A DNA stretch of 64,000 nt. Origin: Microtetraspora malaysiensis. GTDB taxonomy: Bacteria; Actinomycetota; Actinomycetes; Streptosporangiales; Streptosporangiaceae. The first letter of the stretch is position 1; each line of letters opens with the position of its first letter. Shown in pieces: positions 1-64,000 of this stretch. The stretch covers positions 129,840 to 193,839 of the forward strand of contig NZ_BBYJ01000016.1 in NCBI RefSeq assembly GCF_001528665.1. Reading direction: 5' to 3'. Position numbers and translations under genes: made by a program. The notes below the pieces were generated by a model. It worked only from the letters and a program-made list of their open reading frames with translations. It was not told the DNA's origin and made no database searches.

Positions 1-281
1 CGCCGCCACGGCCGCTCTCCCAGCGTGCCGCCGTACCGGGGGACCAGGCGGGTGCGGGCGGCCGGCCCGGCCGACCCGATCCGCGCGCGGATGGCGGCGA
101 AGATCGCCGGTGCGGGCGCGGCCACCGCGGCGGCCCGCTCCGTGACGGCCGTACGGACGCTGCGCCACGACTCGGTCTCGGCCGCGCACTCGGCGCACGC
201 CTCCACATGGGCGGCCACGGCGGCCGGGTCGGGAAGGACGCCGGCGGCGTAGTCCGGCAGCAGCTCGGTGGGATGGTTCAT
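1..281 (-). CDS. Anti-sigma factor, partial (zinc-binding N-terminus)
   Basis: The first 93 residues are visible and the gene runs off the left edge. Residues H25, C29 and C32 form the HxxxCxxC motif of zinc-binding anti-sigma (ZAS) domains, which hold an ECF sigma factor inactive at the membrane or in the cytoplasm. Its ATG (279-281) overlaps the TGA of the sigma gene as ATGA, so the two are translationally coupled, the usual layout for a sigma/anti-sigma pair. The membrane segment and sensor part, if any, lie outside the window, so the signal cannot be inferred. Confidence 0.8.
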   Translation of the reverse strand, partial: MNHPTELLPDYAAGVLPDPAAVAAHVEACAECAAETESWRSVRTAVTERAAAVAAPAPAIFAAIRARIGSAGPAARTRLVPRYGGTLGERPWR

Positions 282-838
282 CGGCCGGCCTCCTCGACCA
301 CGACAGGCAGGGCCCGGGCCAGCGCGGCCCGGGCGTTGAACAGGCGGCTCTTCACTGTGCCGACCGGGATGCCCAGCACCTCGGCGATCTCCGCGTGCGA
401 CATCTCGGCGGCGAACGCGAGGTCGAAGACCTCGCGGTGGAGCGGCGCCAGCGTCCCCAGCGCCGCGGCGACCGCGGCGGCGTCGGCGCGTGCCAGCGCC
501 ACGGCCTGCGGCCCCGGTTCGGACGACGGCAGGTCGAGCGCGTCGTCGAGGGGGCGCGGCGCGGGCAGGTGGCCGCGCATCCGCTTGAGCGCCTGGCGGC
601 GGCAGATGCCGAACAGCCAGGTGCGTACCAGCGACCGCTCCTCGAACGACGCGGCGCCGCGCCACACGGCGATGAACGTCTCCTGGAGCGCCTCCTCGGC
701 CGGGCCGCGCTCGCCCAGGAGCCCTTCGGCGTACGCCAGGAGCGCCCGCGCGTGCCGGGCGTACAACGCCTCGAAGGCGTGCTCGTCACCCCGGCTGACC
801 AGCCGCAACAGCTCCAGATCCGTCGTGTCCATCGTCAT
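278..838 (-). CDS. ECF-family RNA polymerase sigma factor
   Basis: This 186-residue protein has only sigma regions 2 and 4, as ECF sigma factors do. Region 2 spans about residues 18-85 (FEALYARHARALLAYAEGLL through RTWLFGICRRQALKRMR). Region 4 spans about 127-178 and ends in a helix-turn-helix, MSHAEIAEVLGIPVGTVKSRL. Two in-frame ATGs (838 and 832) are possible starts and neither has a strong ribosome site. It would direct polymerase to a small regulon, probably including itself, under control of the overlapping anti-sigma gene. The divergent secreted hydrolase is a possible target, but I saw no convincing ECF -35/-10 pair in the 98-bp gap. Confidence 0.88.
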   Translation of the reverse strand: MTMDTTDLELLRLVSRGDEHAFEALYARHARALLAYAEGLLGERGPAEEALQETFIAVWRGAASFEERSLVRTWLFGICRRQALKRMRGHLPAPRPLDDALDLPSSEPGPQAVALARADAAAVAAALGTLAPLHREVFDLAFAAEMSHAEIAEVLGIPVGTVKSRLFNARAALARALPVVVEEAGR

Positions 839-936
839 GGGTACTGTTCCGGACCCGCGGGTTCACCGCAAAACGCGCGGATTTCGAGTGACTCATGTCA
901 CACTGAACCGGCGCGGGCCGCCCGGAACCCAGCGGC

Positions 937-2466
937 ATGAGAATCCCTCGTGCCATCGCACGATCTTCCGCGTTCCGCGCCCGGGGCGGCCGGGCGTCGC
1001 TCGCCGCTCTCGCCGCGCTGCTCTGCCTGCCCGCGTTCCCCGCCGCAGCGGCCCCATCACCGGCAGCCTCGTCACCGGCCGGTGCTCGGGCGGTCTCCTG
1101 GGTCCCCTGTGACCCGCCGGACGAGAGTGCCCGCTGCGGCACCGTCACCGTCCCCGTCGACTGGGATCACCCGGCCGCGTCCGGCTCCGCCCAGGTGCGG
1201 ATCGCGGTACGGCCGGCCCGTGACCAGGCCCGCCGCGTCGGCGTGCTGATGTTCAACCCCGGCGGTCCCGGCGCGGGCGCCGCGGACATAGCCGCGCGCA
1301 AGGACTGGGCGGAGGTCTGGCTCCCGCCCGCCCTGCTCGACCGGTTCGACGTCGTTGGCGTGGACCCGCGGGGCGTGCCGGGCAGCACGCCGGTCGCGTG
1401 CGCCGATCCGGTTGATCCCGAGGTGTCGCGCTTCCCTCGTACGCGGGCCGAGGTGCGCGGCCTGGTCGCGGCGAACTCCGCGTTCGCCGCGTCGTGCCTT
1501 CAGCGGACCGGCCCGCTGGCCGCCCACCTCGACACCGACACCGTCGCCAGGGATCTCGACGCGGTCCGGGCGGCGCTCGGCGAGCCCACGATCAGCTTCC
1601 TCGGCGTCTCATACGGCACGATGCTCGCCCAGGCCTACGCCGAGCGCTATCCGAGCCGGGTCCGCGCCCTCGTCCTCGACGGCGTCGTGGACCGCTCCCT
1701 GCCGGCCGCGCGGCTCGTCCTCGACGGGGCCGCCGCCGTCCAGGACGGCCTGGCTCGCTTCGCCGCCAGGTGCGCGGCGACCGAGGCGTGCGTCCTGCGC
1801 GGGAAGGACGTGACCGCCGAGCTCCGCCGCATGTACGCGCGGGCGGAGCGGGGCGAGGTGCGCGCGGGCGGCCGGGCGGTGACCGCCGAGGAGCTCCGGC
1901 TCGCCGTCAACGACGGGCTGAACACGCCCCTCGTCGACGGCATGCTCGCCGCGGGCATCCGGGACGCCACGGACAAGGGAGACGCCGCCACGCTCACCTC
2001 GCTGTCCCGCTACCAGGTGCGGGACGAGTACGCGCGCTACCGCGCCATCATCTGCCAGGACATGCCGCGCGTACGCCCGGAGGCGTTGGTCGGACTGGCC
2101 GGCGCGGCGACGCGGCGGGGGCCGAGCCTGCGCGGCGCCTCCGAGATGTGGGACATCGTGTCCGGCTGCGCGGGGCTGCCGCGGCCCGCCCGCTGGACCC
2201 CGCACGCCTGGCGGGTGCCCGCCACGGTCACGCCGCTGATCCTCTCCGGCGCGCACGACGTCGCCACGCCGCGCGGCTGGGCCGAGTCCGTCCACCGGCG
2301 GCTCCCCGGAAGCACGCTGGTCCGCTGGGACGGCGACGGGCACGCCGCCTGGCCGATGCACAACAGGTGCGCCATGGCGGCGGCCGTGACCTACCTGACC
2401 GACCTCACTCCGCCCGCCTCGACGGCCTGCCCGGCGGACCCGGCGCAGGCGGGCCGGGCGTCCTGA
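937..2466 (+). CDS. Secreted alpha/beta hydrolase, tripeptidyl-aminopeptidase (SlpD/TAP-like) family
   Basis: A 509-residue exported hydrolase. Residues 1-39 form a signal peptide: Arg-rich start, Ala/Leu core, AAAA near the cleavage point. The alpha/beta-hydrolase signatures are an oxyanion loop NPGGPG near 108-112, the nucleophile elbow GVSYG (Ser225), Asp441 in SGAHD and His469 in GDGHAAW. The layout matches the actinobacterial TAP/SlpD group with a C-terminal TAP-like domain, which releases short peptides outside the cell. Actual substrate specificity cannot be read from sequence, and these proteins are often annotated simply as alpha/beta hydrolases. It is monocistronic and divergent from the ECF sigma gene. 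Confidence 0.88.
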   Translation: MRIPRAIARSSAFRARGGRASLAALAALLCLPAFPAAAAPSPAASSPAGARAVSWVPCDPPDESARCGTVTVPVDWDHPAASGSAQVRIAVRPARDQARRVGVLMFNPGGPGAGAADIAARKDWAEVWLPPALLDRFDVVGVDPRGVPGSTPVACADPVDPEVSRFPRTRAEVRGLVAANSAFAASCLQRTGPLAAHLDTDTVARDLDAVRAALGEPTISFLGVSYGTMLAQAYAERYPSRVRALVLDGVVDRSLPAARLVLDGAAAVQDGLARFAARCAATEACVLRGKDVTAELRRMYARAERGEVRAGGRAVTAEELRLAVNDGLNTPLVDGMLAAGIRDATDKGDAATLTSLSRYQVRDEYARYRAIICQDMPRVRPEALVGLAGAATRRGPSLRGASEMWDIVSGCAGLPRPARWTPHAWRVPATVTPLILSGAHDVATPRGWAESVHRRLPGSTLVRWDGDGHAAWPMHNRCAMAAAVTYLTDLTPPASTACPADPAQAGRAS

Positions 2467-2473
2467 GTCTCGG

Positions 2474-3097
2474 TCAGCGGACCCCGCGCGGGCGGAACTG
2501 GACGCTGATCCTGGGTCCGACCGGCCGCGCGGTCTTCGGGATCGCGTGCTCCCACGTGCGCTGGCAGCTCCCGCCCATGACGATGAGGTCCCCGTGGCCC
2601 AGCTCGTGGCGCAGCGTCGGCCCGCCGCCGCGCGGGCGCAGCAGCAGGGAGCGCGGCGTCCCGATCGAGACGATCGCCACCATCGTATCCTCGGTGCTCC
2701 CGCGCCCGATGGTGTCGCCGTGCCAGGCCACGCTGTCCCTGCCGTCGCGGTACAGGCACAACCCGGCGGTGTGGAACGGCTCGCCCAGCTCGGTGGCGTA
2801 GTGGGCGTCCAGCGCCCTCTTCGCCTCGTCCAGCGCGGGGTCGGGGAGGGGGCTGCCCTCGTCGTAGAAGCAGAGCAGCCGGGGCACGTCCACGACCCGG
2901 TCGTACATGTGCCGCCTCTCGGCGTGCCACGGCACCGCGTGCAGCAGCCGCTCGAACAGCGCGTCCGCGCCGGAGATCCACCCCGGCCGGACGTCGATCC
3001 ACGCCCCGTGGTCCAGGACCGTCCGCCTCACCGACGACCCGAGCGGGCCCGGCCGGATCTCGTCGCCGCAGTCCAGCAGCGAACTCTGGAAGAACAC
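2474..3097 (-). CDS. AlkB-like 2-oxoglutarate/Fe(II)-dependent dioxygenase
   Basis: At 207 residues this matches the bacterial AlkB family. The iron triad is visible as H126-x-D128 (WHGDT) and H184 (WEHAI). R196 and R202 in RISVQFR fit the 2-oxoglutarate-binding arginine and the AlkB C-terminal RxxxxxR motif. LCFYDEGS near 75-82 and VSIGTPRSLLLRP near 143-155 follow the jelly-roll core. AlkB enzymes oxidatively remove alkyl groups from damaged nucleobases, so DNA or RNA repair is the expected role. It is convergent with the secreted hydrolase (7-bp gap) and appears to stand alone; no Ada or AlkA neighbour is present. Confidence 0.88.
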   Translation of the reverse strand: MFFQSSLLDCGDEIRPGPLGSSVRRTVLDHGAWIDVRPGWISGADALFERLLHAVPWHAERRHMYDRVVDVPRLLCFYDEGSPLPDPALDEAKRALDAHYATELGEPFHTAGLCLYRDGRDSVAWHGDTIGRGSTEDTMVAIVSIGTPRSLLLRPRGGGPTLRHELGHGDLIVMGGSCQRTWEHAIPKTARPVGPRISVQFRPRGVR

Positions 3098-3265
3098 CCC
3101 CTCAGTCTAATCAAACATCTGTTCGATCATGGCTTCCGATGTGATGATCCGTCCGGTAGGTTGCTGATCTACACCGCGCAGGGTCCATAGCGCAGTGGCC
3201 GTCGCGCCTCATCACATGGAGGAGGACGCCGGTACGAATCCGGCCGGGCCTCGTGAGGGAGGAAC

Positions 3266-4609
3266 GTGGACCAGGAAGCGGTCTCCGCGCTGCTTCGCCT
3301 GCTCGGTGAGATGCGCGCGCTGCCGCTCGACCACCCCGATCGGATCAGGGTCGAGCTCGCCGCCCACACGCTGGTGCGGGACGGCAAGCGCGCACGCAGG
3401 CGGGCGCGCAGGCGTTCCGCCGCGCAGGCCGACGCCGCCGTGCTCGCCGCCACCGCGATGGGCGCGCGGGACCGCGTGACCGACGCTCCGGTCCGCGAAG
3501 AGCCAGGGGCCCCGGGCCGGCTGCGCACGACTCGGCAGTGCTACGTCTGCCAGAGCCGCTTCGACCGGGTGGACGGCTTCTACCACCGGCTCTGCCCCTC
3601 CTGCGCGGCGTACAACAAGGCGCGCAGGACGGCCCGGACGGACCTGACGGGGCGGTGGGCGCTGGTCACCGGCGGGCGGGTCAAGATCGGCCACCACGTC
3701 GCGCTGAAGCTGCTCCACGACGGCGCCCACGTCACGGTGACCACCCGCTTCCCCAGGGACGCCGCCCGCCGGTTCGCCGAGGCCGGGGACTGGCCGGGTC
3801 GCCTGCGGATCGTGGGGATGGACCTGCGCGACCCTCGCCAGGTCATCGCCCTCACCGACCGCCTCACGGCGGGCGGCGAGCCCCTGGACATCCTGATCAA
3901 CAACGCCGCCCAGACGCTGCGCCGCCTCCCCTCGGCATACGCGGCCCTGCTGGAGGGGGAACGCCCCGGGCTTCCGCCGGGCGCGTGGTCGCCGCCCGGG
4001 TTCGCACCGGTCCCCGACGGCGGCGCGGTTTCCGAAGGCGACACGCGTTCCGGTGACGCGGCTTCCGGCGGCGCGGTCTCACCTCGGGAGGGCCCGCGGC
4101 TTCCGGACGTGTCGGGCCTGCTGCCCGATCTCTCGCCGCGTAACTCGTGGTCGGCGCGGATCGGCGAGATCGACGCCGCCGAGCTGCTGGAGGTGCAGCT
4201 CGTCAACGCGGTGGCGCCGTTCCTGCTGATCGACCGCCTGCTGCCGCTGCTGCGCGCCGCGCCCGCGCCCCGCCGGTACGTCGTCAACGTGTCGGCGGTC
4301 GAGGGGCAGTTCACGGTCGCGGACAAGACCGGACGGCATCCCCACACCAACATGGCCAAGGCAGGGCTCAACATGCTCACCCGCACCAGCGCCGCCGACC
4401 TCGCCAAGGAGGGGATCCATATGTGCAGCGTGGACACCGGGTGGATCACCGACGAGAACCCCCTACCGAAGCGTGAGTCGCTGGACCGGAGAACTCCGCT
4501 CGACGTGATCGACGGGGCGGCGCGCGTCTACGACCCGATCGTGCGCGGCGAGTCCGGGCATCCGGTCCACGGGGTCTTCCTCAAGGACTACGTGGCGGCC
4601 CCGTGGTGA
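3266..4609 (+). CDS. SDR-family protein with N-terminal zinc ribbon and atypical active site
   Basis: The GTG start follows GAGGGAGGAA. Of 447 residues, the first ~90 are helical and Arg-rich. C92, C95, C110 and C113 form a CxxC...CxxC zinc ribbon, and a Rossmann SDR domain begins near 130. The cofactor loop is TGGRVKIG (135-142) rather than TGxxxGxG, followed by NNAAQ (212-216). S343 is present, but the catalytic YxxxK reads T361-x3-K365 (HTNMAK), so the usual general-base tyrosine is absent. An acidic/Gly-rich insertion lies at about 230-275. It may be a binding protein or an unusual reductase; substrate unknown. The 3' end overlaps the SWIM gene tail-to-tail by 22 bp. Confidence 0.75.
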   Translation: MDQEAVSALLRLLGEMRALPLDHPDRIRVELAAHTLVRDGKRARRRARRRSAAQADAAVLAATAMGARDRVTDAPVREEPGAPGRLRTTRQCYVCQSRFDRVDGFYHRLCPSCAAYNKARRTARTDLTGRWALVTGGRVKIGHHVALKLLHDGAHVTVTTRFPRDAARRFAEAGDWPGRLRIVGMDLRDPRQVIALTDRLTAGGEPLDILINNAAQTLRRLPSAYAALLEGERPGLPPGAWSPPGFAPVPDGGAVSEGDTRSGDAASGGAVSPREGPRLPDVSGLLPDLSPRNSWSARIGEIDAAELLEVQLVNAVAPFLLIDRLLPLLRAAPAPRRYVVNVSAVEGQFTVADKTGRHPHTNMAKAGLNMLTRTSAADLAKEGIHMCSVDTGWITDENPLPKRESLDRRTPLDVIDGAARVYDPIVRGESGHPVHGVFLKDYVAAPW

Positions 4610-6015
4610 CCCCCGGTGAGGTCCGCGTCCAGGTCCGTGCCATCCAGGTCAACGCCGAGGTCCGGCCCCCGCTTGTCGCGGGCGGCGACGATCCGGGCGG
4701 CGAGGACGTGCTTGCACGGGCCGCGCGAGCCCCGGTGGTCGTACCACCAGTCGCAGGTGCAGGAGTCCTCGCCGAGCCGCACCTGGCGGACGGATCCGTT
4801 CGAGGTCACCTCGGCGGTGTCACCCGTCACCCGTACGGCACCCGCCTCGACGAGGGCGCGGGCGGAGACCAGCCGGGGGTTGAGCCCGCGCACGTGGTCG
4901 CGGTCGTAGGGCAGCTCGCGGTGGAAGTGCGCGGCCTCGGCCAGGTCGTATCCCACCCGCCCGGCGACGCCGAGCTGGGTGAGGGCGGCCTTGACGCGGG
5001 CGGGCGGGAGGCCGGAGCGCTCGGCGAGCAGCCCCACCTCGACGGCGGGCTCGAAGTTGAGCAGCATGCCGATCACGTCGGCGTCGTCGGCCGCCTCGTC
5101 CGTGGCCAGATCGGCGAGCACGGCGCCCTCGCCGGAGAAGCCGCGCCACGCCTCCGGTGAGATCGCCAGCGTGTAGCGCATGCCGGGCAGCTCCAGCTCC
5201 CAGGCGCTCGCCGCCACCGCGTCGCCGCTCCACGCCCGGGACGCGGTCGTGGCGGCCGGGCCGTACGCCCGTAGGGAGCGGGCGAAGCGCAGCAGCGGCA
5301 GCATCGTGGCGAGCCGGTGCGGGCCGGCCAGGCACACGGCGCCGGGCGCGGGCGCGGACGTGAGCCGCAGCTCACGCCCCGCCGGGGCCGCCCACACGGT
5401 CGTGTTCCTCTTGGGCAGGCCGCGCAGGAACCGCACCGCGTGCGGGCCGGACACCTCGGCGCGCAGGTCGAACCCCGAGGCGATCACCTGCACCTCGGCG
5501 AAGCCGCGCAGCCAGCGCTCGGGCAGGGGCACCTTCTTCTCCACGACGGCGCCGTCGAGCGTGGTGACGGTCAGCTCGTCCTGGCCGACGCCGAGGTGCA
5601 GGGGGTCGCGGGCGCCCACCCGGGCCAGCGCCTCACGCAGCGGGAGGTTGACGTCGACGTTGGTGGTGCCCCGGTCCACCACCTCGCCGTCGAGCGCGGG
5701 ACCGAGCATGTCGAGCCGCGCGTAGACGCCGCCGCACGCGGAGAACGACTCGAACCTGAGCCGGTCTCCGTCGCAGGTCACCACGGGGTCGCGGCTCCAG
5801 CCGGGACGCGGCTGGTGGTAGCGGGTCAGCGCCACGTCGGCGACGGCGAGCAGGCCGGCCGCCGCCGCGGCCGCCTGGGTGACCACGCCGCTGAAGAACC
5901 GCGGATGATCGAGCAGGCCGCGCGTGGTGCGGCCACCGGACGTCGACAACCCCAGGTGACCCTCGCTGAGCGTGGAAGGTCCGGCGTAGGAATACGCCTG
6001 CACGGCATTCGTCAT
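4588..6015 (-). CDS. SWIM zinc-finger protein
   Basis: A 475-residue cytoplasmic protein ending in a SWIM motif, C419-x-C421-x12-C434-x-H436 (CTCDWWY...GPCKHVL), a zinc-binding module for DNA or protein contacts found in many bacterial proteins. The rest, including GLLDHPRFFSGVVT near 38-51, follows actinobacterial SWIM proteins of unknown role. I chose ATG 6015 because the conserved MTNAVQAYSYAGPS begins there. A GGAGGT lies about 20 nt upstream, rather far, so a start a few codons earlier is possible. Such genes often sit beside MoxR/vWA genes, but here the neighbours are unrelated. Function not predicted beyond binding. Confidence 0.75.
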   Translation of the reverse strand: MTNAVQAYSYAGPSTLSEGHLGLSTSGGRTTRGLLDHPRFFSGVVTQAAAAAAGLLAVADVALTRYHQPRPGWSRDPVVTCDGDRLRFESFSACGGVYARLDMLGPALDGEVVDRGTTNVDVNLPLREALARVGARDPLHLGVGQDELTVTTLDGAVVEKKVPLPERWLRGFAEVQVIASGFDLRAEVSGPHAVRFLRGLPKRNTTVWAAPAGRELRLTSAPAPGAVCLAGPHRLATMLPLLRFARSLRAYGPAATTASRAWSGDAVAASAWELELPGMRYTLAISPEAWRGFSGEGAVLADLATDEAADDADVIGMLLNFEPAVEVGLLAERSGLPPARVKAALTQLGVAGRVGYDLAEAAHFHRELPYDRDHVRGLNPRLVSARALVEAGAVRVTGDTAEVTSNGSVRQVRLGEDSCTCDWWYDHRGSRGPCKHVLAARIVAARDKRGPDLGVDLDGTDLDADLTGGHHGAAT

Positions 6016-6186
6016 GGCGGCGAGAGTAGAGATCACCTCCGACAAAACCGAAGGACTCGCGTTTCGCCTGGTGGGGCGCGGGCGGAGGCCGGCCTGTTTC
6101 GGAGTCGGCCGCTCGGCGGCATCGGTTCGCGATGTGGGGGCAGGGCGAACGTGAGGAAGACCCTCACACAAGGGAGGTGAGTGGTC

Positions 6187-7476
6187 GTGTTCGCTGACCG
6201 GCGTGACGCCGGAACCCGCCTGGGCGAGCGGCTCCGGGACCGGCTCGGGGGCGCGGACGCGGTCGTGGTCGGGCTGCCCCGGGGCGGCGTCGTGGTGGCG
6301 TACGAGGTGGCCAGGGCGCTGGGCGCTCCGCTCGACGTGATCGTGGTGCGCAAGCTCGGTGTGCCGTACCAGCCGGAGCTCGGCTTCGGGGCGATCGGGG
6401 AGGGCGGCGTGCGCGTCCTGAACCCCGACATCGTACGGCTGGCCGGTGTCACGAAAGAGCAGATGGCCAAGGTGGAGGAGGCCGAACGCGAGGAGCTGAC
6501 CCGCCGCGCGGCCCGGTTCCGAGGGGGACGGCCGCGGGTCGAGTCGGCCGGGCGCACGGTGATCGTCGTGGACGACGGCGTGGCCACGGGAGGGACGGCG
6601 CGCGCGGCGTGCCGGGTCGCCCGGGCCCAGGGGGCGAAACGGGTGGTGCTGGCGGTGCCGGTGGGCTCGCCCGACACGATGGACGCGCTGCGCGAGGACG
6701 CCGACGAGGTGGTGTGCCTGCAGACGCCGCGCGACCTGTACGCGATCGGGGCCTGGTACCACGACTTCCCGCAGACGAGCGACGAGCAGGTGGTGGAGCT
6801 GCTGCACCGGGCCATGCGGCCGACGGGGTTCAGCGGCGAGGTCGAGGCGGACGCGGCGGGCGTCCCGCTCGCGGGCCGGTTGACCGTGCCGGAGGGGGCG
6901 CGCGGGATCGTCGTGTTCGTCCACGGCAGCGGCAGCAGCCGGCACAGCCCGCGCAACCGCTACGTGGCGGCGGCGCTCAACCGGGAGGGCCTGGGCACAC
7001 TGCTGTTCGACCTGCTCACCCCGGACGAGGAGATCGACCGGGCCAACGTGTTCGACATCCGCCTGCTGGCCGACCGGCTGCTGGCGGTGACCCGCTGGCT
7101 GCGGGGCCGGCCGGAGGCCGGGGGCCTTCCGCTCGGGTACTTCGGGGCGAGCACCGGCGCCGCCGCCGCGCTGTGGGCGGCGGCGGAGCCGGACGCGGAC
7201 ATCGCCGCGGTCGTGTCACGCGGCGGCCGGCCGGACCTCGCGGGGGAGCGGCTGCCGGCCGTGCGCGCGCCGACGCTCCTGATCGTCGGCGGCGACGACC
7301 ACGTGGTGCTCGGCCTCAACCAGGGGGCCCAGCAGCGGCTCCGCTGCGAGAACCGGCTGCGGATCGTGCCGGGCGCGACCCACCTGTTCGAGGAGCCGGG
7401 CGCGCTCGAGGCCGTGGCCGAACTGGCCCGCGACTGGTTCGCCGAGCACTTCGCCGAGCCGGTCAGGCGTGGCTGA
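6187..7476 (+). CDS. Phosphoribosyltransferase-alpha/beta hydrolase fusion
   Basis: Two domains in one 429-residue chain. Residues ~1-210 are a type I phosphoribosyltransferase with the PRPP loop [14 protein letters not shown] (about 126-139) and the flexible-loop stretch [19 protein letters not shown]. Residues ~220-429 are a dienelactone-hydrolase-like alpha/beta hydrolase with HGSGSS, nucleophile GASTG and a late GATHLFEE histidine. Fused proteins of this type occur across actinobacteria, often in stress-related clusters; their reaction is not established to my knowledge. Start GTG 6187 has GGAGG nine bases upstream and matches the usual MFADRRDAG opening. GTG 6181 is the alternative but sits only 3 nt from the ribosome site. 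Confidence 0.8.
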
Positions 7477-7711
7477 TCATCACGTGCTTGATCCGGGTGT
7501 AGGCGTCGAAGCCGTACCGGGACAGGTCCTTTCCGGTGCCCGAGTGCTTGAAGCCGCCGTGTGGCATCTCCGGGAGGATCACCTGGTGGCAGTTGACCCA
7601 CACCGCGCCGAGGTCGAGCGCGGCGGTCAGCCGCATGGCCCGGCCGGTGTCCCTGGTCCAGACACTGGCGGCGAGGCCGTAGTCCACGCCGTTGGCCAGC
7701 TCGATCGGTTC
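7463..7711 (-). pseudogene. Aldehyde dehydrogenase remnant (C-terminal ~83 codons)
   Basis: Reading from about 7711 to the stop at 7463, the frame gives the end of an aldehyde dehydrogenase: [56 protein letters not shown]. The last motif is typical of the gamma-aminobutyraldehyde dehydrogenase-like group. About 400 N-terminal codons, including catalytic Cys and Glu, are missing. Upstream, the same strand immediately becomes the end of the ferredoxin reductase gene, whose TGA (7720-7722) lies about 9 bases before the first homologous codon. No start or ribosome site precedes the remnant, so it is a deletion scar rather than a gene. It overlaps the end of the facing fusion gene by 14 bp. Confidence 0.8.
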
Positions 7712-7719
7712 TCCCGGGG

Positions 7720-8910
7720 TCAGGCGGCCGCTGGGGCGCGCATCAGCTCGGCGCGGTAGCGCGCGACGGCGGACGGGAGGCCGATCAGCACGACGCCGAC
7801 GAGCGCGCCGCCGTCGTGGTAGCCGACCACGACCTCGCCGTCGAGGTCGCCGTCGAGGACCCGGATGTCGTCCGCGCCGAGTGCCGGGGCGCCGAACGAC
7901 TGGATCCGCAGGTCGTACTGGTCGCTCCAGAACGTGGGCAGCGGCGCGAACGGCGCCGGGTCGGCCGCGCCCAGCGCGAGGTCGGCGAGCAGCGTGACCG
8001 CGGCGCGCTTGGCCGTGTCGGTCGGGATGCTCCAGTGCTCGACCCGCCGCGCCACGCCGTCGTAGCGCGGGTTGGGGAAGCGGGCCACGTCGCCCACCGC
8101 GACCACGCCGGCCCGCCCCTCGACGCGCAGCGCGTTGTCGCACAGCACGCCGTCGGACAGGTCGAGGCCGTTGCCGTCGAGCCACTCGGTGTTGGACGCC
8201 GAGCCGACCGCCTCCACGACGACGTCGGCGTCGAGGCGGGTGCCGTCGGACAGCTCGGCCCCGGCGACCCGGTCCGCGCCGAGGAAGGCCGAGACGGTAC
8301 GGCCCAGCAGGAACCGGACGCCGTGCCGCTCGTGGCGGCGCTGGAGGGCGGCCCCGAGATCGTCGCCGAGCGGGCGGCGCATCGGCACCGCCTCCGGCGC
8401 GACCACGGTCACGTCGGCGCCGAGGAGCCGCGCCGTCGCGGCGACCTCGCATCCGATGAACCCGGCCCCGACCACCAGCACCCGGGCGCCGGGGCCCAGG
8501 TCGCCGCGCAGCGCGCGGGCGTCGTCGAGGGTGCGCACCACGTGCCTGCCCCGGGCCGGGCCCGGCGTGGGCAGCCGCCGCGGCCGCATCCCGGTGGCGA
8601 CCACCAGGCCGTCGTAGGCCAGCTCCGCGCCGTCGGCGAGCCGTACGGCTCCCGCGTCGAGGTCGGCGGAGGCGATCGGGACGCCGAGCCGCCAGGTCAC
8701 GTCGGCGACGGCCGGGCGCAGCCGGAACGCGACCGCCTCGTGGGTCACCTCCGCGGCGAGGGCCTCCTTGGAGAGCGGCGGCCGGTTGTACGGCATGTGG
8801 ATCTCGTCGCCCACGGCGACGATTTCTCCCATGAATCCGGAGGCACGCAGCCGCTCGGCCGCGCGCAGGCCGCCCATCGAGGCGCCCGCGATCAGGATGC
8901 GCCGGCTCAT
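7720..8910 (-). CDS. FAD-dependent ferredoxin reductase (NAD(P)H)
   Basis: A 396-residue pyridine nucleotide-disulfide-type oxidoreductase. The FAD dinucleotide fold is at the start ([18 protein letters not shown]), NRPPLSKE follows, the NAD(P)H fold is [17 protein letters not shown] near 155-171, and the second FAD contact is [13 protein letters not shown]. The C-terminal reductase domain ([16 protein letters not shown]) is typical of rubredoxin/ferredoxin reductases that serve P450s and Rieske oxygenases. It sits 5 bp after the ferredoxin gene, so the pair probably feeds electrons to the P450 at 17808-19055. It is the last intact gene of the long minus-strand operon starting at 12358. Confidence 0.88.
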
Positions 8911-8915
8911 CGCGT

Positions 8916-9104
8916 TCAGTCCTCGATCGTGATGGCCTGCAGCGGGCAGACGTCGGCGGCCTCCTCGACGGCGTCGCGCAGCGACTCGTCGGACTCCGCC
9001 ACGTAGACCAGCCGGCCGTTCTCGTTGATCTGGAAGACCTCGGGGGCGGAGAAGACGCACTGCCCGTGGTCCTTGCAGACGTCCATGTCGACGACGACCT
9101 TCAT
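8916..9104 (-). CDS. Small [3Fe-4S]-type ferredoxin
   Basis: This 62-residue protein has cluster ligands C10, C16 and C53. The CKDHGQC loop has no cysteine at the second ligand position, and CPLQAI follows at the end, which is the pattern of the [3Fe-4S] ferredoxins of actinobacterial P450 systems. It carries single electrons in the cytoplasm from the reductase encoded 5 bp downstream to a monooxygenase. The upstream FAH-family gene ends 20 bp before its ATG, which is preceded by AAGGAG, so it is in the same operon. The only P450 in the window lies in the same cluster and is the likely partner. Confidence 0.9.
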
Positions 9105-9124
9105 GGTGGAACTCCTTGTGATGG

Positions 9125-9970
9125 TTAGCGCTTCGGGGCTCGAATGCCGCGGAACTCCCAGTCGCCGCCGAACGCGGTGGAGAGGACCTCCTCCGACTCG
9201 GTCGGCTGGGCGCCGCAGTCGTCACGGATGGGGGCGGGTCCCTGGACCACGTGGTTGCGCAGCGTGCCGAGGCCCTCGACCTCGACCTCGACCACGTCGC
9301 CCGGCTGGACCGGCCGCGAGTTGGCCGGGGTGCCCGACAGCAGCACGTCGCCCGGGTAGAGCGTGATCGTGCGGGCGATGTCGGCGACGAGGTAGTGCAT
9401 GTCCCACTCCATCTCGTCGGTGGAGCCGTCCTGGGCGACCTCGCCGTTGACGTACGTGCGCAGCCGCTTGCCGCGGAAGTCCCAGTCGGTGACGAGGCCG
9501 GGGCCGAGCGGGCAGAGCGTGTCGGAGCCCTTCACCCGCAGCATCGAGCCGGCGTCGGTGTCGCGGAAGTCGTGCAGGCCGTAGTCGTTGCCCACCGTGT
9601 AGCCGGCGATGTGATCCCCGGCCTCGTCCGGCGAGATGTTGCGCGCGGTGCGGCCGATCACGATGGCCACCTCGCCCTCGTAGTTGAGGTACTCGCACCG
9701 CTCGGGACGGACGATCGCGCCCTTGTGCCCGTTCAGCGCCGAGGTCGGCTTGTGGAAGTACGTCGGCGCCGGGGGCAGCGACGTCATGAACTCCTCGACC
9801 CGGCTGCGGTGGTTCAGATGGACAGCGATGATCTTGCTGGGCACGGACGGCGGCAGGTGGACGGCGTCCTCGACGCCCACCACGCGGCCGTCGGCGCTGA
9901 CCAGCTCGTCGCCCTCGCGGCGCATCTGGGTGGCGGCGCCGTCCAGGAGGATCCTGCGGTACTCGGGCAT
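9125..9970 (-). CDS. Fumarylacetoacetate hydrolase (FAH) family protein, HpaG-like
   Basis: A 281-residue FAH-fold enzyme with the family's metal and substrate signatures: YFHKPTSALNGHKGAI, YEGEVAIVIGRTARN, GYTVGNDYGLHDFRD and GDVLLSGTPANS. Members include the decarboxylase/isomerase of homoprotocatechuate degradation (HpaG), 4-oxalocrotonate decarboxylases and acylpyruvate hydrolases. Placement directly behind an extradiol dioxygenase and a semialdehyde-type dehydrogenase suggests it processes the ring-cleavage product. The true start is ATG 9970, which overlaps the dioxygenase TGA as TGATG. Exact chemistry (decarboxylation, isomerisation or C-C hydrolysis) cannot be told apart from sequence alone. 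Confidence 0.82.
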   Translation of the reverse strand: MPEYRRILLDGAATQMRREGDELVSADGRVVGVEDAVHLPPSVPSKIIAVHLNHRSRVEEFMTSLPPAPTYFHKPTSALNGHKGAIVRPERCEYLNYEGEVAIVIGRTARNISPDEAGDHIAGYTVGNDYGLHDFRDTDAGSMLRVKGSDTLCPLGPGLVTDWDFRGKRLRTYVNGEVAQDGSTDEMEWDMHYLVADIARTITLYPGDVLLSGTPANSRPVQPGDVVEVEVEGLGTLRNHVVQGPAPIRDDCGAQPTESEEVLSTAFGGDWEFRGIRAPKR

Positions 9971-10911
9971 CAACGGGTCCCTTCGAGAGTGAACGGGTAG
10001 GGATACGGGTCACCCGAGCTGTCGGTCGCCCGGGGCGCGGCGAAGCCGCCCTCCGGCCGGTCGAACCAGACGTGCACCTGGCCGGTGCCCGTGGCGTTCT
10101 CGTAGTCGCTGTACTGCCGGCCGGGCGCGGTGAAGTCGTGCTCGCCGAGCGCCCCGGCCATCATCAGGTAGTGGCCGAACCTGGCCTCGGGCTTGACGCG
10201 GTAGAAGTCGGGCATCGTGTCGAGCAGGCGGGCGTGCTCGCCGGCCAGCATCCACGCGATGCGCTCCTCGTCCGCGGCCCGCGCCTCGGGGGAGAAGACG
10301 TGCACGGGGTCGCTGGACTCGTGGGCGCGCAGCTGGCGCAGCGGCCAGAAGGTGTGCGAGAGCGCGCCGGAGGCGATCAGCAGGACCTTGCGGTCGCTCG
10401 CCGCGACGGCCTCGCCGACCGCACGGCCCAGGCGGAGGTTGTCCTCGGTCTCGGCGGTCTGGCACATGCCGATCGAGATCCACCGCTTGCCCGGTACGCC
10501 GAGGTACTTCCACAGGTTGACCGTGGCGTAGAAGATCGGCAGATGGTGGTCGTCGATCGCGGTGATCCAGGTGGAGTGCTTCTCCTGCTGGGCCGCGATC
10601 AGGCGGGCCAGCTCGGGGTCGCCGGGGAAGTCGTAGGGGATCCGGCACATGCCGCGCGGGAGCTCCTCCGAGGTGAAGAGCCCGGAGCGCCGGTCCTGCG
10701 CGGTGACCACGAACTCCACGGTGGTCGCCCAGTGCGAGTCGAAGACGATCACGGTGTCGTAGTCGAGGGTCTCGAAGACCTCTTCCCGCAGGCGCTCCAG
10801 CCCGGGGACGATGCTGATCTCCTTGCCCTCGTTGAGCTCCTTGCGGACCTCCAGGGGCAGCATGATGGTGGGCGCGTGGGCGAGGATGCCAGCGCCGACG
10901 ATCTCACCCAT
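9970..10911 (-). CDS. Extradiol ring-cleavage dioxygenase, LigB/class III (HpaD-like)
   Basis: A 313-residue class III extradiol dioxygenase. The iron-ligand region LAHAPTIM (H12) lies at the N-terminus, FDSHWATT near 58-65 supplies a second conserved His, and a further conserved block is IASGALSHTF near 184-193. These enzymes open catecholic rings next to the two hydroxyls, giving semialdehydes. Its start overlaps the aldehyde dehydrogenase stop by 8 bp and its end overlaps the FAH gene, so the three are tightly coupled. Homoprotocatechuate (3,4-dihydroxyphenylacetate) is the substrate of the best-known relatives, but a different catechol or aminophenol is possible. Confidence 0.83.
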   Translation of the reverse strand: MGEIVGAGILAHAPTIMLPLEVRKELNEGKEISIVPGLERLREEVFETLDYDTVIVFDSHWATTVEFVVTAQDRRSGLFTSEELPRGMCRIPYDFPGDPELARLIAAQQEKHSTWITAIDDHHLPIFYATVNLWKYLGVPGKRWISIGMCQTAETEDNLRLGRAVGEAVAASDRKVLLIASGALSHTFWPLRQLRAHESSDPVHVFSPEARAADEERIAWMLAGEHARLLDTMPDFYRVKPEARFGHYLMMAGALGEHDFTAPGRQYSDYENATGTGQVHVWFDRPEGGFAAPRATDSSGDPYPYPFTLEGTR

Positions 10912-12358
10912 TCCAGCCTCCCGGCGCGGTGACGGTGTTCTTGACGTCGCAGTAGAAGTCGAAGCTCCAGTCGCCGCCCTCGCGGCCGACGCCCGACTGA
11001 CGCGCGCCGCCGAACGGGGCCTGGAGGTCGCGGACGAAGAAGCAGTTGACCCAGACGGTGCCGGCGACCAGCCGCTCGGTGACGCGGTCGGCCCGCTCGC
11101 GGGAGCCGGTCGCGAGGGTGGCGGCCAGGCCGAACTTCGTGGAGTTGGCCATCGCGACGGCCTCGTCCTCGGTGCGGAACGTCTGGAGCGTGAGGACCGG
11201 TCCGAAGACCTCCTCGTTGACGATCTCGCTGTCCGGGGCCACGCCGGTGAACAGCGTGGGCCGGTAGTACAGCCCGCCGAGGTCGGTGTCGGGTCCGCCG
11301 CCGATGACGGGGGTGGCCCCGGCGGCGACGGCCCGCCGGACGAACCCGTCGATCCGCTCGACGTGCTCGCGGTGGATGTTCGGGCCGATGTCGGTGGCGA
11401 GGTCGCGCGGGTCGCCCTGGCGCAGCGTGCTCGCCTTGGCGACGAAACGCTCGGTGAACTCGGCGGCGACGCTCTCCTCGACGAGCAGCCGGGTCGCGGC
11501 CAGGCAGACCTGCCCGGCGTTGTCGTACTGCTCGACCGCGAGGTTCACGGCGAGGTCGAGGTCGGCGTCGGCGAAGACGATCAGCGGGGACTTGCCGCCG
11601 AGCTCCAGCGACAGCGGGGTCAGGTTGGCCGCCGCGGCGCGGGCGATGTGGCGGGCGGTGGGCACCGAGCCGGTGAAGCTGATCCGGCGTACGTCGGGGT
11701 GGGCGACCAGCGGGGCGCCGACCTCCTCGCCGTACCCCTGGATGACGTTGAAGACGCCGTCGGGCAGCCCGGCCTCGACCGTGATCTCGGCGAGCAGCGA
11801 CGCGGTGAGCGGGGACCACTCGGCCGGCTTCAGGACGACCGTGTCACCGGCGGCGAGCGCCGGGGCGATCTTCCAGGTGGCCAGCATGAGCGGCGCGTTC
11901 CACGGGGTGATCAGCGCGCAGACGCCGGCCGGGTCCCAGGAGACGTGGTTGCGGTGCCCGCGGGTCTCGAAGTCGTCGTGCCCGAGCCCGAGCAGCCAGT
12001 CGGCGAAGAAGCGGAAGTTGTGCGCCACCCGGGGCATCACGCCGCGCAGGTGCGACCGCAGCAGGGCGCCGTTGTCGGTCGTCTCCACGATCGCGAGCCG
12101 GTCCAGCCGCTTCTCGACTCCGTCGGCGATCGCGTGCAGCAGCCGCGCCCGCTCCTCACGGCTCGTGCGGGCCCACGCGGGGAACGCTTTGGTCGCGGCC
12201 CGGACCGCCTCTTCGGCCTCCTTCGCGCCGCCGCGTGCGACGCGCGCGATCACCTGTCCGTCGATCGGCGAGACGTCGTCGAACGTCGCAGGTGAGGAGA
12301 CCCATGCGCCTCCAATCCAGTGGTCCTCCTGGATCGTGACATCCCCGACAGTGGCCAT
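10904..12358 (-). CDS. Aldehyde dehydrogenase (hydroxymuconic-semialdehyde type, HpaE-like)
   Basis: A full-length 484-residue NAD(P)-dependent aldehyde dehydrogenase. Visible motifs are the nucleotide-binding PWNAPLMLATWKIAPALAAG, FTGSVPTA, the general base in LELGGKSP and the catalytic cysteine in NAGQVCLAATR. ATG 12358 is preceded by GGAGGAG. As first gene of the operon with an extradiol dioxygenase and FAH enzyme, it likely oxidises the ring-cleavage semialdehyde to the dicarboxylic acid, the role of HpaE in the homoprotocatechuate meta pathway. Operator site 1 (12372-12388) lies 14 bp upstream, within the likely promoter. Confidence 0.87.
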   Translation of the reverse strand: MATVGDVTIQEDHWIGGAWVSSPATFDDVSPIDGQVIARVARGGAKEAEEAVRAATKAFPAWARTSREERARLLHAIADGVEKRLDRLAIVETTDNGALLRSHLRGVMPRVAHNFRFFADWLLGLGHDDFETRGHRNHVSWDPAGVCALITPWNAPLMLATWKIAPALAAGDTVVLKPAEWSPLTASLLAEITVEAGLPDGVFNVIQGYGEEVGAPLVAHPDVRRISFTGSVPTARHIARAAAANLTPLSLELGGKSPLIVFADADLDLAVNLAVEQYDNAGQVCLAATRLLVEESVAAEFTERFVAKASTLRQGDPRDLATDIGPNIHREHVERIDGFVRRAVAAGATPVIGGGPDTDLGGLYYRPTLFTGVAPDSEIVNEEVFGPVLTLQTFRTEDEAVAMANSTKFGLAATLATGSRERADRVTERLVAGTVWVNCFFVRDLQAPFGGARQSGVGREGGDWSFDFYCDVKNTVTAPGGWNG

Positions 12359-12371
12359 CCGCTCCTCCAGT

Positions 12372-12388
12372 TCGTTTGGTCCCAAACA
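12372..12388 (-). promoter_or_regulatory. Cluster operator, site 1 (aldehyde dehydrogenase operon)
   Basis: Read on the minus strand this is TGTTTGGGACCAAACGA, which fits the shared consensus YGTWYG-N4-CAAAYGA exactly and contains a perfect inverted repeat GTTTGG-N2-CCAAAC. It lies just upstream of the ribosome site of the first gene in the catabolic operon, where a bound repressor would block transcription. Confidence 0.7.
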
Positions 12389-12428
12389 ACTTAGGTCGCG
12401 CTCTCCCGGCCAGTCAATATGTCGCTAT

Positions 12429-12445
12429 TGTTTGGAGTCAAACGA
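12429..12445 (+). promoter_or_regulatory. Cluster operator, site 2 (PuuD-like gene)
   Basis: TGTTTGGAGTCAAACGA fits the cluster consensus and is identical to site 1 at 14 of 17 positions. It overlaps a -10-like TATTGT at 12426-12431 and ends 16 bp before the ATG, so binding should repress. The same TATTGTTTG junction of -10 box and operator recurs in front of the glutamine-synthetase-like gene. Confidence 0.7.
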
Positions 12446-12461
12446 CTGCAAGGAGGCTGGG

Positions 12462-13160
12462 ATGCCCGACCGCCGGCCGATCATCGCGATTCCCTCGCGG
12501 TTCGCCGCCACAACGTCCGCGCTCCGTTACTCGGCGGTCGTCACCGCCCGGGCGCTCGCCGACGCCGTCCACCGCGCGGGTGGCGAGCCCTTCCTCATGC
12601 ACCCCGTGGGCGCGGACGAGGCCGCCGCGCGGCTCGCCGTCGCGGACGGCCTGCTGCTCCCCGGCGGGGGCGACCTCTCCCCCTCGGCGTACGGCGAAGA
12701 CGCGGCGCACGAGAGCGTCTACGACGTGGACGCCGAGCAGGACGCCTTCGACTTCGCGGCGGCCCGGCACGCGCTGTCCACCGGGATGCCGACCCTGGCC
12801 ATCTGCCGGGGCCTCCAGGTCGTCAACGTCGCCCTCGGCGGGCGGCTGGTGCAGCACATGGAGCCCGACCACCGCCACGTCGTGCACCCGGTGCGCGTAC
12901 GGCCCGGCTCGCTGCTGGCCGAGGTGACCGGGGCGGAGAAGGTCGAGGCGTCCTGCTACCACCACCAGTGCGCGTCGTCGCTGGGGGAGGGCCTGGCGGC
13001 CGTCGCGCACGCCGAGGACGGCACGATCGAGGCCGCCGAGCCGGCCGCGCGTACGGGATGGTTCCTCGCCGTCCAGTGGCACCCCGAGGACACCGCGGCG
13101 ACCGACCCGGTCAACCAGCGGATCTTCGACGGCCTGGTCGCGGCGGCCCGCTCAGCCTGA
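12462..13160 (+). CDS. Gamma-glutamyl-amide hydrolase (class I glutamine amidotransferase, PuuD-like)
   Basis: A 232-residue class I amidotransferase-like hydrolase with nucleophile C115 in AICRGLQ and the His207/Glu209 pair in QWHPED; GLLLPGGGDLSP is the family oxyanion/glycine strand. PuuD cleaves gamma-glutamyl-GABA to glutamate and GABA. Relatives in aniline-type pathways act beside a glutamine-synthetase-like ligase. Here it probably removes the glutamyl group added by the ligase at 16424-17761. AAGGAGG lies a few bases before the ATG. It is convergent with the MarR gene; a GC-rich hairpin (13169-13197) sits at the shared end. Confidence 0.85.
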   Translation: MPDRRPIIAIPSRFAATTSALRYSAVVTARALADAVHRAGGEPFLMHPVGADEAAARLAVADGLLLPGGGDLSPSAYGEDAAHESVYDVDAEQDAFDFAAARHALSTGMPTLAICRGLQVVNVALGGRLVQHMEPDHRHVVHPVRVRPGSLLAEVTGAEKVEASCYHHQCASSLGEGLAAVAHAEDGTIEAAEPAARTGWFLAVQWHPEDTAATDPVNQRIFDGLVAAARSA

Positions 13161-13724
13161 CCGGCGGCGTCCCCCGCGGCGCGGCGGCGCGGGGGACTCC
13201 CGGCGCAGGTTCTCCCTGCGCTCCTCGCCGTGCTCCTCCAGATGCGTGACGATCCGCCGCAGCGTGTCGGCGAGGTGCAGGGACTCCTCGGCGTCGAGCG
13301 CGCCGACCACGAACGACTCCTCGTCGTTGAACGCGGGGAACAGCTTCTCCATCAGCGCGAGCCCCTCGGGGGTGAGCCGCAGCAGCGCCAGCCGGCCGTC
13401 GTCGGGGTGCTGGCGGCGCTCCGCCAGGCCGCGCGACTCCAGGGTCTTGATGATGCCGGTGAGGGTGCCCTTGGAGATGCCCGCCTCGGCCGCGGCGTAC
13501 CGCGTCTCGATCTCCTCCCAGATCCACACCACCCACAGCACGACGAACGCGCTCCAGGTGAGGTCGGCCGACCGGAGCGCCGAGTTCTCCAGGTGCTGCC
13601 GGACCGCGGCGGCCGCGCGATACAGGTTGGAGACCGCGGCGAGCGCCTCCCTGCGGACCGGAATCGGCCCCAACCTGCGCTTCACCGCCTCCTCGGTTTC
13701 GGAGAGCGAGTAGTGCGCGGGCAC
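13152..13724 (-). CDS. MarR-family regulator, likely controller of the cluster
   Basis: A winged-helix MarR protein of about 190 residues: DLTWSAFVVLWVVWIWEEIETRYAAAEAGISKGTLTGIIKTLESRGLAERRQHPDDGRLALLRLTPEG gives the recognition helix and wing. GTG 13724 has AAAGGAG five bases upstream. ATG 13739 would place that ribosome site inside the coding sequence, so I prefer 13724. The C-terminus is Arg/Pro-rich (APPRRGGRRRSG). It is the only regulator inside the cluster, is divergent from the permease and has the shared operator in its own promoter. I infer that it binds all six sites; MarR repressors typically release DNA on binding a pathway compound. Confidence 0.82.
   Translation of the reverse strand: MPAHYSLSETEEAVKRRLGPIPVRREALAAVSNLYRAAAAVRQHLENSALRSADLTWSAFVVLWVVWIWEEIETRYAAAEAGISKGTLTGIIKTLESRGLAERRQHPDDGRLALLRLTPEGLALMEKLFPAFNDEESFVVGALDAEESLHLADTLRRIVTHLEEHGEERRENLRRESPAPPRRGGRRRSG
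13169..13197. terminator. GC-rich hairpin at convergent gene ends
   Basis: A 10-bp perfect stem GTCCCCCGCG / CGCGGGGGAC with a 9-nt loop lies just after the PuuD-like stop and within the last codons of the MarR gene. There is no T-run, so it would be an actinobacterial-style tail-less terminator at best. Confidence 0.4.
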
Positions 13725-13758
13725 CCCGACTCCTTTCATGTCAAGTCTTGCGCCGGTT

Positions 13759-13775
13759 TCATTTGTACACGTACG
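13759..13775 (-). promoter_or_regulatory. Cluster operator, site 3 (marR side)
   Basis: On the minus strand the sequence is CGTACGTGTACAAATGA, an exact fit to YGTWYG-N4-CAAAYGA and pointing toward the MarR gene, 35 bp from its preferred start. It suggests autoregulation. Confidence 0.65.
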
Positions 13776-13793
13776 ATCCGCCAAACGGCAGGT

Positions 13794-13810
13794 CGTACGC
13801 ACTCAAACGA
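13794..13810 (+). promoter_or_regulatory. Cluster operator, site 4 (permease side)
   Basis: CGTACGCACTCAAACGA fits the consensus and points toward the permease. With site 3 it forms a head-to-head pair separated by 18 bp in the divergent promoter, so the centres are about 35 bp apart. Confidence 0.65.
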
Positions 13811-13900
13811 TCTCATGAATTCCAGTGGTCGGGCCGGTGGGCGGGCAGATCGCTGAAGAGACATCCCCGCTCATCCACCCCTTTTATATGGAAGGTTGCC

Positions 13901-15376
13901 ATGGCCGATGAGGCAATCGCCACCGGACGGCTTTCGGCCGGTGAACAGTCCGCGACGCACACCCTCTCCCGACGTCGGATCGGCGTGCCCGACATCGTCT
14001 TCTTCGTCGTCGCGGCCTCCTCGCCGCTGACCGTCGCGGCCGGCGGCCTTCCGATGAGCTACGGCACCACCGGGGTGACCGGGGTCCCGCTCATCTACCT
14101 GATCCTCGCGGCCGTGCTCGCCGTCTTCTCCGCCGGGTACGCCGCGATGAGCCGGCACATCTCCAACGCGGGCGCGTTCTACTCCTACATCGCGCAGGGG
14201 CTCGGCCGGGTGACCGGCGTCGGCGCCTCGTTCGTCGCGCTCGTCGCGTACAACGCCATGCAGGTCGGCCTGTACGGGCTGTTCGGCGCGGCCGCCGCGG
14301 GGCTGGTCTCGGCGCACCTCGGCGTGGACGTGCCCTGGTGGGTATGCTCGCTGGTCGCCCTCGCGCTGATCGCGTTCCTCGGCTATCGCCGGATCGACCT
14401 GAACGCCCGCGTCCTCGCCGTCCTGCTGGTCTGCGAGGGGCTCACCGTCCTGGTCTTCGACATCGCCCAGGTCGGGAACGCCCCCGCCGGTCTGACCGCC
14501 GAGCCGTTCACCTGGAGCGCCGTCACCACCGGCGCCGTCGGGGCCGGCTTCTGCTGGGTGATGGCGTCGTTCATGGGCTTCGAGTCCGGCGCGATCTACA
14601 GCGAGGAGTGCCGCGACCCGCGCCGCACCGTCAGCCGCGCCACCTACATCGCCGTCGCCCTGATCGGCGTGTTCTACGCCTTCACCGCGTGGGCGATGTC
14701 CATGGGCACCGGCGTCGACAAGATCATCGACGAGTCGGCGAAGAACGGCACCGACCTCGTCTTCATCCTCGGCGAGGCGACCCTCGGCTCGGCGTTCTCC
14801 ACGCTCGCCAACGTCTTCATGGTCACCGCCGTGTTCGCCGCCCTGCTGTCCTTCCACAACGCGGTGGCGCGGTACTTCTTCGCGCTCGGCCGCGAGCGCG
14901 TCCTGCCCGCCCGGCTCGGCGACTCCCACCCCAGGCACGGCTCTCCGTACGTCGGCTCGCTCGTGCAGACGGCCATCGCGCTCGTGGTCGTGGTCGGCTT
15001 CGGCGTCCTCGGCGGCGACCCCACCGGCACGCTGTTCAACTGGTTCACCAACCTCGGCGCGCTCGGCGTGATCCTGCTGCTCGTGGTCACCTCGGTGTCG
15101 GTGCTCGGGTTCTTCCGCCGCGACTCGCGCGGTGAGAACGGCTTCAGCCGCGTCATCGCCCCCACGCTGGCCGGCGCGGCCCTGGCGGCCATCCTCGTGC
15201 TCGCGGTCGTCAACTTCAACGCCCTGCTCGGCACCCCGCCGGACTCGATCCTCAACTGGCTGATCCCCGGCCTCGTCCTGCTCGCCGGGCTCGTCGGCGT
15301 CGGTTACGGCCTGCGGATCAAGGCCGCCGACCCGGCGACGTACGCCCGGATCGGCCACGGCGCTTCCGCCGAGTAG
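13901..15376 (+). CDS. APC-superfamily amino acid/amine permease
   Basis: A 491-residue polytopic membrane protein with about 12 hydrophobic segments and the APC start region VFFVVAASSPLTVAAGGLPMSYGTTG, in which the small-residue loop binds the amino group of the substrate. FMGFESGAIYSEECRDPRRTVSRATY is the family's conserved loop before TM7. The long N-terminus before ATG 13901 is non-coding promoter DNA carrying two operators. Its place among the ligase, hydrolase and P450 genes suggests that it imports the amine or amino acid the cluster degrades. The permease is followed by a strong bidirectional terminator. Confidence 0.87.
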   Translation: MADEAIATGRLSAGEQSATHTLSRRRIGVPDIVFFVVAASSPLTVAAGGLPMSYGTTGVTGVPLIYLILAAVLAVFSAGYAAMSRHISNAGAFYSYIAQGLGRVTGVGASFVALVAYNAMQVGLYGLFGAAAAGLVSAHLGVDVPWWVCSLVALALIAFLGYRRIDLNARVLAVLLVCEGLTVLVFDIAQVGNAPAGLTAEPFTWSAVTTGAVGAGFCWVMASFMGFESGAIYSEECRDPRRTVSRATYIAVALIGVFYAFTAWAMSMGTGVDKIIDESAKNGTDLVFILGEATLGSAFSTLANVFMVTAVFAALLSFHNAVARYFFALGRERVLPARLGDSHPRHGSPYVGSLVQTAIALVVVVGFGVLGGDPTGTLFNWFTNLGALGVILLLVVTSVSVLGFFRRDSRGENGFSRVIAPTLAGAALAAILVLAVVNFNALLGTPPDSILNWLIPGLVLLAGLVGVGYGLRIKAADPATYARIGHGASAE

Positions 15377-15392
15377 CGGTCCGGGCACAGAA

Positions 15393-15422
15393 AAGGAGGG
15401 CCGGGGTGACCCGGCCCTCCTT
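15393..15422. terminator. Bidirectional rho-independent-type terminator
   Basis: A perfect 13-bp stem (AAGGAGGGCCGGG paired with CCCGGCCCTCCTT) with loop GTGA lies between the convergent permease and decarboxylase-like genes. A-rich and T-containing ends flank the stem, so it can serve both strands. Confidence 0.85.
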
Positions 15423-15433
15423 GACGGTTCGCG

Positions 15434-16243
15434 CTACTCCGCGCCGGAGGCGCCCGACTCCAGCAGCGTGCCGCCGTTCCAGACGACCCCGACCTGGCGG
15501 TAGTAGCCGCCGATCATCTCGTCCACCGTGAGGCCGGCGAGCTCCTCGGTCGGCGCGTCGAACAGCTCGATCTCCGCGTCGCCGGTCCAGGCCTGGCCGC
15601 CCTCGAAACTCTCGGCGCCGGTGACGATCAGCTCGTCCAGAGCCAGCCCCTTACCCGGCTCGATCGACCGCAGCCAGCGGTTGTGCGCCATCGGGTGGCC
15701 GTTGACGAAGCCGTTGGTCTCGCTGGGCTCGCGGAGCCGTACGACGGCCTGGGCCAGCCGCCGGTCGGCGGCGGCGAGCGTGGCGCCGAAGACGCCCCCC
15801 TCACCGATCCGCGGCGCGGCCAGGCCGAACGGGTGCGGGCGGGTCATGTGGACGGAGCCCAGCTTCTTCGGGTAGCCCTGGTGGACGCCCCGGGCGATGG
15901 CGAAGTCCTTGTCCACCCAGATGTAGACACACCGCGAGTAGGTCTGCCCCTGGTAGGAGCAGCGCACCACGACGAAACACTCCTTGTACTGCGACCGCAC
16001 GGGGTCCAGCAGCTCCTCGCGGCCTCCGGAGCACGACTGCCAGTCGGCCCAGATCACCGCCACCGCGCCCGGGTCCTCCTCGGCGAGCGAGAGCGGCTCG
16101 GGGAGCAGCGCGGCCACCTTGGCGGGGTCGGTCCGGTATTCCACGGTCAGCAGGTCGCCCGAGTAGTACCAGGGCGGGCTCGGGACCAGCGAGGACCGGC
16201 CGCTCACCGTCTTGGGCGTGTAGAAACCGCGCAGCGTGGCCAC
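15434..16243 (-). CDS. Acetoacetate decarboxylase-family protein
   Basis: A 269-residue member of the acetoacetate decarboxylase superfamily. It has the conserved PPPWYYSG-like opening (SPPWYYSGDLLTVEY), a core EYKE-like stretch (QYKECFVVVRCSYQG) and GYPKKLGSV, which holds the Schiff-base lysine position. Superfamily members catalyse decarboxylation, hydration/dehydration or aldol steps on keto acids through a lysine imine. Its unit carries cluster operator site 5, so it belongs to the same regulon, probably acting on a keto acid arising after ring cleavage or amine removal. Substrate unknown. Confidence 0.82.
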   Translation of the reverse strand: MATLRGFYTPKTVSGRSSLVPSPPWYYSGDLLTVEYRTDPAKVAALLPEPLSLAEEDPGAVAVIWADWQSCSGGREELLDPVRSQYKECFVVVRCSYQGQTYSRCVYIWVDKDFAIARGVHQGYPKKLGSVHMTRPHPFGLAAPRIGEGGVFGATLAAADRRLAQAVVRLREPSETNGFVNGHPMAHNRWLRSIEPGKGLALDELIVTGAESFEGGQAWTGDAEIELFDAPTEELAGLTVDEMIGGYYRQVGVVWNGGTLLESGASGAE

Positions 16244-16269
16244 GGCGCCTCCTTGGGGGTGAGGTCAGT

Positions 16270-16286
16270 TCATTTGGATCCATACG
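16270..16286 (-). promoter_or_regulatory. Cluster operator, site 5 (decarboxylase-like gene)
   Basis: On the minus strand CGTATGGATCCAAATGA fits the consensus exactly. It lies 26 bp upstream of the decarboxylase-like ATG. Confidence 0.65.
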
Positions 16287-16346
16287 ATATGCCCTGAGCT
16301 GGGCATTGTCATCAGCGGACCGCAGATATCTTTCAAAAGTGGACCC

Positions 16347-16375
16347 TTGTTGTCCCCCCAATTGCGGCGTATTGT
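16347..16375 (+). promoter_or_regulatory. Sigma70-type promoter of the ligase/P450 operon
   Basis: TTGTTG (16347-16352) and TATTGT (16370-16375) are separated by 17 bp. The -10 box overlaps operator site 6, which is what a repressor-controlled promoter looks like. Confidence 0.6.
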
Positions 16376-16389
16376 TTGCACCCAAATGA
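16373..16389 (+). promoter_or_regulatory. Cluster operator, site 6 (ligase/P450 operon)
   Basis: TGTTTGCACCCAAATGA fits YGTWYG-N4-CAAAYGA exactly. It overlaps the -10 box and the expected start of transcription, 34 bp before the GTG start of the ligase. Confidence 0.72.
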
Positions 16390-16423
16390 ACCCCCCACGT
16401 GCTGGCACTATCGAGGAGGCCAT

Positions 16424-17761
16424 GTGAGCACGGAGTCCGCGGAACGGGCCGTTCAGCGCCTGCAGGATCAGGGCGTCGACGTCGTCCGTATCGGCTATCC
16501 CGACCTCATCGGCACCGACCGCGGCAAAGACGTGCTCGTCGAACGGCTCCCCGAGGTGTGCGAGAGCGGCGTCGCCTTCTGCCGCGCCGTCTACTACACC
16601 TCGCCGCAGGCCGACGTCGTCCCCGTGCCCGGCGGGCTCGACGAGGGCCTCCCCGACATCTCCATCCGCCCCGACCTGTCCACACTCGTCCCCCTCGCCT
16701 GGGAGCCCGGAGTCGCCTACTGTCTCGGCGACGCGGTCAACCCCGCCACCGGCGAGCCCTTCCCCGAATCGCCGCGCGAGGTCGTCCGCGCCGCCGCCGC
16801 CAAGCTCGCCGAGCTCGGACTGACCGGCGTCGTCGGCCCCGAGCTGGAGTACTTCCTGCTGGAGCCCGACGGCGCGGGCTGGAAGCGCTACGACGACGCC
16901 CCCGGCAACGTCTACGTCGTCGGCGCCAAGGGCGACCGGGGCTCCCACGTGCTGCGCACCCTGCGCACGCTGCGCGGGATGGAACTCGGCGTCACCATGG
17001 GCAACCACGAGTTCTCCGGCGGCCAGTTCGAGATCAACCTCCACCACTCCGAAGCCGTCGACGCCGCCGACCGGGCCTTCCGCTTCAAATCCGCCATCAA
17101 GGAACTGGCCCGCCGCGACGGCATGATGGCCACCTTCATGGCCAAGCCCTTCAACGACGAGGGCGGCTCCGGCTTCCACGTCCACCTCTCCTGCACGGAC
17201 GAGAACGGCCACAACGTCTTCGACGACCCCTCCGAGGCGTACGGGCTCTCGGAGCGGGCCAGGTACGCCATCGGCGGCATTCTCGCGCACGCGCCGGCGC
17301 TCGCCGCCCTGCTCAACCCGACGATCAACTCGTACAAGCGGTTCGGGCCGGACACGCTCGCCCCCTGGCTGATCGACTGGGGCCTCGACAACCGCAGCGC
17401 CATGCTGCGCGTCCCGCCGGAGCGCGGCGCCGGCACCCGCCTGGAAGTCCGGCTCGGCGACGCCTCCGCCAACCCCTACCTCGGCATCGCGGGCCTGCTC
17501 GCCGCCATCTACCTCGGCATCCGCGACCGCGTGGAGCCGCCCGCCCCACTCTCCGGCTACGGCTACGACACCAGCAAGGCCCCCATGCTGCCGATGTCGC
17601 TGCCCGTCGCACTGGACGCCCTCAGCGCCGACACCGCCTTCAGCGAGGTCCTCGGCAAGGAGTTCACCACCGCCTACCTCGCCTACAAGCGGAACGAGGT
17701 CGAGCGCTTCTCCCAGTTCATCACCGACTGGGAGTTCCGCGAGTACGCCTACCACCTTTAG
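16424..17761 (+). CDS. Glutamine synthetase-like gamma-glutamylamide ligase
   Basis: A 445-residue GS-fold protein. GTG 16424 follows GAGGAGG; an upstream extension would run through the operator. Metal and ATP motifs are GPELEYFLLE, NHEFSGGQFEINLHH, GSGFHVHLS, NSYKRFGPDTLAP and RVPPERGAGTRLEVRLGDASANPYL. It lacks the classical bacterial GS adenylylation loop and resembles PuuA/GlnA3-type enzymes, which ATP-dependently join glutamate to an amine. Known relatives act on polyamines, ethanolamine, isopropylamine or aniline. With the PuuD-like hydrolase and permease it gives an import/glutamylate/de-glutamylate set. The P450 follows after 46 bp in the same operon. Confidence 0.87.
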   Translation: MSTESAERAVQRLQDQGVDVVRIGYPDLIGTDRGKDVLVERLPEVCESGVAFCRAVYYTSPQADVVPVPGGLDEGLPDISIRPDLSTLVPLAWEPGVAYCLGDAVNPATGEPFPESPREVVRAAAAKLAELGLTGVVGPELEYFLLEPDGAGWKRYDDAPGNVYVVGAKGDRGSHVLRTLRTLRGMELGVTMGNHEFSGGQFEINLHHSEAVDAADRAFRFKSAIKELARRDGMMATFMAKPFNDEGGSGFHVHLSCTDENGHNVFDDPSEAYGLSERARYAIGGILAHAPALAALLNPTINSYKRFGPDTLAPWLIDWGLDNRSAMLRVPPERGAGTRLEVRLGDASANPYLGIAGLLAAIYLGIRDRVEPPAPLSGYGYDTSKAPMLPMSLPVALDALSADTAFSEVLGKEFTTAYLAYKRNEVERFSQFITDWEFREYAYHL

Positions 17762-17807
17762 CAACCTCTAGTCACTCGTAGTTCCTGAAACCCCTTCTGG
17801 AGGACCA

Positions 17808-19055
17808 ATGCGCCTGGAAGACGTCGACCTGGCGGACAACGACAAGTTCCTCGACGGCGAAACCCCGTGGCGCATGTTCGACGTGCTGCGCGAGCAGGCC
17901 CCGGTGCACTGGCAGGACGAGGGCGACCACGGCAGCGGCTTCTGGTCGATCACCCGTCACGCCGACATCGTCCGCGTCGACCGCGACGCCGAGACGTTCA
18001 CCTCCATGAAGTTCGTCAACCTTGAAGAGGTGGACGAACGCCAGGCCACCATCCGGCGCTCCCTCCTGGAGACCGACGGCCCCCGCCACGGCGTGCTCCG
18101 CCGCATCATGCAGCGCGAGTTCACCCCCAGGGCCGTCGCCGGCTACGAGGTCTTCCTGCGCGGCCTCACCGCCCGCACCCTCGACGCGGCGCTCGCCAAG
18201 GGCACGTTCGACTTCGTGAAGGAGGTGTCCGCCGACTTCCCGATCAACGTCCTGGCCAAGATGCTCGACGTGCCCGAGGACGACACCCAGCAGCTCATCG
18301 ACTGGGGCAACCGGATCATCGGCAACACCGACCCCGACTACGCCGACGTCCTGCTGCACAGCGCCGAGAGCGAGAAGTACCGCGACCTGCCGTTCCGCAG
18401 CCCCGCCTCCATCGAGGTCTTCGAGTACGGCAGGGAGCTGGCCAGGCAGCGCCGCGGCGGCGACGGCACCGACCTCGTCAGCAAGCTCGTCAACGGGACC
18501 CCGTCCGACGGGGTGCCGCTCTCACCGAACGACTTCGACAACTACTTCCTGCTGCTCGTGGTCGCCGGCAACGAGACCACCCGGCACGCCATCTCCCACA
18601 CCATGCGCGCCCTGATCGACCACCCCGAGCAGGCGGAGAAGCTCCGGCAGGACCTCTCCCTCATGCCGAACGCGGTGGAGGAGTTCCTGCGCTGGGCCTC
18701 CCCGGTCTACCACTTCCGCCGTACGGCGACCCGGGACGTCGAGATGCACGGGCAGAAGATCGCCGAAGGCGACAAGGTCGTCATGTGGTTCGGCTCGGGC
18801 AACCGGGACGAGCGGGTCTTCGACTCCCCGTACACCTTCGACGTCACCCGGCAGAACAACGACCACATCACCTTCGGCAAGGGCAGCCCGCACTTCTGCC
18901 TGGGCAACGCCCTCGCCCGCCTGGAGATCCGGGTCATGTTCGAGGAGCTGCTGCCGCGCCTCGCCGACATCAAGCTCGCCGGCGACATCCGCCGGGTCCG
19001 CTCCAACTTCGTCAACGGCATCAAGGAGCTCCCGGTCACTGCCACCCTCGCCTGA
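17808..19055 (+). CDS. Cytochrome P450
   Basis: A 415-residue soluble bacterial P450. The I-helix oxygen-activation motif is AGNETTR (253-259), the ExxR is in EEFLRW and the heme-binding loop is FGKGSPHFCLGN with ligand C364. The C-terminal SNFVNGIKELPV is typical of the CYP124/125/142-like branch. It hydroxylates or dealkylates using electrons from a ferredoxin, most likely the 62-residue ferredoxin and reductase in the same cluster. Co-transcription with the glutamylamide ligase (46-bp gap, TGGAGG before ATG) suggests that its substrate is either the amine or its gamma-glutamyl derivative. Family assignment is by eye. Confidence 0.9.
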   Translation: MRLEDVDLADNDKFLDGETPWRMFDVLREQAPVHWQDEGDHGSGFWSITRHADIVRVDRDAETFTSMKFVNLEEVDERQATIRRSLLETDGPRHGVLRRIMQREFTPRAVAGYEVFLRGLTARTLDAALAKGTFDFVKEVSADFPINVLAKMLDVPEDDTQQLIDWGNRIIGNTDPDYADVLLHSAESEKYRDLPFRSPASIEVFEYGRELARQRRGGDGTDLVSKLVNGTPSDGVPLSPNDFDNYFLLLVVAGNETTRHAISHTMRALIDHPEQAEKLRQDLSLMPNAVEEFLRWASPVYHFRRTATRDVEMHGQKIAEGDKVVMWFGSGNRDERVFDSPYTFDVTRQNNDHITFGKGSPHFCLGNALARLEIRVMFEELLPRLADIKLAGDIRRVRSNFVNGIKELPVTATLA

Positions 19056-19082
19056 TCGGTACCGGCGCGTCGGCGACGACCT

Positions 19083-19117
19083 GGGCCTGGACCTCTCCTT
19101 GAGGTCCAGGCCCTTTA
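19083..19117 (+). terminator. Terminator of the ligase/P450 operon
   Basis: A perfect 13-bp stem (GGGCCTGGACCTC paired with GAGGTCCAGGCCC, loop TCCTT) is followed by TTTACTT, 27 bp after the P450 stop. Confidence 0.88.
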
Positions 19118-19216
19118 CTTGGAATGGGGTCGAATCGACCCCTGAATCGGGACCGCGGCGGTTAGAGGTCTGATTACCGCCGGGGTTGGCCTGCCCCGGC
19201 CGATGACACTGGCGCC

Positions 19217-19339
19217 ATGAACACAGCAGACGTGGCAGGGGATCAGGTCGGCGGATCGCGGGCGGACGGGCAGTCACCGGAAGACGCCTGGACGGTGATG
19301 CAGAGGTTCTACGCGGCCGAGGCCGTCGCTGAATTGTGA
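19217..19339 (+). pseudogene. Truncated N-terminal frame, possibly SnoaL/NTF2-like
   Basis: A 40-codon frame reads MNTADVAGDQVGGSRADGQS, then PEDAWTVMQRFYAAEAVAEL and stop. The DAWTVMQRFYAAEA stretch resembles the first helix of SnoaL-like (NTF2-fold) proteins, after which homology would be expected to continue but stops. I read it as the surviving 5' end of a lost gene. The resemblance is weak because it is short. Confidence 0.35.
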
Positions 19340-19468
19340 CCGCTGCGCTGCGGCGGGCAGTTGCTCCGGCGCGCCGTGATAGCTGATCTCTGGTGCTACC
19401 GCTGCCGCGGCTTCGGGCGCGGTGGTACATGGCACGGTCTTACGCGCGCCGGAGCAACCACCCGCACT

Positions 19469-19539
19469 CCGCTCCGCTCACCGCCGCCCCGGCTGCCGGC
19501 CGTAGGCGCCCCGTCTCGTCCTCGGCCTCCTTCTCGCCG
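19469..19539. repeat. 71-bp inverted repeat, left arm
   Basis: This segment is the exact reverse complement of 21303-21373. The two arms enclose about 1.76 kb with the Trp/Gly-repeat protein and the phosphotransferase-like gene. The repeat itself codes for nothing I recognise. Confidence 0.92.
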
Positions 19540-19751
19540 CAGGTCGGAAATCAGACTCATGATTCGGCCAGACTGTTCCGTCGGATGTGGCGGGCCATCG
19601 GATCGCCTCGCTCCCACGGGGCAACCCGCCGACAGGATCACATAATTGCCGTCCCTTGATGTGTCTCCGTCCAGATCCGTGATCAACAGATGGGTAGCGT
19701 GGCAGCGGTCACAGTTAGTGACTTCCCTTGGACAGGAGAGGATCCACAAGC

Positions 19752-20093
19752 ATGCTCCACCGCGTACTTCTGGCCAGTTCCGCCTGCGTCGCGCTCGCCG
19801 TCATGGCGCCAGTCGCCGCTTCGGCGGAGACGTTCACAATGCAGAGCTCGGCTACTGTCGCGCAGGCCGACAGCGCCGCAGTCAACACCACCCACAGCGA
19901 CTGGGGCCGACCGGGCGGCTGGGGTCGGCCGGGCGGCGGCTCCTGGGGTCGCCCCTGGGGTAACCCGTGGGGCGGGTCCTGGGGTCGGCCCTGGGGTAAC
20001 CCGTGGGGCGGGTCCTGGGGTCGGCCCTGGAGCGGCGGCGTAGTTGTCGTCGGCGACTGCGCCCTCGACTACTACGGGGACTTCTGCTTCTGA
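19752..20093 (+). CDS. Small secreted protein with Trp/Gly/Pro tandem repeats
   Basis: A 113-residue protein with a clear signal peptide ([25 protein letters not shown], cleavage before ETF). A polar linker of about 30 residues follows, then a repeat block built on [12 protein letters not shown]. The 36-nt unit is tandemly repeated about two and a half times at 19977-20037 and upstream. The end is [13 protein letters not shown], with two cysteines that could form a disulfide. AGGAG lies about 13 bases before ATG 19752. I do not recognise the family; Gly/Trp repeats suggest a cell-surface, matrix-binding or low-complexity structural role, but this is a guess. It sits alone between gene scraps. 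Confidence 0.72.
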
Positions 20094-20171
20094 AATGAAC
20101 CGGGTGGATTCTCAACGAGAACCACCCTCGAGGATCGGCACGAATCCTCGTGTCGAGCAGGCGCGTAGACA

Positions 20172-20208
20172 CCCCAGACTGTCAGCAAATTTTGCTGACA
20201 GTCTGGGG
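20172..20208. repeat. 37-bp perfect palindrome
   Basis: Two 18-base arms (starting CCCCAGACTGTCAGC) pair perfectly around one central base. It lies 79 bp after the Trp/Gly-repeat gene, but no T-run follows. It could be a tail-less terminator for that gene, or the end or joined ends of a lost transposable element. Confidence 0.85.
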
Positions 20209-20231
20209 TCGTCCGGCTGCGGTAGGCCGTG

Positions 20232-20335
20232 GGCGAGCCGGCGCAAGGCGGAGGGCATTGACGCGGATGAAGCTCATGCCGAGGGCCTCGCACACCTCCT
20301 TGCGTCGTTCGTGCCGGTCGAGGACCAGGCCGCGC
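20232..20335 (-). pseudogene. Partial duplicate of the MarR gene at 21611-22036
   Basis: The 104 bp match 21860-21986 with three substitutions and a single 23-bp deletion between AGG repeats. The deletion shifts the frame, and neither end of the gene is present. The copy sits in the same orientation as the intact gene about 1.6 kb away. High identity implies a recent duplication. Confidence 0.88.
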
Positions 20336-20490
20336 CGCTGGAGATGTTGATGATCCGCCCTCCGTCGCGCAGCCGCTTCAGCGTGATCCAGTGCTCTGAC
20401 CGGGAAGGTTCACCGGGTTGTGGCGGGCGGTGCAGCGTTCGCGGAAATCCGTTTCGAGCGTTGCTGTGGTTGCCTCTACTGTGGCGTGGT

Positions 20491-21021
20491 GTGACTGAAG
20501 TGATCGTTCTCAACGGTGGTTCCAGCTCGGGGAAGTCCGGGATCGTTCGGTGTCTGCAGGCATGCCTGCCGGATCCGTGGTTGGCCCTGGGGACAGACAC
20601 GCTGATTGAGGCGATGCCCGCGTCCATGCAGACATCGGATGCCGGGATCGAGTTCGCTCCGGACGGGCAGGTGATCGTCGGGCCGGAGTTCCGGGCGCTG
20701 GAAGCGGCATGGATCGAGGGGGTCGCCGCGATGGCCCGTGCGGGTGCCCGGGTCATCGTTGATGAGGTCTTCCTCGGCGGAGCGGACTCGCAGAAGCGAT
20801 GGCAGAAGGCTTTGGGCGAACTGCGGGTGCTGTGGGTCGGCGTCCGGTGCGACAGTGCGGTTGCCGCGGGCCGTGAGGTCGCACGAGGTGATCGGGTCAT
20901 CGGCATGGCGGAGTCCCAGGCGGATGTGGTCCACCGGGGCATTGTCTATGACCTGGAGGTGGACACCACGCATGCCGAGTCGATGGAGTGCGCACGGACC
21001 ATCGCCGCGCATGTCAGCTGA
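20491..21021 (+). CDS. Chloramphenicol phosphotransferase-like protein
   Basis: A 176-residue P-loop kinase. Walker A is GGSSSGKS (9-16) and D36 in LALGTDTL matches the catalytic aspartate of the Streptomyces venezuelae chloramphenicol 3-O-phosphotransferase. DEVFLGG and the RGDRVIGMA region also follow that family. That enzyme inactivates chloramphenicol in its producer; many homologues have unknown substrates, so resistance is only possible. The GTG start 20491 has no clear ribosome site, so translation may be leaderless. It is bounded by degraded DNA inside the 71-bp inverted repeats, consistent with acquired DNA. Confidence 0.82.
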
Positions 21022-21610
21022 TCGGTGGTCCGGCTGTCTGCCGCTATGACCGCAGCGCCGAGACGGTCAGGCCGCTGTGGCCAGGGGCCGTCCTCCCCAG
21101 CGGGTGCCCTTCTCCCCGCGGATCCGGGCGCGTTCGCGGCGTTGGGCTGCCAGCACGTCGGGGTGGCGGGCGTTGGGAGTTGGCGAGGGTGAACTGCCGC
21201 CCGGGCTGCGACCGATGCCGGCGTTGTTGACGATGATGCCGACGCTCCCGTCAGGTGCGTACTCGCCTATTTGAGCGTCGAAGGCCGGATCGACGCCACG
21301 ACCGGCGAGAAGGAGGCCGAGGACGAGACGGGGCGCCTACGGCCGGCAGCCGGGGCGGCGGTGAGCGGAGCGGCGCGCACCAGGAACGGCCACGCTCCCG
21401 TCCAGGCCCGGGTCGTCGCCGACGCGTGCCGTGTCCACCATGATCCTCTGCCGCGATCGGCACGCCACCGGCCACGACCTTACTGACCATCCCCACCCTT
21501 TACGCGGTGCCCTTCCTGACATCCCGGTTCGGTAAGCCGCCACGGCATTTCCGTCGTGCACAGGCCATCCGCCGCAGCGCAGCGCCGGTCATGAACGGCG
21601 AGGCCCCAGT
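21022..21610. other. Gene-free scrap region
   Basis: No convincing gene. The minus strand at about 21200-21260 reads EYAPDGSVGIIVNNAGIGRS, an SDR N-terminal fragment with the NNAG motif. The right arm of the 71-bp inverted repeat is at 21303-21373. The rest has mixed, uninformative coding potential. Confidence 0.6.
21303..21373. repeat. 71-bp inverted repeat, right arm
   Basis: Exact reverse complement of 19469-19539. Matching stops abruptly at both ends of the 71 bp. Confidence 0.92.
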
Positions 21611-22036
21611 TCAGGTGGCGAGGAGACGGGTGATGACGCGGTCGAGGGCGTCGAGGTCGGCCGGATCCAGGGCGAGCAGTGCGGCGGGCGGTGTGCCGAG
21701 GATGCGCTCGGCGAGTTCGGCGGCCCGTACGCCTTCGGGGGTGATCGAGACGATCTTGGCCCGGCGGTCGCCGGGATGAGGAGCGCGCTCGACCAGTCCT
21801 CGGCGCTCCAGGTCGGCGACCACGACCGTGGTGTACGGAGGGTCGGTGGTGAGCTGTTCGGCGAGCCGGCGCAAGGTCAGTGGTCCGGCGGCGACGAGGC
21901 GGAGGGCCTTGACGCGGACGAAGCTCATGCCGAGGGCCTCGCACACCTCCTTGCGTCGTTCGTGCCGGTCGACGACCAGGCCGCGCATGCCGCGCCAGAC
22001 GCGGGTGGCGAGCTCTTCGTCGGGAAGGGCGTTCAT
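21611..22036 (-). CDS. MarR-family transcriptional regulator
   Basis: A 141-residue winged-helix regulator: ALRLVAAGPLTLRRLAEQLTTDPPYTTVVVADLERRGLVERAPHPGDRRAKIVSITPEGVRAAE covers the DNA-binding helices and wing. Its ATG overlaps the stop of the MFS transporter gene (ATGA), so it is the second gene of that operon. MarR proteins paired this way usually repress the pump gene until a drug-like ligand binds. A TTGnA-type palindrome (23455-23468) in the shared promoter is the candidate operator. Part of this gene has been duplicated at 20232-20335. Confidence 0.87.
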   Translation of the reverse strand: MNALPDEELATRVWRGMRGLVVDRHERRKEVCEALGMSFVRVKALRLVAAGPLTLRRLAEQLTTDPPYTTVVVADLERRGLVERAPHPGDRRAKIVSITPEGVRAAELAERILGTPPAALLALDPADLDALDRVITRLLAT

Positions 22037-23451
22037 CGGGACCTCGCCGGTTCGTACGGCGTCAGCCGCGCGGCGGTCCGATCGGCGGTGGCCATGGCCC
22101 AGCCGCTGGTGCTGACGATGGAGAGGATCAGGACGAGCAGCCCGTACGCGGCGACGATCCACCAGGTGGCGTGGCTGGCCCGGGTGAAGCCGGAGACGCC
22201 GGTGGCGGAGGCGACGACCGATCCGGCGATGGCGACCCCGAGCGACTGGCCGACCTGGCGGCTGGTCGAGGCGACGGCGGCGGCGACGCCGGCCTGGGAC
22301 AGCGGCATCCCGGAGACGGCGGTGTTGGTGATGGGCGGGTTGACCACCGCGAAGCCGAGCCCGAAGACCAGGTAGATCGCCAGCAGCGCCGGGATGGGCG
22401 TGGCGGGGGTGATCTGGGCGAGCAGGACCCCGCCGACGGCCATGCAGGTGCCTCCCGCGATGAGCGATATGCGGGGCCCGCGCGCGCCGACCAGCCGCCC
22501 GGAGAGCGGTCCGAAGATCAGTGTCGCGAGCGCGACGGGCAGCATGCAGAGCCCGGCGCGCAGGGCGGACAGGCCGCGGATGTCCTGCAGGTAGAGCGTG
22601 TTGACGAAGAGGAAGGTGCCGAGCGCGGCGAAGCCGGCCACCGCGATGGCCGCCGCCCCCGCGAACGGGGCGCTGCGGAAGAAACGCACGTCGATGAGCG
22701 GCTCGTCGCGGCGGGGCTCGTACCAGATCAGCGCGACGAGGGAGAGGAGGGCGACGGCGAAGCATCCGATGGTGAGGCCGGACGTCCAACCCAGGCCGGG
22801 CCCCTCGATGATCCCGTACGTCAGGGAGGCGAGCAGGGCGATGACGAGCACCTGGCCGACAGGGTCGATCCGGCGCGGCTTCTCGGACTTGGACTCGGGG
22901 ACGAAGCGCCAGGTGAGCAGGACGGCGGCCAGCCCGATCGGCACGTTGATCCAGAAGATGGACCGCCAGCCGACGCTGTCGGTGAGCACGCCGCCGACGA
23001 CGGGGCCGAGGGCCATGCTGATCCCGACGACGCCGCCCCACACGCCGATCGCCTGGGCGCGTTCGCGCGGGTCGGTGAAGGTGTTGGTGATGATCGACAT
23101 GGCGACGGGGTTGAGCATCGACCCGCCGATCGCCTGGAGGGCGCGGAACGCGATCAGCCATTCCAGGGTCGGGGCGATGCTGCACAACAGGGACGCGGAC
23201 GTGAAGACGAGCAGGCCGATCTGGAAGACCCGCCGTCGCCCGATGCGGTCGCCGGTGGAGCCGGACAGCATGAGCAGGCTCGCGAGCGTCAGCGTGTAGG
23301 CGTCGATCGTCCACTGCAGCCCGGAGATGGGGGCGTGCAGGGCGCGTGCGATGGAGGGGAGCGCCACGTTCACGATCGTGTTGTCGAGGGACACGATCAG
23401 CAGGCTGATGCAGCAGATGAGCAGCACCAGGACCCGTCGGTGGCGGTTCAT
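22033..23451 (-). CDS. MFS drug transporter, DHA2 (14-TM, EmrB/QacA-like)
   Basis: A 472-residue membrane pump with about 14 hydrophobic segments. It carries the DHA2 opening LDNTIVNVALPSIARALHAP, motif A GDRIGRRRVFQIGL and motif C GISMALGPVVGGVLTD. Such proton-driven exporters remove drugs or secondary metabolites from the cytoplasm. I start at ATG 23451 (MNRHRRV); GTG 23460 in frame is the alternative. No good ribosome site precedes either, and a -10-like TAATAG lies about 10 bases upstream, so a very short leader is possible. It is coupled to the MarR gene that probably controls it. Confidence 0.88.
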   Translation of the reverse strand: MNRHRRVLVLLICCISLLIVSLDNTIVNVALPSIARALHAPISGLQWTIDAYTLTLASLLMLSGSTGDRIGRRRVFQIGLLVFTSASLLCSIAPTLEWLIAFRALQAIGGSMLNPVAMSIITNTFTDPRERAQAIGVWGGVVGISMALGPVVGGVLTDSVGWRSIFWINVPIGLAAVLLTWRFVPESKSEKPRRIDPVGQVLVIALLASLTYGIIEGPGLGWTSGLTIGCFAVALLSLVALIWYEPRRDEPLIDVRFFRSAPFAGAAAIAVAGFAALGTFLFVNTLYLQDIRGLSALRAGLCMLPVALATLIFGPLSGRLVGARGPRISLIAGGTCMAVGGVLLAQITPATPIPALLAIYLVFGLGFAVVNPPITNTAVSGMPLSQAGVAAAVASTSRQVGQSLGVAIAGSVVASATGVSGFTRASHATWWIVAAYGLLVLILSIVSTSGWAMATADRTAARLTPYEPARSR

Positions 23452-23454
23452 TAG

Positions 23455-23468
23455 TTGCACTATTACAA
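23455..23468. promoter_or_regulatory. Candidate MarR operator at the efflux promoter
   Basis: TTGCACTATTACAA is an imperfect inverted repeat of the TTGnA...TnCAA type bound by MarR proteins. It covers the likely -10 region directly upstream of the transporter start. Confidence 0.5.
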
Positions 23469-23641
23469 CGGTACGCCCTGTTTATTTGCGCTCGCTTCGC
23501 TCGCGCGGGCTCGGGGCGCCTTCAGTCGATGTCTTCCCTCGTCTCTCGGAGTCGCTCGTTCCTCGCTTCCCGCTCGCTCCTCAGTCCAGACACCGCCGCG
23601 TCCCTCGCGCGGGATGGTTGGGGCCGTAGTGATGGATGGTG

Positions 23642-23684
23642 CTCCCCCGGGGGGCCGCCCGCGCCGGCGGCCTCCCGGGGGAGG
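23642..23684. terminator. Long GC-rich hairpin after the roadblock operon
   Basis: Arms of about 18 bases (CTCCCCCGGG...GGCCGCC and GGCGGCC...CCCGGGGGAG) pair with one mismatch. The hairpin begins two bases after the last roadblock stop in the transcribed direction. The remaining DNA between 23469 and 23641 shows no gene. Confidence 0.65.
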
Positions 23685-23686
23685 GG

Positions 23687-24058
23687 TCAGATCTCCAGGC
23701 GCTCCTCGATGGAGCGGAGCTGGTGGCGGGCCATCGCCAGGTTGGACCTGTTGCGATCGAGGGCCAGGTAGAGGAACAGCCCCTTGCCGCTGCGCCCGGT
23801 GACCGGGCGGATGAGGTGGTACTGCGAGCCGAGCGTGATGAGGATGTCCTCGATGGCGTCCTTGATCTGGAGCGACTCCATCGTGCGGAGTTTGGCCTTG
23901 ACGACCTCGGTGTTGCCCGCGGCCGCGACGGGGAGGTCGAGGTCCTTGGACCCGCCGAGGGTGCCGAGGGCCATGCCGCTGCCGTAGTCGACGACGCAGG
24001 CGCCGAGGGCGCCGTCGATGCCCATCATCTCCTTGAGCGAGATGTCGATGTTCGTCAT
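23687..24058 (-). CDS. Roadblock/LC7-domain protein A
   Basis: A 123-residue single-domain roadblock/LC7 protein. It has the GIDGALGACVVDYGSGMALGTLGG core strand-turn, a second strand set EDILITLGSQYHLIRPV and the closing helix NLAMARHQLRSIEERL. In actinobacteria such proteins pair with Ras-like GTPases in conservons, acting as GTPase regulators or scaffolds. This copy is the last gene of a four-gene operon that contains no GTPase. It aligns residue for residue at the start with roadblock protein C (25385-25756), so the two are probably paralogues that dimerise. Confidence 0.85.
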   Translation of the reverse strand: MTNIDISLKEMMGIDGALGACVVDYGSGMALGTLGGSKDLDLPVAAAGNTEVVKAKLRTMESLQIKDAIEDILITLGSQYHLIRPVTGRSGKGLFLYLALDRNRSNLAMARHQLRSIEERLEI

Positions 24059-24077
24059 GTCTGTTTCCCCTGTTCGG

Positions 24078-24494
24078 CTAGTTCGGCTGTGCGCGTTCGA
24101 CGATGGCGGCGAGTTTGGCCGCCGTTTTACGACCCTCGATCCGGAGCAGGCCGAGGTTGGCCCCCGGCCCGGCGAGAACGGCGAGGACGAGTTTGGGGCC
24201 CGCGGCGTAGCACGCGGCGTGTCCGCGCGTGCCGGAGATCAGGGTCTCCTCAAGGGCGCCGACCTGGACGAGGTCGGTCATCCTGCGGGCCATCGAGATG
24301 AGCGCCGACGAGAGCGCCGCCGTCTGTTCGGTGTGGCCGGAGATGTCGGTCGCGATGAGCATCCCGTCCACCGTGCAGGTGAGCGTGCCGGTGATCTCGG
24401 GCGCGCGCTCCCTGAGGAGGAGCATCTCCTCGTGTATTTCGCCGCGTAGATCCATCGAAATGCCCTTTCCGGCCCGCTTGAGCCAGGTGATCAC
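24078..24494 (-). CDS. Roadblock/LC7-domain protein B
   Basis: A 138-residue roadblock-like protein with the pattern LTCTVDGMLIATDISGHTEQTAALSSALISMARRM, then a second strand set around AACYAAGPKLVLAVLAGPGANLGLLRIEGRK. The GTG start overlaps the stop of the PATAN-like gene as GTGA, so it is translationally coupled. It is more diverged from proteins A and C than they are from each other. It may form a heterodimer with one of them; no catalytic residues are expected. Confidence 0.8.
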   Translation of the reverse strand: MITWLKRAGKGISMDLRGEIHEEMLLLRERAPEITGTLTCTVDGMLIATDISGHTEQTAALSSALISMARRMTDLVQVGALEETLISGTRGHAACYAAGPKLVLAVLAGPGANLGLLRIEGRKTAAKLAAIVERAQPN

Positions 24495-25381
24495 TGCAGC
24501 GCCTCCAGTGCGTCACGCAGCCTGATGAGCAGCTTCACGTCGGTCGGGTCGGCGCTGACCTGTGGCAGGTACGGCTGTGCCGGGTCCGACCCCGGTCCGG
24601 GGCGCAGCTCGGCCCGTGGCCCGCTCCGCTCGGCTCGTTTCGGCAGCGCCGGCTTGGGGGGCGCGGCCTGGTCGGCGGGGTCGGCCCCGGTCGCGAGCAG
24701 CCCCGCCGCGCCCAGTTCGCGTACGGCGAGCAGGGTCGAGTAGGCGGGACGGCCGAGGCGGCGGGCCAGCTCGGCGGGTGTGGCGGTGGTGTCGGCGCCG
24801 AGCAGCACCTCCCACTGCAGCGCGGACAGCACCACGTGCCTGCCGGGGATGCGCCGGACCGGGATCACCGGTTGTGTGTCGAGCTCGCTCGACGGCCATG
24901 CGCGGTCCAATCGGGCCTTCCTCCGCCGGCACTCCTGGAAGAGGCCGGGCACGTCGAAGAACCAGTGCGTCCCGAGCCAGTGCCGCTCCCCGTCCTTGAA
25001 CCGGGGCTTGGGCCCGGGACGGGCCCCGCTCGTGGCGAGCGCCGGCCCGAGCAGGAAGTACGAGGCGTCGAGGGTGGCGCCCAGGACGCAGAACTCCAGC
25101 TCGCCCTTGGTGAGCACGCCGGCGTCGACCAGCCGGTCGCCGCCGCTCGGCGGGTCGCTCTCCCCGGTGGCGGCCTGGCGCGCCTTCCTGACCGCGCCGG
25201 CGCTGATCCGTCCGGAGGCGGTCAGCAGCTCCTCCACGCCCGGCGTCCCCGTGCATTCGGCGTACGACACCCGGCCTCGGGTGAGGAAGATCGTGCCGGC
25301 GCGGCCGATGCGGAGGGAGCCGGTGGCCCTGTCCTGGGCCAGTCCGGTGAGTACGGAGTCGAGGGTCGTGGTGGTGGCCAT
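24491..25381 (-). CDS. PATAN (DUF4388)-like protein with winged-helix region
   Basis: A 296-residue protein. The N-terminus (about 5-60, LDSVLTGLAQDRATGSLRIGRAGTIFLTRGRVSYAECTGTPGVEELL) follows the DUF4388/PATAN domain of GTPase and signalling partners. A middle region includes LQWEVLLGADTTATPAELARRLGRPAYSTLLAVRELGAAGLL near 190-232, which looks like a winged helix. A Pro/Ala-rich tail follows. It sits between two roadblock genes, 3 bp after one and overlapping the next, so it is probably the output or scaffold part of the module. DNA binding is plausible but unproven. Confidence 0.7.
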   Translation of the reverse strand: MATTTTLDSVLTGLAQDRATGSLRIGRAGTIFLTRGRVSYAECTGTPGVEELLTASGRISAGAVRKARQAATGESDPPSGGDRLVDAGVLTKGELEFCVLGATLDASYFLLGPALATSGARPGPKPRFKDGERHWLGTHWFFDVPGLFQECRRRKARLDRAWPSSELDTQPVIPVRRIPGRHVVLSALQWEVLLGADTTATPAELARRLGRPAYSTLLAVRELGAAGLLATGADPADQAAPPKPALPKRAERSGPRAELRPGPGSDPAQPYLPQVSADPTDVKLLIRLRDALEALQ

Positions 25382-25384
25382 GGG

Positions 25385-25756
25385 TCACGAGGCGATCAGC
25401 CGGTGGGAGATGGCCTGAAGTCGGCGTAGGGCGAGGGCGAGGTTCGCGCGGTCGGGGTCGAGCCGGAGGCAGATGAGCAGCGGGCCGTCGAACATCGTCT
25501 CCATCGGTTTGATCAGGTGGTAGGCCCGGTCGGTGGTGACGATCACGTCCTCGATGCGTATCGTCCCGTCGGGCGTCGAGAGGGCGAGGCCGTCGAGCGT
25601 GGCGCGGAACGCCTCGCTCAGTCCCGCGGCGGATCCCTCCGGGTAGGACACGCCCTCGGCGGCGACCGCCATTCCGCTGGTGTGATCCACGAGGATCGCG
25701 TCAAGTGCGCCGGGGATCGTCATGGCCTCGGAAAGGCAGTCCTCTATCCCGATCAC
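25385..25756 (-). CDS. Roadblock/LC7-domain protein C
   Basis: A 123-residue roadblock protein: IPGALDAILVDHTSGMAVAAEG, EDVIVTTDRAYHLIKPM and the final helix RANLALALRRLQAISHRL. I chose GTG 25756 because GAGGGAG lies six bases upstream and the resulting opening (MIGIEDCLSEAMTIPGAL) aligns without gaps to protein A (MTNIDISLKEMMGIDGAL). An upstream TTG at 25783 would give a nine-residue longer form. It is first in the operon. The region before it (25757-25972) is AT-rich promoter DNA shared with the divergent DUF523 gene. Confidence 0.8.
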   Translation of the reverse strand: MIGIEDCLSEAMTIPGALDAILVDHTSGMAVAAEGVSYPEGSAAGLSEAFRATLDGLALSTPDGTIRIEDVIVTTDRAYHLIKPMETMFDGPLLICLRLDPDRANLALALRRLQAISHRLIAS

Positions 25757-25972
25757 GCCCAGCTCCCTCGCCGTGTCGTCCAAACAGCGCGGCCAACACT
25801 AGAGAAGCCGGTGCCCGCGCAGCCCGCACGATCGATCGCGATAAGAGGTGAGATATAAGGATTAGTTCCTCAAGGAGGAGAAATCTCTAACTACATAGAA
25901 GAGTTGTATTTACGGGCATATGTGAAGATCGCCCGGCTTGTTTTGGGTTAAGGGTGGGACAGAATAGGAGTT

Positions 25973-26461
25973 ATGGAACGAGTCCTGGTCAGCGCCTGTC
26001 TCCTCGGCCGCAAGGTGCGCTACGACGGCGGCGCCAAGACGAGCGAGGACGAACTGCTCGCCGCCTGGAACGCCGAGGGGCGGCTTGTCCCGTTCTGTCC
26101 GGAAGTCGCGGGCGGGCTCCCCATCCCCCGGCCGCCGGCGGAGATCGAGGGCGGCGCGGGCGGCGCCGCCGTGCTGGCCGGGACCGCGCGCATCCTCACA
26201 CCGGACGGCGACGACGTGACCGAGGCGTTCGTCGAGGGGGCCCGGCGGGCGCTCGACGCGGCGCGGGCGGCCGGCGCCCGGGTGGCGATCCTCAAGGAGG
26301 GCAGCCCCTCGTGCGGATCGCTGCGCGTCTACGACGGCACGTTCGCCGGGCGCACGACCCCGGGCCAGGGCGTGACCACCGCGCTTCTCGAACAGAACGG
26401 CATCCGTGTCTTCAACGAGGACGACATCGCCGCGGCCGCCCGGCACCTCCGGGAGGGCTGA
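25973..26461 (+). CDS. DUF523 family protein (TudS-like iron-sulfur protein)
   Basis: A 162-residue protein with the three DUF523 cysteines, C9 (VSACLLG), C42 (PFCPEVAGG) and C114 (EGSPSCG). In characterised members (thiouracil desulfidase TudS) they hold a [4Fe-4S] cluster that removes sulfur from thiouracil. A role in detoxifying or recycling thio-bases is therefore possible; many homologues are untested. It is a single gene with a TTGTTT-17-AGAATA promoter-like pair just upstream (25938-25966), low confidence. The neighbours give no functional clue. Confidence 0.82.
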   Translation: MERVLVSACLLGRKVRYDGGAKTSEDELLAAWNAEGRLVPFCPEVAGGLPIPRPPAEIEGGAGGAAVLAGTARILTPDGDDVTEAFVEGARRALDAARAAGARVAILKEGSPSCGSLRVYDGTFAGRTTPGQGVTTALLEQNGIRVFNEDDIAAAARHLREG

Positions 26462-26470
26462 CCTCCGAGC

Positions 26471-27703
26471 TCAGGGGGACAGCGGGTCGGCCCCGGCGTC
26501 GATGATCACCGCGTTCTCGTCCGGCTTGAACACCAGGACGTTCTCGGCGTACGACCGGACCGCGGCCTCGAGGCCCACGTCCGCCCCGGCCGTCTCGGAC
26601 ATGAACCAGCGGTGGTCGAGCACCTCGTGGAACAGCTGCGCGGGTTCCAGCTTGCGCCGCAGCTCGGCCGGGATCCCGCTCACCACCGGCTGGAAGACCT
26701 CGGCCAGCCAGCGGTGGGCCACGATCGCCTCGTCCTCGTGGCGCAGGCCGTTCGACACCCGGAACGCGTCGAGGTCGTTCAGCAGCCGCCTGGCCTGGTT
26801 CTCCTCCGCGTCCAGACCGGTCAGCCGCAGCAGGCGGCGCTGGTGGTGCCCGGCGTCCACGACCTTGGGCCGCACGATGAGCCGCCCCGTCCCGACCTTC
26901 CTGCGGACCATCATCTCGGCGACGTCGAAGCCGAGCGAGTTGAGCCGCCTGATCCGCTGCTCGACGATGTGCCAGTCGACGTCCTCGATGATCTCGTCGG
27001 AGTTCAGCTCGCTCCACAGCCGCTCGTACCGCTCGACGATCTGCCCGGCGAAGACCAGCGGGTCGATCGACGGGTGCAGCAGCTCGCCCGCCTCCAGGTC
27101 GAGCAGCTCGCCGTAGATGTTGACGTGCGCCACGTCGATGTCGTGGGTCCGCTGGCCTTCGCTGATCATCGGGTGCAGCTCGCCGGTCTCCGCGTCCACC
27201 AGGTACGCGGCGAAGGCTCCGGCGTCGCGGCGGAACAGCGTGTTGGACAGCGAGCAGTCGCCCCAGTAGAAGCCCGCCAGGTGGAGCCGGACGAGCAGCA
27301 CGGCGAGGGCGTCGAGCAGCCGCGTCAGCGTGTCGGGCCGCACCGCGCCGGAGAGCACGGCCCGGTAGGGGAGCGAGAACTGCAGGTGCCGGGTGATCAG
27401 CGCGGAGTCCAGCTCGGTGCCGTCCGCGGCGGTGCGCCCGGTGACGACCGCGACCGGCTCGACGGACGGGGCGTCCAGCCGGGCCAGGTCCCACAGCAGC
27501 TTGTACTCCCGCCTGGCGTACCGCTCGCTGATCTCCTTGATCGCGTAGACGTGCCCCGACAGGCGGGCGAACCGGACGACGTGCCGCGAGATGCCGCGCG
27601 GCAGGGTCACCAGGTGGTGGTCGGGCCACTCCTCCAGCGGGATGTCCCAGGGCAGCCGGATCAGGTCGGGATCGCCGGGGGCGCCGATCATCTGCAGGGG
27701 CAC
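26471..27703 (-). CDS. DUF4032 protein with kinase-like fold
   Basis: A 410-residue protein of the actinobacterial DUF4032 type. The first 190 residues look like a lipopolysaccharide-kinase/protein-kinase fold: YAIKEISERYARREY gives a lysine, HLAGFYWGDCSLSNTLF gives the HxGxxxGDxxxxN catalytic loop and LVDAETGE gives the metal-binding DxE. The DUF4032 C-terminal half follows (NIYGELLDLEAGELL...). GTG 27703 has GAGGAG six bases upstream, better than ATG 27691. It may phosphorylate a small molecule or glycan; no substrate is known to me. It is divergent from the DUF885 gene with a 57-bp gap. Confidence 0.78.
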   Translation of the reverse strand: MPLQMIGAPGDPDLIRLPWDIPLEEWPDHHLVTLPRGISRHVVRFARLSGHVYAIKEISERYARREYKLLWDLARLDAPSVEPVAVVTGRTAADGTELDSALITRHLQFSLPYRAVLSGAVRPDTLTRLLDALAVLLVRLHLAGFYWGDCSLSNTLFRRDAGAFAAYLVDAETGELHPMISEGQRTHDIDVAHVNIYGELLDLEAGELLHPSIDPLVFAGQIVERYERLWSELNSDEIIEDVDWHIVEQRIRRLNSLGFDVAEMMVRRKVGTGRLIVRPKVVDAGHHQRRLLRLTGLDAEENQARRLLNDLDAFRVSNGLRHEDEAIVAHRWLAEVFQPVVSGIPAELRRKLEPAQLFHEVLDHRWFMSETAGADVGLEAAVRSYAENVLVFKPDENAVIIDAGADPLSP

Positions 27704-27760
27704 CGTTTGCTCCTCGTTGCGGGGATTCGTGATCCAGTCTCGCGGATAGAGTCCTTGAGC

Positions 27761-29356
27761 ATGACGCTGCTGGATGACTTCATCGGTTGGTACTTCAGGG
27801 AGAACCCGCTCCGGGCCGCGCTGCTCGGCGCCGACGGGTACGACCACACACTCGGCGACTTCACCGAGGCCGCCTTCACCGCGCGGGAACGCGCCGCGGA
27901 GCGCTGGCTGGAACGGCTGTCGGCCGAACGCGCCCCCGGCGAGACCGCGGACGACGAGATCGACCGCGAGCTGGTTATCTCCCATTTGCGTGGTTCGGTG
28001 GCGAGTGCGCGCTGGCCTGAGTGGCGGCGTGATCCCGCGCCCTACGTGAACGGGATCTTCGCCGCTCTGTTCACGCCGTTCCAGCAGCGGTTGAAGCCGG
28101 AGGCCGAGCTGGTCGAGAGCGCCGTCGCGCGGCTCGCCGAGGTGCCCGCGGTGCTCGCCGCCTGCCGCGCGAACCTCGACCCCGATCTCGCGGCCGACCT
28201 GTTGATCGCCCGCGGCCTGGGCCAGGCGCGTACGGCGCGGCGCTTCCTCACCGAGACCGTCCCCGGGCTGGTGGCGGACCCGGTGCTGCGGGCCCGGCTG
28301 GCGGCGGCGGCCGAGCCGGCCGCGGCGGCGTTCGACGACTTCGTCGTCTTCCTGTCGGGCTTCACCGCGGGCGGCACCTGGCGCATGGGCGAGGAGCTCT
28401 ACTCCACGCTGCTGCGCGAGCGGGAGATGCTCGGGTACGGCGCGGCCGAGCTGCACGAGAAGGGCCGCCGCGCGTGGGACGAGATCGACGCCCGGATGCG
28501 CGAGGTCGCGCCGCGCGTGGGCTCCGGCGAGTGGGGCGAGGACTGGCGGGCGGCGATGGAGTCGCTCATGGACGACCACCCCGAGACGCTGGAGGACATG
28601 CGCGCCGAGTACGAGGCCGAGACGCTGCGCGCCCGCGACTTCGTCCGCGATCGCGGCCTGGTGACCTTCCCCGAGGGGGAGGAGTGCCAGGTGCTGCCGT
28701 CGCCGGAGTTCCAGCGGCCCATCCTGGCCGTGGCCAGCTACCTGGCGCCGCCGCCGCTCAGCGCGTCGAGGTCGGGCGTGTTCTACGTGCCGTTCACGCC
28801 GGAGGACTTCGCCCCCGAGCAGGTACGGCAGCGCCTGCGCACCAACTGCCGGGCGCAGATGCCGTCGATCGCCGTCCACGAGGCGTACCCGGGGCACCAC
28901 TGGCACCTGGGGTGGATGGCGGGCAACCCGAGGAAGGCGCGCAAGATCTTCCGCACGCCCTACTTCACCGAGGGCTGGGCGCTGTACGTCGAGGGCATGC
29001 TGCACGAGCAGGGATACTTCGACACCCCGGCGACCGAGCTGGCGCACCTGGACTGCCGGATCTTCCGGGCCGCCCGGATGGTCGTGGACACCGCCCTGCA
29101 CTGCGGCGACATGACGATCGAGGAGGCCGAGACCTTCATGGCGACCAAGGCGTCGCTGTCGCCGGGCACCGCCAAGGGCGAGGTCAACCGCTACTGCGCC
29201 TGGCCGACCCAGGCGCCGTCGTACCTCACCGGGGCGCTGGAGATCCGGCGGATCCGGGACGACTACGCCGGCGACCTGCGCAAGTTCCACGACCAGATCG
29301 CCGGGAACGGCGGGCTTCCGCTCGGCCTGGCCCGCCGTACGGTCATCCCGGGCTGA
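27761..29356 (+). CDS. DUF885 family protein (metallopeptidase-like)
   Basis: A 531-residue protein of the DUF885 family. Its HEAYPGHHWH motif matches the HExxxGHH zinc-binding signature of this group, and an EGWALYVEGM helix follows with another conserved Glu, as in gluzincin-type peptidases. It has no signal peptide, so it acts in the cytoplasm, perhaps as a dipeptidase or carboxypeptidase. ATG 27761 has no clear ribosome site but a TAGAGT lies about 8 bases before it, so the message may be nearly leaderless. The 3' end overlaps the convergent aldolase gene by 14 bp. Confidence 0.82.
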   Translation: MTLLDDFIGWYFRENPLRAALLGADGYDHTLGDFTEAAFTARERAAERWLERLSAERAPGETADDEIDRELVISHLRGSVASARWPEWRRDPAPYVNGIFAALFTPFQQRLKPEAELVESAVARLAEVPAVLAACRANLDPDLAADLLIARGLGQARTARRFLTETVPGLVADPVLRARLAAAAEPAAAAFDDFVVFLSGFTAGGTWRMGEELYSTLLREREMLGYGAAELHEKGRRAWDEIDARMREVAPRVGSGEWGEDWRAAMESLMDDHPETLEDMRAEYEAETLRARDFVRDRGLVTFPEGEECQVLPSPEFQRPILAVASYLAPPPLSASRSGVFYVPFTPEDFAPEQVRQRLRTNCRAQMPSIAVHEAYPGHHWHLGWMAGNPRKARKIFRTPYFTEGWALYVEGMLHEQGYFDTPATELAHLDCRIFRAARMVVDTALHCGDMTIEEAETFMATKASLSPGTAKGEVNRYCAWPTQAPSYLTGALEIRRIRDDYAGDLRKFHDQIAGNGGLPLGLARRTVIPG

Positions 29357-29963
29357 ACGCGCGCTCGACCACCGCGGTGAGCTGCTCGTCGGTGAGGACG
29401 GTGGGGGTGCCGACGCCGAGCGCCCGCACGTAGACCTCGCACAGCCATTCGAGCAGGCGGGTCGCCTCGAACGCCTTCTCCAGAGTCGGTCCGATGGTGA
29501 CCCCGCCGTGGTTGGCGAGCAGCGCGGCCTGCTTGCCGGCCAGCGCGGTGCGCACGTGCTCGGCCAGCTCGGGCGTGCCGTACGTGGCGTAGGGGGCGAC
29601 GCGGACCGCGCCCCCGAGCAGCAGCGCGTTGTAATGGATCGGCGGCAGCTCGGTCGCGGTGGTCGCGACCGCCGTCGCGAAGACCGAGTGGGTGTGCACA
29701 ATCGCCTGCGCGTCGGTCGAGGCGTAGACGGCCAGGTGCATCGGCGTCTCCGACGACGGCCGCGCGTCACCCTCGACGGGGTGGCCCTCCAGGTCGAGCA
29801 CCGGGCAGTCCTCCGGGTTGAGCCGGTCCAGCGCCACTCCGGAGGGGGTGACCGCGACCAGGTCGCCCTTCCGGACGCTCAGGTTGCCCGAGGTCCCGAT
29901 GACCAGGCCCAACTTAGCCGCCATATGGCCGTACTCACACAATTCCCGGCGAAGATCCCACAT
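29343..29963 (-). CDS. Class II aldolase/adducin-family protein
   Basis: A 206-residue zinc aldolase of the fuculose-phosphate type: GTSGNLSVR near 23-31, SSETPMHLAVY with the catalytic/metal Glu and His, VHTHSVFA (two zinc His) and LLANHGGVTIG (third His region). These enzymes split sugar phosphates into dihydroxyacetone phosphate and an aldehyde, or act as epimerases. I start at ATG 29963 (MWDLRRELCEYG); ATG 29984 is the alternative. A DasR-like site (30001-30012) lies directly upstream, so the gene may be co-regulated with ngcEFG. Its place in amino-sugar use is unclear. Confidence 0.82.
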   Translation of the reverse strand: MWDLRRELCEYGHMAAKLGLVIGTSGNLSVRKGDLVAVTPSGVALDRLNPEDCPVLDLEGHPVEGDARPSSETPMHLAVYASTDAQAIVHTHSVFATAVATTATELPPIHYNALLLGGAVRVAPYATYGTPELAEHVRTALAGKQAALLANHGGVTIGPTLEKAFEATRLLEWLCEVYVRALGVGTPTVLTDEQLTAVVERAFSPG

Positions 29964-30000
29964 GCCGGACAACTTACTGTGCATCTCTGCATATCCGGCC

Positions 30001-30012
30001 CGGTCTATACCA
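30001..30012. promoter_or_regulatory. DasR-like element upstream of the aldolase
   Basis: CGGTCTATACCA matches 10 of 12 positions of the DasR-box core TGGTCTAGACCA. It lies 38 bp from the aldolase start. Confidence 0.5.
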
Positions 30013-30114
30013 GCTCTGATCGGATGATCCTACTTTTGATACAGCCTTTTAGCTGCTTAAACATGGATATACCCTCCGAATGTCGACCGAAGGCGATCCC
30101 GGGTGGATCACAGA

Positions 30115-30128
30115 TTGGTCTAGACCGA
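30115..30128. promoter_or_regulatory. DasR-like element (dre) upstream of ngcE
   Basis: TTGGTCTAGACCGA contains the perfect palindrome GGTCTAGACC and fits the GntR/HutC-type DasR box at 11 of 12 core positions. It lies just upstream of a -35 box, so bound protein would block the ngc promoter. Confidence 0.72.
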
Positions 30129-30138
30129 CTGCGGACTC

Positions 30139-30167
30139 TTGACGCGATTCGCGGCTCGCCGTACGTT
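30139..30167 (+). promoter_or_regulatory. ngcE promoter
   Basis: TTGACG (30139-30144) and TACGTT (30162-30167) are spaced by exactly 17 bp, 50 bp before the ngcE ATG. Confidence 0.65.
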
Positions 30168-30178
30168 CCAGCAATCGT

Positions 30179-30195
30179 TTAGGAAACTTTCCTAA
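30179..30195. promoter_or_regulatory. ROK-type palindromic operator at the ngcE start site
   Basis: TTAGGAAACTTTCCTAA is a perfect palindrome with 8-base arms around one base. It follows the -10 box by about 11 bp and so covers or abuts the transcription start. The pattern resembles binding sites of ROK-family sugar regulators in actinobacteria; which protein binds here is unknown. Confidence 0.6.
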
Positions 30196-30216
30196 CTGTC
30201 CCCCCAGGAGAGTTGG

Positions 30217-31674
30217 ATGACCAACACGCCTCGCGAGATCACCCGGCGCCAGATGATGCACCGCATCGGCCTCACCGCACTCGCCGCCGGCCCCGTGGCC
30301 GGTCTGCTCAGCGCCTGCGCCACCTCCGGCGGCGGCGGGAGCACCGCCGAACCGGCCGCCTCCGCCGGCGGAGGCGGCGCGGCGACATCGCAGGCCAACC
30401 CGTTCGGCGTCAAGGCCGACGCCCCCCTCGAAGTGGTGATCTTCAAGGGCGCCTACGGCGACGAATACGCGACCCAGTCGCACGAACCGCTGTACGTCAA
30501 GGAGTTCCCGAAGGCGAAGATCACCCACCAGGGCATCCAGGCGATCGCGCAGACCCTCACGCCGCGCTTCGCCAGCGGCGACGTGCCCGACGTGGTGAAC
30601 AACTCCGGCACCGACAACCTGGACACCGGCTCCCTCGTCGCGGCGGGGCAGCTCCTCGACCTGACCCCGCTCTACGAGGCGCCGTCGATCGACGACCCGA
30701 GCAAGAAGGTCAAGGACACCCTCGTCCCCGGCACGATCGAGTCCGGCCTGGCCGGCGACCCCGCCAAGCCGTACCTCCTCAACTACGTCTACACCGCGTA
30801 CGGCCTCTGGTACGACGCCAAGCTCTTCGAGAAGGAGGGCTGGACCCCGCCGAAGACCTTCGACGAGTTCAAGACCCTCGCCGACAAGATCAAGGCCAAG
30901 GGCATCACCCCGTACGCGTACGCCGGCAAGAACGCCTCGTACTACCAGTACTGGATGATCCTGATCAGCGCGGCGAAGATCGGCGGCAACCAGGTCCTGA
31001 TCGACATCGACAACCTCGTCGACGGCGCCTGGACCCACGACGCCGTCAAGCAGGCGGCGGCGGCCTGGGCCGAGATCGGCAAGTACATGGACAAGTCCTA
31101 CGAGGGCCTGATCCACACCGAGGTGCAGACCCAGCAGAACCAGGGCAAGGTCGCGCTCTACCCCTCCGGCTCCTGGCTGGAGCCCGAGCAGGCCAAGGAC
31201 ACCCCGGCCGGCTTCGAGTACGCCATGTCGGCCACCCCGTCGGTCAGCGCGTCCGACACCATGCCGTACGAGGCGATCCGGGCCGTGGCGGGCGAGCCGT
31301 ACGTCCTCCCGGCCAAGGGCAAGAACGTCAACGGCGGCCTGGAGTACATGCGCGTCATGCTCTCCAAGGAGGCGGCCAAGGCCTTCACCGAGAAGACCAA
31401 GAGCCTCACCGTCGTGGTCGGCTCCACCGAGGGCCTCACGCTGTCGCCCGGCACCGAGAGCGTGGTGGCCGCCCAGTCGGCCGCCGGCGCCAACGTGGTG
31501 ACCTGGTCCAGCTTCGAGCAGTGGTACAAGGAATTGGAGACCGAGCTGCGCAAGCAGACCAACGCGCTCATGTTCGGCCGCATCACCGCCGACCAGTTCT
31601 GCGCCAACATGCAGAAGGCCGCGGACAAGACGAAGGCCGACAGCTCGGTCACCAAGCAGAAGCGGACCGCGTGA
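30217..31674 (+). CDS. ngcE: GlcNAc/chitobiose ABC transporter substrate-binding lipoprotein
   Basis: A 485-residue extracellular solute-binding protein. The N-terminus has twin arginines (R10-R11 in TRRQMM) followed by a lipobox LLSAC, so it is a Tat-exported lipoprotein with C34 as the lipid anchor. The length and the Tat-lipoprotein start match NgcE, the N-acetylglucosamine/N,N'-diacetylchitobiose receptor of Streptomyces. A DasR-like site in the promoter supports an amino-sugar role. The assignment rests on family likeness plus that site; another sugar is possible. ATG 30217 follows AGGAG. Two permease genes follow at 4 and 2 bp. Confidence 0.8.
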   Translation: MTNTPREITRRQMMHRIGLTALAAGPVAGLLSACATSGGGGSTAEPAASAGGGGAATSQANPFGVKADAPLEVVIFKGAYGDEYATQSHEPLYVKEFPKAKITHQGIQAIAQTLTPRFASGDVPDVVNNSGTDNLDTGSLVAAGQLLDLTPLYEAPSIDDPSKKVKDTLVPGTIESGLAGDPAKPYLLNYVYTAYGLWYDAKLFEKEGWTPPKTFDEFKTLADKIKAKGITPYAYAGKNASYYQYWMILISAAKIGGNQVLIDIDNLVDGAWTHDAVKQAAAAWAEIGKYMDKSYEGLIHTEVQTQQNQGKVALYPSGSWLEPEQAKDTPAGFEYAMSATPSVSASDTMPYEAIRAVAGEPYVLPAKGKNVNGGLEYMRVMLSKEAAKAFTEKTKSLTVVVGSTEGLTLSPGTESVVAAQSAAGANVVTWSSFEQWYKELETELRKQTNALMFGRITADQFCANMQKAADKTKADSSVTKQKRTA

Positions 31675-31678
31675 TCCC

Positions 31679-32623
31679 ATGCGGCATGGCAAGCTGTCCT
31701 CGGCCTCGCCGATGGCGCTGAGGCGGTACGGGTTCATCCTGGCCTTCCTCGCTGCGCCGCTGGTCCTCTACGTCGTCTTCGTGATCGCGCCGTACGTCCA
31801 GGCGTTCCAGATCGCGCTCACCAACTGGAAGGGCATCTCCCCGGACTTCGACTATGTCGGCTTCGAGAACTTCGGGAAGATGTTCGCCGACGACGTCTTC
31901 TGGCAGGCGGTGCGCCATCACGGGCTGTTGCTGCTCGTCATGCCGCTGGCCACCATCGCCATCGCGCTGTTCTTCTCGTTCCTCCTCAACGTCGGGGGCG
32001 GGCAGGCGAACGGGCGGCGCACCGGTGTGCGCGGGTCGGCCTTCTACAAGATCGTGTTCTTCTTTCCGCAGGTCCTCGCCGTCGCCATCGTCGGCGTGCT
32101 GTTCCAGGCGATCCTGCGCCCGGACAAGACCGGCGTGGTCAACAGCGTCCTCGGGGCCGTGGGGATCGACCCCGTGGGCTGGCTGATCAACCCCGACCTG
32201 GCGCTGTGGACCATCATGGGCGTGATGGTCTGGCAGGCCGTCGGCTTCTACGTCGTGCTCTTCTCGGCCGGCATGTCGTCCATCCCGCCGGAGGTGTTCG
32301 AGGCGGCGGCGCTGGACGGCGCGGGACGGTTCACGCTCTTCTTCAAAATCACCCTGCCGCTGCTCTGGGACACCCTGCAGGTCGGCTGGGTCTATCTCGG
32401 CATCGCCGCGTTCGACGGGTTCGCCCTGGTCCAGGTTCTCTCCGTGGACCGGGGTGGCCCCGACAACGCGACCACGGTGCTGCCGCTGGAGATCTGGCGC
32501 CAGGCGTTCACCTTCTCCAAGTATGGCTACGCCTCCGCTATGGGCGTCGCCCTGTTCTTCCTCACCCTGACGTTCGCCGTCCTCACCCTGCGGGTCACGC
32601 GGCGCGAGAGGATCGAGTTCTAG
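31679..32623 (+). CDS. ngcF: Sugar ABC transporter permease, NgcF-like
   Basis: A 314-residue inner-membrane permease (MalF type) with about six membrane segments. The EAA loop EAAALDGAGRFTLFFKITLPLL near 212-233 docks the ATPase. It begins 4 bp after ngcE, so it is co-transcribed. No ATPase gene is present in the operon, consistent with use of a shared multiple-sugar ATPase (MsiK) encoded elsewhere, as in Streptomyces. Confidence 0.82.
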   Translation: MRHGKLSSASPMALRRYGFILAFLAAPLVLYVVFVIAPYVQAFQIALTNWKGISPDFDYVGFENFGKMFADDVFWQAVRHHGLLLLVMPLATIAIALFFSFLLNVGGGQANGRRTGVRGSAFYKIVFFFPQVLAVAIVGVLFQAILRPDKTGVVNSVLGAVGIDPVGWLINPDLALWTIMGVMVWQAVGFYVVLFSAGMSSIPPEVFEAAALDGAGRFTLFFKITLPLLWDTLQVGWVYLGIAAFDGFALVQVLSVDRGGPDNATTVLPLEIWRQAFTFSKYGYASAMGVALFFLTLTFAVLTLRVTRRERIEF

Positions 32624-32625
32624 AC

Positions 32626-33489
32626 ATGACACGTCCCCCGCAGCGCACGGGCGGCCGGGTCGGCGTCTTCGGCCCGCTGTCGCACCTGGCCCTGGTCGTC
32701 TGGGCGATCCTGGTGATCTTCCCGATCATCTGGACGTTCCTCGGCTCCTTCAAGACCAACACGGAGATCTTCGGCGAGCACCCCCTGGGCCTGCCGGCGA
32801 CCTTCCACTGGGACGCCTGGGGTCGCGCCTGGGCCAAGGCCCACATCGGCCAGTACCTGGTCAACACCGTGATCGTGGTGGCCGTGTCCACCTTCTTCAC
32901 GATGCTGCTCAGCTCGATGGCGGCGTACGTGCTGGCCCGGTACCGGTTCCCCGGCAGCAAAGCGATCTATCTGCTGTTCGTCTCCGGCCTGTCGTTCCCG
33001 GTCTTCCTCGCGCTGGTCCCGCTGTTCCTCACGGTGAAGAACCTCGGCCTGCTCGGCACGCACACCGGCGTGGTCATCGTCTACGTCGCGTACTCGCTGC
33101 CGTTCTCGGTGTTCTTCCTGACCGCGTTCTTCAAGACGCTGCCGACCTCGGTGGCCGAGGCCGCGATGATGGACGGCGCCTCGCACACGCGCACGTTCTT
33201 CCAGGTCATGCTGCCGATGGCGAAACCCGGCCTGATCAGCATCACGATCTTCAACATCCTGGGCCAGTGGAACCAGTACCTGCTGCCGATCGTGCTGCTG
33301 CCGGGCAACGCCGAGGAGAAGTGGCTGATCACCCAGGGCATCGCCAACATCTCCACCAACGCCGGCTACGAGGCCGACTGGGCGGGGCTGTTCGCGGCGC
33401 TCTGCATGGCGATCATCCCGATGCTGATCGTCTACATCGTCTTCCAGCGGCAGATCCAGTCGGGCCTCACCGCGGGCGCGCTCAAATAG
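32626..33489 (+). CDS. ngcG: Sugar ABC transporter permease, NgcG-like
   Basis: A 287-residue MalG-type permease with about six membrane segments and the EAA loop EAAMMDGASHTRTFFQVMLPMAKPG near 183-207. It starts 2 bp after ngcF and completes the E-F-G importer. The C-terminus (QRQIQSGLTAGALK) is typical of MalG-type proteins. Symbol by context with ngcE. Confidence 0.82.
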   Translation: MTRPPQRTGGRVGVFGPLSHLALVVWAILVIFPIIWTFLGSFKTNTEIFGEHPLGLPATFHWDAWGRAWAKAHIGQYLVNTVIVVAVSTFFTMLLSSMAAYVLARYRFPGSKAIYLLFVSGLSFPVFLALVPLFLTVKNLGLLGTHTGVVIVYVAYSLPFSVFFLTAFFKTLPTSVAEAAMMDGASHTRTFFQVMLPMAKPGLISITIFNILGQWNQYLLPIVLLPGNAEEKWLITQGIANISTNAGYEADWAGLFAALCMAIIPMLIVYIVFQRQIQSGLTAGALK

Positions 33490-33523
33490 CGCCGCGGCCG
33501 CCTCCCGTGATCTCCTTGTCCGC

Positions 33524-33784
33524 ATGGGCGAACCGACCACGTGGCAGACCGACGGCGACACGATCCGCAGGACCGTGATCGCCCCCGATTTCCGCACCGC
33601 CATCGCGATCGTGAACGAGATCGCGGAGGAGGCGGAGAAGATGAACCACCATCCCGACATCGACATCAGGTGGCGCACCCTGCACCTCGCGCTCACCACG
33701 CACGACGCGGGCGGCCTGACCGAGCTGGACTACACGCTCGCCGCCCGCATCGACGAGATCGCGGCCGCCCACGGGGCGAGCTGA
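33524..33784 (+). CDS. 4a-hydroxytetrahydrobiopterin dehydratase (pterin dehydratase)
   Basis: An 86-residue protein, the usual size of pterin-4a-carbinolamine dehydratase. The signature is EKMNHHPDIDIRWRTLHLALTTHDAGGLTELD: the HHPD histidines and a later HD pair fit the catalytic histidines. It recycles the 4a-hydroxy pterin made by aromatic amino acid hydroxylases. No such hydroxylase is adjacent. It sits 34 bp after ngcG and could be read through, or have its own promoter. Confidence 0.88.
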   Translation: MGEPTTWQTDGDTIRRTVIAPDFRTAIAIVNEIAEEAEKMNHHPDIDIRWRTLHLALTTHDAGGLTELDYTLAARIDEIAAAHGAS

Positions 33785-33787
33785 CCG

Positions 33788-34609
33788 TCAGTCGAAGAGG
33801 CCGGGCGGCGGCACGGGCGAGACGACCGGTTCGCCGTCCCTGATCGGGGCGGCGCCGGCGACGAAGTTCGTCAGCTCCCTGCCGTACAGGCAGCGGGCCT
33901 GGGTCAGGCCGCCCGCCGCCCGGCGGGTGACCGCCCCGACCGGCAGCTCCACCGGGGACGCCGCCACGATCAGGTTGCCGAAGCGCCGTCCCCGGAGGAT
34001 GCCGGGCTCGGCCAGCAGCAGCACGTGGCGGAACGCGCCGAGCACCGTGGCGAGTAGCCGCCGGGCGAACGGCAGGCCCTTCCCGTCGGCCACGTTGATC
34101 AGCAGCGTGCCGCCGGGGCGCAGGATCCGCCGCATCTCGGCGAGGTATTCGGTGGTGGCCAGCTCGGCCGGCATGACCGCGCCGGAGAAGGCGTCGAGCA
34201 CGACCAGGTCCGCGGACGCGTCGTCCAGCCCGGCTGCGGCCGCCCGCCCGTCGAGCACCCGCACCTTCAGCCGGGGCACCGACTTCAGCCGGAGCTGCTC
34301 GCGGACGAGCCGGACCAGTTCGGCGTCCGGCTCGATCACGATGTGCCGGGAGCCGGGCCGGGCCGCGGCGAGGTAGCGGGGCAGCGTGCAGGCCCCGCCT
34401 CCGATGTGGACGGCGTCGAGCGGCCCCTCGGGGAGGCAGCCGATCACCTCGGCCATCAGCCGGACGTAGTCGAAGTCGAGGTAGGTCGGATCGGCCAGGT
34501 CCACGTACGACTGGGCGACGCCGTTCATGACGAGCATCCACCCGTCCGGCCGGTCGAGGTCCCGCAGGAGCTCCACCTCGCCATATGTCACGGGATAGCG
34601 GCCCTGCAC
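33788..34609 (-). CDS. Spermidine synthase-like Rossmann protein
   Basis: A 273-residue class I methyltransferase-fold protein. The N-terminal barrel (VTYGEVELLRDLDRPDGWMLVMNGVAQSYVDLADPTYLDFDYVRLM) and HIGGGACTLPRYL follow the spermidine synthase family. The family GGGDG reads GGGAC and the catalytic Asp loop reads LDAFSG, so true aminopropyl transfer is doubtful; such proteins are common in actinobacteria with unknown roles. GTG 34609 is preceded by a weak AGGTTGAGAG. It is divergent from the penicillin-binding protein gene with about a 73-bp gap. Confidence 0.68.
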   Translation of the reverse strand: MQGRYPVTYGEVELLRDLDRPDGWMLVMNGVAQSYVDLADPTYLDFDYVRLMAEVIGCLPEGPLDAVHIGGGACTLPRYLAAARPGSRHIVIEPDAELVRLVREQLRLKSVPRLKVRVLDGRAAAAGLDDASADLVVLDAFSGAVMPAELATTEYLAEMRRILRPGGTLLINVADGKGLPFARRLLATVLGAFRHVLLLAEPGILRGRRFGNLIVAASPVELPVGAVTRRAAGGLTQARCLYGRELTNFVAGAAPIRDGEPVVSPVPPPGLFD

Positions 34610-34682
34610 CGGATCTCTCAACCTTTTGCTCCCTATGCGTGGTATATCGGGGGGAGCACTCCGACCCCCCAGGAGAAACCGT

Positions 34683-36329
34683 ATGCGCAGACGAGCGCTG
34701 CTCGCCCTCGTCGGGGTGGTCGTCGCCATCATCGTCACGAGCGTCACCGGGCTCGTCCTGCAGGGGAAGGACGAGGCCGGGACCGGCCCGCAGACGCAGC
34801 TCGTGATCGACGGACCGACGCCGCCCGCGTCAGCGCCCGACGAGGAGCCGGCCGAGGGGCAGGTCGAGGGCACGCCGGAGGAGACGGCCCGCACCTATCT
34901 GAGTGACTGGGCGACCGGCGACTACGAGTCGATGCGCGAACTCGTGGACGAGCCGCCCGCCGACTTCGCCGCCCAGCATCGGCAGCTCGACGACGCCCTC
35001 TCCGCCCAGGTCGTACGGCTCAAGCCCGGCAAGGTCACCAAAACCGGGGAGCAGACGGCCGAGATGCGCTTCACCGGGGCGCGGAAGCTGGCCGGATACG
35101 ACGGCGCCTGGGACTTCGCCTCGACCCTGCGCCTGGCCGTCCGGGACCTGAGCTGGAAGGTGCTGTGGACCCCGGCCGTGATGCATCCCGACCTGGCCGA
35201 GGGGGGCGAGCTGGTCCGGATCGACGAGCCGGTGTCCGCCACGCGGTTCGTCACCAAGGAGGGGCGCGCGTTCCCGCACGAGAGCTACGCCGAGCCGTAC
35301 CTCGCGGAGCTCGGCACGCGGATCCCGCAGCCGCCCTCCGGCACGGAGGTGGGGTGGACCATCGAGCTGCGGAACCCGGCCCAGCCGCCCCGGGTCCTGC
35401 TGGAGAAGAAGGCGGCGGCGTCGGAGGGGACCAAGACCACGGTCGAGGCGTTCACCCAGGCGGCCGCGGCCCGGGCGCTCGACCCCGTCCAGCAGGCCGC
35501 GATCGTCGCGGTGCGGGCGTCCACCGGGGAGGTGGCCGCGGTGGCCGACCGGCTGGGCGGCAGGGAGGCGTTCACCGGGAAGTACGCGCCCGGCTCCACC
35601 TTCAAGACGGTCACCGCCGCCGCACTGCTCGACGGCGGGCTGAGCGCCGACTCCCAGGTCCCCTGTCCGGCGACGTACACGATCCCGAACGGGCGGACGA
35701 TCAACAACTACCAGGAGAAGGACCACGGAAGCGTCACGCTCCAGCAGGCGTACGCGCTGTCGTGCAACACGACGTTCGCGCGGCTCGCGGTGCAGCTCGT
35801 GAGCGCCGACCGGCTGATGGAGCAGGCGGCCGCCCTCGGCTTCGGCACCAGCCTCGCCACTGGCGTCGGCGGCACCTGCGGCAGCCTGAACAGGCCGGAG
35901 AACCCGGACGCGCTCGCGGAGGCCTCATTCGGCCAGGGCACGGTGGAGGCGAGCACGCTGTGCATGGCGAGCGTCGCGGCGGCCGTGCAGAGCGGGGCCT
36001 GGCACCCGCCGCGGCTGCTCCCGGCAGACGTGGCGGAGCGGATCGAGGGGCATGCGCCGCCCGCGAGCGTGCCGCTGAACGACACGGTGACGGCCGGGCT
36101 CCGGTCGCTGATGAGCGCGGTGACGACCGAGGGCACCGCGGCCGGGTCCGAGCTGCCCGAGGGCGTCTCCGGCAAGACCGGCACCGCCGAGGACTGGCAG
36201 GGCGGCCCGGACCACGCCTGGTTCATCGGATACAAGGACGACCTCGCGTTCGCCGTGTTCGTGAAACACGGCGGCACGGGGCGCAACGCGGCGGTCCCGA
36301 TCGCCGCGCGTTTCCTGCGTGCCCTGTGA
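34683..36329 (+). CDS. Penicillin-binding protein with MecA-like N-domain (transpeptidase)
   Basis: A 548-residue membrane-anchored protein. One N-terminal membrane segment (7-27), an acidic linker, an NTF2-like MecA_N domain (~65-175) and a transpeptidase domain from ~260. Penicillin-binding motifs are S305-TFK308, S360-C-N362 and K498-T-G500. It would cross-link peptidoglycan outside the membrane. The MecA-like N-domain makes it resemble PBP2a-type class B enzymes common in actinomycetes, some of which have low beta-lactam affinity; that property cannot be read from sequence. AGGAG precedes ATG 34683. Confidence 0.88.
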   Translation: MRRRALLALVGVVVAIIVTSVTGLVLQGKDEAGTGPQTQLVIDGPTPPASAPDEEPAEGQVEGTPEETARTYLSDWATGDYESMRELVDEPPADFAAQHRQLDDALSAQVVRLKPGKVTKTGEQTAEMRFTGARKLAGYDGAWDFASTLRLAVRDLSWKVLWTPAVMHPDLAEGGELVRIDEPVSATRFVTKEGRAFPHESYAEPYLAELGTRIPQPPSGTEVGWTIELRNPAQPPRVLLEKKAAASEGTKTTVEAFTQAAAARALDPVQQAAIVAVRASTGEVAAVADRLGGREAFTGKYAPGSTFKTVTAAALLDGGLSADSQVPCPATYTIPNGRTINNYQEKDHGSVTLQQAYALSCNTTFARLAVQLVSADRLMEQAAALGFGTSLATGVGGTCGSLNRPENPDALAEASFGQGTVEASTLCMASVAAAVQSGAWHPPRLLPADVAERIEGHAPPASVPLNDTVTAGLRSLMSAVTTEGTAAGSELPEGVSGKTGTAEDWQGGPDHAWFIGYKDDLAFAVFVKHGGTGRNAAVPIAARFLRAL

Positions 36330-36463
36330 GACAGGTGTTTCTCCGGCCGATGTGCCAAGGAGGTAGTAAAACGTTCTCCAGGAGGTTCATTCGGCGGGAA
36401 AGTCTTCACATTCGACCCCGGTCGTGAGGGAATCGTGTTGTCCCGGCTCAATGTGGAGGCGAT

Positions 36464-37744
36464 ATGGACCCGAACGCCGTACACGAAGTCCTCGCCCGGC
36501 ATCTGCTCGTCGACGGCTTCCGGCTGGTGCTCGATCTGGACAGGAGCTCGGGCTCCTGGCTGGTCGACGCGCGCGACGGCCGGAGATACCTCGACTTCTA
36601 CACGTTCTTCGCCTCGTCGCCGCTGGGGATGAACCCCTTCGACGACGACCCCGAGTTCATGGCCCTGCTCGCGCGCGTGGCCGCGAACAAGCCCGCCAAC
36701 CCCGACCTCTACACCACCCACCTCGCCGAGTTCGCCGAGACCTTCCACCGGGTGCTCGGCGACCCAGAACTGCCGCACCTGTTCTTCGTCGAGGGCGGCG
36801 CGCTGGCCGTCGAGAACGCGCTGAAGTGCGCCTTCGACTGGAAGAGCCGCTGGAATGAGGCCCACGGCCGCCACCCCGGCCTCGGCACCAAGGTGCTCCA
36901 CCTCACCCGCGCCTTCCACGGCCGGAGCGGCTACACGCTGTCCCTCACCAACACCGACCCGGTGAAGACCGACCGCTTCCCCAAGTTCCCCTGGCCCCGC
37001 ATCGACGTGCCCGCCATCCACTTCGGCGACGTGGAGGCCGCGGAGCGGCGCTCCCTGGCCCAGGCGCGCGACGCCTTCGCCCGCAATCCCCACGACATCG
37101 CCTGCTTCATCGCCGAGCCGGTCCAGGGCGAGGGCGGCGACAACCACATGCGTCCCGAGTTCCTCCAGGCGATGCAGGACCTCTGCCACGAGCACGACGC
37201 GCTGTTCATCGTGGACGAGGTCCAGACCGGCGTCGGGCTGACCGGCACCCCCTGGGCGTACCAGCAGTTCGGCCTGGCGCCCGACGTCGTGGTCTTCGCC
37301 AAGAAGGTCCAGGTGGGCGGGGTGATGGCCGGCCGCAGGGTGGACCTGGTCCCCGGCAACGTCTTCAACGTCAGCGGCCGGATCAACTCGACCTGGGGCG
37401 GCGGGCTGGTCGACATGGTGCGCTCGCGCCGGATGCTGGAGATCATCGAGCGCGACGAGCTGATCCCGAAGGCCGCGATCATGGGCGAGAAGCTGCTCTC
37501 CGGGCTGCAGACCCTGGAGGCCGAGGGCCTCGTCGCGAACGCCAGAGGCCGCGGCCTCATGTGCGCGTTCGACGTGCCCGACCGGGCCGGCGTGATCGCC
37601 CGGTTGCGCGACGAGGGTGCGGCCGGGGTGCTGGTCCTCCCGTCCGGCGAGCAGTCGGTACGGCTCCGCCCGGCGCTCTCGGTACAGCCGGACGAGCTGG
37701 AGTACGGCCTGGCCCGCCTCCGCGAGGTCCTCACCCCGGGCTGA
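36464..37744 (+). CDS. lat: L-lysine 6-aminotransferase
   Basis: A 426-residue class III PLP aminotransferase. D251 (IVDEVQTGVG) contacts the pyridine nitrogen and K280/K281 in FAKKVQVGG holds the Schiff base. SSPLGMNPFDDDPEFM near 51-66 and GGALAVENALK are characteristic of lysine epsilon-aminotransferase (LAT). LAT makes piperideine-6-carboxylate from lysine, feeding alpha-aminoadipate for cephamycin in some actinomycetes or lysine catabolism and persistence responses in others. No cephamycin genes or semialdehyde dehydrogenase are adjacent, so a catabolic or stress role is more likely. ATG 36464 follows TGGAGG. The 134-bp upstream gap shows no other gene. Confidence 0.87.
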   Translation: MDPNAVHEVLARHLLVDGFRLVLDLDRSSGSWLVDARDGRRYLDFYTFFASSPLGMNPFDDDPEFMALLARVAANKPANPDLYTTHLAEFAETFHRVLGDPELPHLFFVEGGALAVENALKCAFDWKSRWNEAHGRHPGLGTKVLHLTRAFHGRSGYTLSLTNTDPVKTDRFPKFPWPRIDVPAIHFGDVEAAERRSLAQARDAFARNPHDIACFIAEPVQGEGGDNHMRPEFLQAMQDLCHEHDALFIVDEVQTGVGLTGTPWAYQQFGLAPDVVVFAKKVQVGGVMAGRRVDLVPGNVFNVSGRINSTWGGGLVDMVRSRRMLEIIERDELIPKAAIMGEKLLSGLQTLEAEGLVANARGRGLMCAFDVPDRAGVIARLRDEGAAGVLVLPSGEQSVRLRPALSVQPDELEYGLARLREVLTPG

Positions 37745-37756
37745 GCGGGGCCGGCC

Positions 37757-37972
37757 TCAGTCGCCGGTCGAGTCCCGCCAGCGGCCGATCGCCGCGCTCC
37801 GCGACTCCACGCCGAGCTTGGCGTAGATGCGGTTGACGTGGTTCTTCACCGTCTTCTCGCTGAGGAAGAGGCGCTGCGCGATCTCACCGTTGGAGTGGCC
37901 CACGGCGATGAGGTCCATGACCTCGGCCTCGCGTTTGCTCAGGCTCAAACGGGTGCGGTCGTCGACTCTCAT
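37757..37972 (-). CDS. Stand-alone LuxR-type helix-turn-helix protein
   Basis: A 71-residue protein that is almost entirely a LuxR/FixJ DNA-binding domain: [55 protein letters not shown]. It has no receiver or ligand domain, so it may act as a small orphan regulator or dimerise with another LuxR protein. The stop is 13 bp from the convergent lat stop. Start ATG 37972 gives the whole domain; upstream DNA (37973-38130) contains only the tRNA terminator. Confidence 0.82.
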
Positions 37973-38095
37973 CCGGCCTCCTGGGCAGAATCAAGATCGC
38001 CGAGGCCCCCGCGCGTCCGGCGTAGCGGTCGAGAGCGAGCATAACGCGCGTAGGTCATGTTTTGTGGATCATTCTTGTGGTCGCGCCACAAAAGC

Positions 38096-38125
38096 AGACG
38101 GCCGGTCCTTTCGGACCGGCCGTCT
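38096..38125 (-). terminator. Terminator downstream of tRNA-His
   Basis: AGACGGCCGGTCC pairs perfectly over 13 bases with GGACCGGCCGTCT around loop TTTC. In the tRNA direction (minus) it is followed by GCTTTTG, a short U-tract. Confidence 0.88.
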
Positions 38126-38130
38126 TCCCG

Positions 38131-38203
38131 GGTGAGTGATGGGACTTGAACCCACGACATCCAGGACCACAACCTGGCGCTCTGCCAGCTGAGCTACACC
38201 CAC
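38131..38203 (-). tRNA. tRNA-His (anticodon GTG)
   Basis: Read on the minus strand it folds as a full cloverleaf: acceptor GTGGGTG/CACTCAC, D-arm AGCTCAGCTGGCAGAGC, anticodon stem CCAGG/CCTGG around loop TTGTGGT and T-arm with GGTTCAAGTCC. The anticodon GTG is at 38168-38170. A G at 38204 can pair with the discriminator C73, the extra G-1 typical of tRNA-His. A terminator follows 6 bp downstream. Confidence 0.96.
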
Positions 38204-38279
38204 CATGTCTGCCGCACTCGGCGGCGTACGAGAAAAGTGTAGCGGTATTTCGGAGTCGTCATGTCCCACCGCGCGGCGT

Positions 38280-38936
38280 TCACTGATTCGTCACCTCTGG
38301 ACCCGTTTCGGCTGCCTGGTCGAGCGAGGCGCGCAGGCCGAGCAGGAGGATGCGGAAGCCGCGCCGGAACTCGTCCCCGGCGGTGACCTCCCGCGCCTCG
38401 CGGGCGGTTTCGGCCAGCAGGGGGTAGGCCTCGGGGGACAGTCGCGCCATCGCCTCCGTGCCCGCGCCGGACAGTGGCCCGAGGTGATCCATCTGGATCG
38501 AGCCGATCAGATGGCCGAGTAGGCAGCGGAGGGCGATCGCCCGGCGGTCTTCGGTGAATCCGGCGGCGGTCAGCACGCCGAGGACGGCCTCCGCCCAGCG
38601 CAGCACGTTCGCCGAGGTGTGGCGGTGGGTCAAGGCCAGCGGGATGGCCTGCGGGTGCGCGGCGGCGGCGGCGCGCACCCGTTCGACCAGCACCGTGAGT
38701 TGCTCGTCCCACGGAAGGTCGGGCGGCGGTGTCGTGTCGACGGCGGAGAGCACGAGATCGACGACGAGCCCCTCCAGCTGCTCGCGGTCGCTGACGTACC
38801 GGTACAGCGACATCGTGCCCAGGCCGAGCCGGACCGCGACGGCGCGCATCGTGAGCGCGGCGAGCCCGTCGTGGTCGATGACCGCGAGGGCGGCGGCGGC
38901 GATGTCGGTTTCGGAGTAGGAGCGAGGTCGCGGCAC
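38280..38936 (-). CDS. TetR-family regulator
   Basis: A 218-residue TetR protein with the N-terminal helix-turn-helix YSETDIAAAALAVIDHDGLAALTMRAVAVRLGLGTMSLYRYVSDREQLEGLVVDLVL and a C-terminal ligand domain of the TetR_C_1-like type (WAEAVLGVLTAAGFTEDRRAIALRCLLGHLIG). GTG 38936 is the start. It is divergent from the peroxiredoxin-like gene; the 72-bp gap holds two near-identical palindromes that are its probable operators. It should repress itself and its neighbour. Confidence 0.87.
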   Translation of the reverse strand: MPRPRSYSETDIAAAALAVIDHDGLAALTMRAVAVRLGLGTMSLYRYVSDREQLEGLVVDLVLSAVDTTPPPDLPWDEQLTVLVERVRAAAAAHPQAIPLALTHRHTSANVLRWAEAVLGVLTAAGFTEDRRAIALRCLLGHLIGSIQMDHLGPLSGAGTEAMARLSPEAYPLLAETAREAREVTAGDEFRRGFRILLLGLRASLDQAAETGPEVTNQ

Positions 38937-38944
38937 GGCTTGAC

Positions 38945-38961
38945 AGCGTACAACATACGCT
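38945..38961. promoter_or_regulatory. TetR operator, copy 1
   Basis: AGCGTACAACATACGCT has 6-base inverted arms around CAACA and shares its 15-base core with copy 2. It lies immediately upstream of the tetR GTG. Confidence 0.75.
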
Positions 38962-38971
38962 CATAACGTCG

Positions 38972-38992
38972 TAGGCGTACAACATACGCCTA
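38972..38992. promoter_or_regulatory. TetR operator, copy 2
   Basis: The core GGCGTACAACATACGCC extends to 8-base arms (38972-38992) around CAACA. It lies 16 bp before the start of the peroxiredoxin-like gene. The centres of the two copies are 29 bp apart, close to three helical turns, so two dimers could bind the same face. Confidence 0.8.
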
Positions 38993-39008
38993 CGGAGAGG
39001 AGAAGGCG

Positions 39009-39605
39009 TTGGCGCGAAACGGGGGTTCCGGGCGGATCAGGGCAGGCGCGACGATCACCCGGCGGCGGTTCACCGCCGTCTCCGGGGAGACGATCCCGAT
39101 CCCGGACGCCGACCGGCTGATCCACCTTCAGTTCCGGCGGTTCGCCGGCTGTCCCGTCTGCAACCTGCACCTGCGGTCGGTGGCGACGCGGCACGACGAG
39201 ATCGCGGCCGCGGGCGTGCGCGAGGTGGTGGTCTTCCACTCGTCGGCGGAGGCGCTGCGGCCGCACACCGCGGAACTGCCGTTCGAGGTCGTCGCCGACC
39301 CGGGCAAGCGGCTCTACCGCGAGTTCGGCGTCGAGTCCGCGCCCCGCGCCCTGCTCGACCCGCGCGTCTGGGGCCGGGTGGTGTACGGAGTGCTTCGCGA
39401 TCTCGGTCCCGTCCTGCGCGGGCGGCGGCCGTCGCCGTCATTCGCTCCGGAGGGCGGGCGCCTCGGGCTGCCGGCCGACTTCCTGATCGCGGCCGACGGC
39501 CGCGTGGTCGCGGTGAAGTACGGCGACCATGCCTACGATCAGTGGCCGGTGGACGAGATCCTCGCGCTCGCCCATGCGGAGCGCGAGGACCCGGCCAGGA
39601 TCTGA
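39009..39605 (+). CDS. Peroxiredoxin-like (thioredoxin-fold) protein
   Basis: A 198-residue AhpC/TSA-like protein of the actinobacterial peroxiredoxin-like type. The active-site CxxC is in RFAGCPVCNLHLRSV near 43-57, followed by VVVFHSSAEAL and a LPADFLIAADGRVVAVKYGDHAYDQW closing part. Two close cysteines suggest thiol-disulfide exchange or peroxide reduction. Start TTG 39009 follows a GAGAGGAG ribosome site. It is controlled, by inference, by the adjacent TetR. Confidence 0.8.
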   Translation: MARNGGSGRIRAGATITRRRFTAVSGETIPIPDADRLIHLQFRRFAGCPVCNLHLRSVATRHDEIAAAGVREVVVFHSSAEALRPHTAELPFEVVADPGKRLYREFGVESAPRALLDPRVWGRVVYGVLRDLGPVLRGRRPSPSFAPEGGRLGLPADFLIAADGRVVAVKYGDHAYDQWPVDEILALAHAEREDPARI

Positions 39606-39612
39606 GCGCCGG

Positions 39613-40209
39613 TCAGCCGGCGGAGACCGCCTCGGCGATCTCGCGTGCCGTGGCCGTGTCGGGGCCCGGCGGCGGCACGAAGACGGCCGCGCGGTAGTAG
39701 CGGAGCTCACGGATGCTCTCGGTGATGTCCGCCAGCGCGCGGTGGCCGCCCTGCTTCTCGGGGGAGGCGAAGTAGGTCCGCGGGTACCACCGGCGGGCCA
39801 GTTCCTTGATCGAGGAGACGTCGATCATGCGGTAGTGCAGGTAGTCGTCCACCAGCGGCATGTCCCTGGCGATGAACGAACGGTCCGTGGCGATCGAGTT
39901 GCCGCACAGCGGAGCCTTCTTGGGCTCGCGTATGTGGGACCGGATGTACTCCAGGACGAGGGTCTCCGCCTCCGCCAGCGTCACCCCGGTGGGAAGGGCG
40001 TTCAGCAGACCCGAGGTGGTGTGCATCTCGCGCACCACCTCGGACATCTGGGCCAGGGCCTCGGGTGGGGGTTTGATGAGGACGTCCACGCCCTCGTCAA
40101 GCTGGTTCAGCTCGCCGTCGGTGACGACACAGGCCACCTCGACGAGCGCGTCACGGCCGAGGTCGAGCCCGGTCATCTCACAGTCGATCCAGACCAGCAG
40201 GTCAGTCAT
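39613..40209 (-). CDS. orn: Oligoribonuclease
   Basis: A 198-residue DEDDh 3'-5' exonuclease of the expected family length. Catalytic residues D9 and E11 are in [10 protein letters not shown], with [16 protein letters not shown] giving a further Asp and HRALADI near the end giving the DEDDh His and Asp. Orn degrades two- to five-nucleotide RNAs, including pGpG from cyclic-di-GMP turnover, in the cytoplasm. It is convergent with the peroxiredoxin-like gene, only 7 bp apart. In many actinobacteria it is near tRNA-His, as here. Confidence 0.95.
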
Positions 40210-40231
40210 GAGACCCAGAGTAGTAGGGCGT

Positions 40232-41284
40232 TCAACTTACTTGGAGAGAGTCCACCACCTGCTGGAGCACCGACTGGTCGAGATTGTCGGGCACCGAGAT
40301 GTAGAGCATGGCCGGCTGCTGCCCCGCACCCGCGTCCACCAGGACGAACGCGCCCTTCTCCGTCTTGAACTTCCAGCCGTTGCGCCGGGACTCCGCGGTG
40401 AAGTCCATCTCGAACTCGGTCAGCCAGGCGTCGCGGCCGCCCACCTTGATCGCCTTGTTGCTCACGATCCTGCGCGCGTGCGGGGGCGAGTAGAAGGCCG
40501 GCTCGTACGCGACCAGCGCCGCGCTGGTGAGGTTGCTCAGGTCCTGCGGGCCGCTGTACGGGAAGACCGCGGGCAGCGGAGCGGCGAAGACCGAGGCGAC
40601 CCAGTCGCCGTTCTTGCCGTCGAAGTTCTGCTGCGAGAGGGCCTGGTAGCCGCTCGACCACTGCGGCATCTGCTGGTTGCTCGGGTTGTTGATGTCCGCC
40701 GCCTTCGGCACCACCCACGGATCGCCCGGGAACGCGTACGACAGCCCGGTGACGGGGTCGGAGATCCGGCCGCCCGACGGCCGCGGCAGCTCGGTGAGCT
40801 GCTGCTGGGGCGGCTCCGTCTCCTGGGGAGGGACGGTGCGGTCGAGCTGGGGCGCCGTCGTCTCCGTGCCGGGCCGGGCGACCACGTCGCTGCTCTGGAC
40901 CCGGAAGAAGAACACCCCGGCGGCGGACACCAGGGCGAGCACGACGACGATCGCGAGCCCGCCCAGCAGCCACGGCCACGGCGACGACTGCTTCGGCGGC
41001 GGCGCCCCGAAGCCGGGGAGGGGGAGCTGGGCCGTCTGGGACGCAGAGCCCCACTGCGGGCCGCCGCCCTGGGCCGGGAACCCGCCGTCGGAACCGCCCT
41101 GGGCCGGGAACCCGCCGTCGGAGCCGCCCTGCGCGCCGCCGGGAACGATCTGCTCGGCCTCCGGCTGGGCGCCGCCCGGCTGCTCCCTGGGATGCGTCGC
41201 GTCGGTCCACTGGGACCCGTCCCACCACCGCAACAGAGGGGAGCCGTACGGGTCCGGGTACCAGCCGGCGGGCGTCGTCGTCAT
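40232..41284 (-). CDS. DUF2510 single-pass membrane protein
   Basis: A 350-residue protein. The N-terminus is a DUF2510 module ([27 protein letters not shown]), then a Gly/Gln/Pro-rich linker with the ten-residue unit [10 protein letters not shown] repeated. One membrane segment ([26 protein letters not shown]) and an extracellular domain of about 220 residues with no recognised fold follow. Start ATG 41284 ([12 protein letters not shown]). Role unknown; DUF2510 proteins are frequent in actinobacteria and often couple to membrane complexes. The 30-nt linker repeat is also visible at DNA level (about 41090-41150). Confidence 0.72.
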
Positions 41285-41450
41285 GCGGGCCACATTAGCA
41301 ATCCCACATCTGTTCATGAGATTGCCGGAAAACGTCGGCTTTCTCTGATGTTGCTGTGCGTTCGTGGGAAAGTGCGGTCAAATCGCGGCCGCCTCGGCGG
41401 CGGCGTCTCAGCGCCCGGCCGGTTTCACCACCATGGTTCCGCACCGTGTT

Positions 41451-42803
41451 TCAGCACCGGTAGGAGAAGGACGCCTTGTCCTGGAGCGGCTGTCCCGAGG
41501 CGGTCGGCGACAGGACGCGCAACGTGGCCACGCCCTTGAAACGGCCGGACCCTGTCACCTCCCAGCGCAACGGGAGCGCGACCGACGTGCTCCCTGAGGG
41601 CACGTGCCGCTCGCGCTCCGGCATCCGCACGCCGTCGCTGCGCACCCAGACGTACCGGATGGTGCCCGCGCCGCCGTTGGTGGTCACCGTGCCGACGAGC
41701 GCGGCCATGCCGTCGCAGGCGATCGCCTTCTTGGGGCCGCGTACGTCCACCTTCTCGACCACCACGCCCGCGGCCGGCTGGAAGCGCAGCCACAGGATGA
41801 CCACCGCGAGGAGTGCGGCGAGGAGCGCCGATCCCGCCCACGCGCCCTGGCGGCCCCGCCGTCGGCCGGGACGCCGGGCCGGCCCGGCGTCCCGGCCCAC
41901 GTCGTCGGCGAGCTCCGTGGTCGTCCCGGAACGCCAGATCTGCGCCGCCGCAGTGTCCGCGGGCACGCCGGGACCGAAGCGCATGACGACGTCGTCCGCG
42001 GCGGCCGGACCGGGGATCCCCAGCAGGGTGACGGCGGCACCGACCTCGTCCGCCGCAGGGGCGGGTTCCGGAGCGGCCGAGGACCACAGATGGCGCGTGC
42101 GGGCCAGCGGCTCCCTGGTCGTGTGGCTCTGGGGGAGCGGGTCGCCCGCGGCGAGGAGGACGTCGCGGGCGGCGGCGAGCCCGTGGGCCGCGGCGGCCGC
42201 CGCCGCGCGCTCGAACAGGACGGCCGAGCCGTCGTCCGCCCAACTCGTGGCGAGCCCTCTGGCGAGCTCGATCCAGGCCGTGACGTCCCGCTCCGGCGAC
42301 GCGGGCTCCCCGCGCAGCGCCTGCAGGAGGCCGCGCTCCGCGAGCAGGGCCGTGCCGTCCCCCGTGATCACGATCGTGCCGGGATGCGGCGCGCCGTGGG
42401 TGAGTCCGGCCGCGTGCAGGTCGAGCAGGGTCCGCGCGGTGTCGGCCAGGATCGCCGCCACCGCGCCGGAGCCGGGGGAGGGGACGCCCCCGCGATGCAC
42501 CTCGGCGAGCAGGTCGGCGAGGGTGGGAACGGGCGCGCCGTCCGTGATGAGCCAGATGTCGCCGCGCGCGGTGACGAGGTCGGCGACCGGGAGCAGCCCG
42601 GCGCTCCGGGCGAGGTGGCGGTCGGCGGTCACGGCGGCGACCAGCCGCTCGCGGGCCGGGGGCGTGGCCACCAGGGCGGGGTCGAACCGCAGCACGCCCG
42701 ACGGGGTTCCGGCGGGGGAGACCGCCTCGCGCCAGGTGCCGATCTCGCCGGACCGGGCGCGTCCGGTCAGCCGATGCCCCGCGACGGAACCGCCGTCATC
42801 CAT
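41451..42803 (-). CDS. Membrane pseudokinase-like protein
   Basis: A 450-residue protein directly after the Ser/Thr kinase (TAGATG junction). Residues ~30-230 look like a degenerate kinase fold: LLDLHAAGLTHGAPHPGTIVITGDGTALLAERGLL sits where HRD/DFG should be, but the catalytic HRD and DFG are lost (LTHGAP, LAERG). One membrane segment (AGSALLAALLAVVILWL near 334-350) leads to an extracellular beta-rich domain of about 100 residues. It could be a regulatory partner of the kinase. It resembles MviN-type actinobacterial pseudokinases in outline only. Confidence 0.68.
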   Translation of the reverse strand: MDDGGSVAGHRLTGRARSGEIGTWREAVSPAGTPSGVLRFDPALVATPPARERLVAAVTADRHLARSAGLLPVADLVTARGDIWLITDGAPVPTLADLLAEVHRGGVPSPGSGAVAAILADTARTLLDLHAAGLTHGAPHPGTIVITGDGTALLAERGLLQALRGEPASPERDVTAWIELARGLATSWADDGSAVLFERAAAAAAAHGLAAARDVLLAAGDPLPQSHTTREPLARTRHLWSSAAPEPAPAADEVGAAVTLLGIPGPAAADDVVMRFGPGVPADTAAAQIWRSGTTTELADDVGRDAGPARRPGRRRGRQGAWAGSALLAALLAVVILWLRFQPAAGVVVEKVDVRGPKKAIACDGMAALVGTVTTNGGAGTIRYVWVRSDGVRMPERERHVPSGSTSVALPLRWEVTGSGRFKGVATLRVLSPTASGQPLQDKASFSYRC

Positions 42804-44381
42804 CTATCCCCTCCGGTGCCGCCCCGTCATCCTCTTCACGGCCAGTGTGCCGGGAACGAGGCCGGTCGTCACCAGGCCCAGGGCGAACGCCCCCATTGAG
42901 GCGCTGGGCATGGGCGCGGAGGTGAGCCGGGGCGTCTCCTGCGGCGTCTCCGTGGGGCCCGGGTCCGTCGGCCCGGACGTGGGCGAGGAGGTCGTGGGGG
43001 TGTTCTGCGGCCGAGTCGGCGTGGACCCCCAGTCCGGGAGGTCGGGGATGTTCACCGTGTCGCCCGGCTCCGGGCTTGACTGGCTCGGCCGGGGCCGCGG
43101 GCGGGTCGGTGTACGCGAGGGCGTCGGCCTCCTGCTCGGCGACGGCTTCGCGGACGGGGCCGCCGACGGGGAGGACCTGACCGTCGGCTGGACGCTGGGC
43201 GTGGGGGAGGGGGTGGGCGTCCTCGACGGCGACGGCGACGGCTCGGGCGCGGTCGTCACCTCGACCGGTTCCTCTTCCTCCTCGTCGATGCCGAGGTCCA
43301 GGGGCGTGCTGCTCGGGGAGTCGACCGTCGTGTGGGCCTGCAGCTTGGCGTCGCCGAACGACCCGACGAGCGCGGCCGTGCCGCCCGCGACCAGCGCCAC
43401 CGCGACCGCGACCAGGCCGATCCTGATGCTGACCTTGGTGAACCGGTTGTTGGCGAGGTGCGTCTCGGCGAGCGCCGTGGCGGCCTCGGGCTTCTCCTCG
43501 GCCAGCGGGAAGAAGGGGAGCAGCAGGCCGGCGAGGGCGGCCAGGCGCCGCCGTCCGCGCTCCTCCCAGGTGGGCCCGTACGCCTCGGCGGCGATGGTCT
43601 CCAGCTCGCGCAGGAACGCCTCGACCGACGCGGGCCGGTCGGCCGGGTTCTTGGCCATGCCGCGCCCCATGAGCCCCTGCAGGGCCTCCGGCACCTCCTC
43701 GACCGGCGGGGGCGTGGACTGGTGCTGGCGGGCGAGCGCGGGCAGGCTCTGCGCCCGGAACGGCCGGGTGCCGGTGAGGCACTCGAAGAAGACCACGGTC
43801 GCGGCGTACACGTCGGTGGCCCGGCTCGCCGGGCTGCCCGACCACTGCTCCGGCGCCATGTACGGCGGGGTGCCGGCCGCGTTGACCCCCTCGCCGGCCC
43901 GCGCGGCGATGCCGAAGTCGACCAGCTTGCTCATGCCGTCGGCCGTGACCAGCACGTTCTCCGGCTTGTAGTCGCGGTGGACCACCCCGACGGCGTGCGC
44001 CGCGGCGAGCCCGAGCAGCGAGCCCTTCAGCACGGTGAGCGCGGCCTCCGGGCCGGTCGGCCCCTCCGAGCGGAGGATCGTGCGTAACGAGACGCCGTCG
44101 ACCAGTTCCATCACGATGGCGGCGCCGTGCGGCGCCTCGATGTACTCGTAGAACCGCGCCGCGTGCGGGCTGGGCTCCATGAGCGCGAGGAGGTGGGCCT
44201 CCTGGCGGAATCGGCCGACGAAGTTGAGATCGGAGCGCAGCGCGTCGGACAGGTACTTGATCGCCACCTGTATGCCGTCGGCGTCGTGCTTGGCGAGCAC
44301 GACCCGGCCGCCGCCCCCCGTGCCCAGCTCTCGAATCTCGGTATAACCGGGGGCACTCCAGGCGCCCGTCTGCCCGTACAT
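42804..44381 (-). CDS. Serine/threonine protein kinase with extracellular Pro/Ser/Thr-rich region
   Basis: A 525-residue Hanks-type kinase. Glycine loop LGTGGGGRV (19-27), K42, E61, HRD (135-137, with YKPEN) and DFG (155-157) are all intact, as is the APE motif in PYMAPEQW. The kinase domain is followed by a membrane segment at ~313-335 and a long Ser/Pro/Thr-rich tail with a DEEEEE patch, then a second hydrophobic stretch near the C-terminus (about 495-515). No PASTA repeats are present. It probably phosphorylates cytoplasmic targets in response to an envelope signal. The pseudokinase gene follows immediately. Confidence 0.9.
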   Translation of the reverse strand: MYGQTGAWSAPGYTEIRELGTGGGGRVVLAKHDADGIQVAIKYLSDALRSDLNFVGRFRQEAHLLALMEPSPHAARFYEYIEAPHGAAIVMELVDGVSLRTILRSEGPTGPEAALTVLKGSLLGLAAAHAVGVVHRDYKPENVLVTADGMSKLVDFGIAARAGEGVNAAGTPPYMAPEQWSGSPASRATDVYAATVVFFECLTGTRPFRAQSLPALARQHQSTPPPVEEVPEALQGLMGRGMAKNPADRPASVEAFLRELETIAAEAYGPTWEERGRRRLAALAGLLLPFFPLAEEKPEAATALAETHLANNRFTKVSIRIGLVAVAVALVAGGTAALVGSFGDAKLQAHTTVDSPSSTPLDLGIDEEEEEPVEVTTAPEPSPSPSRTPTPSPTPSVQPTVRSSPSAAPSAKPSPSRRPTPSRTPTRPRPRPSQSSPEPGDTVNIPDLPDWGSTPTRPQNTPTTSSPTSGPTDPGPTETPQETPRLTSAPMPSASMGAFALGLVTTGLVPGTLAVKRMTGRHRRG

Positions 44382-44471
44382 CAGGTCTCCTCATCGGCGC
44401 ATGACGAGACCGTAGCTTAGTGATGGATCACTAATTAAGACGAAAAGTCGTGAAACTTAGTCACAAACCGG

Positions 44472-45110
44472 TCATGACCTGCGGAGAACGTGCTCCGGGA
44501 CCGGGATGTCGGAGGTCAGCCTCGGGTCGGGCTCCGGTGCGCCCCAGACGCTTCGCAGCGGCAGCACCCCCGCCCAGATCGGCAGGGCGTAGTCCTCCTC
44601 GTCGTCCTTCGGCGGGCCCTGCCGTACCTTGACGGACGCCTCCTCCAGGGAGAGGGCGAGCACGGCGGTGGCGGCGAGCTCCTTCCTGCTCGGTGGCCGG
44701 ACCGCGTCCCACTGGCCGGGGGCGAGCCGCTCGGTGATCGCGCGCAGGCCGTCGAGCCGCTCGTCGTCGTCCACGACCTCCCGGGTCAGTCCGTAGACCA
44801 TCGCCGAGCGATAGTTCACCGAGTGGTGGAACGCCGACCGCGCCAGGACGACGCCGTCCAGGTGGGTGACGGTCACGCAGACCGGTGCGTCCGACGCGGC
44901 GCGCAGCGAGGCGGCCCCGGTGGAGCCGTGGAGGTACAGCGTCTCGCCGATCCGGCCGTACCCGGTGGGGATCACTCTCGGCGCCCCGTCCACCAGGACG
45001 CCCAGGTGGCAGATGAGCCCGGCGTCCAGCACGGCGTACAGGTCGGCGTGGTCGGTGCGGGCCCGGTCCTTGCCGCGCTTGAGCACGGTCCGGGGTGTTG
45101 TGGAAAGCAT
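44472..45110 (-). CDS. Pyridoxamine 5'-phosphate oxidase-family flavoprotein
   Basis: A 212-residue FMN-binding split-barrel protein with the family pattern GLICHLGVLVDGAPRVIPTGYGRIGETLYLHGSTGAASLRA, then VCVTVTHLDGVVLARSAFHHSVNYRSAMVYG. The Nim-like subfamily includes nitroimidazole reductases and F420- or flavin-dependent proteins; the cofactor and substrate are not certain here. It is divergent from the MocR gene (35-bp gap), a common arrangement in which the MocR regulator controls a PPOX gene. The region 44382-44471 contains its downstream DNA and no gene. Confidence 0.8.
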   Translation of the reverse strand: MLSTTPRTVLKRGKDRARTDHADLYAVLDAGLICHLGVLVDGAPRVIPTGYGRIGETLYLHGSTGAASLRAASDAPVCVTVTHLDGVVLARSAFHHSVNYRSAMVYGLTREVVDDDERLDGLRAITERLAPGQWDAVRPPSRKELAATAVLALSLEEASVKVRQGPPKDDEEDYALPIWAGVLPLRSVWGAPEPDPRLTSDIPVPEHVLRRS

Positions 45111-45145
45111 GTCCGTTACGTTAGGAGCCGAGTGGACCGCTGCAT

Positions 45146-46564
45146 ATGGCCACTTCCGATGATGAATGGGGAACCACTTTGCGGGCCAACGTCGACCTCC
45201 CGCTGGTCGTGGACCGGCGCTCGCCCGTCGCGCTCGCCGCGCAGGTGACCGACCAGCTCCGGGACGCCATGCGGGACGGAGCGTTGCGGGCAGGCGAGCG
45301 GCTGCCGTCCAGCCGCGCGCTGGCCGCGCTGCTCGGCGTCAGCCGTACGGTCGTGACCGACGCGTACCAGCAGCTCTACGCCGAGGGCTGGCTCGACGGC
45401 AGGCGCGGCTCCGGCACCTACGTCGCCGACGTCACAACATTTCCGGATCTGGTGAGGCCGCTGGAGCCGAGGATCCCGTGGGATCCGACAGACCCGTTCG
45501 AACCCGCCGGGCCGGATTTGGTGGACCTGCGCCCGGGGCGGCCCTGGGTGCTCGGGTACGACGTCGCCGCGTGGCGCCGGGCCTGGCGCCACGCCGGGGA
45601 CGCGCCGCCCGGCCACACCCCGGATCCCCGTGGGCACCCCGACCTGCGCGCGCTGCTCGCCGATCACCTCCGCCGGGCGCGTGCCGTACCCGCCGGGCCG
45701 GAGAACGTGCTGGTCACCCGTGGCACCGGGCACGGGCTCGACCTCTTCGCCGCGTCCCTCCTCCGGCCCGGCGTCCGCGCGGGGGTGGAGGAGCCCGGCT
45801 ACCGCGTGGCCAGGAACGTCCTGCGGGCGCGCGGCGCCGAGATCGTGCCGTGCCCCGTGGACGACCAGGGCGTGATCGTGGACGAGCTGCCGGACGGCCT
45901 GGACGTGCTGTACACCACTCCGGCCCACCAGTTCCCACTCGGCGGCCGGCTGCCCATGACCCGGCGCGAACGGCTCCTCGCCTGGGCCCGTCGCACCGGC
46001 GCCGTCATCGTGGAGGACGACTACGACGCGGAGTTCCGCTATGACGTCGCGCCGCTGCCCGCGTTGTACGGGCTCGACCCCGCGCGGGTCGTGCTGCTCG
46101 GCACCCTGTCGAAGTCGCTCAGCCCCGACGTGGGGCTCGGCTGGCTGGTGGCCGCGCCGGAGTCGCTGGCGCGGGTCGCCGAACACAGGACGCTGCTCGG
46201 CGACCGCACCTCCGGCCCGGTGCAGCGCGCGGTCACGACCCTGCTGCGGCGCGGCGACCTGGACCGGCACCTGCGCCGGATGCGCCTGGAGTACGCGCGC
46301 CGGCGGGCGGCGGTCGTCGAGACGCTCGGACCGCTGGTGAAGGGCGACACCGCCGGCCTGCACGTCCTCGTCGAGCTGCCCGAGGACGCGGTCGGCCCGC
46401 TGGTGGAGGAAGCGCGGCAGCGCGGCGTGCTGCTCGACACCACCGCCCGGCACCACCATGGGCCGATCCAGGTCCACGGCCTCGTCCTGGGGTACGGCTC
46501 CGCGTCGCTCGCGGGTGTCCGGCGCGGCTGCGCCGTCATCCGGGAGCTGACCCGAGATCTTTAA
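45146..46564 (+). CDS. MocR-family regulator (GntR helix-turn-helix plus aminotransferase domain)
   Basis: A 472-residue two-domain regulator. The GntR winged helix is at ~20-90 (VTDQLRDAMRDGALRAGERLPSSRALAALLGVSRTVVTDAYQQLYAEGWLDGRRGSGTYV). A fold-type I aminotransferase-like domain follows, with the PLP lysine in GTLSKSLSP and EDDYDAEFRYD providing the Asp. MocR/PdxR proteins sense PLP or amino compounds and switch nearby genes; the divergent flavoprotein gene is the natural target. The 35-bp gap must contain overlapping promoters. Confidence 0.9.
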   Translation: MATSDDEWGTTLRANVDLPLVVDRRSPVALAAQVTDQLRDAMRDGALRAGERLPSSRALAALLGVSRTVVTDAYQQLYAEGWLDGRRGSGTYVADVTTFPDLVRPLEPRIPWDPTDPFEPAGPDLVDLRPGRPWVLGYDVAAWRRAWRHAGDAPPGHTPDPRGHPDLRALLADHLRRARAVPAGPENVLVTRGTGHGLDLFAASLLRPGVRAGVEEPGYRVARNVLRARGAEIVPCPVDDQGVIVDELPDGLDVLYTTPAHQFPLGGRLPMTRRERLLAWARRTGAVIVEDDYDAEFRYDVAPLPALYGLDPARVVLLGTLSKSLSPDVGLGWLVAAPESLARVAEHRTLLGDRTSGPVQRAVTTLLRRGDLDRHLRRMRLEYARRRAAVVETLGPLVKGDTAGLHVLVELPEDAVGPLVEEARQRGVLLDTTARHHHGPIQVHGLVLGYGSASLAGVRRGCAVIRELTRDL

Positions 46565-46616
46565 CGCGGTGACCACGAACCTCGGCAGGGTCGGTCGCTT
46601 CGGGCTCCCGGCCCGC

Positions 46617-47219
46617 TCAGATGACCCGTTCGAGCACGCGGAACTCCTCCCGAGGGCGGGGCAGCGCGAACGGCGGCACGCTCTCGCCGGTGATGCGGTT
46701 CACGTCGATCCCGCCCGGGTCGCCCTCCACCGTCCCCGGCACCTGCGAGTGGCCGAAGTGGCCGCCGCGCGCCCAGAGGCGGCGGCTGCGTTCGGCCGCC
46801 AGCGAGTGCGGCGAGGGCAGCGGAGGCCCGGCCGGCCAGCGGCGGGGCACCCGCCAGGCGTCCAGCCAGGTCAGGATGTCGTCCAGACCGTCCAGCTTCC
46901 CGTCGGTGAAGGGATGTTCCACCGAGCCGAGCACGCGGATCTGCACGCACACCCGTCCCTCACGTCCCCGATCGCCCGGCAGTCCGCGGGCCGCGCGCGT
47001 GGGGGGAAGCGACTGGGCGATCTCGCCGGTCACGGGATTCCAGATCAGGTGGGCGGGACACCCGAGCTGGATCATGCGTTGGGCGGCGGACTTGGCCGAC
47101 ACCGCGAGAGGGTCGGTCGGCCAGATGAACCAGACGGCCCTCGGAACTCCGCCGATCATGGGTCCGGAGTCCTCGGGAGCGGGAATTCGGCTGGCGCCGG
47201 GCATCCATGCGTGGGCCAC
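46617..47219 (-). CDS. Uncharacterised 200-residue protein, amidase-like end
   Basis: A cytoplasmic-looking protein of 200 residues with no signal peptide. It begins AVWFIWPTDPLAVSAKSAAQRMIQLGCPAHLIWNP. The closing GGHFGHSQVPGTVEGDPGGIDVNRI resembles the late His...DPG part of N-acetylmuramoyl-L-alanine amidases (GHxxVPxxxxxDPG), but I see no full set of zinc ligands. It may be a degenerate amidase/endolysin-like protein. It is a single gene between the MocR gene and the glycan operon, so context gives little. Confidence 0.55.
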   Translation of the reverse strand: MAHAWMPGASRIPAPEDSGPMIGGVPRAVWFIWPTDPLAVSAKSAAQRMIQLGCPAHLIWNPVTGEIAQSLPPTRAARGLPGDRGREGRVCVQIRVLGSVEHPFTDGKLDGLDDILTWLDAWRVPRRWPAGPPLPSPHSLAAERSRRLWARGGHFGHSQVPGTVEGDPGGIDVNRITGESVPPFALPRPREEFRVLERVI

Positions 47220-47294
47220 TGTGCCCCCTCAATCCTCGATCGCCCTGTTTTCTCCCCTTATGCGCCGGAGCTGACACCTCGTGGGCCGTGATTG

Positions 47295-48095
47295 TTACTG
47301 GCGAGTGGCAATCTTGCGCAGGCCGTACCGGGTACGCCGGAGAACCGCGTATCCCTTGGTCAGGGTGCGCTCCTTGAGGTAGATGAGAGGAACGCCGCGG
47401 CCCTCCACGGCGAGCGCGAACCGCGCCATCGTGGTGCCCCCGCTCACGGTCAGCCGGGGGATGGCCAGCTCGTCGTGCCGGTCGGCCGCGACGGCGTTGC
47501 CCACCGCGCAGGCCGCCCAGTACCCCGCCCGGCGCACCTCACGGCGCACCCGCGCGCTCGAATAGCCGTACGGATAGGCCATGGTGGTCACCGGGCGGCC
47601 GAGGCGGTCCTCGATCACCCCTTTGTTACGGCGGAGTTCCTGGCGCAGCTCGTGGTCGCCGATCTGGTCGAGCTGGGGGTGGCTGTGGCTGTGCCCGGCG
47701 ATCTCCACGCCGTGCTCGGCCGCCTCGCGGGCCTGGCCCCACGAGAGCGTACGGTCCAGCGGCCGGCCCGCGGCGTCGGCGCCGGCGTCGGCCACCCAGC
47801 CGCTGGTCAGGAAGAGCGTGGCCGGGAAGCCCGTCCGGTCGAGCACGGGAAGCGCCTCCTCGTGGAAGTCGGCGTACCCGTCGTCGAACGTGATCACCAC
47901 GGGGCGGTCGGGCAGCTCCGGGCCGGTGCGGTGCAGCGACGCCACCAGATCGGCCACGGTGAGCGGGGTGAAGCCGGTCTCCCGCAGGTAGCCGAGCTGG
48001 TCGGCGAAGTCGCCCGGCCGTACGGCCAGCGGCCGGGTCTCCGGCGTGGGCCGGTCCGTCACCGAGTGGTACATCAGGATCGGGACCCGCGTCAC
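47295..48095 (-). CDS. Polysaccharide deacetylase (NodB domain)
   Basis: A 266-residue NodB-fold protein: motif 1 VITFDDGYADF near 66-76, motif 2 GHSHSHPQLD with the zinc His pair, then YPYGYSS and a closing histidine-rich region. It removes N-acetyl groups from a surface glycan, likely the product of the two glycosyltransferases upstream. GTG 48095 overlaps the upstream glycosyltransferase stop as GTGA. No signal peptide is obvious, so it may act on the cytoplasmic face or be exported by another route. Confidence 0.85.
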   Translation of the reverse strand: MTRVPILMYHSVTDRPTPETRPLAVRPGDFADQLGYLRETGFTPLTVADLVASLHRTGPELPDRPVVITFDDGYADFHEEALPVLDRTGFPATLFLTSGWVADAGADAAGRPLDRTLSWGQAREAAEHGVEIAGHSHSHPQLDQIGDHELRQELRRNKGVIEDRLGRPVTTMAYPYGYSSARVRREVRRAGYWAACAVGNAVAADRHDELAIPRLTVSGGTTMARFALAVEGRGVPLIYLKERTLTKGYAVLRRTRYGLRKIATRQ

Positions 48096-49051
48096 GAGCG
48101 GCTCCGGATGCGCGCGCCGCCGACCAGGTAGCCCCAGGTCGTCCAGGCCAGCCCGATCACGATGGCGCCCGAGCGGCCGAGGCCGGCGAGGTCGCCGCGC
48201 ACCGCGTCGCCGAGGCCGCGCAGCACCCCGAGCGGCAGCGTCCTGAAGGTGTAGCCGCGTTCGCTGGAGAGCCCGTCGCCCGCGCCCACGCTGCTCGTGA
48301 CGAGAGCCTTGGACAGGCCCTCCGCGTAACAGCGGGCCCGGAAGTAGCCGAACCGCGCCCGCTCGGCGGACACCTTGTGCCCGATGGCCGCGCCCGGCTC
48401 GAACAGCAGCACCGCCCCCGGCCGCCGCTGCGACAGCCGGATGCAGAACTCGGTCTCCTCGCAGCCGAGCGGCCGGCTCCTGCGCCCCTGGACGCTGCGC
48501 CCGATGGCCGTGCTGAAGCCGCCGACCTCGCTGACGACGTCGCGACGGAACGCGGCGTTGCCGCCCATCACGTTGCGGATCGGGGCCCGCTCGACCGGCA
48601 TCCCGCGATAGGTGCAGCCGACCGTCCAGTCGAACTCCTCGGGGAACCAGCGGGGACGCCCGCCCGCCGTCCACAGGGGCCGGGTCAGCCCCCCGACCCC
48701 GGCTACCGCCGGATCGGCGAACCCCGTTTCGAACGCCTCCAGCCAGCCCGGATCGGCCACCGCGTCGTCGTCGAGGAACGCCACGACGTCGCCCCCCGCG
48801 ACTTCCGTCCCGGTGTTCCTGCCACCGGACAGCCCCCGCTCGTGGGCGTTCTCCACCACGACCGCGTCGGGGTACTCCCGCTTGAGCCGCAGGTGCAGGT
48901 CGGGGTTGTGGTCCACCACCAGGATCAGCTCGTACGCGGGGCGGCGCTGGCGGCGGACCGACTCGACCGCCGCCCGGATGTCGTCCCAGCGGTCCTCGGT
49001 GTAGGCGCAGATGACGACCGACGTCCGCACCGGCGCCGGAGGGGGTGTCAC
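48092..49051 (-). CDS. Family 2 glycosyltransferase (with C-terminal membrane segments)
   Basis: A 319-residue GT2 enzyme. The nucleotide-sugar core is VVICAYTEDRWDDIRAAVESVRRQ, FLDDDAVADPGWL (DxD-type site) and GGNAAFRRDVVSEVGGF, followed by GCEETEFCIRLSQR as the catalytic E(T)D-like block. The C-terminus carries hydrophobic stretches (AIVIGLAWTTWGYLVGGA). Start GTG 49051 overlaps the upstream stop as GTGA. It probably adds a sugar to a lipid-linked acceptor in the glycan operon. Confidence 0.85.
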   Translation of the reverse strand: MTPPPAPVRTSVVICAYTEDRWDDIRAAVESVRRQRRPAYELILVVDHNPDLHLRLKREYPDAVVVENAHERGLSGGRNTGTEVAGGDVVAFLDDDAVADPGWLEAFETGFADPAVAGVGGLTRPLWTAGGRPRWFPEEFDWTVGCTYRGMPVERAPIRNVMGGNAAFRRDVVSEVGGFSTAIGRSVQGRRSRPLGCEETEFCIRLSQRRPGAVLLFEPGAAIGHKVSAERARFGYFRARCYAEGLSKALVTSSVGAGDGLSSERGYTFRTLPLGVLRGLGDAVRGDLAGLGRSGAIVIGLAWTTWGYLVGGARIRSRS

Positions 49052-49869
49052 GCCGCCCCCTGGTCGGCCGCCGGGGCGTGCGCCGGAGCGGGGCGCCGTA
49101 CGGCCGGCCGCCGCCGTTCCCGCAGGATCGTGCGCAGGACGCGCAGGCCGTCCCGGAACGCGTTCAGGTTGCTCTCGCCGTGCAGGCGGCACCGCTCGTG
49201 GCTCGGCACCTCGTGGACCCGCAGCCCGGCCCGCGCCGCGCGGATGTTCATCAGCGTCTCGACCTCGAACCCCGCGCAGTCCAGGTCGAGCACCGGCAGG
49301 TGGCGGGCCCAGAACGCGTTGTAGCCGTAGCACAGGTCGGTGTAGCGGGTGCCGTAGACGCGGTTGACCAGCGTCCGCAGCAGCGTGTTGCCCAGCCTGC
49401 GGGTGAACGTGAGGTCGTCGCTCCCACCTCCCGGGATGTACCGCGAGCCTTTGGCGAAGTCGGCGCCGCTCACCAGCGCGCTGACGAAGTGGACGATCTC
49501 GCGGCCGTCGGTCGATCCGTCCGCGTCGATCATGACGATGATCTCGCCCGTGCAGGCCGCGAAGCCCTCGGCCAGCGCGTCCCCCTTGCCCCGCCCACGC
49601 TGGTGGACGACGCGCAGCCCCGGCCGCAGCCGGCGTGCGACGGCGACGGTGTCGTCGGCCGAGTGGCCGTCGACCAGCACGACCTCGTGGATCCAGGAGG
49701 GCAGTGTGGCGAAGACGTGCGGGAGGTTCTCGGCCTCGTTCATGGCGGGGACGACCACGCTCACGGTGGGCGCGATGGCCAGGTGGGGGCCCAGAGAGGT
49801 CAGGCGGCGACCGGCCGGCAGCGGACGCACGGCGGCGAACGGGGAAGTGGCGCTGTGCTCGGGACTCAT
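49048..49869 (-). CDS. Family 2 glycosyltransferase, dolichyl-phosphate-mannose synthase-like
   Basis: A 273-residue GT2 enzyme without membrane segments: VSVVVPAMNEAENLPHV, VLVDGHSADDTVAVARRL, GKGDALAEGF and IVMIDADGST (DAD metal site) match polyprenyl-phosphate mannosyl/glucosyl transferases. It likely charges a polyprenyl-phosphate carrier used by the operon. It starts 48 bp after the small membrane protein gene and ends in a GTGA overlap. Confidence 0.86.
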   Translation of the reverse strand: MSPEHSATSPFAAVRPLPAGRRLTSLGPHLAIAPTVSVVVPAMNEAENLPHVFATLPSWIHEVVLVDGHSADDTVAVARRLRPGLRVVHQRGRGKGDALAEGFAACTGEIIVMIDADGSTDGREIVHFVSALVSGADFAKGSRYIPGGGSDDLTFTRRLGNTLLRTLVNRVYGTRYTDLCYGYNAFWARHLPVLDLDCAGFEVETLMNIRAARAGLRVHEVPSHERCRLHGESNLNAFRDGLRVLRTILRERRRPAVRRPAPAHAPAADQGAA

Positions 49870-49917
49870 CTGACTGGATGTCCTTCCGGGCGGTCGGTCA
49901 AGAGCGGGGACCCCTCT

Positions 49918-50283
49918 TCACTTCGTGCCGGCCTCCCCTTCGCCCGGCGCCCGGCCTCGGTACAGCAGCCGGATGACCAGCAGGAAGAAGCTCAGCACCC
50001 CGACGGTCGCCACCCCGGCCCGGGGGGACCAGGCGTCGAAGAGCAGCATGGCTTCCGCGAGTACGACGTTGACGGCCAGGCTCGCGGCCGCGCCCACCGT
50101 CAGCGCCGAGAGCGGGTCGCGGTCGCGCAACAGTCCGGCCACCGCGGCTCCGGGAACCAGGAAAAGGAACAGCGGGGTGAGGAGCATCCGGACCGGCGTC
50201 CTGATGTCGGCGAGCGCGAGCACCGCGCCGACGGCGCACGCCACCCCGAGTACGACGACGGGGATACTCCGGTTTCTACCCAT
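49918..50283 (-). CDS. Small hydrophobic membrane protein
   Basis: A 121-residue protein with about four membrane segments: VVVLGVACAVGAVLALA, MLLTPLFLFLVPGAAVAGLL, LTVGAAASLAVNVVLAEAML and VATVGVLSFFLLVIRLLY. It has no recognised domain. As the first gene of the glycan operon, it may assist export or organise the glycosyltransferases. ATG 50283 has AGGAGA very close upstream. Confidence 0.65.
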   Translation of the reverse strand: MGRNRSIPVVVLGVACAVGAVLALADIRTPVRMLLTPLFLFLVPGAAVAGLLRDRDPLSALTVGAAASLAVNVVLAEAMLLFDAWSPRAGVATVGVLSFFLLVIRLLYRGRAPGEGEAGTK

Positions 50284-50757
50284 GTCTCCTGGTCTCCCGG
50301 CAGGTAGAGGCCACTGTGACGCGGTTGGTGAACCCATTTATGGGACCAATCACAACAGGCGCCCGTCTATGGCGACGCATTACCTCAGTCCCCGGTTTAC
50401 CAGGCCGCGCCGGAAAGAAGGATCTTATCCCAAATGTCGAAAGATGTTCATGGAATAGTGACATTCACTTCGGTGATCTTTCCCAATTTCCCCATATTCC
50501 TCATCTTTCCCACATTCTTCACATGGCTCGCGCCGTGCCGTCGCCTGCCGCGAGGTCGGCCGCAGCACCGACCCCGTCTCGGCGGGCGTGAGTACTTAAC
50601 CGGCATTCACCCCGAAATCCACCACAAAATCCCGCAATTCGGGTTATTGCGGCAGGCCGGAAACCCAGACCTTGCCGGTGCGCTCCGCACACGTTCACCG
50701 GGGTCGAGGCAGCGGAACGGAAGGGATCGAGGACCCTCCGTCATACGGTCGTCCGGT
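50284..50757. other. Gene-free 474-bp region
   Basis: Less GC-rich than its surroundings and without a convincing gene on either strand. It holds a CCCATTTATGGG near-palindrome at 50333-50344 upstream of the glycan operon, a pyrimidine-rich tract with ATCTTTCCCA twice (50476-50485 and 50503-50512) and the hairpin at 50632-50652. It is the promoter region of the minus-strand glycan operon and the end region of the next operon. Confidence 0.65.
50632..50652 (-). terminator. Hairpin after the SDR/SGNH operon
   Basis: CCGCAAT pairs with ATTGCGG around a 7-nt loop. In the minus direction it is followed by GATTTTG. It lies 105 bp after the stop at 50758 and could terminate that operon. Confidence 0.55.
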
Positions 50758-51396
50758 TCACGACGAGACTTCGACCGTTCTCTGCCAGGTGTCGTGATCC
50801 TCGATGTGGCTCAGCATGTAGTGGGCGAGATCCGCACGCGAGATCGTCCTCGGGTTCGCCAGGTGGCGGCCCACCGCGGCCCGGTAGCGCCCGGTGAGTG
50901 GCCCGTCGGTGAGCATCGGCGGGCGGATGACCGTCCAGTCGACGGCGCTCGCCGCCACGACGCGCTCCATGGCGGCCATGTCGGTGTAGCCGTGTCGGTA
51001 GAGACGCTGGATGAGAAATCTGGTGACGAGCTTCTGGGGCAACGGAGTCTCGGGAGGGATTTCGAGGCCTGCCGAGGATACGCACATAAGGCGTCGCAGC
51101 CCCGCCTGACTCATGGCGTCGATGATGTTGGCCGCGCCCTGGGAGTAGACCGTGGTGGGGTGCTTGCGATCCCTGCTGCCCAGGCAGGACAGGACGGCCT
51201 CGTGACCACCGACCGCGGCTTCCCACGTCCGGGGCTCCAGCACGTCTCCGGTGATGAGGGCCAGCCGGGCGTGGCCCGCCGCCGGGATCCGGCCCGGATC
51301 GCGGGCGACGGCGGTGACGTCATGACCGGCGTCGAGCGCCTGGGTCAGGAGTTGGGCACCGCTGCCCCCCGTGGGGCCGAAGATGAGGAGTTTCAC
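50758..51396 (-). CDS. NAD(P)-binding (NmrA/atypical SDR) protein
   Basis: A 212-residue Rossmann protein with the atypical-SDR nucleotide motif IFGPTGGSGAQLLTQAL (4-20), LITGDVLEP and RRLMCVSSAGLE. It ends after a short substrate part (VIRPPMLTDGPLTGRYRAAVG). It belongs to the NAD(P)H-binding group acting on small quinones or sensing redox state. Its ATG overlaps the stop of the SGNH hydrolase gene as ATGA. Last gene of a four-gene operon. Confidence 0.85.
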   Translation of the reverse strand: MKLLIFGPTGGSGAQLLTQALDAGHDVTAVARDPGRIPAAGHARLALITGDVLEPRTWEAAVGGHEAVLSCLGSRDRKHPTTVYSQGAANIIDAMSQAGLRRLMCVSSAGLEIPPETPLPQKLVTRFLIQRLYRHGYTDMAAMERVVAASAVDWTVIRPPMLTDGPLTGRYRAAVGRHLANPRTISRADLAHYMLSHIEDHDTWQRTVEVSS

Positions 51397-52217
51397 GACT
51401 TGTCCGACAGAGCATCGACCACGGCGGAGGTCAGGGCCCGCTGGCCGGCGAGGGAAAGGTGGATCCCGTCGTCAAGGAGGAACTCCTCTCCCGTCTGCCG
51501 GGCGAGGGCAGGGTGGCTGTCGACGGTGAGGTCCGGTTGCGCGTTCACGATCTGCCTGATGGCGTCGACATCACGATTGGTCCAGGTGAGCCCGGCTCGC
51601 TGGAACGGCTGATAGGCCGCGAAGCGTGCTTCGTCCACCGGGGACGGAGTGATCCACACCCATCGCGCCGCGGTGCGCTTGGCGGCGAGATCGCGCAGGG
51701 CCCGGAGGTTCCGTTCGGTCTCGGCGACGCTGACCAGGGTCGGTCCGTCGACCGACCCGAGGCGCTGGGCGTCGTTGCCGCCGAGCATGCACAGCACCCA
51801 GTCCGGGCGGTGGAAGGACAACCCGGGCAGCACGGTGAGAGCTTGGGTGGTCGTGTGTCCGGAGACCGCCATGTTCGTCAGGGTGATGCCGTCGGCGGGG
51901 CGCCGGAGGTCGATGACGTGGCGCAGGATCTCGAACCATGACAGCAGGTCGTCGGTGGTGCTCTCACCGACGGCCACGACGCGTTGGTCAGGTGCGAACG
52001 GCAACCGGTCCACTTTCTCGGCGAACTCGGGATCGTCGAGCAACTCCGTCGCGGCGCGGCGTGCCTGCTCGGCGTGCTCCTGGCGCACCCGTCGGTAGGA
52101 GCCCGCGTCCAGTCCGTACAGCGCGGCGATGCGGTCGTCGTCGAGCCCGCCGAGATATCCCAGGGCCTTCTCAGGGTGCTGGAACCGGATGAGTCGTTCG
52201 GTCAGTGCGGTGTTCAT
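51393..52217 (-). CDS. SGNH/GDSL-family hydrolase
   Basis: A 274-residue SGNH esterase: block I AVGESTTDD (Ser in the GxS position), the Gly block AVSGH, block III MLGGNDAQ and block V DGIHLS (Asp/His). The N-terminal ~80 residues (RFQHPEKALGYLGG...) are a family-specific extension. There is no signal peptide, so it acts in the cytoplasm. Start overlaps the upstream membrane protein stop (ATGA). Ester substrate unknown. Confidence 0.84.
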   Translation of the reverse strand: MNTALTERLIRFQHPEKALGYLGGLDDDRIAALYGLDAGSYRRVRQEHAEQARRAATELLDDPEFAEKVDRLPFAPDQRVVAVGESTTDDLLSWFEILRHVIDLRRPADGITLTNMAVSGHTTTQALTVLPGLSFHRPDWVLCMLGGNDAQRLGSVDGPTLVSVAETERNLRALRDLAAKRTAARWVWITPSPVDEARFAAYQPFQRAGLTWTNRDVDAIRQIVNAQPDLTVDSHPALARQTGEEFLLDDGIHLSLAGQRALTSAVVDALSDKS

Positions 52218-52954
52218 ACGGCTCCTTCTTCGGCCATCGACGCTGTCGTTCGGTTCCGGCGGTCGCCGGCTCGGTTGGTTCTGGTGCGGGGCAGCAGGAA
52301 GCCGGTGGCGATGAGCCAGGCCAGGGCGGTGAACCGGGCCACGGGCAGCAGGATCGCCGTGTCGGGGACCAGCAGCGCCAGGTGGGACAGTTCGGCGACG
52401 ACGGCGATGGCCAGGCCGGCGAACGCCATCGCGCGCGGCAGCAGACCGGCCAGCAGCCCCGGTACGGCGATGCCCGCCACGAGCAGTCCCAGGAAGACGA
52501 CGTGCCCGGCGCCGCCGGAGGCGAAGGCGAGGTCCTGCAGGGCCCGAACCACCGCGGGCTCGGTGAGCACCTCCGGGCGTGAGAGCACCCAGCTGAACAT
52601 CGCGGACAGGGCCAGCATGGCCGCGGCCAGCAGGCCGCCGGCCAGGGCGATGGTGGCGCCAGGTGCCCGGATGCCGAGGTTGCGCAGGCGGGCGGAGGCG
52701 GTGGCAGTGTAGATCGTCAACGGAACCGCGGCGCCGAACTGCAGGAACGCGCTCACGTGTACGGCGTCCTGGTGATCCTGGAAGTACGCCAGGATCTCGG
52801 CCGCCGAGCCGAAAGGCGACGGGAAGGTGGCACCGCCCGCCATCGCCGTGCTGACGACGACCCCGCCGAGGAACAGCGCCGTGAACACCACGGCGAGGAT
52901 CCCCAGCGGCGGCCCGCCGTCGGTCTGCCGCCGGGTGCGCTCGACGGTTGTCAC
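52214..52954 (-). CDS. Integral membrane protein, DUF4386-like
   Basis: A 246-residue protein with about six membrane segments, beginning PLGILAVVFTALFLGGVVVSTAM. I recognise only a general likeness to DUF4386-type proteins of unknown role. GTG 52954 overlaps the SDR stop (GTGA), and its end overlaps the next start (ATGA), so it is translationally tied to an oxidoreductase and a hydrolase. A transporter or membrane anchor for their substrate is a guess. Confidence 0.68.
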   Translation of the reverse strand: MTTVERTRRQTDGGPPLGILAVVFTALFLGGVVVSTAMAGGATFPSPFGSAAEILAYFQDHQDAVHVSAFLQFGAAVPLTIYTATASARLRNLGIRAPGATIALAGGLLAAAMLALSAMFSWVLSRPEVLTEPAVVRALQDLAFASGGAGHVVFLGLLVAGIAVPGLLAGLLPRAMAFAGLAIAVVAELSHLALLVPDTAILLPVARFTALAWLIATGFLLPRTRTNRAGDRRNRTTASMAEEGAV

Positions 52955-53730
52955 ACGATCACCCGCCCACCGGTCAGGTCGAGCGTGACCCCGGTGACCC
53001 AGGACGAGGCGTCCGAGGCGAGGTACAGCACGGCTTGGGCGATGTCGCCGGGCTGCCCGATGCGGCCGAGCGGGTAGGCCGAGGCCAGCTCCTCGAGTTG
53101 CTCCGCGGACATGAACCGCTGCATGCGTTCGTTGAGCACGGCGGACGGGGCCAGGCAGTTGACCCGGACGCCGTGCTCGCCGACCTCGTTCGCCAGGTGC
53201 TTGGTGAACATCACCACGCCCGCTTTCGCCGCGGCGTACGCGGCGTTCGCGCCGCTCGGCTGGCGGCCTGCCGTGGACGCCATGGTGATGATGCTTCCGC
53301 CACCCCGATCGATCATGGTGGGCAGGAACGCGGCCACCGTTATGAACACCGACGTCAGGTCGGACTCGACGATCGCACGCCACCGGTCGGACCCGAGCTG
53401 GGCGGTGGGCGCGGGGGCGCCCTGGCCGCCGGCGAACGCCGCGAGGATCTCCACCGGTCCCAGCGCGCGCTCGATCGTGTCGCGCATGTCCCGCACCACG
53501 GCCTCATCGGTGACATCACCGGGCGCCGCCACCGCCGTACCGCCGTCTGCCGTGATCTTCTCGACGACCGCGTCGATCGCCGCCCGGTCACGGCCGTTCA
53601 CCGCGACCCTGACTCCGTTCGCCGCCAGGGCATGGCAGGTCGCCGCTCCGATGCCCCGTGAGCCGCCGGTCACCAGCGCCACCTTGCCGGCCAGACCGGG
53701 GTGCGCCGGGCCGCTCATATCGCTGATCAT
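52951..53730 (-). CDS. Short-chain dehydrogenase/reductase
   Basis: A canonical 259-residue SDR: VTGGSRGIGAATCHAL cofactor loop, FAGGQ in the NNAG position, the catalytic serine in TMASTAG and Y-A-A-A-K (AYAAAKAG) intact, and DLTGGRVIV at the end. ATG 53730 has GGAG five bases upstream. It is the first gene of the operon and faces the MarR gene across 68 bp; that MarR is its likely repressor. The substrate is probably a hydroxy or keto compound. Confidence 0.88.
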   Translation of the reverse strand: MISDMSGPAHPGLAGKVALVTGGSRGIGAATCHALAANGVRVAVNGRDRAAIDAVVEKITADGGTAVAAPGDVTDEAVVRDMRDTIERALGPVEILAAFAGGQGAPAPTAQLGSDRWRAIVESDLTSVFITVAAFLPTMIDRGGGSIITMASTAGRQPSGANAAYAAAKAGVVMFTKHLANEVGEHGVRVNCLAPSAVLNERMQRFMSAEQLEELASAYPLGRIGQPGDIAQAVLYLASDASSWVTGVTLDLTGGRVIV

Positions 53731-53798
53731 GTCCACTCCGTTCTGCGAGGTGAACTATTCATAGCACAGAACGATTCTCTGCCACTACCATCGCTTCC

Positions 53799-54305
53799 AT
53801 GTCCACGGAACAGCAGGCCGGCCACGACGACGGACCGGCGCGGCGCTCCCGGCCGAGGGGGGCGGCGTTCCTGCTCTCTCAGGTGGGTGCGCAGGCCGCG
53901 ACACGGTTCGCCGAACGCATCAGCGGTCTGGGGGTGCTCCCCTCCGATGTCGGACTCCTGCGCATGATCGCCGGTCGGCCGGGGCGCAGCCAGCAGTCCC
54001 TGGCCGAGGAGCTGGGAGTCGTGCCGAGCCGGGTCGTCTCACTGGTCGACGGCCTGGAGCGCAAAGGGCTGGTCGAACGACGGCGGAACCCGCAGGACCG
54101 GCGCAACTACGCGCTGCACCTCACCGAGGACGGCGCACTCGTGATGAGCAAGATGCGTGAGCTGGCCACCGCGCACGAGGACGAGATCTGCGCCGCGCTC
54201 GACGACGACCAGCGGGCGCAGCTCACCGGTCTGCTCGAAGCCATCGCCGCCCAGCAAGGGCTCACTGCCGGCGTCCATCCCGGATTCCGGAAAGCACCGT
54301 GGTGA
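53799..54305 (+). CDS. MarR-family regulator
   Basis: A 168-residue winged-helix protein: DVGLLRMIAGRPGRSQQSLAEELGVVPSRVVSLVDGLERKGLVERRRNPQDRRNYALHLTEDG. It is divergent from the SDR operon. The intergenic DNA contains TGAACTATTCA (53751-53761), a small inverted repeat that could be its operator. Redox- or phenol-responsive MarR proteins often sit in this way beside an SDR operon. Confidence 0.87.
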   Translation: MSTEQQAGHDDGPARRSRPRGAAFLLSQVGAQAATRFAERISGLGVLPSDVGLLRMIAGRPGRSQQSLAEELGVVPSRVVSLVDGLERKGLVERRRNPQDRRNYALHLTEDGALVMSKMRELATAHEDEICAALDDDQRAQLTGLLEAIAAQQGLTAGVHPGFRKAPW

Positions 54306-54358
54306 CCACACTGGAGCAGTAGGCGGGGCCGGCCAACATCCGTGGTCAGTAGAACTGG

Positions 54359-56158
54359 CTAGCGCTGCGCGGAGCCGCAGCTGGGCGCGCACAGCCGCCG
54401 GGCGATCCCCTTCAGGAAGATCTCGCGGATCTCCAGCACGGTCTGCGGGAAGTACGCCGCGCCTCCCGTGGCCTTGGCGATCGCGCTCATCTGTGCCCGG
54501 TCCACGCCCTTCTCCGTGTTGAACGAGATGATCAGGATGCCGACCGGCCGCTTGGGGTCGTAGGCGCTCTTCAGCTTGGCCAGGATCTCCTTGTCGGAGA
54601 GCCCGCCGTTGGGGTCGTCGTTCCCGACGCCGTCGGTGAAGAGGATGATCGTGTTGACCTTGTCCGCCTGGTACTCGTCGGTCATCTTCCGGTAGGCGGC
54701 CCACAGCGAGTCGTTCAGCCCGGTGTTGCCGGCGGGGATCGCCTGCACGTTCCGCATCTCCTGGGCGATCCGGTCGCGCCGGGTCACGCCGTCGATCCGC
54801 TGCGCCAGCGGGCCCAGCGGCACGATCTCCTTCCAGTCCACCCCCTGTCCGCGCAGGTTGTCGGAGAAGATCCAGGTGCCCACCTCGCTCTTGTCCGGGA
54901 ACAGCTTGAGCCCCTCGACGGCGACGTTGCCGATGGCGCGCATGCGGCTCACGCCGGTGCTGTCGGCGGGCTCGGCCATGGTTCCGGAGACGTCGATCAG
55001 CGCGAGGATCCGGGTGCCCAGCTTGATCTGGTGCCACGCCTGGGTCAGCTTGGCGACCGCCGCGCCGTCGGGGAGCGCCAGCTCGGCCGGCTTGTCGGCC
55101 TTGACGCCGTTCTCCGGGCTGAGCGCGCCGCCGGCCTTGCCCTGCGGCGTGCGGAAGCCGTGGTCCTGCACGATCTGCCGGCCCGCCGCCGAGGTCAGCT
55201 CGGTCTGGAACGCCTCGGCCGCCTCGCGTACGGCCGCGTCCTTCGCGGTGATGACGATGGGGTAGTCGAGGCTGATCGTGCCCTCTTCGGGATAGAGGGC
55301 GACCGCCGGGTTCGACGGGTGCGACGTGGTGTTGAACGCCCACACCGACTGCTCGGAGGCGACGCCGACGGGGATGCGCGCGGCGGCCTTGGTCAGCGTG
55401 GCGAACAGGCTGTCCGGCGAGGACACGGTCGACTCGGAAAGCTGCCGCAGCACGCCCACGAGCAGCTCCTCGCCGCCGCCCCCCGCCTTCAGCACCGCCG
55501 ACCCGGCGAGCAGCGCGCCGAGACCCGCGGAGTTCTGCGCCGGGTCGAGCGCGAGCACCCGCACCTTCCGGGACAGGCCGTCGGGGTTGGCGGCGTTCGC
55601 CGCGTTCAGCAGGCCGGTCCAGCTCGCCGGGCTGAACGCCGCCTGGAGCTTCTCCGCCCCCGTCTTGGACGCGGTGAGCACGACCGGCGACCGGGCCGCG
55701 CTGCCCGACGCCTTCAGGCCCGACCCGGCCGGGCCGGAGCGCGTCAGCCACAGGCTGGAGTCGGGCACCCACAGGTCCGGATCGACCTTCCCCGAGGTCG
55801 GGCCGCTGCCGGACATCGCGTTGGCCACCGTGGCCGACTGGACCGCCTTCACCGAGACGGTCACGCACGTGCCGCCCGCCGTACGCCCGGACGGGCCGAA
55901 CTTCTGCGCCACCTTGGCGACGGCCGGCTCGATGTCGGGCGACGCCACCACCGAGAGCCCGATCGGGGCGCCGTCGCAGCCCCGGCCCTTGTTCACCACG
56001 ACGTACGCGGCGACTCCGCACAGCACGGCGACCGCGACCGCTCCGGCCAGGGGTGCGAGTACTCGTCCTCGGCTCGGCGGCCTCGATCCGCGACGGCGGC
56101 GCGGCACGTACGGATCGTGCTCGCCGTCGGTCTCCTCTGTGCGGTGGCGTCCGCCCAC
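54359..56158 (-). CDS. Membrane-anchored substrate-binding plus von Willebrand A protein
   Basis: A 599-residue protein. A basic N-terminus and one membrane segment (VLAPLAGAVAVAVLCGVAAYVVV near 33-55) precede a type II periplasmic-binding-like half (~65-370; SVVASPDIEPAVAKVAQKF, VDPDLWVPDSSLW). A vWA domain follows (~385-585) with an intact MIDAS DVSGTM and downstream FSDNL and FTDGVGN. GTG 56158 has GAGGA nearby. It probably binds a ligand outside the membrane and contacts a partner through the metal site. Neither ligand nor partner is known. Confidence 0.82.
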   Translation of the reverse strand: MGGRHRTEETDGEHDPYVPRRRRGSRPPSRGRVLAPLAGAVAVAVLCGVAAYVVVNKGRGCDGAPIGLSVVASPDIEPAVAKVAQKFGPSGRTAGGTCVTVSVKAVQSATVANAMSGSGPTSGKVDPDLWVPDSSLWLTRSGPAGSGLKASGSAARSPVVLTASKTGAEKLQAAFSPASWTGLLNAANAANPDGLSRKVRVLALDPAQNSAGLGALLAGSAVLKAGGGGEELLVGVLRQLSESTVSSPDSLFATLTKAAARIPVGVASEQSVWAFNTTSHPSNPAVALYPEEGTISLDYPIVITAKDAAVREAAEAFQTELTSAAGRQIVQDHGFRTPQGKAGGALSPENGVKADKPAELALPDGAAVAKLTQAWHQIKLGTRILALIDVSGTMAEPADSTGVSRMRAIGNVAVEGLKLFPDKSEVGTWIFSDNLRGQGVDWKEIVPLGPLAQRIDGVTRRDRIAQEMRNVQAIPAGNTGLNDSLWAAYRKMTDEYQADKVNTIILFTDGVGNDDPNGGLSDKEILAKLKSAYDPKRPVGILIISFNTEKGVDRAQMSAIAKATGGAAYFPQTVLEIREIFLKGIARRLCAPSCGSAQR

Positions 56159-56305
56159 GGTGTCCTCTTTTCACCGAAGATCCGGGTAGTGCTTACGGAA
56201 CACTACTGGGAAGTAGTAAGGGGGCAAAACACTCATTTTGCTCGGATGATCACGCTAGGTGATCGATAATGGGCGTTTCCCCGGCTTACGCCGTACCCTT
56301 GGCGG

Positions 56306-57112
56306 GTGGTCATTCCCGTCGAAGACAGCACGGATCCCCGCATCGCCGACTACGTACGGCTCCGCGACGTCGACCTGCGCAAGAGCCTCGAAGGCGGCCG
56401 GGGCCTCTTCCTGGCCGAGGGGGAGAAGGTGATCCGCCGGGCGATCGCGGGCGGGCACCGGGTCCGCTCCATGCTGATGACGGCCAAGTGGCTGGACAGG
56501 TTCGCCGACCTCATCGATGGCGACGGGGACGGGGACGGCGTCACCGTCTACCTGGTCTCCGACGAGGTCATGGAGGGGATCACCGGCTTCCAGGTGCATC
56601 GGGGCGCGCTCGCCTCGATGGAGCGGCGCGAGCTGCCCTCGGTCGCCGAGGTGCTGCGTGGCGCCCGGCACGTGGTCGTGCTGGAGGATCTGGTGGACCA
56701 CACCAACGTCGGCGCGATTTTCCGCTGCGCGGCCGCGCTCGGGGTCGACTCCATCGTGCTCTCGCCGCGCTGCGCCGACCCGCTCTACCGGCGGTCGGTC
56801 AAGGTGTCGATGGGCTCCGTCTTCTCGGTGCCGTACGCGCGGCTGAAGGACTGGCACGACGGCCTGGCCGAGCTCCGCGACCACGGCTTCCGGCTGCTCG
56901 CCCTCACCCCCGCCGAGGGCGCCGCCCCGATCGAGGAGGCGCTGACCGGCGGGCGCACCGCGCTGCTGCTCGGCTCCGAGGGTGACGGGCTGTCGTCACG
57001 CTGGCTGGCCGAGGCCGACCAGGGGGTGCGGATCCCGATGAGCCGGGAGGTCGACTCGCTCAACGTCGCGGCCGCGGCCGCGATCGCCTGCTACCTGCTC
57101 ACCGCCGGCTGA
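56306..57112 (+). CDS. SpoU/TrmH-type RNA 2'-O-methyltransferase
   Basis: A 268-residue SPOUT enzyme with the three family motifs: DHTNVGAIFRCAAALG (motif 1), LLLGSEGDGLS (motif 2) and IPMSREVDSLNVAAAAAI (motif 3, cofactor knot). A short N-terminal substrate-binding domain (LRKSLEGGRGLFLAEGEKVIRRAI) precedes them, as in RlmB/TsnR-like proteins. It methylates ribose in rRNA or tRNA using SAM. Start GTG 56306. It may be a thiostrepton-resistance-like or housekeeping rRNA methylase; the target cannot be told here. Overlaps the next gene by 14 bp, convergent. Confidence 0.87.
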   Translation: MVIPVEDSTDPRIADYVRLRDVDLRKSLEGGRGLFLAEGEKVIRRAIAGGHRVRSMLMTAKWLDRFADLIDGDGDGDGVTVYLVSDEVMEGITGFQVHRGALASMERRELPSVAEVLRGARHVVVLEDLVDHTNVGAIFRCAAALGVDSIVLSPRCADPLYRRSVKVSMGSVFSVPYARLKDWHDGLAELRDHGFRLLALTPAEGAAPIEEALTGGRTALLLGSEGDGLSSRWLAEADQGVRIPMSREVDSLNVAAAAAIACYLLTAG

Positions 57113-58019
57113 CCGGGGCGGCCGGGACGGCTGAGCCGGACTCGGGCTCGCCGGCCGCCCAGTCGAGCAGCTTGCGCGCCGTGGCGAGGCGGCGCGCCTC
57201 GCTGGCCTCGCCGAGGATCACGCCCACGTACGTGTGCTCGTCGCGCACCGCCGCGAAGGTGAGGCAGAACCCGGCGGCCCCGGTGTATCCCGTCTTGAGG
57301 CCGATCGCGCCGTACGAGCCGTACGACAGGAGCGTGTTGGTGTTGCGCCAGACGTGCGCGCGGTGGATCTTCGAGGCCACCACCTTGTGCGTGCGCGCCC
57401 TGGCGACCACGGCGATCACCGGGTCGTCCAGTACGACCCGGGCGAGGGCCACCTGGTCCCTGGCGGTCGAGTACCCGCCCTTCGCGGGCAGTCCGTCGGG
57501 ATTGACGTACCGGGTGCCGGCCAGGCCGAGCTTCGCGGCGGCGGCGTTCATCTTGGCGACGAAGCGGGAGGTGCCCGGGCCGTACCGCTCGGCCAGCGCG
57601 TGCGCGGCGTCCGCGCCCGAGGGCAGCATGAGCGCGTAGAGCAGCTCGCGCACGGTCAGCCGCTCGCCGGCCCGCAGGCCGCCGCTGGTGGCCCCGTTCG
57701 CGACCGCGTGCTTGACGTCCGCAGCGGTGATCTTGATGACGTCGTCGAGCGACGCCTCGCGCCGCACCACGTAGGCCGTCATGACCTTGGTGAGGCTGGC
57801 CACGGGGAGGCGGCGGGTGTCCCGCTTGGCGAAGGCGACCTGGTCCGCCGTCGTGTCCACGAGGTACGCGGCGCGGGCCGTCACCTGGGGCGCGTCCTGT
57901 GCCGTGACCGCGCGGGCCGCGGGAACGGGGGAGGTGGCGGTGTCGGCGACGGCGGTCGTCCCGACCGATCCGAACGCCAGGAAGGCGGCCGACAACGCCG
58001 TGATCAGCCCGATGCGCAT
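57099..58019 (-). CDS. Secreted D,D-carboxypeptidase-like serine hydrolase (S11)
   Basis: A 306-residue exported protein with a signal peptide (MRIGLITALSAAFLAFGSVGTTAVA). S75-x2-K78 (ASLTKVM) and K242-T-G are present, but the SxN motif reads S134-G-A136 (LPSGADA), so the usual asparagine is replaced. VNPDGLPAKGGYST and GAAGFCLT follow the family. It trims D-Ala from peptidoglycan stems in the cell wall. The change at SxN is shared by some actinobacterial S11 relatives, so activity is not excluded. Confidence 0.83.
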   Translation of the reverse strand: MRIGLITALSAAFLAFGSVGTTAVADTATSPVPAARAVTAQDAPQVTARAAYLVDTTADQVAFAKRDTRRLPVASLTKVMTAYVVRREASLDDVIKITAADVKHAVANGATSGGLRAGERLTVRELLYALMLPSGADAAHALAERYGPGTSRFVAKMNAAAAKLGLAGTRYVNPDGLPAKGGYSTARDQVALARVVLDDPVIAVVARARTHKVVASKIHRAHVWRNTNTLLSYGSYGAIGLKTGYTGAAGFCLTFAAVRDEHTYVGVILGEASEARRLATARKLLDWAAGEPESGSAVPAAPVSRR

Positions 58020-58037
58020 CCCGTCATGATGGCACGA

Positions 58038-58532
58038 TCACGCGCCGGCCTCCGGCTGACGCCGCCGACGGCGCCAGAGGATGAAACCGGCGACCGCGCC
58101 GAGCGCGACGGCGGCGACCGCGGCCGCGATCGAGGGAGACTCGGTGGCGACCTTCAGCCACCCCCACAACACTGTGTAGAGCCCGAACGCCGTGATCGGC
58201 GCCCAGGTCAGGCAGCCCAGGGCGCTGGCGACGAGATACCAGCGGTAGTCGACCCGGAGCACGCCGGCCACCCAGGGCAGGGTGTGGCGCAGCCCGGGCA
58301 CCCAGAAGCAGCCGTAGACGGCGAACGCGCCCCACCGGCGCACCATGTTCTCCACCTTGAGGATGCGCTCCTGGCCGATCTTCCGGCCCAGCCGCGAGCG
58401 GTAGAGCGCGTTGCCGACCGTGCGGCCGACCCAGTAGTACACCTGGAACGCGCCGAACAGCGCGACGGCGCCGATCGCGACGACGACCCAGAGCGGCATT
58501 CCGAGAAACGAGGCGGACATCGGGTCGGGCAT
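58038..58532 (-). CDS. DedA-family membrane protein
   Basis: A 164-residue protein with about four to five membrane stretches and the DedA core GRTVGNALYRSRLGRKIGQERILKVENMVRRWGAFAVYGCFWVPGLRHTLPWVAGVLRVDYRWYLVASALGCLTWAP. Such proteins flip undecaprenyl phosphate or other lipids across the membrane. ATG 58532 has AGGAG eight bases upstream and is preferred over GTG 58538. It is shorter than typical DedA proteins (about 200 residues). It lies 18 bp from the carboxypeptidase start; both could serve envelope synthesis. Confidence 0.8.
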   Translation of the reverse strand: MPDPMSASFLGMPLWVVVAIGAVALFGAFQVYYWVGRTVGNALYRSRLGRKIGQERILKVENMVRRWGAFAVYGCFWVPGLRHTLPWVAGVLRVDYRWYLVASALGCLTWAPITAFGLYTVLWGWLKVATESPSIAAAVAAVALGAVAGFILWRRRRRQPEAGA

Positions 58533-58568
58533 TTCCACCTCTCCTATGACATGTCGCTTAGGTCGGCC

Positions 58569-61500
58569 TTACCTTACAGTCTCGTCTGACAGGGCCGCCC
58601 GCGCCTCGGACACCCAACGCTCGACGCCGACCCGTTCGGCGACCGCGAGCGCGTTCTCGTAGTGCTCCCTCGCCGGCAGGCCGAGCCGTACGGCGAGATC
58701 GCCGAGCGTCCGGGCCACCGGCCAGAGCGCGACCACGCCGGTGCCCGCCCCCGCGATCCGGTCCCGGAACGGAACGAGCCGGTCATACGCCTCGCGCATC
58801 CGGGCCGTGTCTGACAGGAGGATGCCGGCCAGCGCCCGCCAGATGAGGGCCAGCTCGTACAGGTAGTCGGTCCTGACCGGCTCCCGGGACGTCGCGACGG
58901 CCCGCGCGTCCTTCACGTGCCCGGCCGAGGCGAGGGCCAGCGCGTACGCGTCGAGGGTCCACTTCGCGCCCCGCTGGTGCGCCTCCCCGAGCGGCTCGAC
59001 CATCTCGTCCGCGCGTCCCCGCACGAGGTGCAGACAGAACGAGGCGATCAGCGGCAGGTCCTGGCGTCCCTCCAGCATCCCCGCGCGGGCCGTGAGCCGG
59101 GCCGCGTTCCGGTAGGTGTGCTCCGCGCCCGCGTAGTCACCGCTGATCATCAACCGCTGCCCCGCGTACCAGGCGCCCACGGCGGCGGGGGCGGGCAGGT
59201 CGTACTGCCGGCCCAGCCGTTCGGCCTGAGCGAGATGGGAGTCGGCCTCGGCGAAGTCGCCACGCGCCGCCGCGCACTCCAGCAGGACCAGGTGCGCCAG
59301 CGTCCGCACCGAGATCTGCCCGGACTCCGCGCCGACCCGCAGCAGCTCGCGGCCGATGGTCTCCCGCTCGTCCACCTGCGTCATCGTGTACGACTGGCGG
59401 AGCCGGCCGCTCAGCGCCATCGCGAGCAGCGCGGGGTCGCCACTGGAACGCGCCAGTTCCTCGGCCTCCAGCGACGCCTGGTAGCCGCGCTGCGTCGCGG
59501 ACCCCTCCAGTTCGAGCGCCAGCGTGGCCAGCAGGCTGGCGCGCAGGGTCTGCTCACCCGGCGGCAGCTCGACCAGGGCCTTCTCGGTGACGTCGACGAT
59601 CTCCCAGGCGGTGCGGGTGAGGTCGCGGGCGATGCCCTTGTGCGGCACCGCCAGGGCCGCCGCGACCCGCGCGGTCAGCTCCAGGTCGCCGAGCGGCAGC
59701 GCGACGTCCATCGCCTCCCGCCGGTGCGCCCGCGCCGCGGTCATGTCGCCGGACAGCGCCAGCGCCCGGATCACCCGGAGCTGCAGCTCCAGGCGCTCCC
59801 GCACACCGCCCGCGCGGGCGCGGTCGAAGGCGGAGATGGCCCGCTGCCACAGGGACGCCGCCTCGCGGTGCGCGTAGCGGCGCTCGGCCTGCTCGGCGGC
59901 GAGGCCCGCGTACCGCTCCGCCTTCGCCGCCGTCTCCACGCTGCCCGCCGCCTCGTAGTGGTGCGCCAGCGCGGCCACGTCCGAGGGCGTGCGCCGCTCG
60001 ATCACCGAGGCGACCGCCGCGTGCAGCCGCGACCTGCGCAGCCGCGACGCGTCGGAGTAGATGGTGTCGCGCACCAGGTCGTGGTCGAACCTGAGCATCC
60101 CGGGCCCCGGCTCGGTCACCAGGCCGGCGAGCAGGCCCGCCTCGACCGCGTCCACCACGGCGTCCTCGTCGCCGGACACGTCCACGAGCACGTCCACGTC
60201 CACGTCCCGGCCGATCACCGCGGCCTGCAGCAGCACCTGCTGCGCCTTCGCGGGCAGCCGGGCGATCCGCCGCCGCAGCACGTCGCGCACTCCGGAGGGC
60301 ACCTGCGAGAGGTCCGCCTCCGCCTCGAACAGGCGCACCGTCTCCTTGACGAAGAACGGGTTGCCGCCGGTCCGCTCGGCGATCGCGGTGACGACCTCCT
60401 CGTCCACGTCGCGCACGCACGTCGCCCGGACCAGCTCGGCGACCGACGCGGCGTCCAGCCCGTCCAGCCCGACGCGTACGGGGGCCAGCCGGGCGAGCGC
60501 GGCCAGCACGTCCTGCTGGCGGTCGTTCAGCTCGCCCTCGCGGCAGGTGACCACCAGCAGCACCCGGCTCGCGGCGAGCAGGCTGGGCAGGGCGCGAAGC
60601 AGCGCGAGCGTCTGCTCGTCGGCCCAGTGCAGGTCCTCCAGGACGATCAGCAGCGGCGCCTCGCGGGCGACCGCGGACAGATAGCCGCCGACCGCCCGGT
60701 GCAGCCGGAACCCGCCGGACGCCTCGTCGTCGGAGCTGTCCGGCGCGGCGTCGTCCAGCAGCGGCGCGAGGAGCGCGGCGTACTCGCCCGCGCCCCTCCG
60801 CTTGATCAGCGCCCGCAGCACCTCGACCCAGGCCCACCCCGGCGGCGTCGCGTTGCTGTCGGGGCAGCCGCCGACCGCGCTGACCCAGCCGTCGAGCCGT
60901 GCGGCGAGTTGCCGGACGAGCGTGGTCTTTCCCGCCCCCGCGTCGCCGCCGATCAGCGCGACCGTGAACCGGCCGGCCCCGGCGTGCGGCGCGGCGGACA
61001 CCAGCCTGGCCAGCTCGCCGTCGCGTCCCACGAACGGCTCGGGCTCCAGCGGCGGCAGCGGGCCCGCCTCGACCGGACGCGGCGGCCAGGACCAGGTCAC
61101 CTCGTGGACCCGGCGCTGCGCCTGCGGGGGGAGATCGAGGCCCGGGTCCTGGGCGAGGATGTCGCCCTCCATCTTCCGCAGCGCGGGACCAGGGTCGATG
61201 CCCAGCTCGTCGGAGAGCACGGCCCGGGCCCGGCGCAGCGCGGCCAGCGCGTCCCCCTGCCTGCCGCAGCGGTAGAGCGCGAGCGCGAGCAGCCGCCAGC
61301 CCTCCTCGCGCAGCGGGTGCTCGGCGGTCAGCGCCTCCAGGTCGGGGACCGTCTCGGCGTGCAGGCCCAGCCGCAGCCCGGCGTCGGCGTACCGCTCGCG
61401 CGCCACCAGGCGCAGCTCGTTCAGCCGCGCCACCTCGGCCTCCGCCCAGGGCTGCTCGGCGAAGTCGGAGTACGGCGTGCCGCGCCACAGCCCGAGCGCC

Positions 61501-61895
61501 GTCTCCAGCCGGGACCGGGCCGAGTGCGGCTTGTCGTCCAGCCGCTCACCCGCGGAGCGGACGCTCGCCTCGAACCGCAGCGCGTCCACCTGCTCGGGGG
61601 CGGCGCGCAGGGCGTACCCGGACGCGACCGTGACGAGCAGCCGGGTGGGGCCGCCGCGCGGCCGGTCCGGCTCGATCACCCGGCGCAGCCGTGAGATGTA
61701 GACCTGGAGCCCGGACTGCGCGCCCCGCGCGTCGTCCCACAGGTCGAACAGCAGAGTGTCGACCGGCACGACCTGGCCGCGGGCGGCCAGCAGCCGGGCG
61801 AGAACCGCGCGCTGGCGCAGCCCGCCGAGATCGAGCTCCCGACCGCCGTCGTACGCCTCGACCGGGCCTAGAACCCGGAATGCCACTGTGGTCAT
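58569..61895 (-). CDS. AfsR/SARP-type regulator with BTAD, AAA ATPase and TPR-like region
   Basis: A 1108-residue regulator. Residues ~5-95 are an OmpR-like winged helix (FRVLGPVEAYDGGRELDLGGLRQRAVLARLL), ~100-245 the bacterial transcriptional activation domain, and from ~290 an NTPase with Walker A GGDAGAGKTT and Walker B LLIVLEDLHWADE. The C-terminal ~450 residues are helical, TPR-like. The layout matches large SARP activators that govern secondary metabolism or development using ATP. No biosynthetic cluster is next to it, so its targets are elsewhere or nearby membrane genes. Start ATG 61895. Confidence 0.9.
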   Translation of the reverse strand: MTTVAFRVLGPVEAYDGGRELDLGGLRQRAVLARLLAARGQVVPVDTLLFDLWDDARGAQSGLQVYISRLRRVIEPDRPRGGPTRLLVTVASGYALRAAPEQVDALRFEASVRSAGERLDDKPHSARSRLETALGLWRGTPYSDFAEQPWAEAEVARLNELRLVARERYADAGLRLGLHAETVPDLEALTAEHPLREEGWRLLALALYRCGRQGDALAALRRARAVLSDELGIDPGPALRKMEGDILAQDPGLDLPPQAQRRVHEVTWSWPPRPVEAGPLPPLEPEPFVGRDGELARLVSAAPHAGAGRFTVALIGGDAGAGKTTLVRQLAARLDGWVSAVGGCPDSNATPPGWAWVEVLRALIKRRGAGEYAALLAPLLDDAAPDSSDDEASGGFRLHRAVGGYLSAVAREAPLLIVLEDLHWADEQTLALLRALPSLLAASRVLLVVTCREGELNDRQQDVLAALARLAPVRVGLDGLDAASVAELVRATCVRDVDEEVVTAIAERTGGNPFFVKETVRLFEAEADLSQVPSGVRDVLRRRIARLPAKAQQVLLQAAVIGRDVDVDVLVDVSGDEDAVVDAVEAGLLAGLVTEPGPGMLRFDHDLVRDTIYSDASRLRRSRLHAAVASVIERRTPSDVAALAHHYEAAGSVETAAKAERYAGLAAEQAERRYAHREAASLWQRAISAFDRARAGGVRERLELQLRVIRALALSGDMTAARAHRREAMDVALPLGDLELTARVAAALAVPHKGIARDLTRTAWEIVDVTEKALVELPPGEQTLRASLLATLALELEGSATQRGYQASLEAEELARSSGDPALLAMALSGRLRQSYTMTQVDERETIGRELLRVGAESGQISVRTLAHLVLLECAAARGDFAEADSHLAQAERLGRQYDLPAPAAVGAWYAGQRLMISGDYAGAEHTYRNAARLTARAGMLEGRQDLPLIASFCLHLVRGRADEMVEPLGEAHQRGAKWTLDAYALALASAGHVKDARAVATSREPVRTDYLYELALIWRALAGILLSDTARMREAYDRLVPFRDRIAGAGTGVVALWPVARTLGDLAVRLGLPAREHYENALAVAERVGVERWVSEARAALSDETVR

Positions 61896-62020
61896 GGTCG
61901 CCTGCGCCCGGGGGGTCGCTCGCTGGTAACGGCCTCGTTCGACGCCTGCCGAGCCCGGTCATCCTCCGCGGACAAAGTATCGCGTTCAAGCCTGGAAGAG
62001 GTCGTCGTCGGCCGTTCGCT

Positions 62021-63067
62021 TCACCGCGTGCGCACCGGACCGGCGTCGCCGGAGCGGCGGCGGAAGAGCGCCCAGCCGCCGAGCGCGAGACCGCCCCACG
62101 GGATTTCGATCGTGTACGTCCAGAAGCCGAACAGAATGGCCGCCGCGGTCGCGCCCGCCTCCGGAGCGCCGAACGCCACCAGGGCGAGCGCCGTGCCGGC
62201 CTCCATGAAACCGGCCCCGCTCGGCGTGGCCAGGGCGCTGGTCAGCACGCGGGAGAGCGCGAAGACGGCGATCGACTCGGCCAGGCCCGGATAGGAGCCG
62301 GTGGCCCGGAGGCAGAGCACGAGGATCAGCCACTGGAGGACGAGGAACGCGACCATGCCGAGGGAGAGCCTCGCCCAGCGGCTGTGCACCACGTCGGTCG
62401 TGTCCTTGCGCAGCCGGGTGAGGGCGTCCGAGACCCAGTTCTCGGCCGGGCGGATCCGCCGCGGCGCGAGCCGGGCGACGGCGTCGAGGGAGCGGCCGAG
62501 CACCCGGGCGGCACTCTCCCAGTAGAGCGCCGACGCGACCACGGCGACCAGGACGAGGATCGAGATCGCGCCCGCCCACCCGGCGTCGGCCACCGCCGGG
62601 CTCAGCGCACGCCCCGACATCAGCAGCGCGAGGATGCCGGCCGCAGGCAGAATGAACCGGAACAAAGTGTTCCAGATGCCGCTGACCAGGGTCAGCACCA
62701 CGACCGAGCGGGTGGTGAACCCCCACCCGCGGGTCATGCCGAAGGTCACCGCCACCCCCGCCGCGCCCCCGAACGGCAGCAGGTTGCTGACCGCGCTGCC
62801 CGCGGCGTTCAGCGTGAGCGCCTGGGCGTGGGTCAGGCCGGGCAGCGATCCGGTCAGCACGAACGTGTACGCCAGCAGGCTGGCCAGCCAGACCCCCGTC
62901 ATCAGGGCGATCATCTGCCAGCTCATCGAGGCGAACAGGCCGCCGATCTGCGACCAGGAGATATCCGCCCCGGTCATCGTCCCGACGATCTGCGGGAGGA
63001 AGACGATCAGCGCGGCCGCGAGGCCGAGCGAGGTGATCGACAACACGACCCGCAACCACTTGCTCAT
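62021..63067 (-). CDS. UPF0104/lysylphosphatidylglycerol synthetase-type transmembrane protein
   Basis: A 348-residue polytopic membrane protein with about eight hydrophobic segments, including LRVVLSITSLGLAAALIVFLP and LNAAGSAVSNLLPFGGAAGVAVTFGM, the family core. It is the stand-alone transmembrane part of the LPG synthetase/AglD family, which flips or binds lipids; no synthetase domain is present. Envelope lipid transport is a reasonable guess. The gene follows the PIG-L gene (which ends at 63170 on the same strand) by about 100 bp. Confidence 0.82.
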   Translation of the reverse strand: MSKWLRVVLSITSLGLAAALIVFLPQIVGTMTGADISWSQIGGLFASMSWQMIALMTGVWLASLLAYTFVLTGSLPGLTHAQALTLNAAGSAVSNLLPFGGAAGVAVTFGMTRGWGFTTRSVVVLTLVSGIWNTLFRFILPAAGILALLMSGRALSPAVADAGWAGAISILVLVAVVASALYWESAARVLGRSLDAVARLAPRRIRPAENWVSDALTRLRKDTTDVVHSRWARLSLGMVAFLVLQWLILVLCLRATGSYPGLAESIAVFALSRVLTSALATPSGAGFMEAGTALALVAFGAPEAGATAAAILFGFWTYTIEIPWGGLALGGWALFRRRSGDAGPVRTR

Positions 63068-63169
63068 GCTTCCCGCTCCCCATCACGCCGGCGACCCGTA
63101 CCAGTCTGGCGGCAACGCCAGGGGGTGGCTCTCCTTCTTTGGGAGGAGCGAACCCCTAAGGGAGGCGGA

Positions 63170-63964
63170 TCACTGGAAGGGGTGGTGCAGCCGGGTGCCC
63201 GGCGGGAGATCGCGCCGGACGTACCACTCCGTGCCGAAGATCAGCCGGTACGCCCAGAAGGGGATCTTCAGCATCGCGCCCAGCGTGCGGTCGCCGTCGC
63301 CGCCGGTCGTCTGGCTGGCGTGGGCGGCCATCGAGGCCCGTTTCGCCCGCGCGAACTTGCGGACGTTCACCCGGTGGGTGATCACGTGGCTCGGCGAGTA
63401 GGCACGCTCGAAGCTCCGGACGTCGATCTTGGGGTAGAGGCGGGCCGCGAGCCGCACCCCCTTCAGCAGCGGGTCCCGGTTCACCGTCGCCTCCAGCACG
63501 ATGGGGGTCCCGGCGATCTCGGCCGCCCGGCTGCCCACCCGGTACACCTGGACGTGGTCGGGGTGGCCGTACCCGCCGGCCGGGTCGTAGATCGTCAGCA
63601 GGTCGGCGGTCTCCTCCTTGAGGATCACGGCCAGCCGCTGCGCGGCCTCCTCGCTGTCGGCGTCGATGAAGGCGTTGTCCGGGCGGTCCTCGGCCACGCC
63701 GCCGTCGATGGCCAGCCCGGAGTCGCCGTACCCGAGCAGGACGACCCGGGCGCAGCCGAGCGTCTCCGCCGACCGGTTCAGCTCCTTCATACGGGCCTGG
63801 CCCAGCTCGTCTCCGTGGGGGAGGTCGGCGAGGCCCCGCTCCCCGGCGGTCGCCACCACCAGCACCACGCGGTGGCCTTCGGCGGCCAGCATCGCCATCG
63901 TCCCGGCAGTCAGCAGCGCCTCGTCGTCAGGATGAGCGTGAAAGAAGACCGCGGTTCTCGACAC
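63170..63964 (-). CDS. PIG-L family deacetylase
   Basis: A 264-residue LmbE/PIG-L zinc deacetylase. Metal ligands are in HPDDE (H11, D13, D14) and GYGHPDHV (HPDH near 130). This group removes N-acetyl groups from GlcNAc-type compounds, as in mycothiol (MshB, Mca) and teichoplanin-type glycosylation. Start GTG 63964; it may be complete in the window. No mycothiol or glycopeptide genes are visible, so the exact substrate is open. Confidence 0.86.
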   Translation of the reverse strand: MSRTAVFFHAHPDDEALLTAGTMAMLAAEGHRVVLVVATAGERGLADLPHGDELGQARMKELNRSAETLGCARVVLLGYGDSGLAIDGGVAEDRPDNAFIDADSEEAAQRLAVILKEETADLLTIYDPAGGYGHPDHVQVYRVGSRAAEIAGTPIVLEATVNRDPLLKGVRLAARLYPKIDVRSFERAYSPSHVITHRVNVRKFARAKRASMAAHASQTTGGDGDRTLGAMLKIPFWAYRLIFGTEWYVRRDLPPGTRLHHPFQ

Positions 63965-64000
63965 AGCGCAATGATTCCATGCCGCCGGACCGACGGTTTG

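Follow-up and report, generated by a model that had tools for sequence, protein, structure and literature searches.

A gene cluster under a common operator in Microtetraspora malaysiensis that may degrade arylethylamines as gamma-glutamyl derivatives

Which compound is degraded by a cluster that combines a glutamine synthetase (GS)-like ligase, a cytochrome P450 and enzymes of aromatic ring cleavage? This question is raised by a locus in a 64,000-nucleotide stretch of the Microtetraspora malaysiensis genome, hereafter called the window. An initial annotation of positions 7463-19055 had described such a gene set and read it as an aniline-like scheme. Profile scans with Pfam and NCBIfam models and reading of the frames confirmed the gene set: the cluster comprises about 11 genes, and all genes named earlier were found at or near the positions assigned to them. 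The families represented are an Aldedh C-terminal fragment, a Pyr_redox_2 reductase, FAA_hydrolase, LigB, a full Aldedh, Peptidase_C26, MarR, an amino-acid permease, the ADC family, Gln-synt_C and P450. The genes, with the bit scores of the relevant models, are as follows:

7472..7714, minus strand: remnant of an aldehyde dehydrogenase of aminobutyraldehyde-dehydrogenase type (ALDH2), C-terminal ~80 aa only (PRK13473 profile positions 394-474)
7720..8910, minus strand: ferredoxin reductase (FdR), 396 aa (Pyr_redox_2 and Reductase_C)
8916..9104, minus strand: small ferredoxin, 62 aa, CKDHGQC...CP (CxxHGQC...CP), from reading of frames
9125..9973, minus strand: FAH-family enzyme, HpaG-like, proposed isomerase/decarboxylase (FAA_hydrolase 194.6 bits; PRK12764 228.8 and HpaG-C-term 202.9 bits, under the cut-offs of 444 and 276.4)
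9970..10911, minus strand: LigB-type extradiol dioxygenase, HpaD-like (LigB; model TIGR02298 for HpaD, 3,4-dihydroxyphenylacetate 2,3-dioxygenase, 127.2 bits, under the cut-off of 315.95)
10904..12358, minus strand: ALDH1, HpaE-like semialdehyde dehydrogenase (HpaE model TIGR02299 523.9 bits, best of all models, under the cut-off of 638.35)
12462..13160, plus strand: GAT, PuuD-like Peptidase_C26, proposed gamma-glutamyl-GABA hydrolase (Peptidase_C26 169 bits, above its cut-off; PuuD model PRK11366 65 bits, under the cut-off of 266)
13152..13739, minus strand: MarR-family regulator, probable repressor of the regulon (MarR; weak HpaR match of 41 bits, cut-off 121)
13901..15376, plus strand: APC amino-acid/amine permease (AA_permease)
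15434..16243, minus strand: ADC-superfamily enzyme, MppR branch, proposed hydratase/retro-aldolase (ADC 197 bits; MppR model TIGR04460 173 bits, under the cut-off of 380)
16424..17761, plus strand: GS-like gamma-glutamyl-amine ligase, 445 aa (Gln-synt_C)
17808..19055, plus strand: cytochrome P450, proposed ring hydroxylase (p450)

The gene at 15434-16243, previously called decarboxylase-like, is present, but within the acetoacetate-decarboxylase superfamily it is closest to the MppR branch. That the cluster encodes a P450 with its own ferredoxin and reductase agrees with the profile scans and the reading of frames. Ferredoxin homologues adjoin FdR in many relatives. Pfam scans of the cluster proteins other than the 62-aa ferredoxin revealed no Rieske-family member.

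Linkage in relatives bears on whether these genes belong together. Relatives of the ligase (at least 64% identity) and of LigB (at least 68%) occurred in the same 19 of 150 genomes of the family and were linked in 18 of the 19. P450 relatives (at least 64%) were present in 13 of these genomes. The earlier proposal was to fall if the P450 and ligase blocks stood apart in relatives; the P450 was found beside the ligase in 13 of 13 genomes. The P450 is optional, since 6 of the 19 genomes, though carrying ligase and LigB, have no close relative of it. Among 80 loci with LigB relatives, 52 had at least 9.9 kb of sequence on both sides. In these full-flank loci ALDH1 was present in 52, FAH in 49, GS and ADC in 46 each, P450 in 40 and GAT in 31; neither amidase type was found nearby in 18-19 of the 52, the figure varying with the thresholds. 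The gene set recurs around LigB relatives beyond chance, and the cluster behaves as one unit.

The transcription units are further united by an 18-bp palindrome that the initial annotation had left unmentioned and of which the window contains six copies, two per divergent promoter (expected number 0.11; at least six copies in 0 of 100 shuffles):

12372..12389, unstranded: operator 1, before ALDH1, TCGTTTGGTCCCAAACAA, 0 mismatches
12428..12445, unstranded: operator 2, before GAT, TTGTTTGGAGTCAAACGA, 0 mismatches
13759..13776, unstranded: operator 3, before MarR, TCATTTGTACACGTACGA, 2 mismatches
13793..13810, unstranded: operator 4, MarR/APC intergenic region, TCGTACGCACTCAAACGA, 2 mismatches
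16270..16287, unstranded: operator 5, before ADC, TCATTTGGATCCATACGA, 1 mismatch
16372..16389, unstranded: operator 6, before GS/P450, TTGTTTGCACCCAAATGA, 0 mismatches

Operator sites lay upstream of cluster genes in 69 of the 80 relative loci. Fifty of the 52 perfect sites in these loci preceded a cluster gene by at most 260 bp, while the reversed pattern gave zero perfect sites in the same 80 loci. The shared palindrome points to one regulon. Its repressor is probably the MarR protein, acting through this palindrome on all six transcription units. Against this, operators were also present in L039, L044 and L054, where no MarR gene was found nearby. The other 1-mismatch match in the genome (C38:121907) precedes a gene that by eye appears unrelated and was taken as chance.

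Linkage and common operator uphold the earlier view of one linked glutamylation-type unit for an aromatic amine that includes a P450. They also bear on the alternative of two independent neighbours, in which polyamine or monoamine use (GS, GAT, ALDH2, APC) adjoins a 4-hydroxyphenylacetate-like pathway for an aromatic acid (LigB, ALDH1, FAH, ADC, P450). Both halves have familiar relatives, and in some genomes the GS genes stand away from the ring unit, as in two Crossiella genomes (L128, L129). Against this, GS and LigB relatives occur together in 19 of 19 family genomes, and both halves have the common operator even where they are unlinked: sites were also found upstream of unlinked ligase-decarboxylase pairs. 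Because of this co-occurrence and the common operator, we consider independent neighbours unlikely. On the amine side, no DAO-family match above the Pfam cut-off, as a PuuB-type oxidase would give, was obtained among the window's cluster proteins. The reductase reached a DAO score of 26.9 bits (cut-off 27.9), and an FAD gene of Kutzneria (L067) had no match to the PuuB model at 1e-12. On the ring side, two relatives already possess a separate true HpaD: L117 (HpaD 348 bits, together with an HpaE of 695 bits) and L119 (338 bits).

These separate HpaD genes show that the cluster is not the ordinary 4-hydroxyphenylacetate/homoprotocatechuate (Hpa) meta-cleavage pathway of L117 and L119. The argument is limited to relatives, since the window's own genome has no second LigB match. 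An ordinary Hpa pathway was rejected on account of the true HpaD genes elsewhere in the two relatives examined, together with the missed curated cut-offs. The ring enzymes nevertheless resemble Hpa enzymes. When 7 HpaD sequences were aligned with 69 cluster sequences, the window's included, LigB residues H12, H60, E242 and H186, which we take to be the iron ligands and the catalytic histidine, proved invariant. The ADC-family enzyme matches PDB entries 6eej, 4zbo and 4jm3, and its PKK region aligns with the PKQ region of MppR, in which the lysine is presumably catalytic. Among families occurring in at least 5 loci, neither an HpaF (CHM isomerase) nor a separate hydratase was recognised by eye, so that no dedicated enzyme is assigned to these steps. 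The step of the ADC-superfamily enzyme is proposed from homology; in PMC7820114 such a role is no more than suggested, for phenol degradation.

The ligase appears to be no ordinary glutamine synthetase. It scored 297.6 and 293.6 bits with the GlnA and type III GS models (under the cut-offs of 469.6 and 429.2) and 265 bits with gamma-glutamylputrescine synthetase (NF045547, under the cut-off of 650). In alignments to PDB structures the D50 motif and the E327 equivalent of ammonia-dependent GS are absent, with a longer loop at Asp50. In 45 of 54 ligases readable by a motif regex the E327 position is L in 41 and I, M or A in 4. The equivalents of Y179 and E212 are seemingly kept, so the ammonia pocket is only partly lost. 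Glutamyl-organic-amide synthetases (GoaS) are marked out in PMC11335346 by a missing counterpart of StGS Asp50, by a longer loop at that point and by inactivity on ammonia; D50 and E327 are likewise lost in GlnA4 of Streptomyces coelicolor, which acts on ethanolamine (PMC6529630).

Which amine is then glutamylated? In several relatives tyrosine-decarboxylase-like genes adjoin the ligase. Decarboxylases of L036, L060 and L115 matched tyrosine-decarboxylase models best, all under the cut-off, and far above glutamate decarboxylase where that model was listed. The top PDB matches of the L060 enzyme were 5hsi, which we take to be a tyrosine decarboxylase, and 6ebn. In Crossiella (L128/L129) the unlinked GS genes, with operators just upstream, stand beside a decarboxylase that shares 68-69% identity with the cluster-associated enzyme of L036. 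More distant decarboxylases are unspecific, with diaminobutyrate decarboxylase best for L096 and histidine decarboxylase for L106 (L056, L074, L099 and L100 were outside the scan). The window cluster has no decarboxylase gene, the two PF00282 matches of the genome being on other contigs, so that in this host the amine may be external.

The decarboxylases and the HpaD/E/G-like ring enzymes together led us to reject the aniline-like scheme, in which the P450 oxidises a glutamylated aniline whose glutamyl group is removed before the ring is opened. In favour of that scheme, the ammonia residues that the ligase lacks are missing from glutamyl-organic-amide ligases too, the 1-naphthylamine enzyme among them (PMC11335346). 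Aniline chemistry, however, frees the amine from the ring, and the decarboxylase and 4-aminobutyraldehyde-type dehydrogenase of the relatives would not be needed; we give this scheme hardly any credence. The same glutamyl-protected logic could instead serve another aryl-alkylamine, for example a benzylamine or a phenethylamine methylated on O or N (3-methoxytyramine, hordenine), with the P450 as demethylase instead of ring hydroxylase. The P450, whose nearest solved relatives are named CYP125/CYP124, belongs to a family that gives no clue to the substrate, and downstream of the plasmid copy in S. canus lie genes for C1 handling (GcvT-like, PurU, FolD). Of the three annotated plasmid loci, the ones inspected for such genes, one had them. 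In several relatives, however, the gene next to the ligase encodes a decarboxylase, which suggests that the amine comes directly from an aromatic amino acid, and a C4 end product of 4-aminobutyraldehyde type suits an ethylamine side chain but not benzylamine. Another amine of this kind is a less likely substrate, though one to be kept in mind.

The ALDH2 remnant in the window shares 93-94% identity with the C-terminal end of its intact counterpart at the corresponding position in a sister species (L030); in two sister species ALDH2 is missing from this place. Full-length relatives are of PRK13473 type in L032 (639.5 bits, above the cut-off of 615, which the window remnant falls short of) and PuuC-best in L037 (534 bits, under cut-off). 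Since the window copy is a remnant, the ALDH2 step must be served from elsewhere, for example by a replacement such as the 61% paralogue at G000:C4:30451 may provide. This second aldehyde dehydrogenase neighbours the amidase at 23 of the 80 loci, and the single one scanned was PuuC-best. Given this adjacency, hydrolysis of gamma-glutamyl-GABA by the amidase is most likely the final step. The order assumed initially, de-glutamylation before ring opening, is therefore unsupported.

We propose that the regulon allows an arylethylamine to be fully degraded, tyramine and/or dopamine being the likeliest substrates, with gamma-glutamate kept as a protecting handle, and assign this reading a probability of roughly two in three. 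The amine would be imported by the permease or, in some relatives, produced by the tyrosine-decarboxylase-like enzyme. The ligase would convert tyramine to gamma-glutamyl-tyramine, and P450, ferredoxin and reductase would hydroxylate the ring to a catechol. The HpaD-like LigB enzyme would then cleave the glutamylated catechol at the 2,3 position, ALDH1 would oxidise the ring-opened semialdehyde, and the FAH enzyme would isomerise and decarboxylate the product. Hydration and retro-aldol cleavage by the MppR-branch enzyme would yield pyruvate and gamma-glutamyl-4-aminobutyraldehyde, which the 4-aminobutyraldehyde-type dehydrogenase would oxidise to gamma-glutamyl-GABA and the PuuD-like amidase would split into GABA and glutamate. 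The glutamyl cap would prevent spontaneous cyclisation of the ring-opened amine. Gamma-glutamyl-4-aminobutyraldehyde is a known intermediate of the pathway of gamma-glutamylated putrescine (Puu) and would enter the Puu endgame directly. This reading is supported by the Hpa-like and the Puu-like half each being without what the other would supply.

Parts of this scheme are found in known systems. With the Puu pathway the window shares a GS-like ligase, a PuuD-like hydrolase and a permease, and cluster relatives have a PuuC- or aminobutyraldehyde-type dehydrogenase; unlike there, no PuuB-type oxidase was seen, and the aldehyde would come from aldol cleavage of the opened ring. The MarR regulator and the ring enzymes akin to HpaD, HpaE and HpaG recall the Hpa pathway, in which HpaBC is the usual hydroxylase; in contrast, the cluster has a P450 in its place, a ligase and an amidase in addition, sub-cut-off HpaD/HpaE/HpaG scores and no recognised HpaF, HpaH or HpaI. 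Mycobacterial morpholine/piperidine clusters likewise contain a P450, ferredoxin, reductase and GS-like gene; to our knowledge they are without the ring-cleavage dioxygenase, semialdehyde dehydrogenase and FAH enzyme that the window cluster adds. The aniline and 1-naphthylamine pathways (AtdA, NpaA) rely on a Rieske dioxygenase and have released the amine by the time the ring is cleaved, whereas the cluster has a P450 and an extradiol LigB enzyme and would keep the glutamyl group. The proposed GS-like glutamylation of an aromatic amine is common to both, and in those pathways precedes ring oxidation (PMC11335346). The proposed order of chemistry matches that of the Hpa pathway (PMC12718150). 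The GlnA4 ethanolamine system of Streptomyces coelicolor has a comparable GS-like ligase lacking D50/E327, aldehyde dehydrogenase, amidotransferase and transporter (PMC6529630), but no aromatic chemistry.

The ligase, P450 and MppR-branch families co-occur across many actinobacteria and in some proteobacteria. We lean slightly towards a widespread route in which gamma-glutamate protects a biogenic aromatic amine through P450 hydroxylation, ring opening, decarboxylation and aldol cleavage, turning tyramine/dopamine into GABA, glutamate and pyruvate. No such pathway was found in the open-access literature searched (bioRxiv excluded), where papers mentioning glutamyl-tyramine or glutamyl-dopamine dealt with other subjects by title and abstract. 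If this is true, bacteria would have two complete routes for tyramine/dopamine, this one and amine oxidation to 4-hydroxyphenylacetate. The route would join the textbook Hpa and Puu pathways via one common intermediate. It would also provide a function for a family of GS-like ligases, P450s and MppR-branch enzymes, and a chemical reason for glutamylation other than uptake or detoxification.

The gene calls of the cluster and their families were checked by Pfam and NCBIfam and exact coordinates were computed. The gene list of the initial annotation was found to be correct; the "decarboxylase-like" gene is present, although its nearest relatives belong to the MppR branch of the acetoacetate decarboxylase-type (ADC) superfamily, so that this label has to be corrected. 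The cluster is composed as follows:

7472 to 19055: whole cluster, from the remnant of a second aldehyde dehydrogenase (ALDH2; decayed, about 80 codons left) to the P450
Minus strand: tight operon of ferredoxin reductase (FdR), ferredoxin, HpaG-like FAH, HpaD-like LigB and HpaE-like ALDH1
Minus strand: MarR
Minus strand: ADC
Plus strand: PuuD-like amidase (GAT)
Plus strand: APC permease
Plus strand: gamma-glutamyl-amine ligase (GS) followed by the P450

Directly downstream, at 20044-21021, lies a gene for a chloramphenicol phosphotransferase-like protein (PF07931, 242 bits).

To characterize the linkage of these genes, the ligase, LigB and P450 were used as queries against 150 family genomes; matches were listed best first, with about a dozen candidates scored per genome for ligase and P450. 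Among the listed full-length ligase relatives the identity drops from 64% to 40%; G061 holds an additional ligase fragment (71%). The listed LigB relatives span 100% to 68%, followed by fragments in G019 (67%, beside a full copy), G052 (63%) and G073 (52%), all other listed matches being at 35% or below. Above these gaps the identical 19 genomes carry both genes among the matches listed, and in 18 of them (exception G061) both are located on the same contig, no more than about 10.5 kb apart. Listed P450 relatives of at least 64% occur in 13 genomes, all among the 19 and each adjoining the ligase; none was listed for the other six (G061, G120, G067, G098, G019, G036). Because of the relatedness within a family, the 19 cases cannot be counted as independent.

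The LigB query matched 153 relatives in named genomes; the 80 best were retained, some of them apparently from genomes already covered by the family search. Genes were counted in those loci whose flanks reach at least 9.9 kb on either side, 52 in all: ALDH1 was present in 52, FAH in 49, GS and ADC in 46 each, P450 and MarR in 40 each, GAT in 31, APC in 28, FdR and ferredoxin in 26 each, ALDH2 (counted by 37-46% identity to ALDH1) in 23, a second amidase type (GATb) in 14, LLM in 10 and a decarboxylase in 5. Ligase and P450 were same-strand neighbours in 31 of the 39 loci having both. For four of the six loci lacking a nearby ligase one was found elsewhere in the genome (55-74%); in L061 and L104 the whole genome contained none above 40%. 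The P450 was searched in 12 genomes or records, covering nine of the 12 P450-less full-flank loci plus L036, L072 and the L115 plasmid record; L033 (P450 beyond the flank), L034 (apparently G061, which is without a close P450) and L082 (same genome as L067) were set aside. L036 and L067 had a copy elsewhere (70-75%), and the other ten had no full-length match above 45%, with partial matches of up to 50%. The ligase is therefore almost obligatory, the P450 optional, as would fit a P450 that provides the catechol from monophenol substrates.

The cluster genes share an 18-bp palindrome, TYRTTTGNNNNCAAAYRA, which occurs six times in the window at up to 2 mismatches, as one pair per divergent promoter region:

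12372 and 12428: operator pair
13759 and 13793: operator pair
16270 and 16372: operator pair

The chance expectation was 0.11, and six sites were not reached in any of 100 shuffles. The three perfect sites of the genome all lie inside the cluster, as does one of its two 1-mismatch sites; at up to 2 mismatches the operator matched 22 places genome-wide versus 11 for a reversed control, so that lone 2-mismatch sites mean little. Because the pattern was read off the window's own sites, the relatives provide an independent test. In the 80 loci (1.44 Mb), 50 of 52 perfect sites were located within the 260 bp preceding a cluster gene (32 loci), as were 111 of 116 sites at up to one mismatch (48 loci) and 199 of 213 at up to two (69 loci). 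The reversed pattern gave 0, 0 and 2 sites, respectively, none near a cluster gene. Not all sites are independent, as close sister species share sequence. Unlinked units had operator sites as well: the paired ligase and decarboxylase genes in two Crossiella genomes (L128, L129), a ligase standing alone in L130 and a group of P450, GATb, permease-like and LLM genes in L132; ligase starts there are match coordinates, since the ORF calls ran too long. The Novosphingobium copy (L116) had no site at up to 2 mismatches. The MarR protein is taken to be the putative repressor acting on the operator; in some loci with operator sites no MarR was found nearby. On the Streptomyces lunaelactis plasmid pSLUN1 (L115) a 1-mismatch match at 2343 precedes an M14 zinc carboxypeptidase gene, a possible extra regulon member.

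The D50 motif is missing from the ligase, which carries L at the E327 position; SYKR and LEVR are kept, and the equivalents of Y179 and E212 seem to be retained. In 54 cluster ligases the E327 position was L in 41 and another non-acidic residue in 4 (9 not parsed). Loss of D50 and E327 (PMC6529630) and of Asp50 (PMC11335346) has been reported in organic-amine ligases. LigB residues H12, H60, E242 and H186 were kept in 76 of 76 aligned sequences, and there are many differences from the seven HpaD proteins at positions that are invariant or almost so within each group. Public annotation names this family "catechol 1,2-dioxygenase" (L115, L116), an intradiol name unfit for the LigB fold. The ADC-superfamily protein aligns with MppR and PDB 4zbo/6eej; for Saccharolobus, participation of this superfamily in meta-cleavage has been suggested but not demonstrated (PMC7820114).

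Several loci carry further oxidation genes. L059, L081 and L090 have a pair of P450 genes flanking or accompanying the ligase, so that phenethylamine might serve as the start there if its ring is hydroxylated twice. A PaaE/BenC-like flavin-ferredoxin reductase (L038 scanned) lies beside the cluster in L035, L038, L051, L077, L078, L083 and L089, where the small ferredoxin/FdR pair is missing; operator matches are close to its start in L035, L051, L077 and L089. In the Kutzneria locus L082, without P450, an FAD_binding_3 aromatic-hydroxylase-like gene (6826-8490) is located upstream of ALDH1.

The carbon of the Hpa pathway can be followed step by step. Its end products are pyruvate and succinic semialdehyde/succinate (PMC12718150). 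With CH2CH2-NH-Glu in place of the CH2COOH side chain, the same steps would yield pyruvate and gamma-glutamyl-4-aminobutyraldehyde. The latter is a known Puu intermediate, and enzymes matching the Puu end are found as the PuuD-like amidase in the cluster and a matching-type dehydrogenase in relatives. The same slot holds two dehydrogenase subfamilies: one beside FdR in L030-L033 (Microtetraspora, Microbispora, Sphaerimonospora; for L032 PRK13473 scores above cut-off), the other in many other loci, adjoining the amidase in 23 of 80 (L037-like, with PuuC as best model for L037). Free amines on such ring-opened products cyclise, as in DOPA-derived betalamic acid, so that glutamylation would be understandable as protection.

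The substrate is indicated by PF00282-type decarboxylases, present in 12 of the 80 loci. Compared with that of L036, five are 66-76% identical (L037, L060, L067, L070, L085) and six 27-35%. In these five loci the gene adjoins the ligase or stands one gene off, in L128 and L129 it is beside the ligase away from LigB, and in L036 and on pSLUN1 it follows FAH. In a model scan that set aside L056, L074, L099 and L100, the L036, L060 and L115 proteins matched tyrosine decarboxylase models best (122-139 bits, below cut-off), with 39 and 30 bits for the glutamate decarboxylase model for L036 and L060; L096 and L106 matched other decarboxylases, not the tyrosine type, best. Top PDB matches for L060 were 5hsi, 6ebn and 7cwx. 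As decarboxylase-bearing genomes hold 1-7 such genes each, chance would seldom place one within 10 kb of the cluster, with the caveat that the close group has common ancestry. Judged from these genes, the substrate would be an amine derived from an aromatic amino acid, tyramine or dopamine being the simplest candidates; the tyramine/dopamine-type reading as a whole is considered probable, at odds of roughly two in three. In L060 and L070 a decarboxylase accompanies the ligase, with no close P450 in the genome, and the same holds for the pSLUN1 plasmid record, as would be expected if L-DOPA were the start; L037 has both decarboxylase and P450. In L060, L067 and L070 a gene for a CrtO/amine-oxidase-like FAD protein stands in line with the decarboxylase (the L060 and L070 proteins share 84-87% identity with the L067 one).

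Microtetraspora NBRC 16547 (L030) has an intact ALDH2, of which the 80-codon remnant is left in the window; at the same place in M. glauca and M. niveoalba (L028, L029) the gene is gone and FdR directly adjoins its neighbour. The window's genome has a 61% paralogue (C4:30451), next to an ABC-transporter-like gene as judged by eye. In this organism one step is thus supplied from elsewhere, or the pathway is incomplete.

Cluster copies reside on linear Streptomyces plasmids of S. canus (140 kb, L114) and S. lunaelactis (pSLUN1, 127 kb, without P450), such that the pathway can be plasmid-borne. The L114 copy is followed by GcvT-like methyltransferase, PurU and FolD genes (24181-27041), hinting that methylated amines may feed the cluster. 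L121 (1107-7585) has a P450 (51%) that adjoins GS-like (33%), permease-like and acyl-CoA dehydrogenase genes, with no LigB within the 9-kb stretch, and is apparently a different glutamyl-amine cluster.

The tyramine routes described in PMC4591350 and PMC2991359 use amine oxidases. In the open-access literature on the pathway and the ADC superfamily (no preprints, few subscription papers) we found no such cluster described. Attaching a glutamyl group to amines ahead of oxidation is already known in general; its retention during extradiol cleavage of the ring would, to our knowledge, be new.
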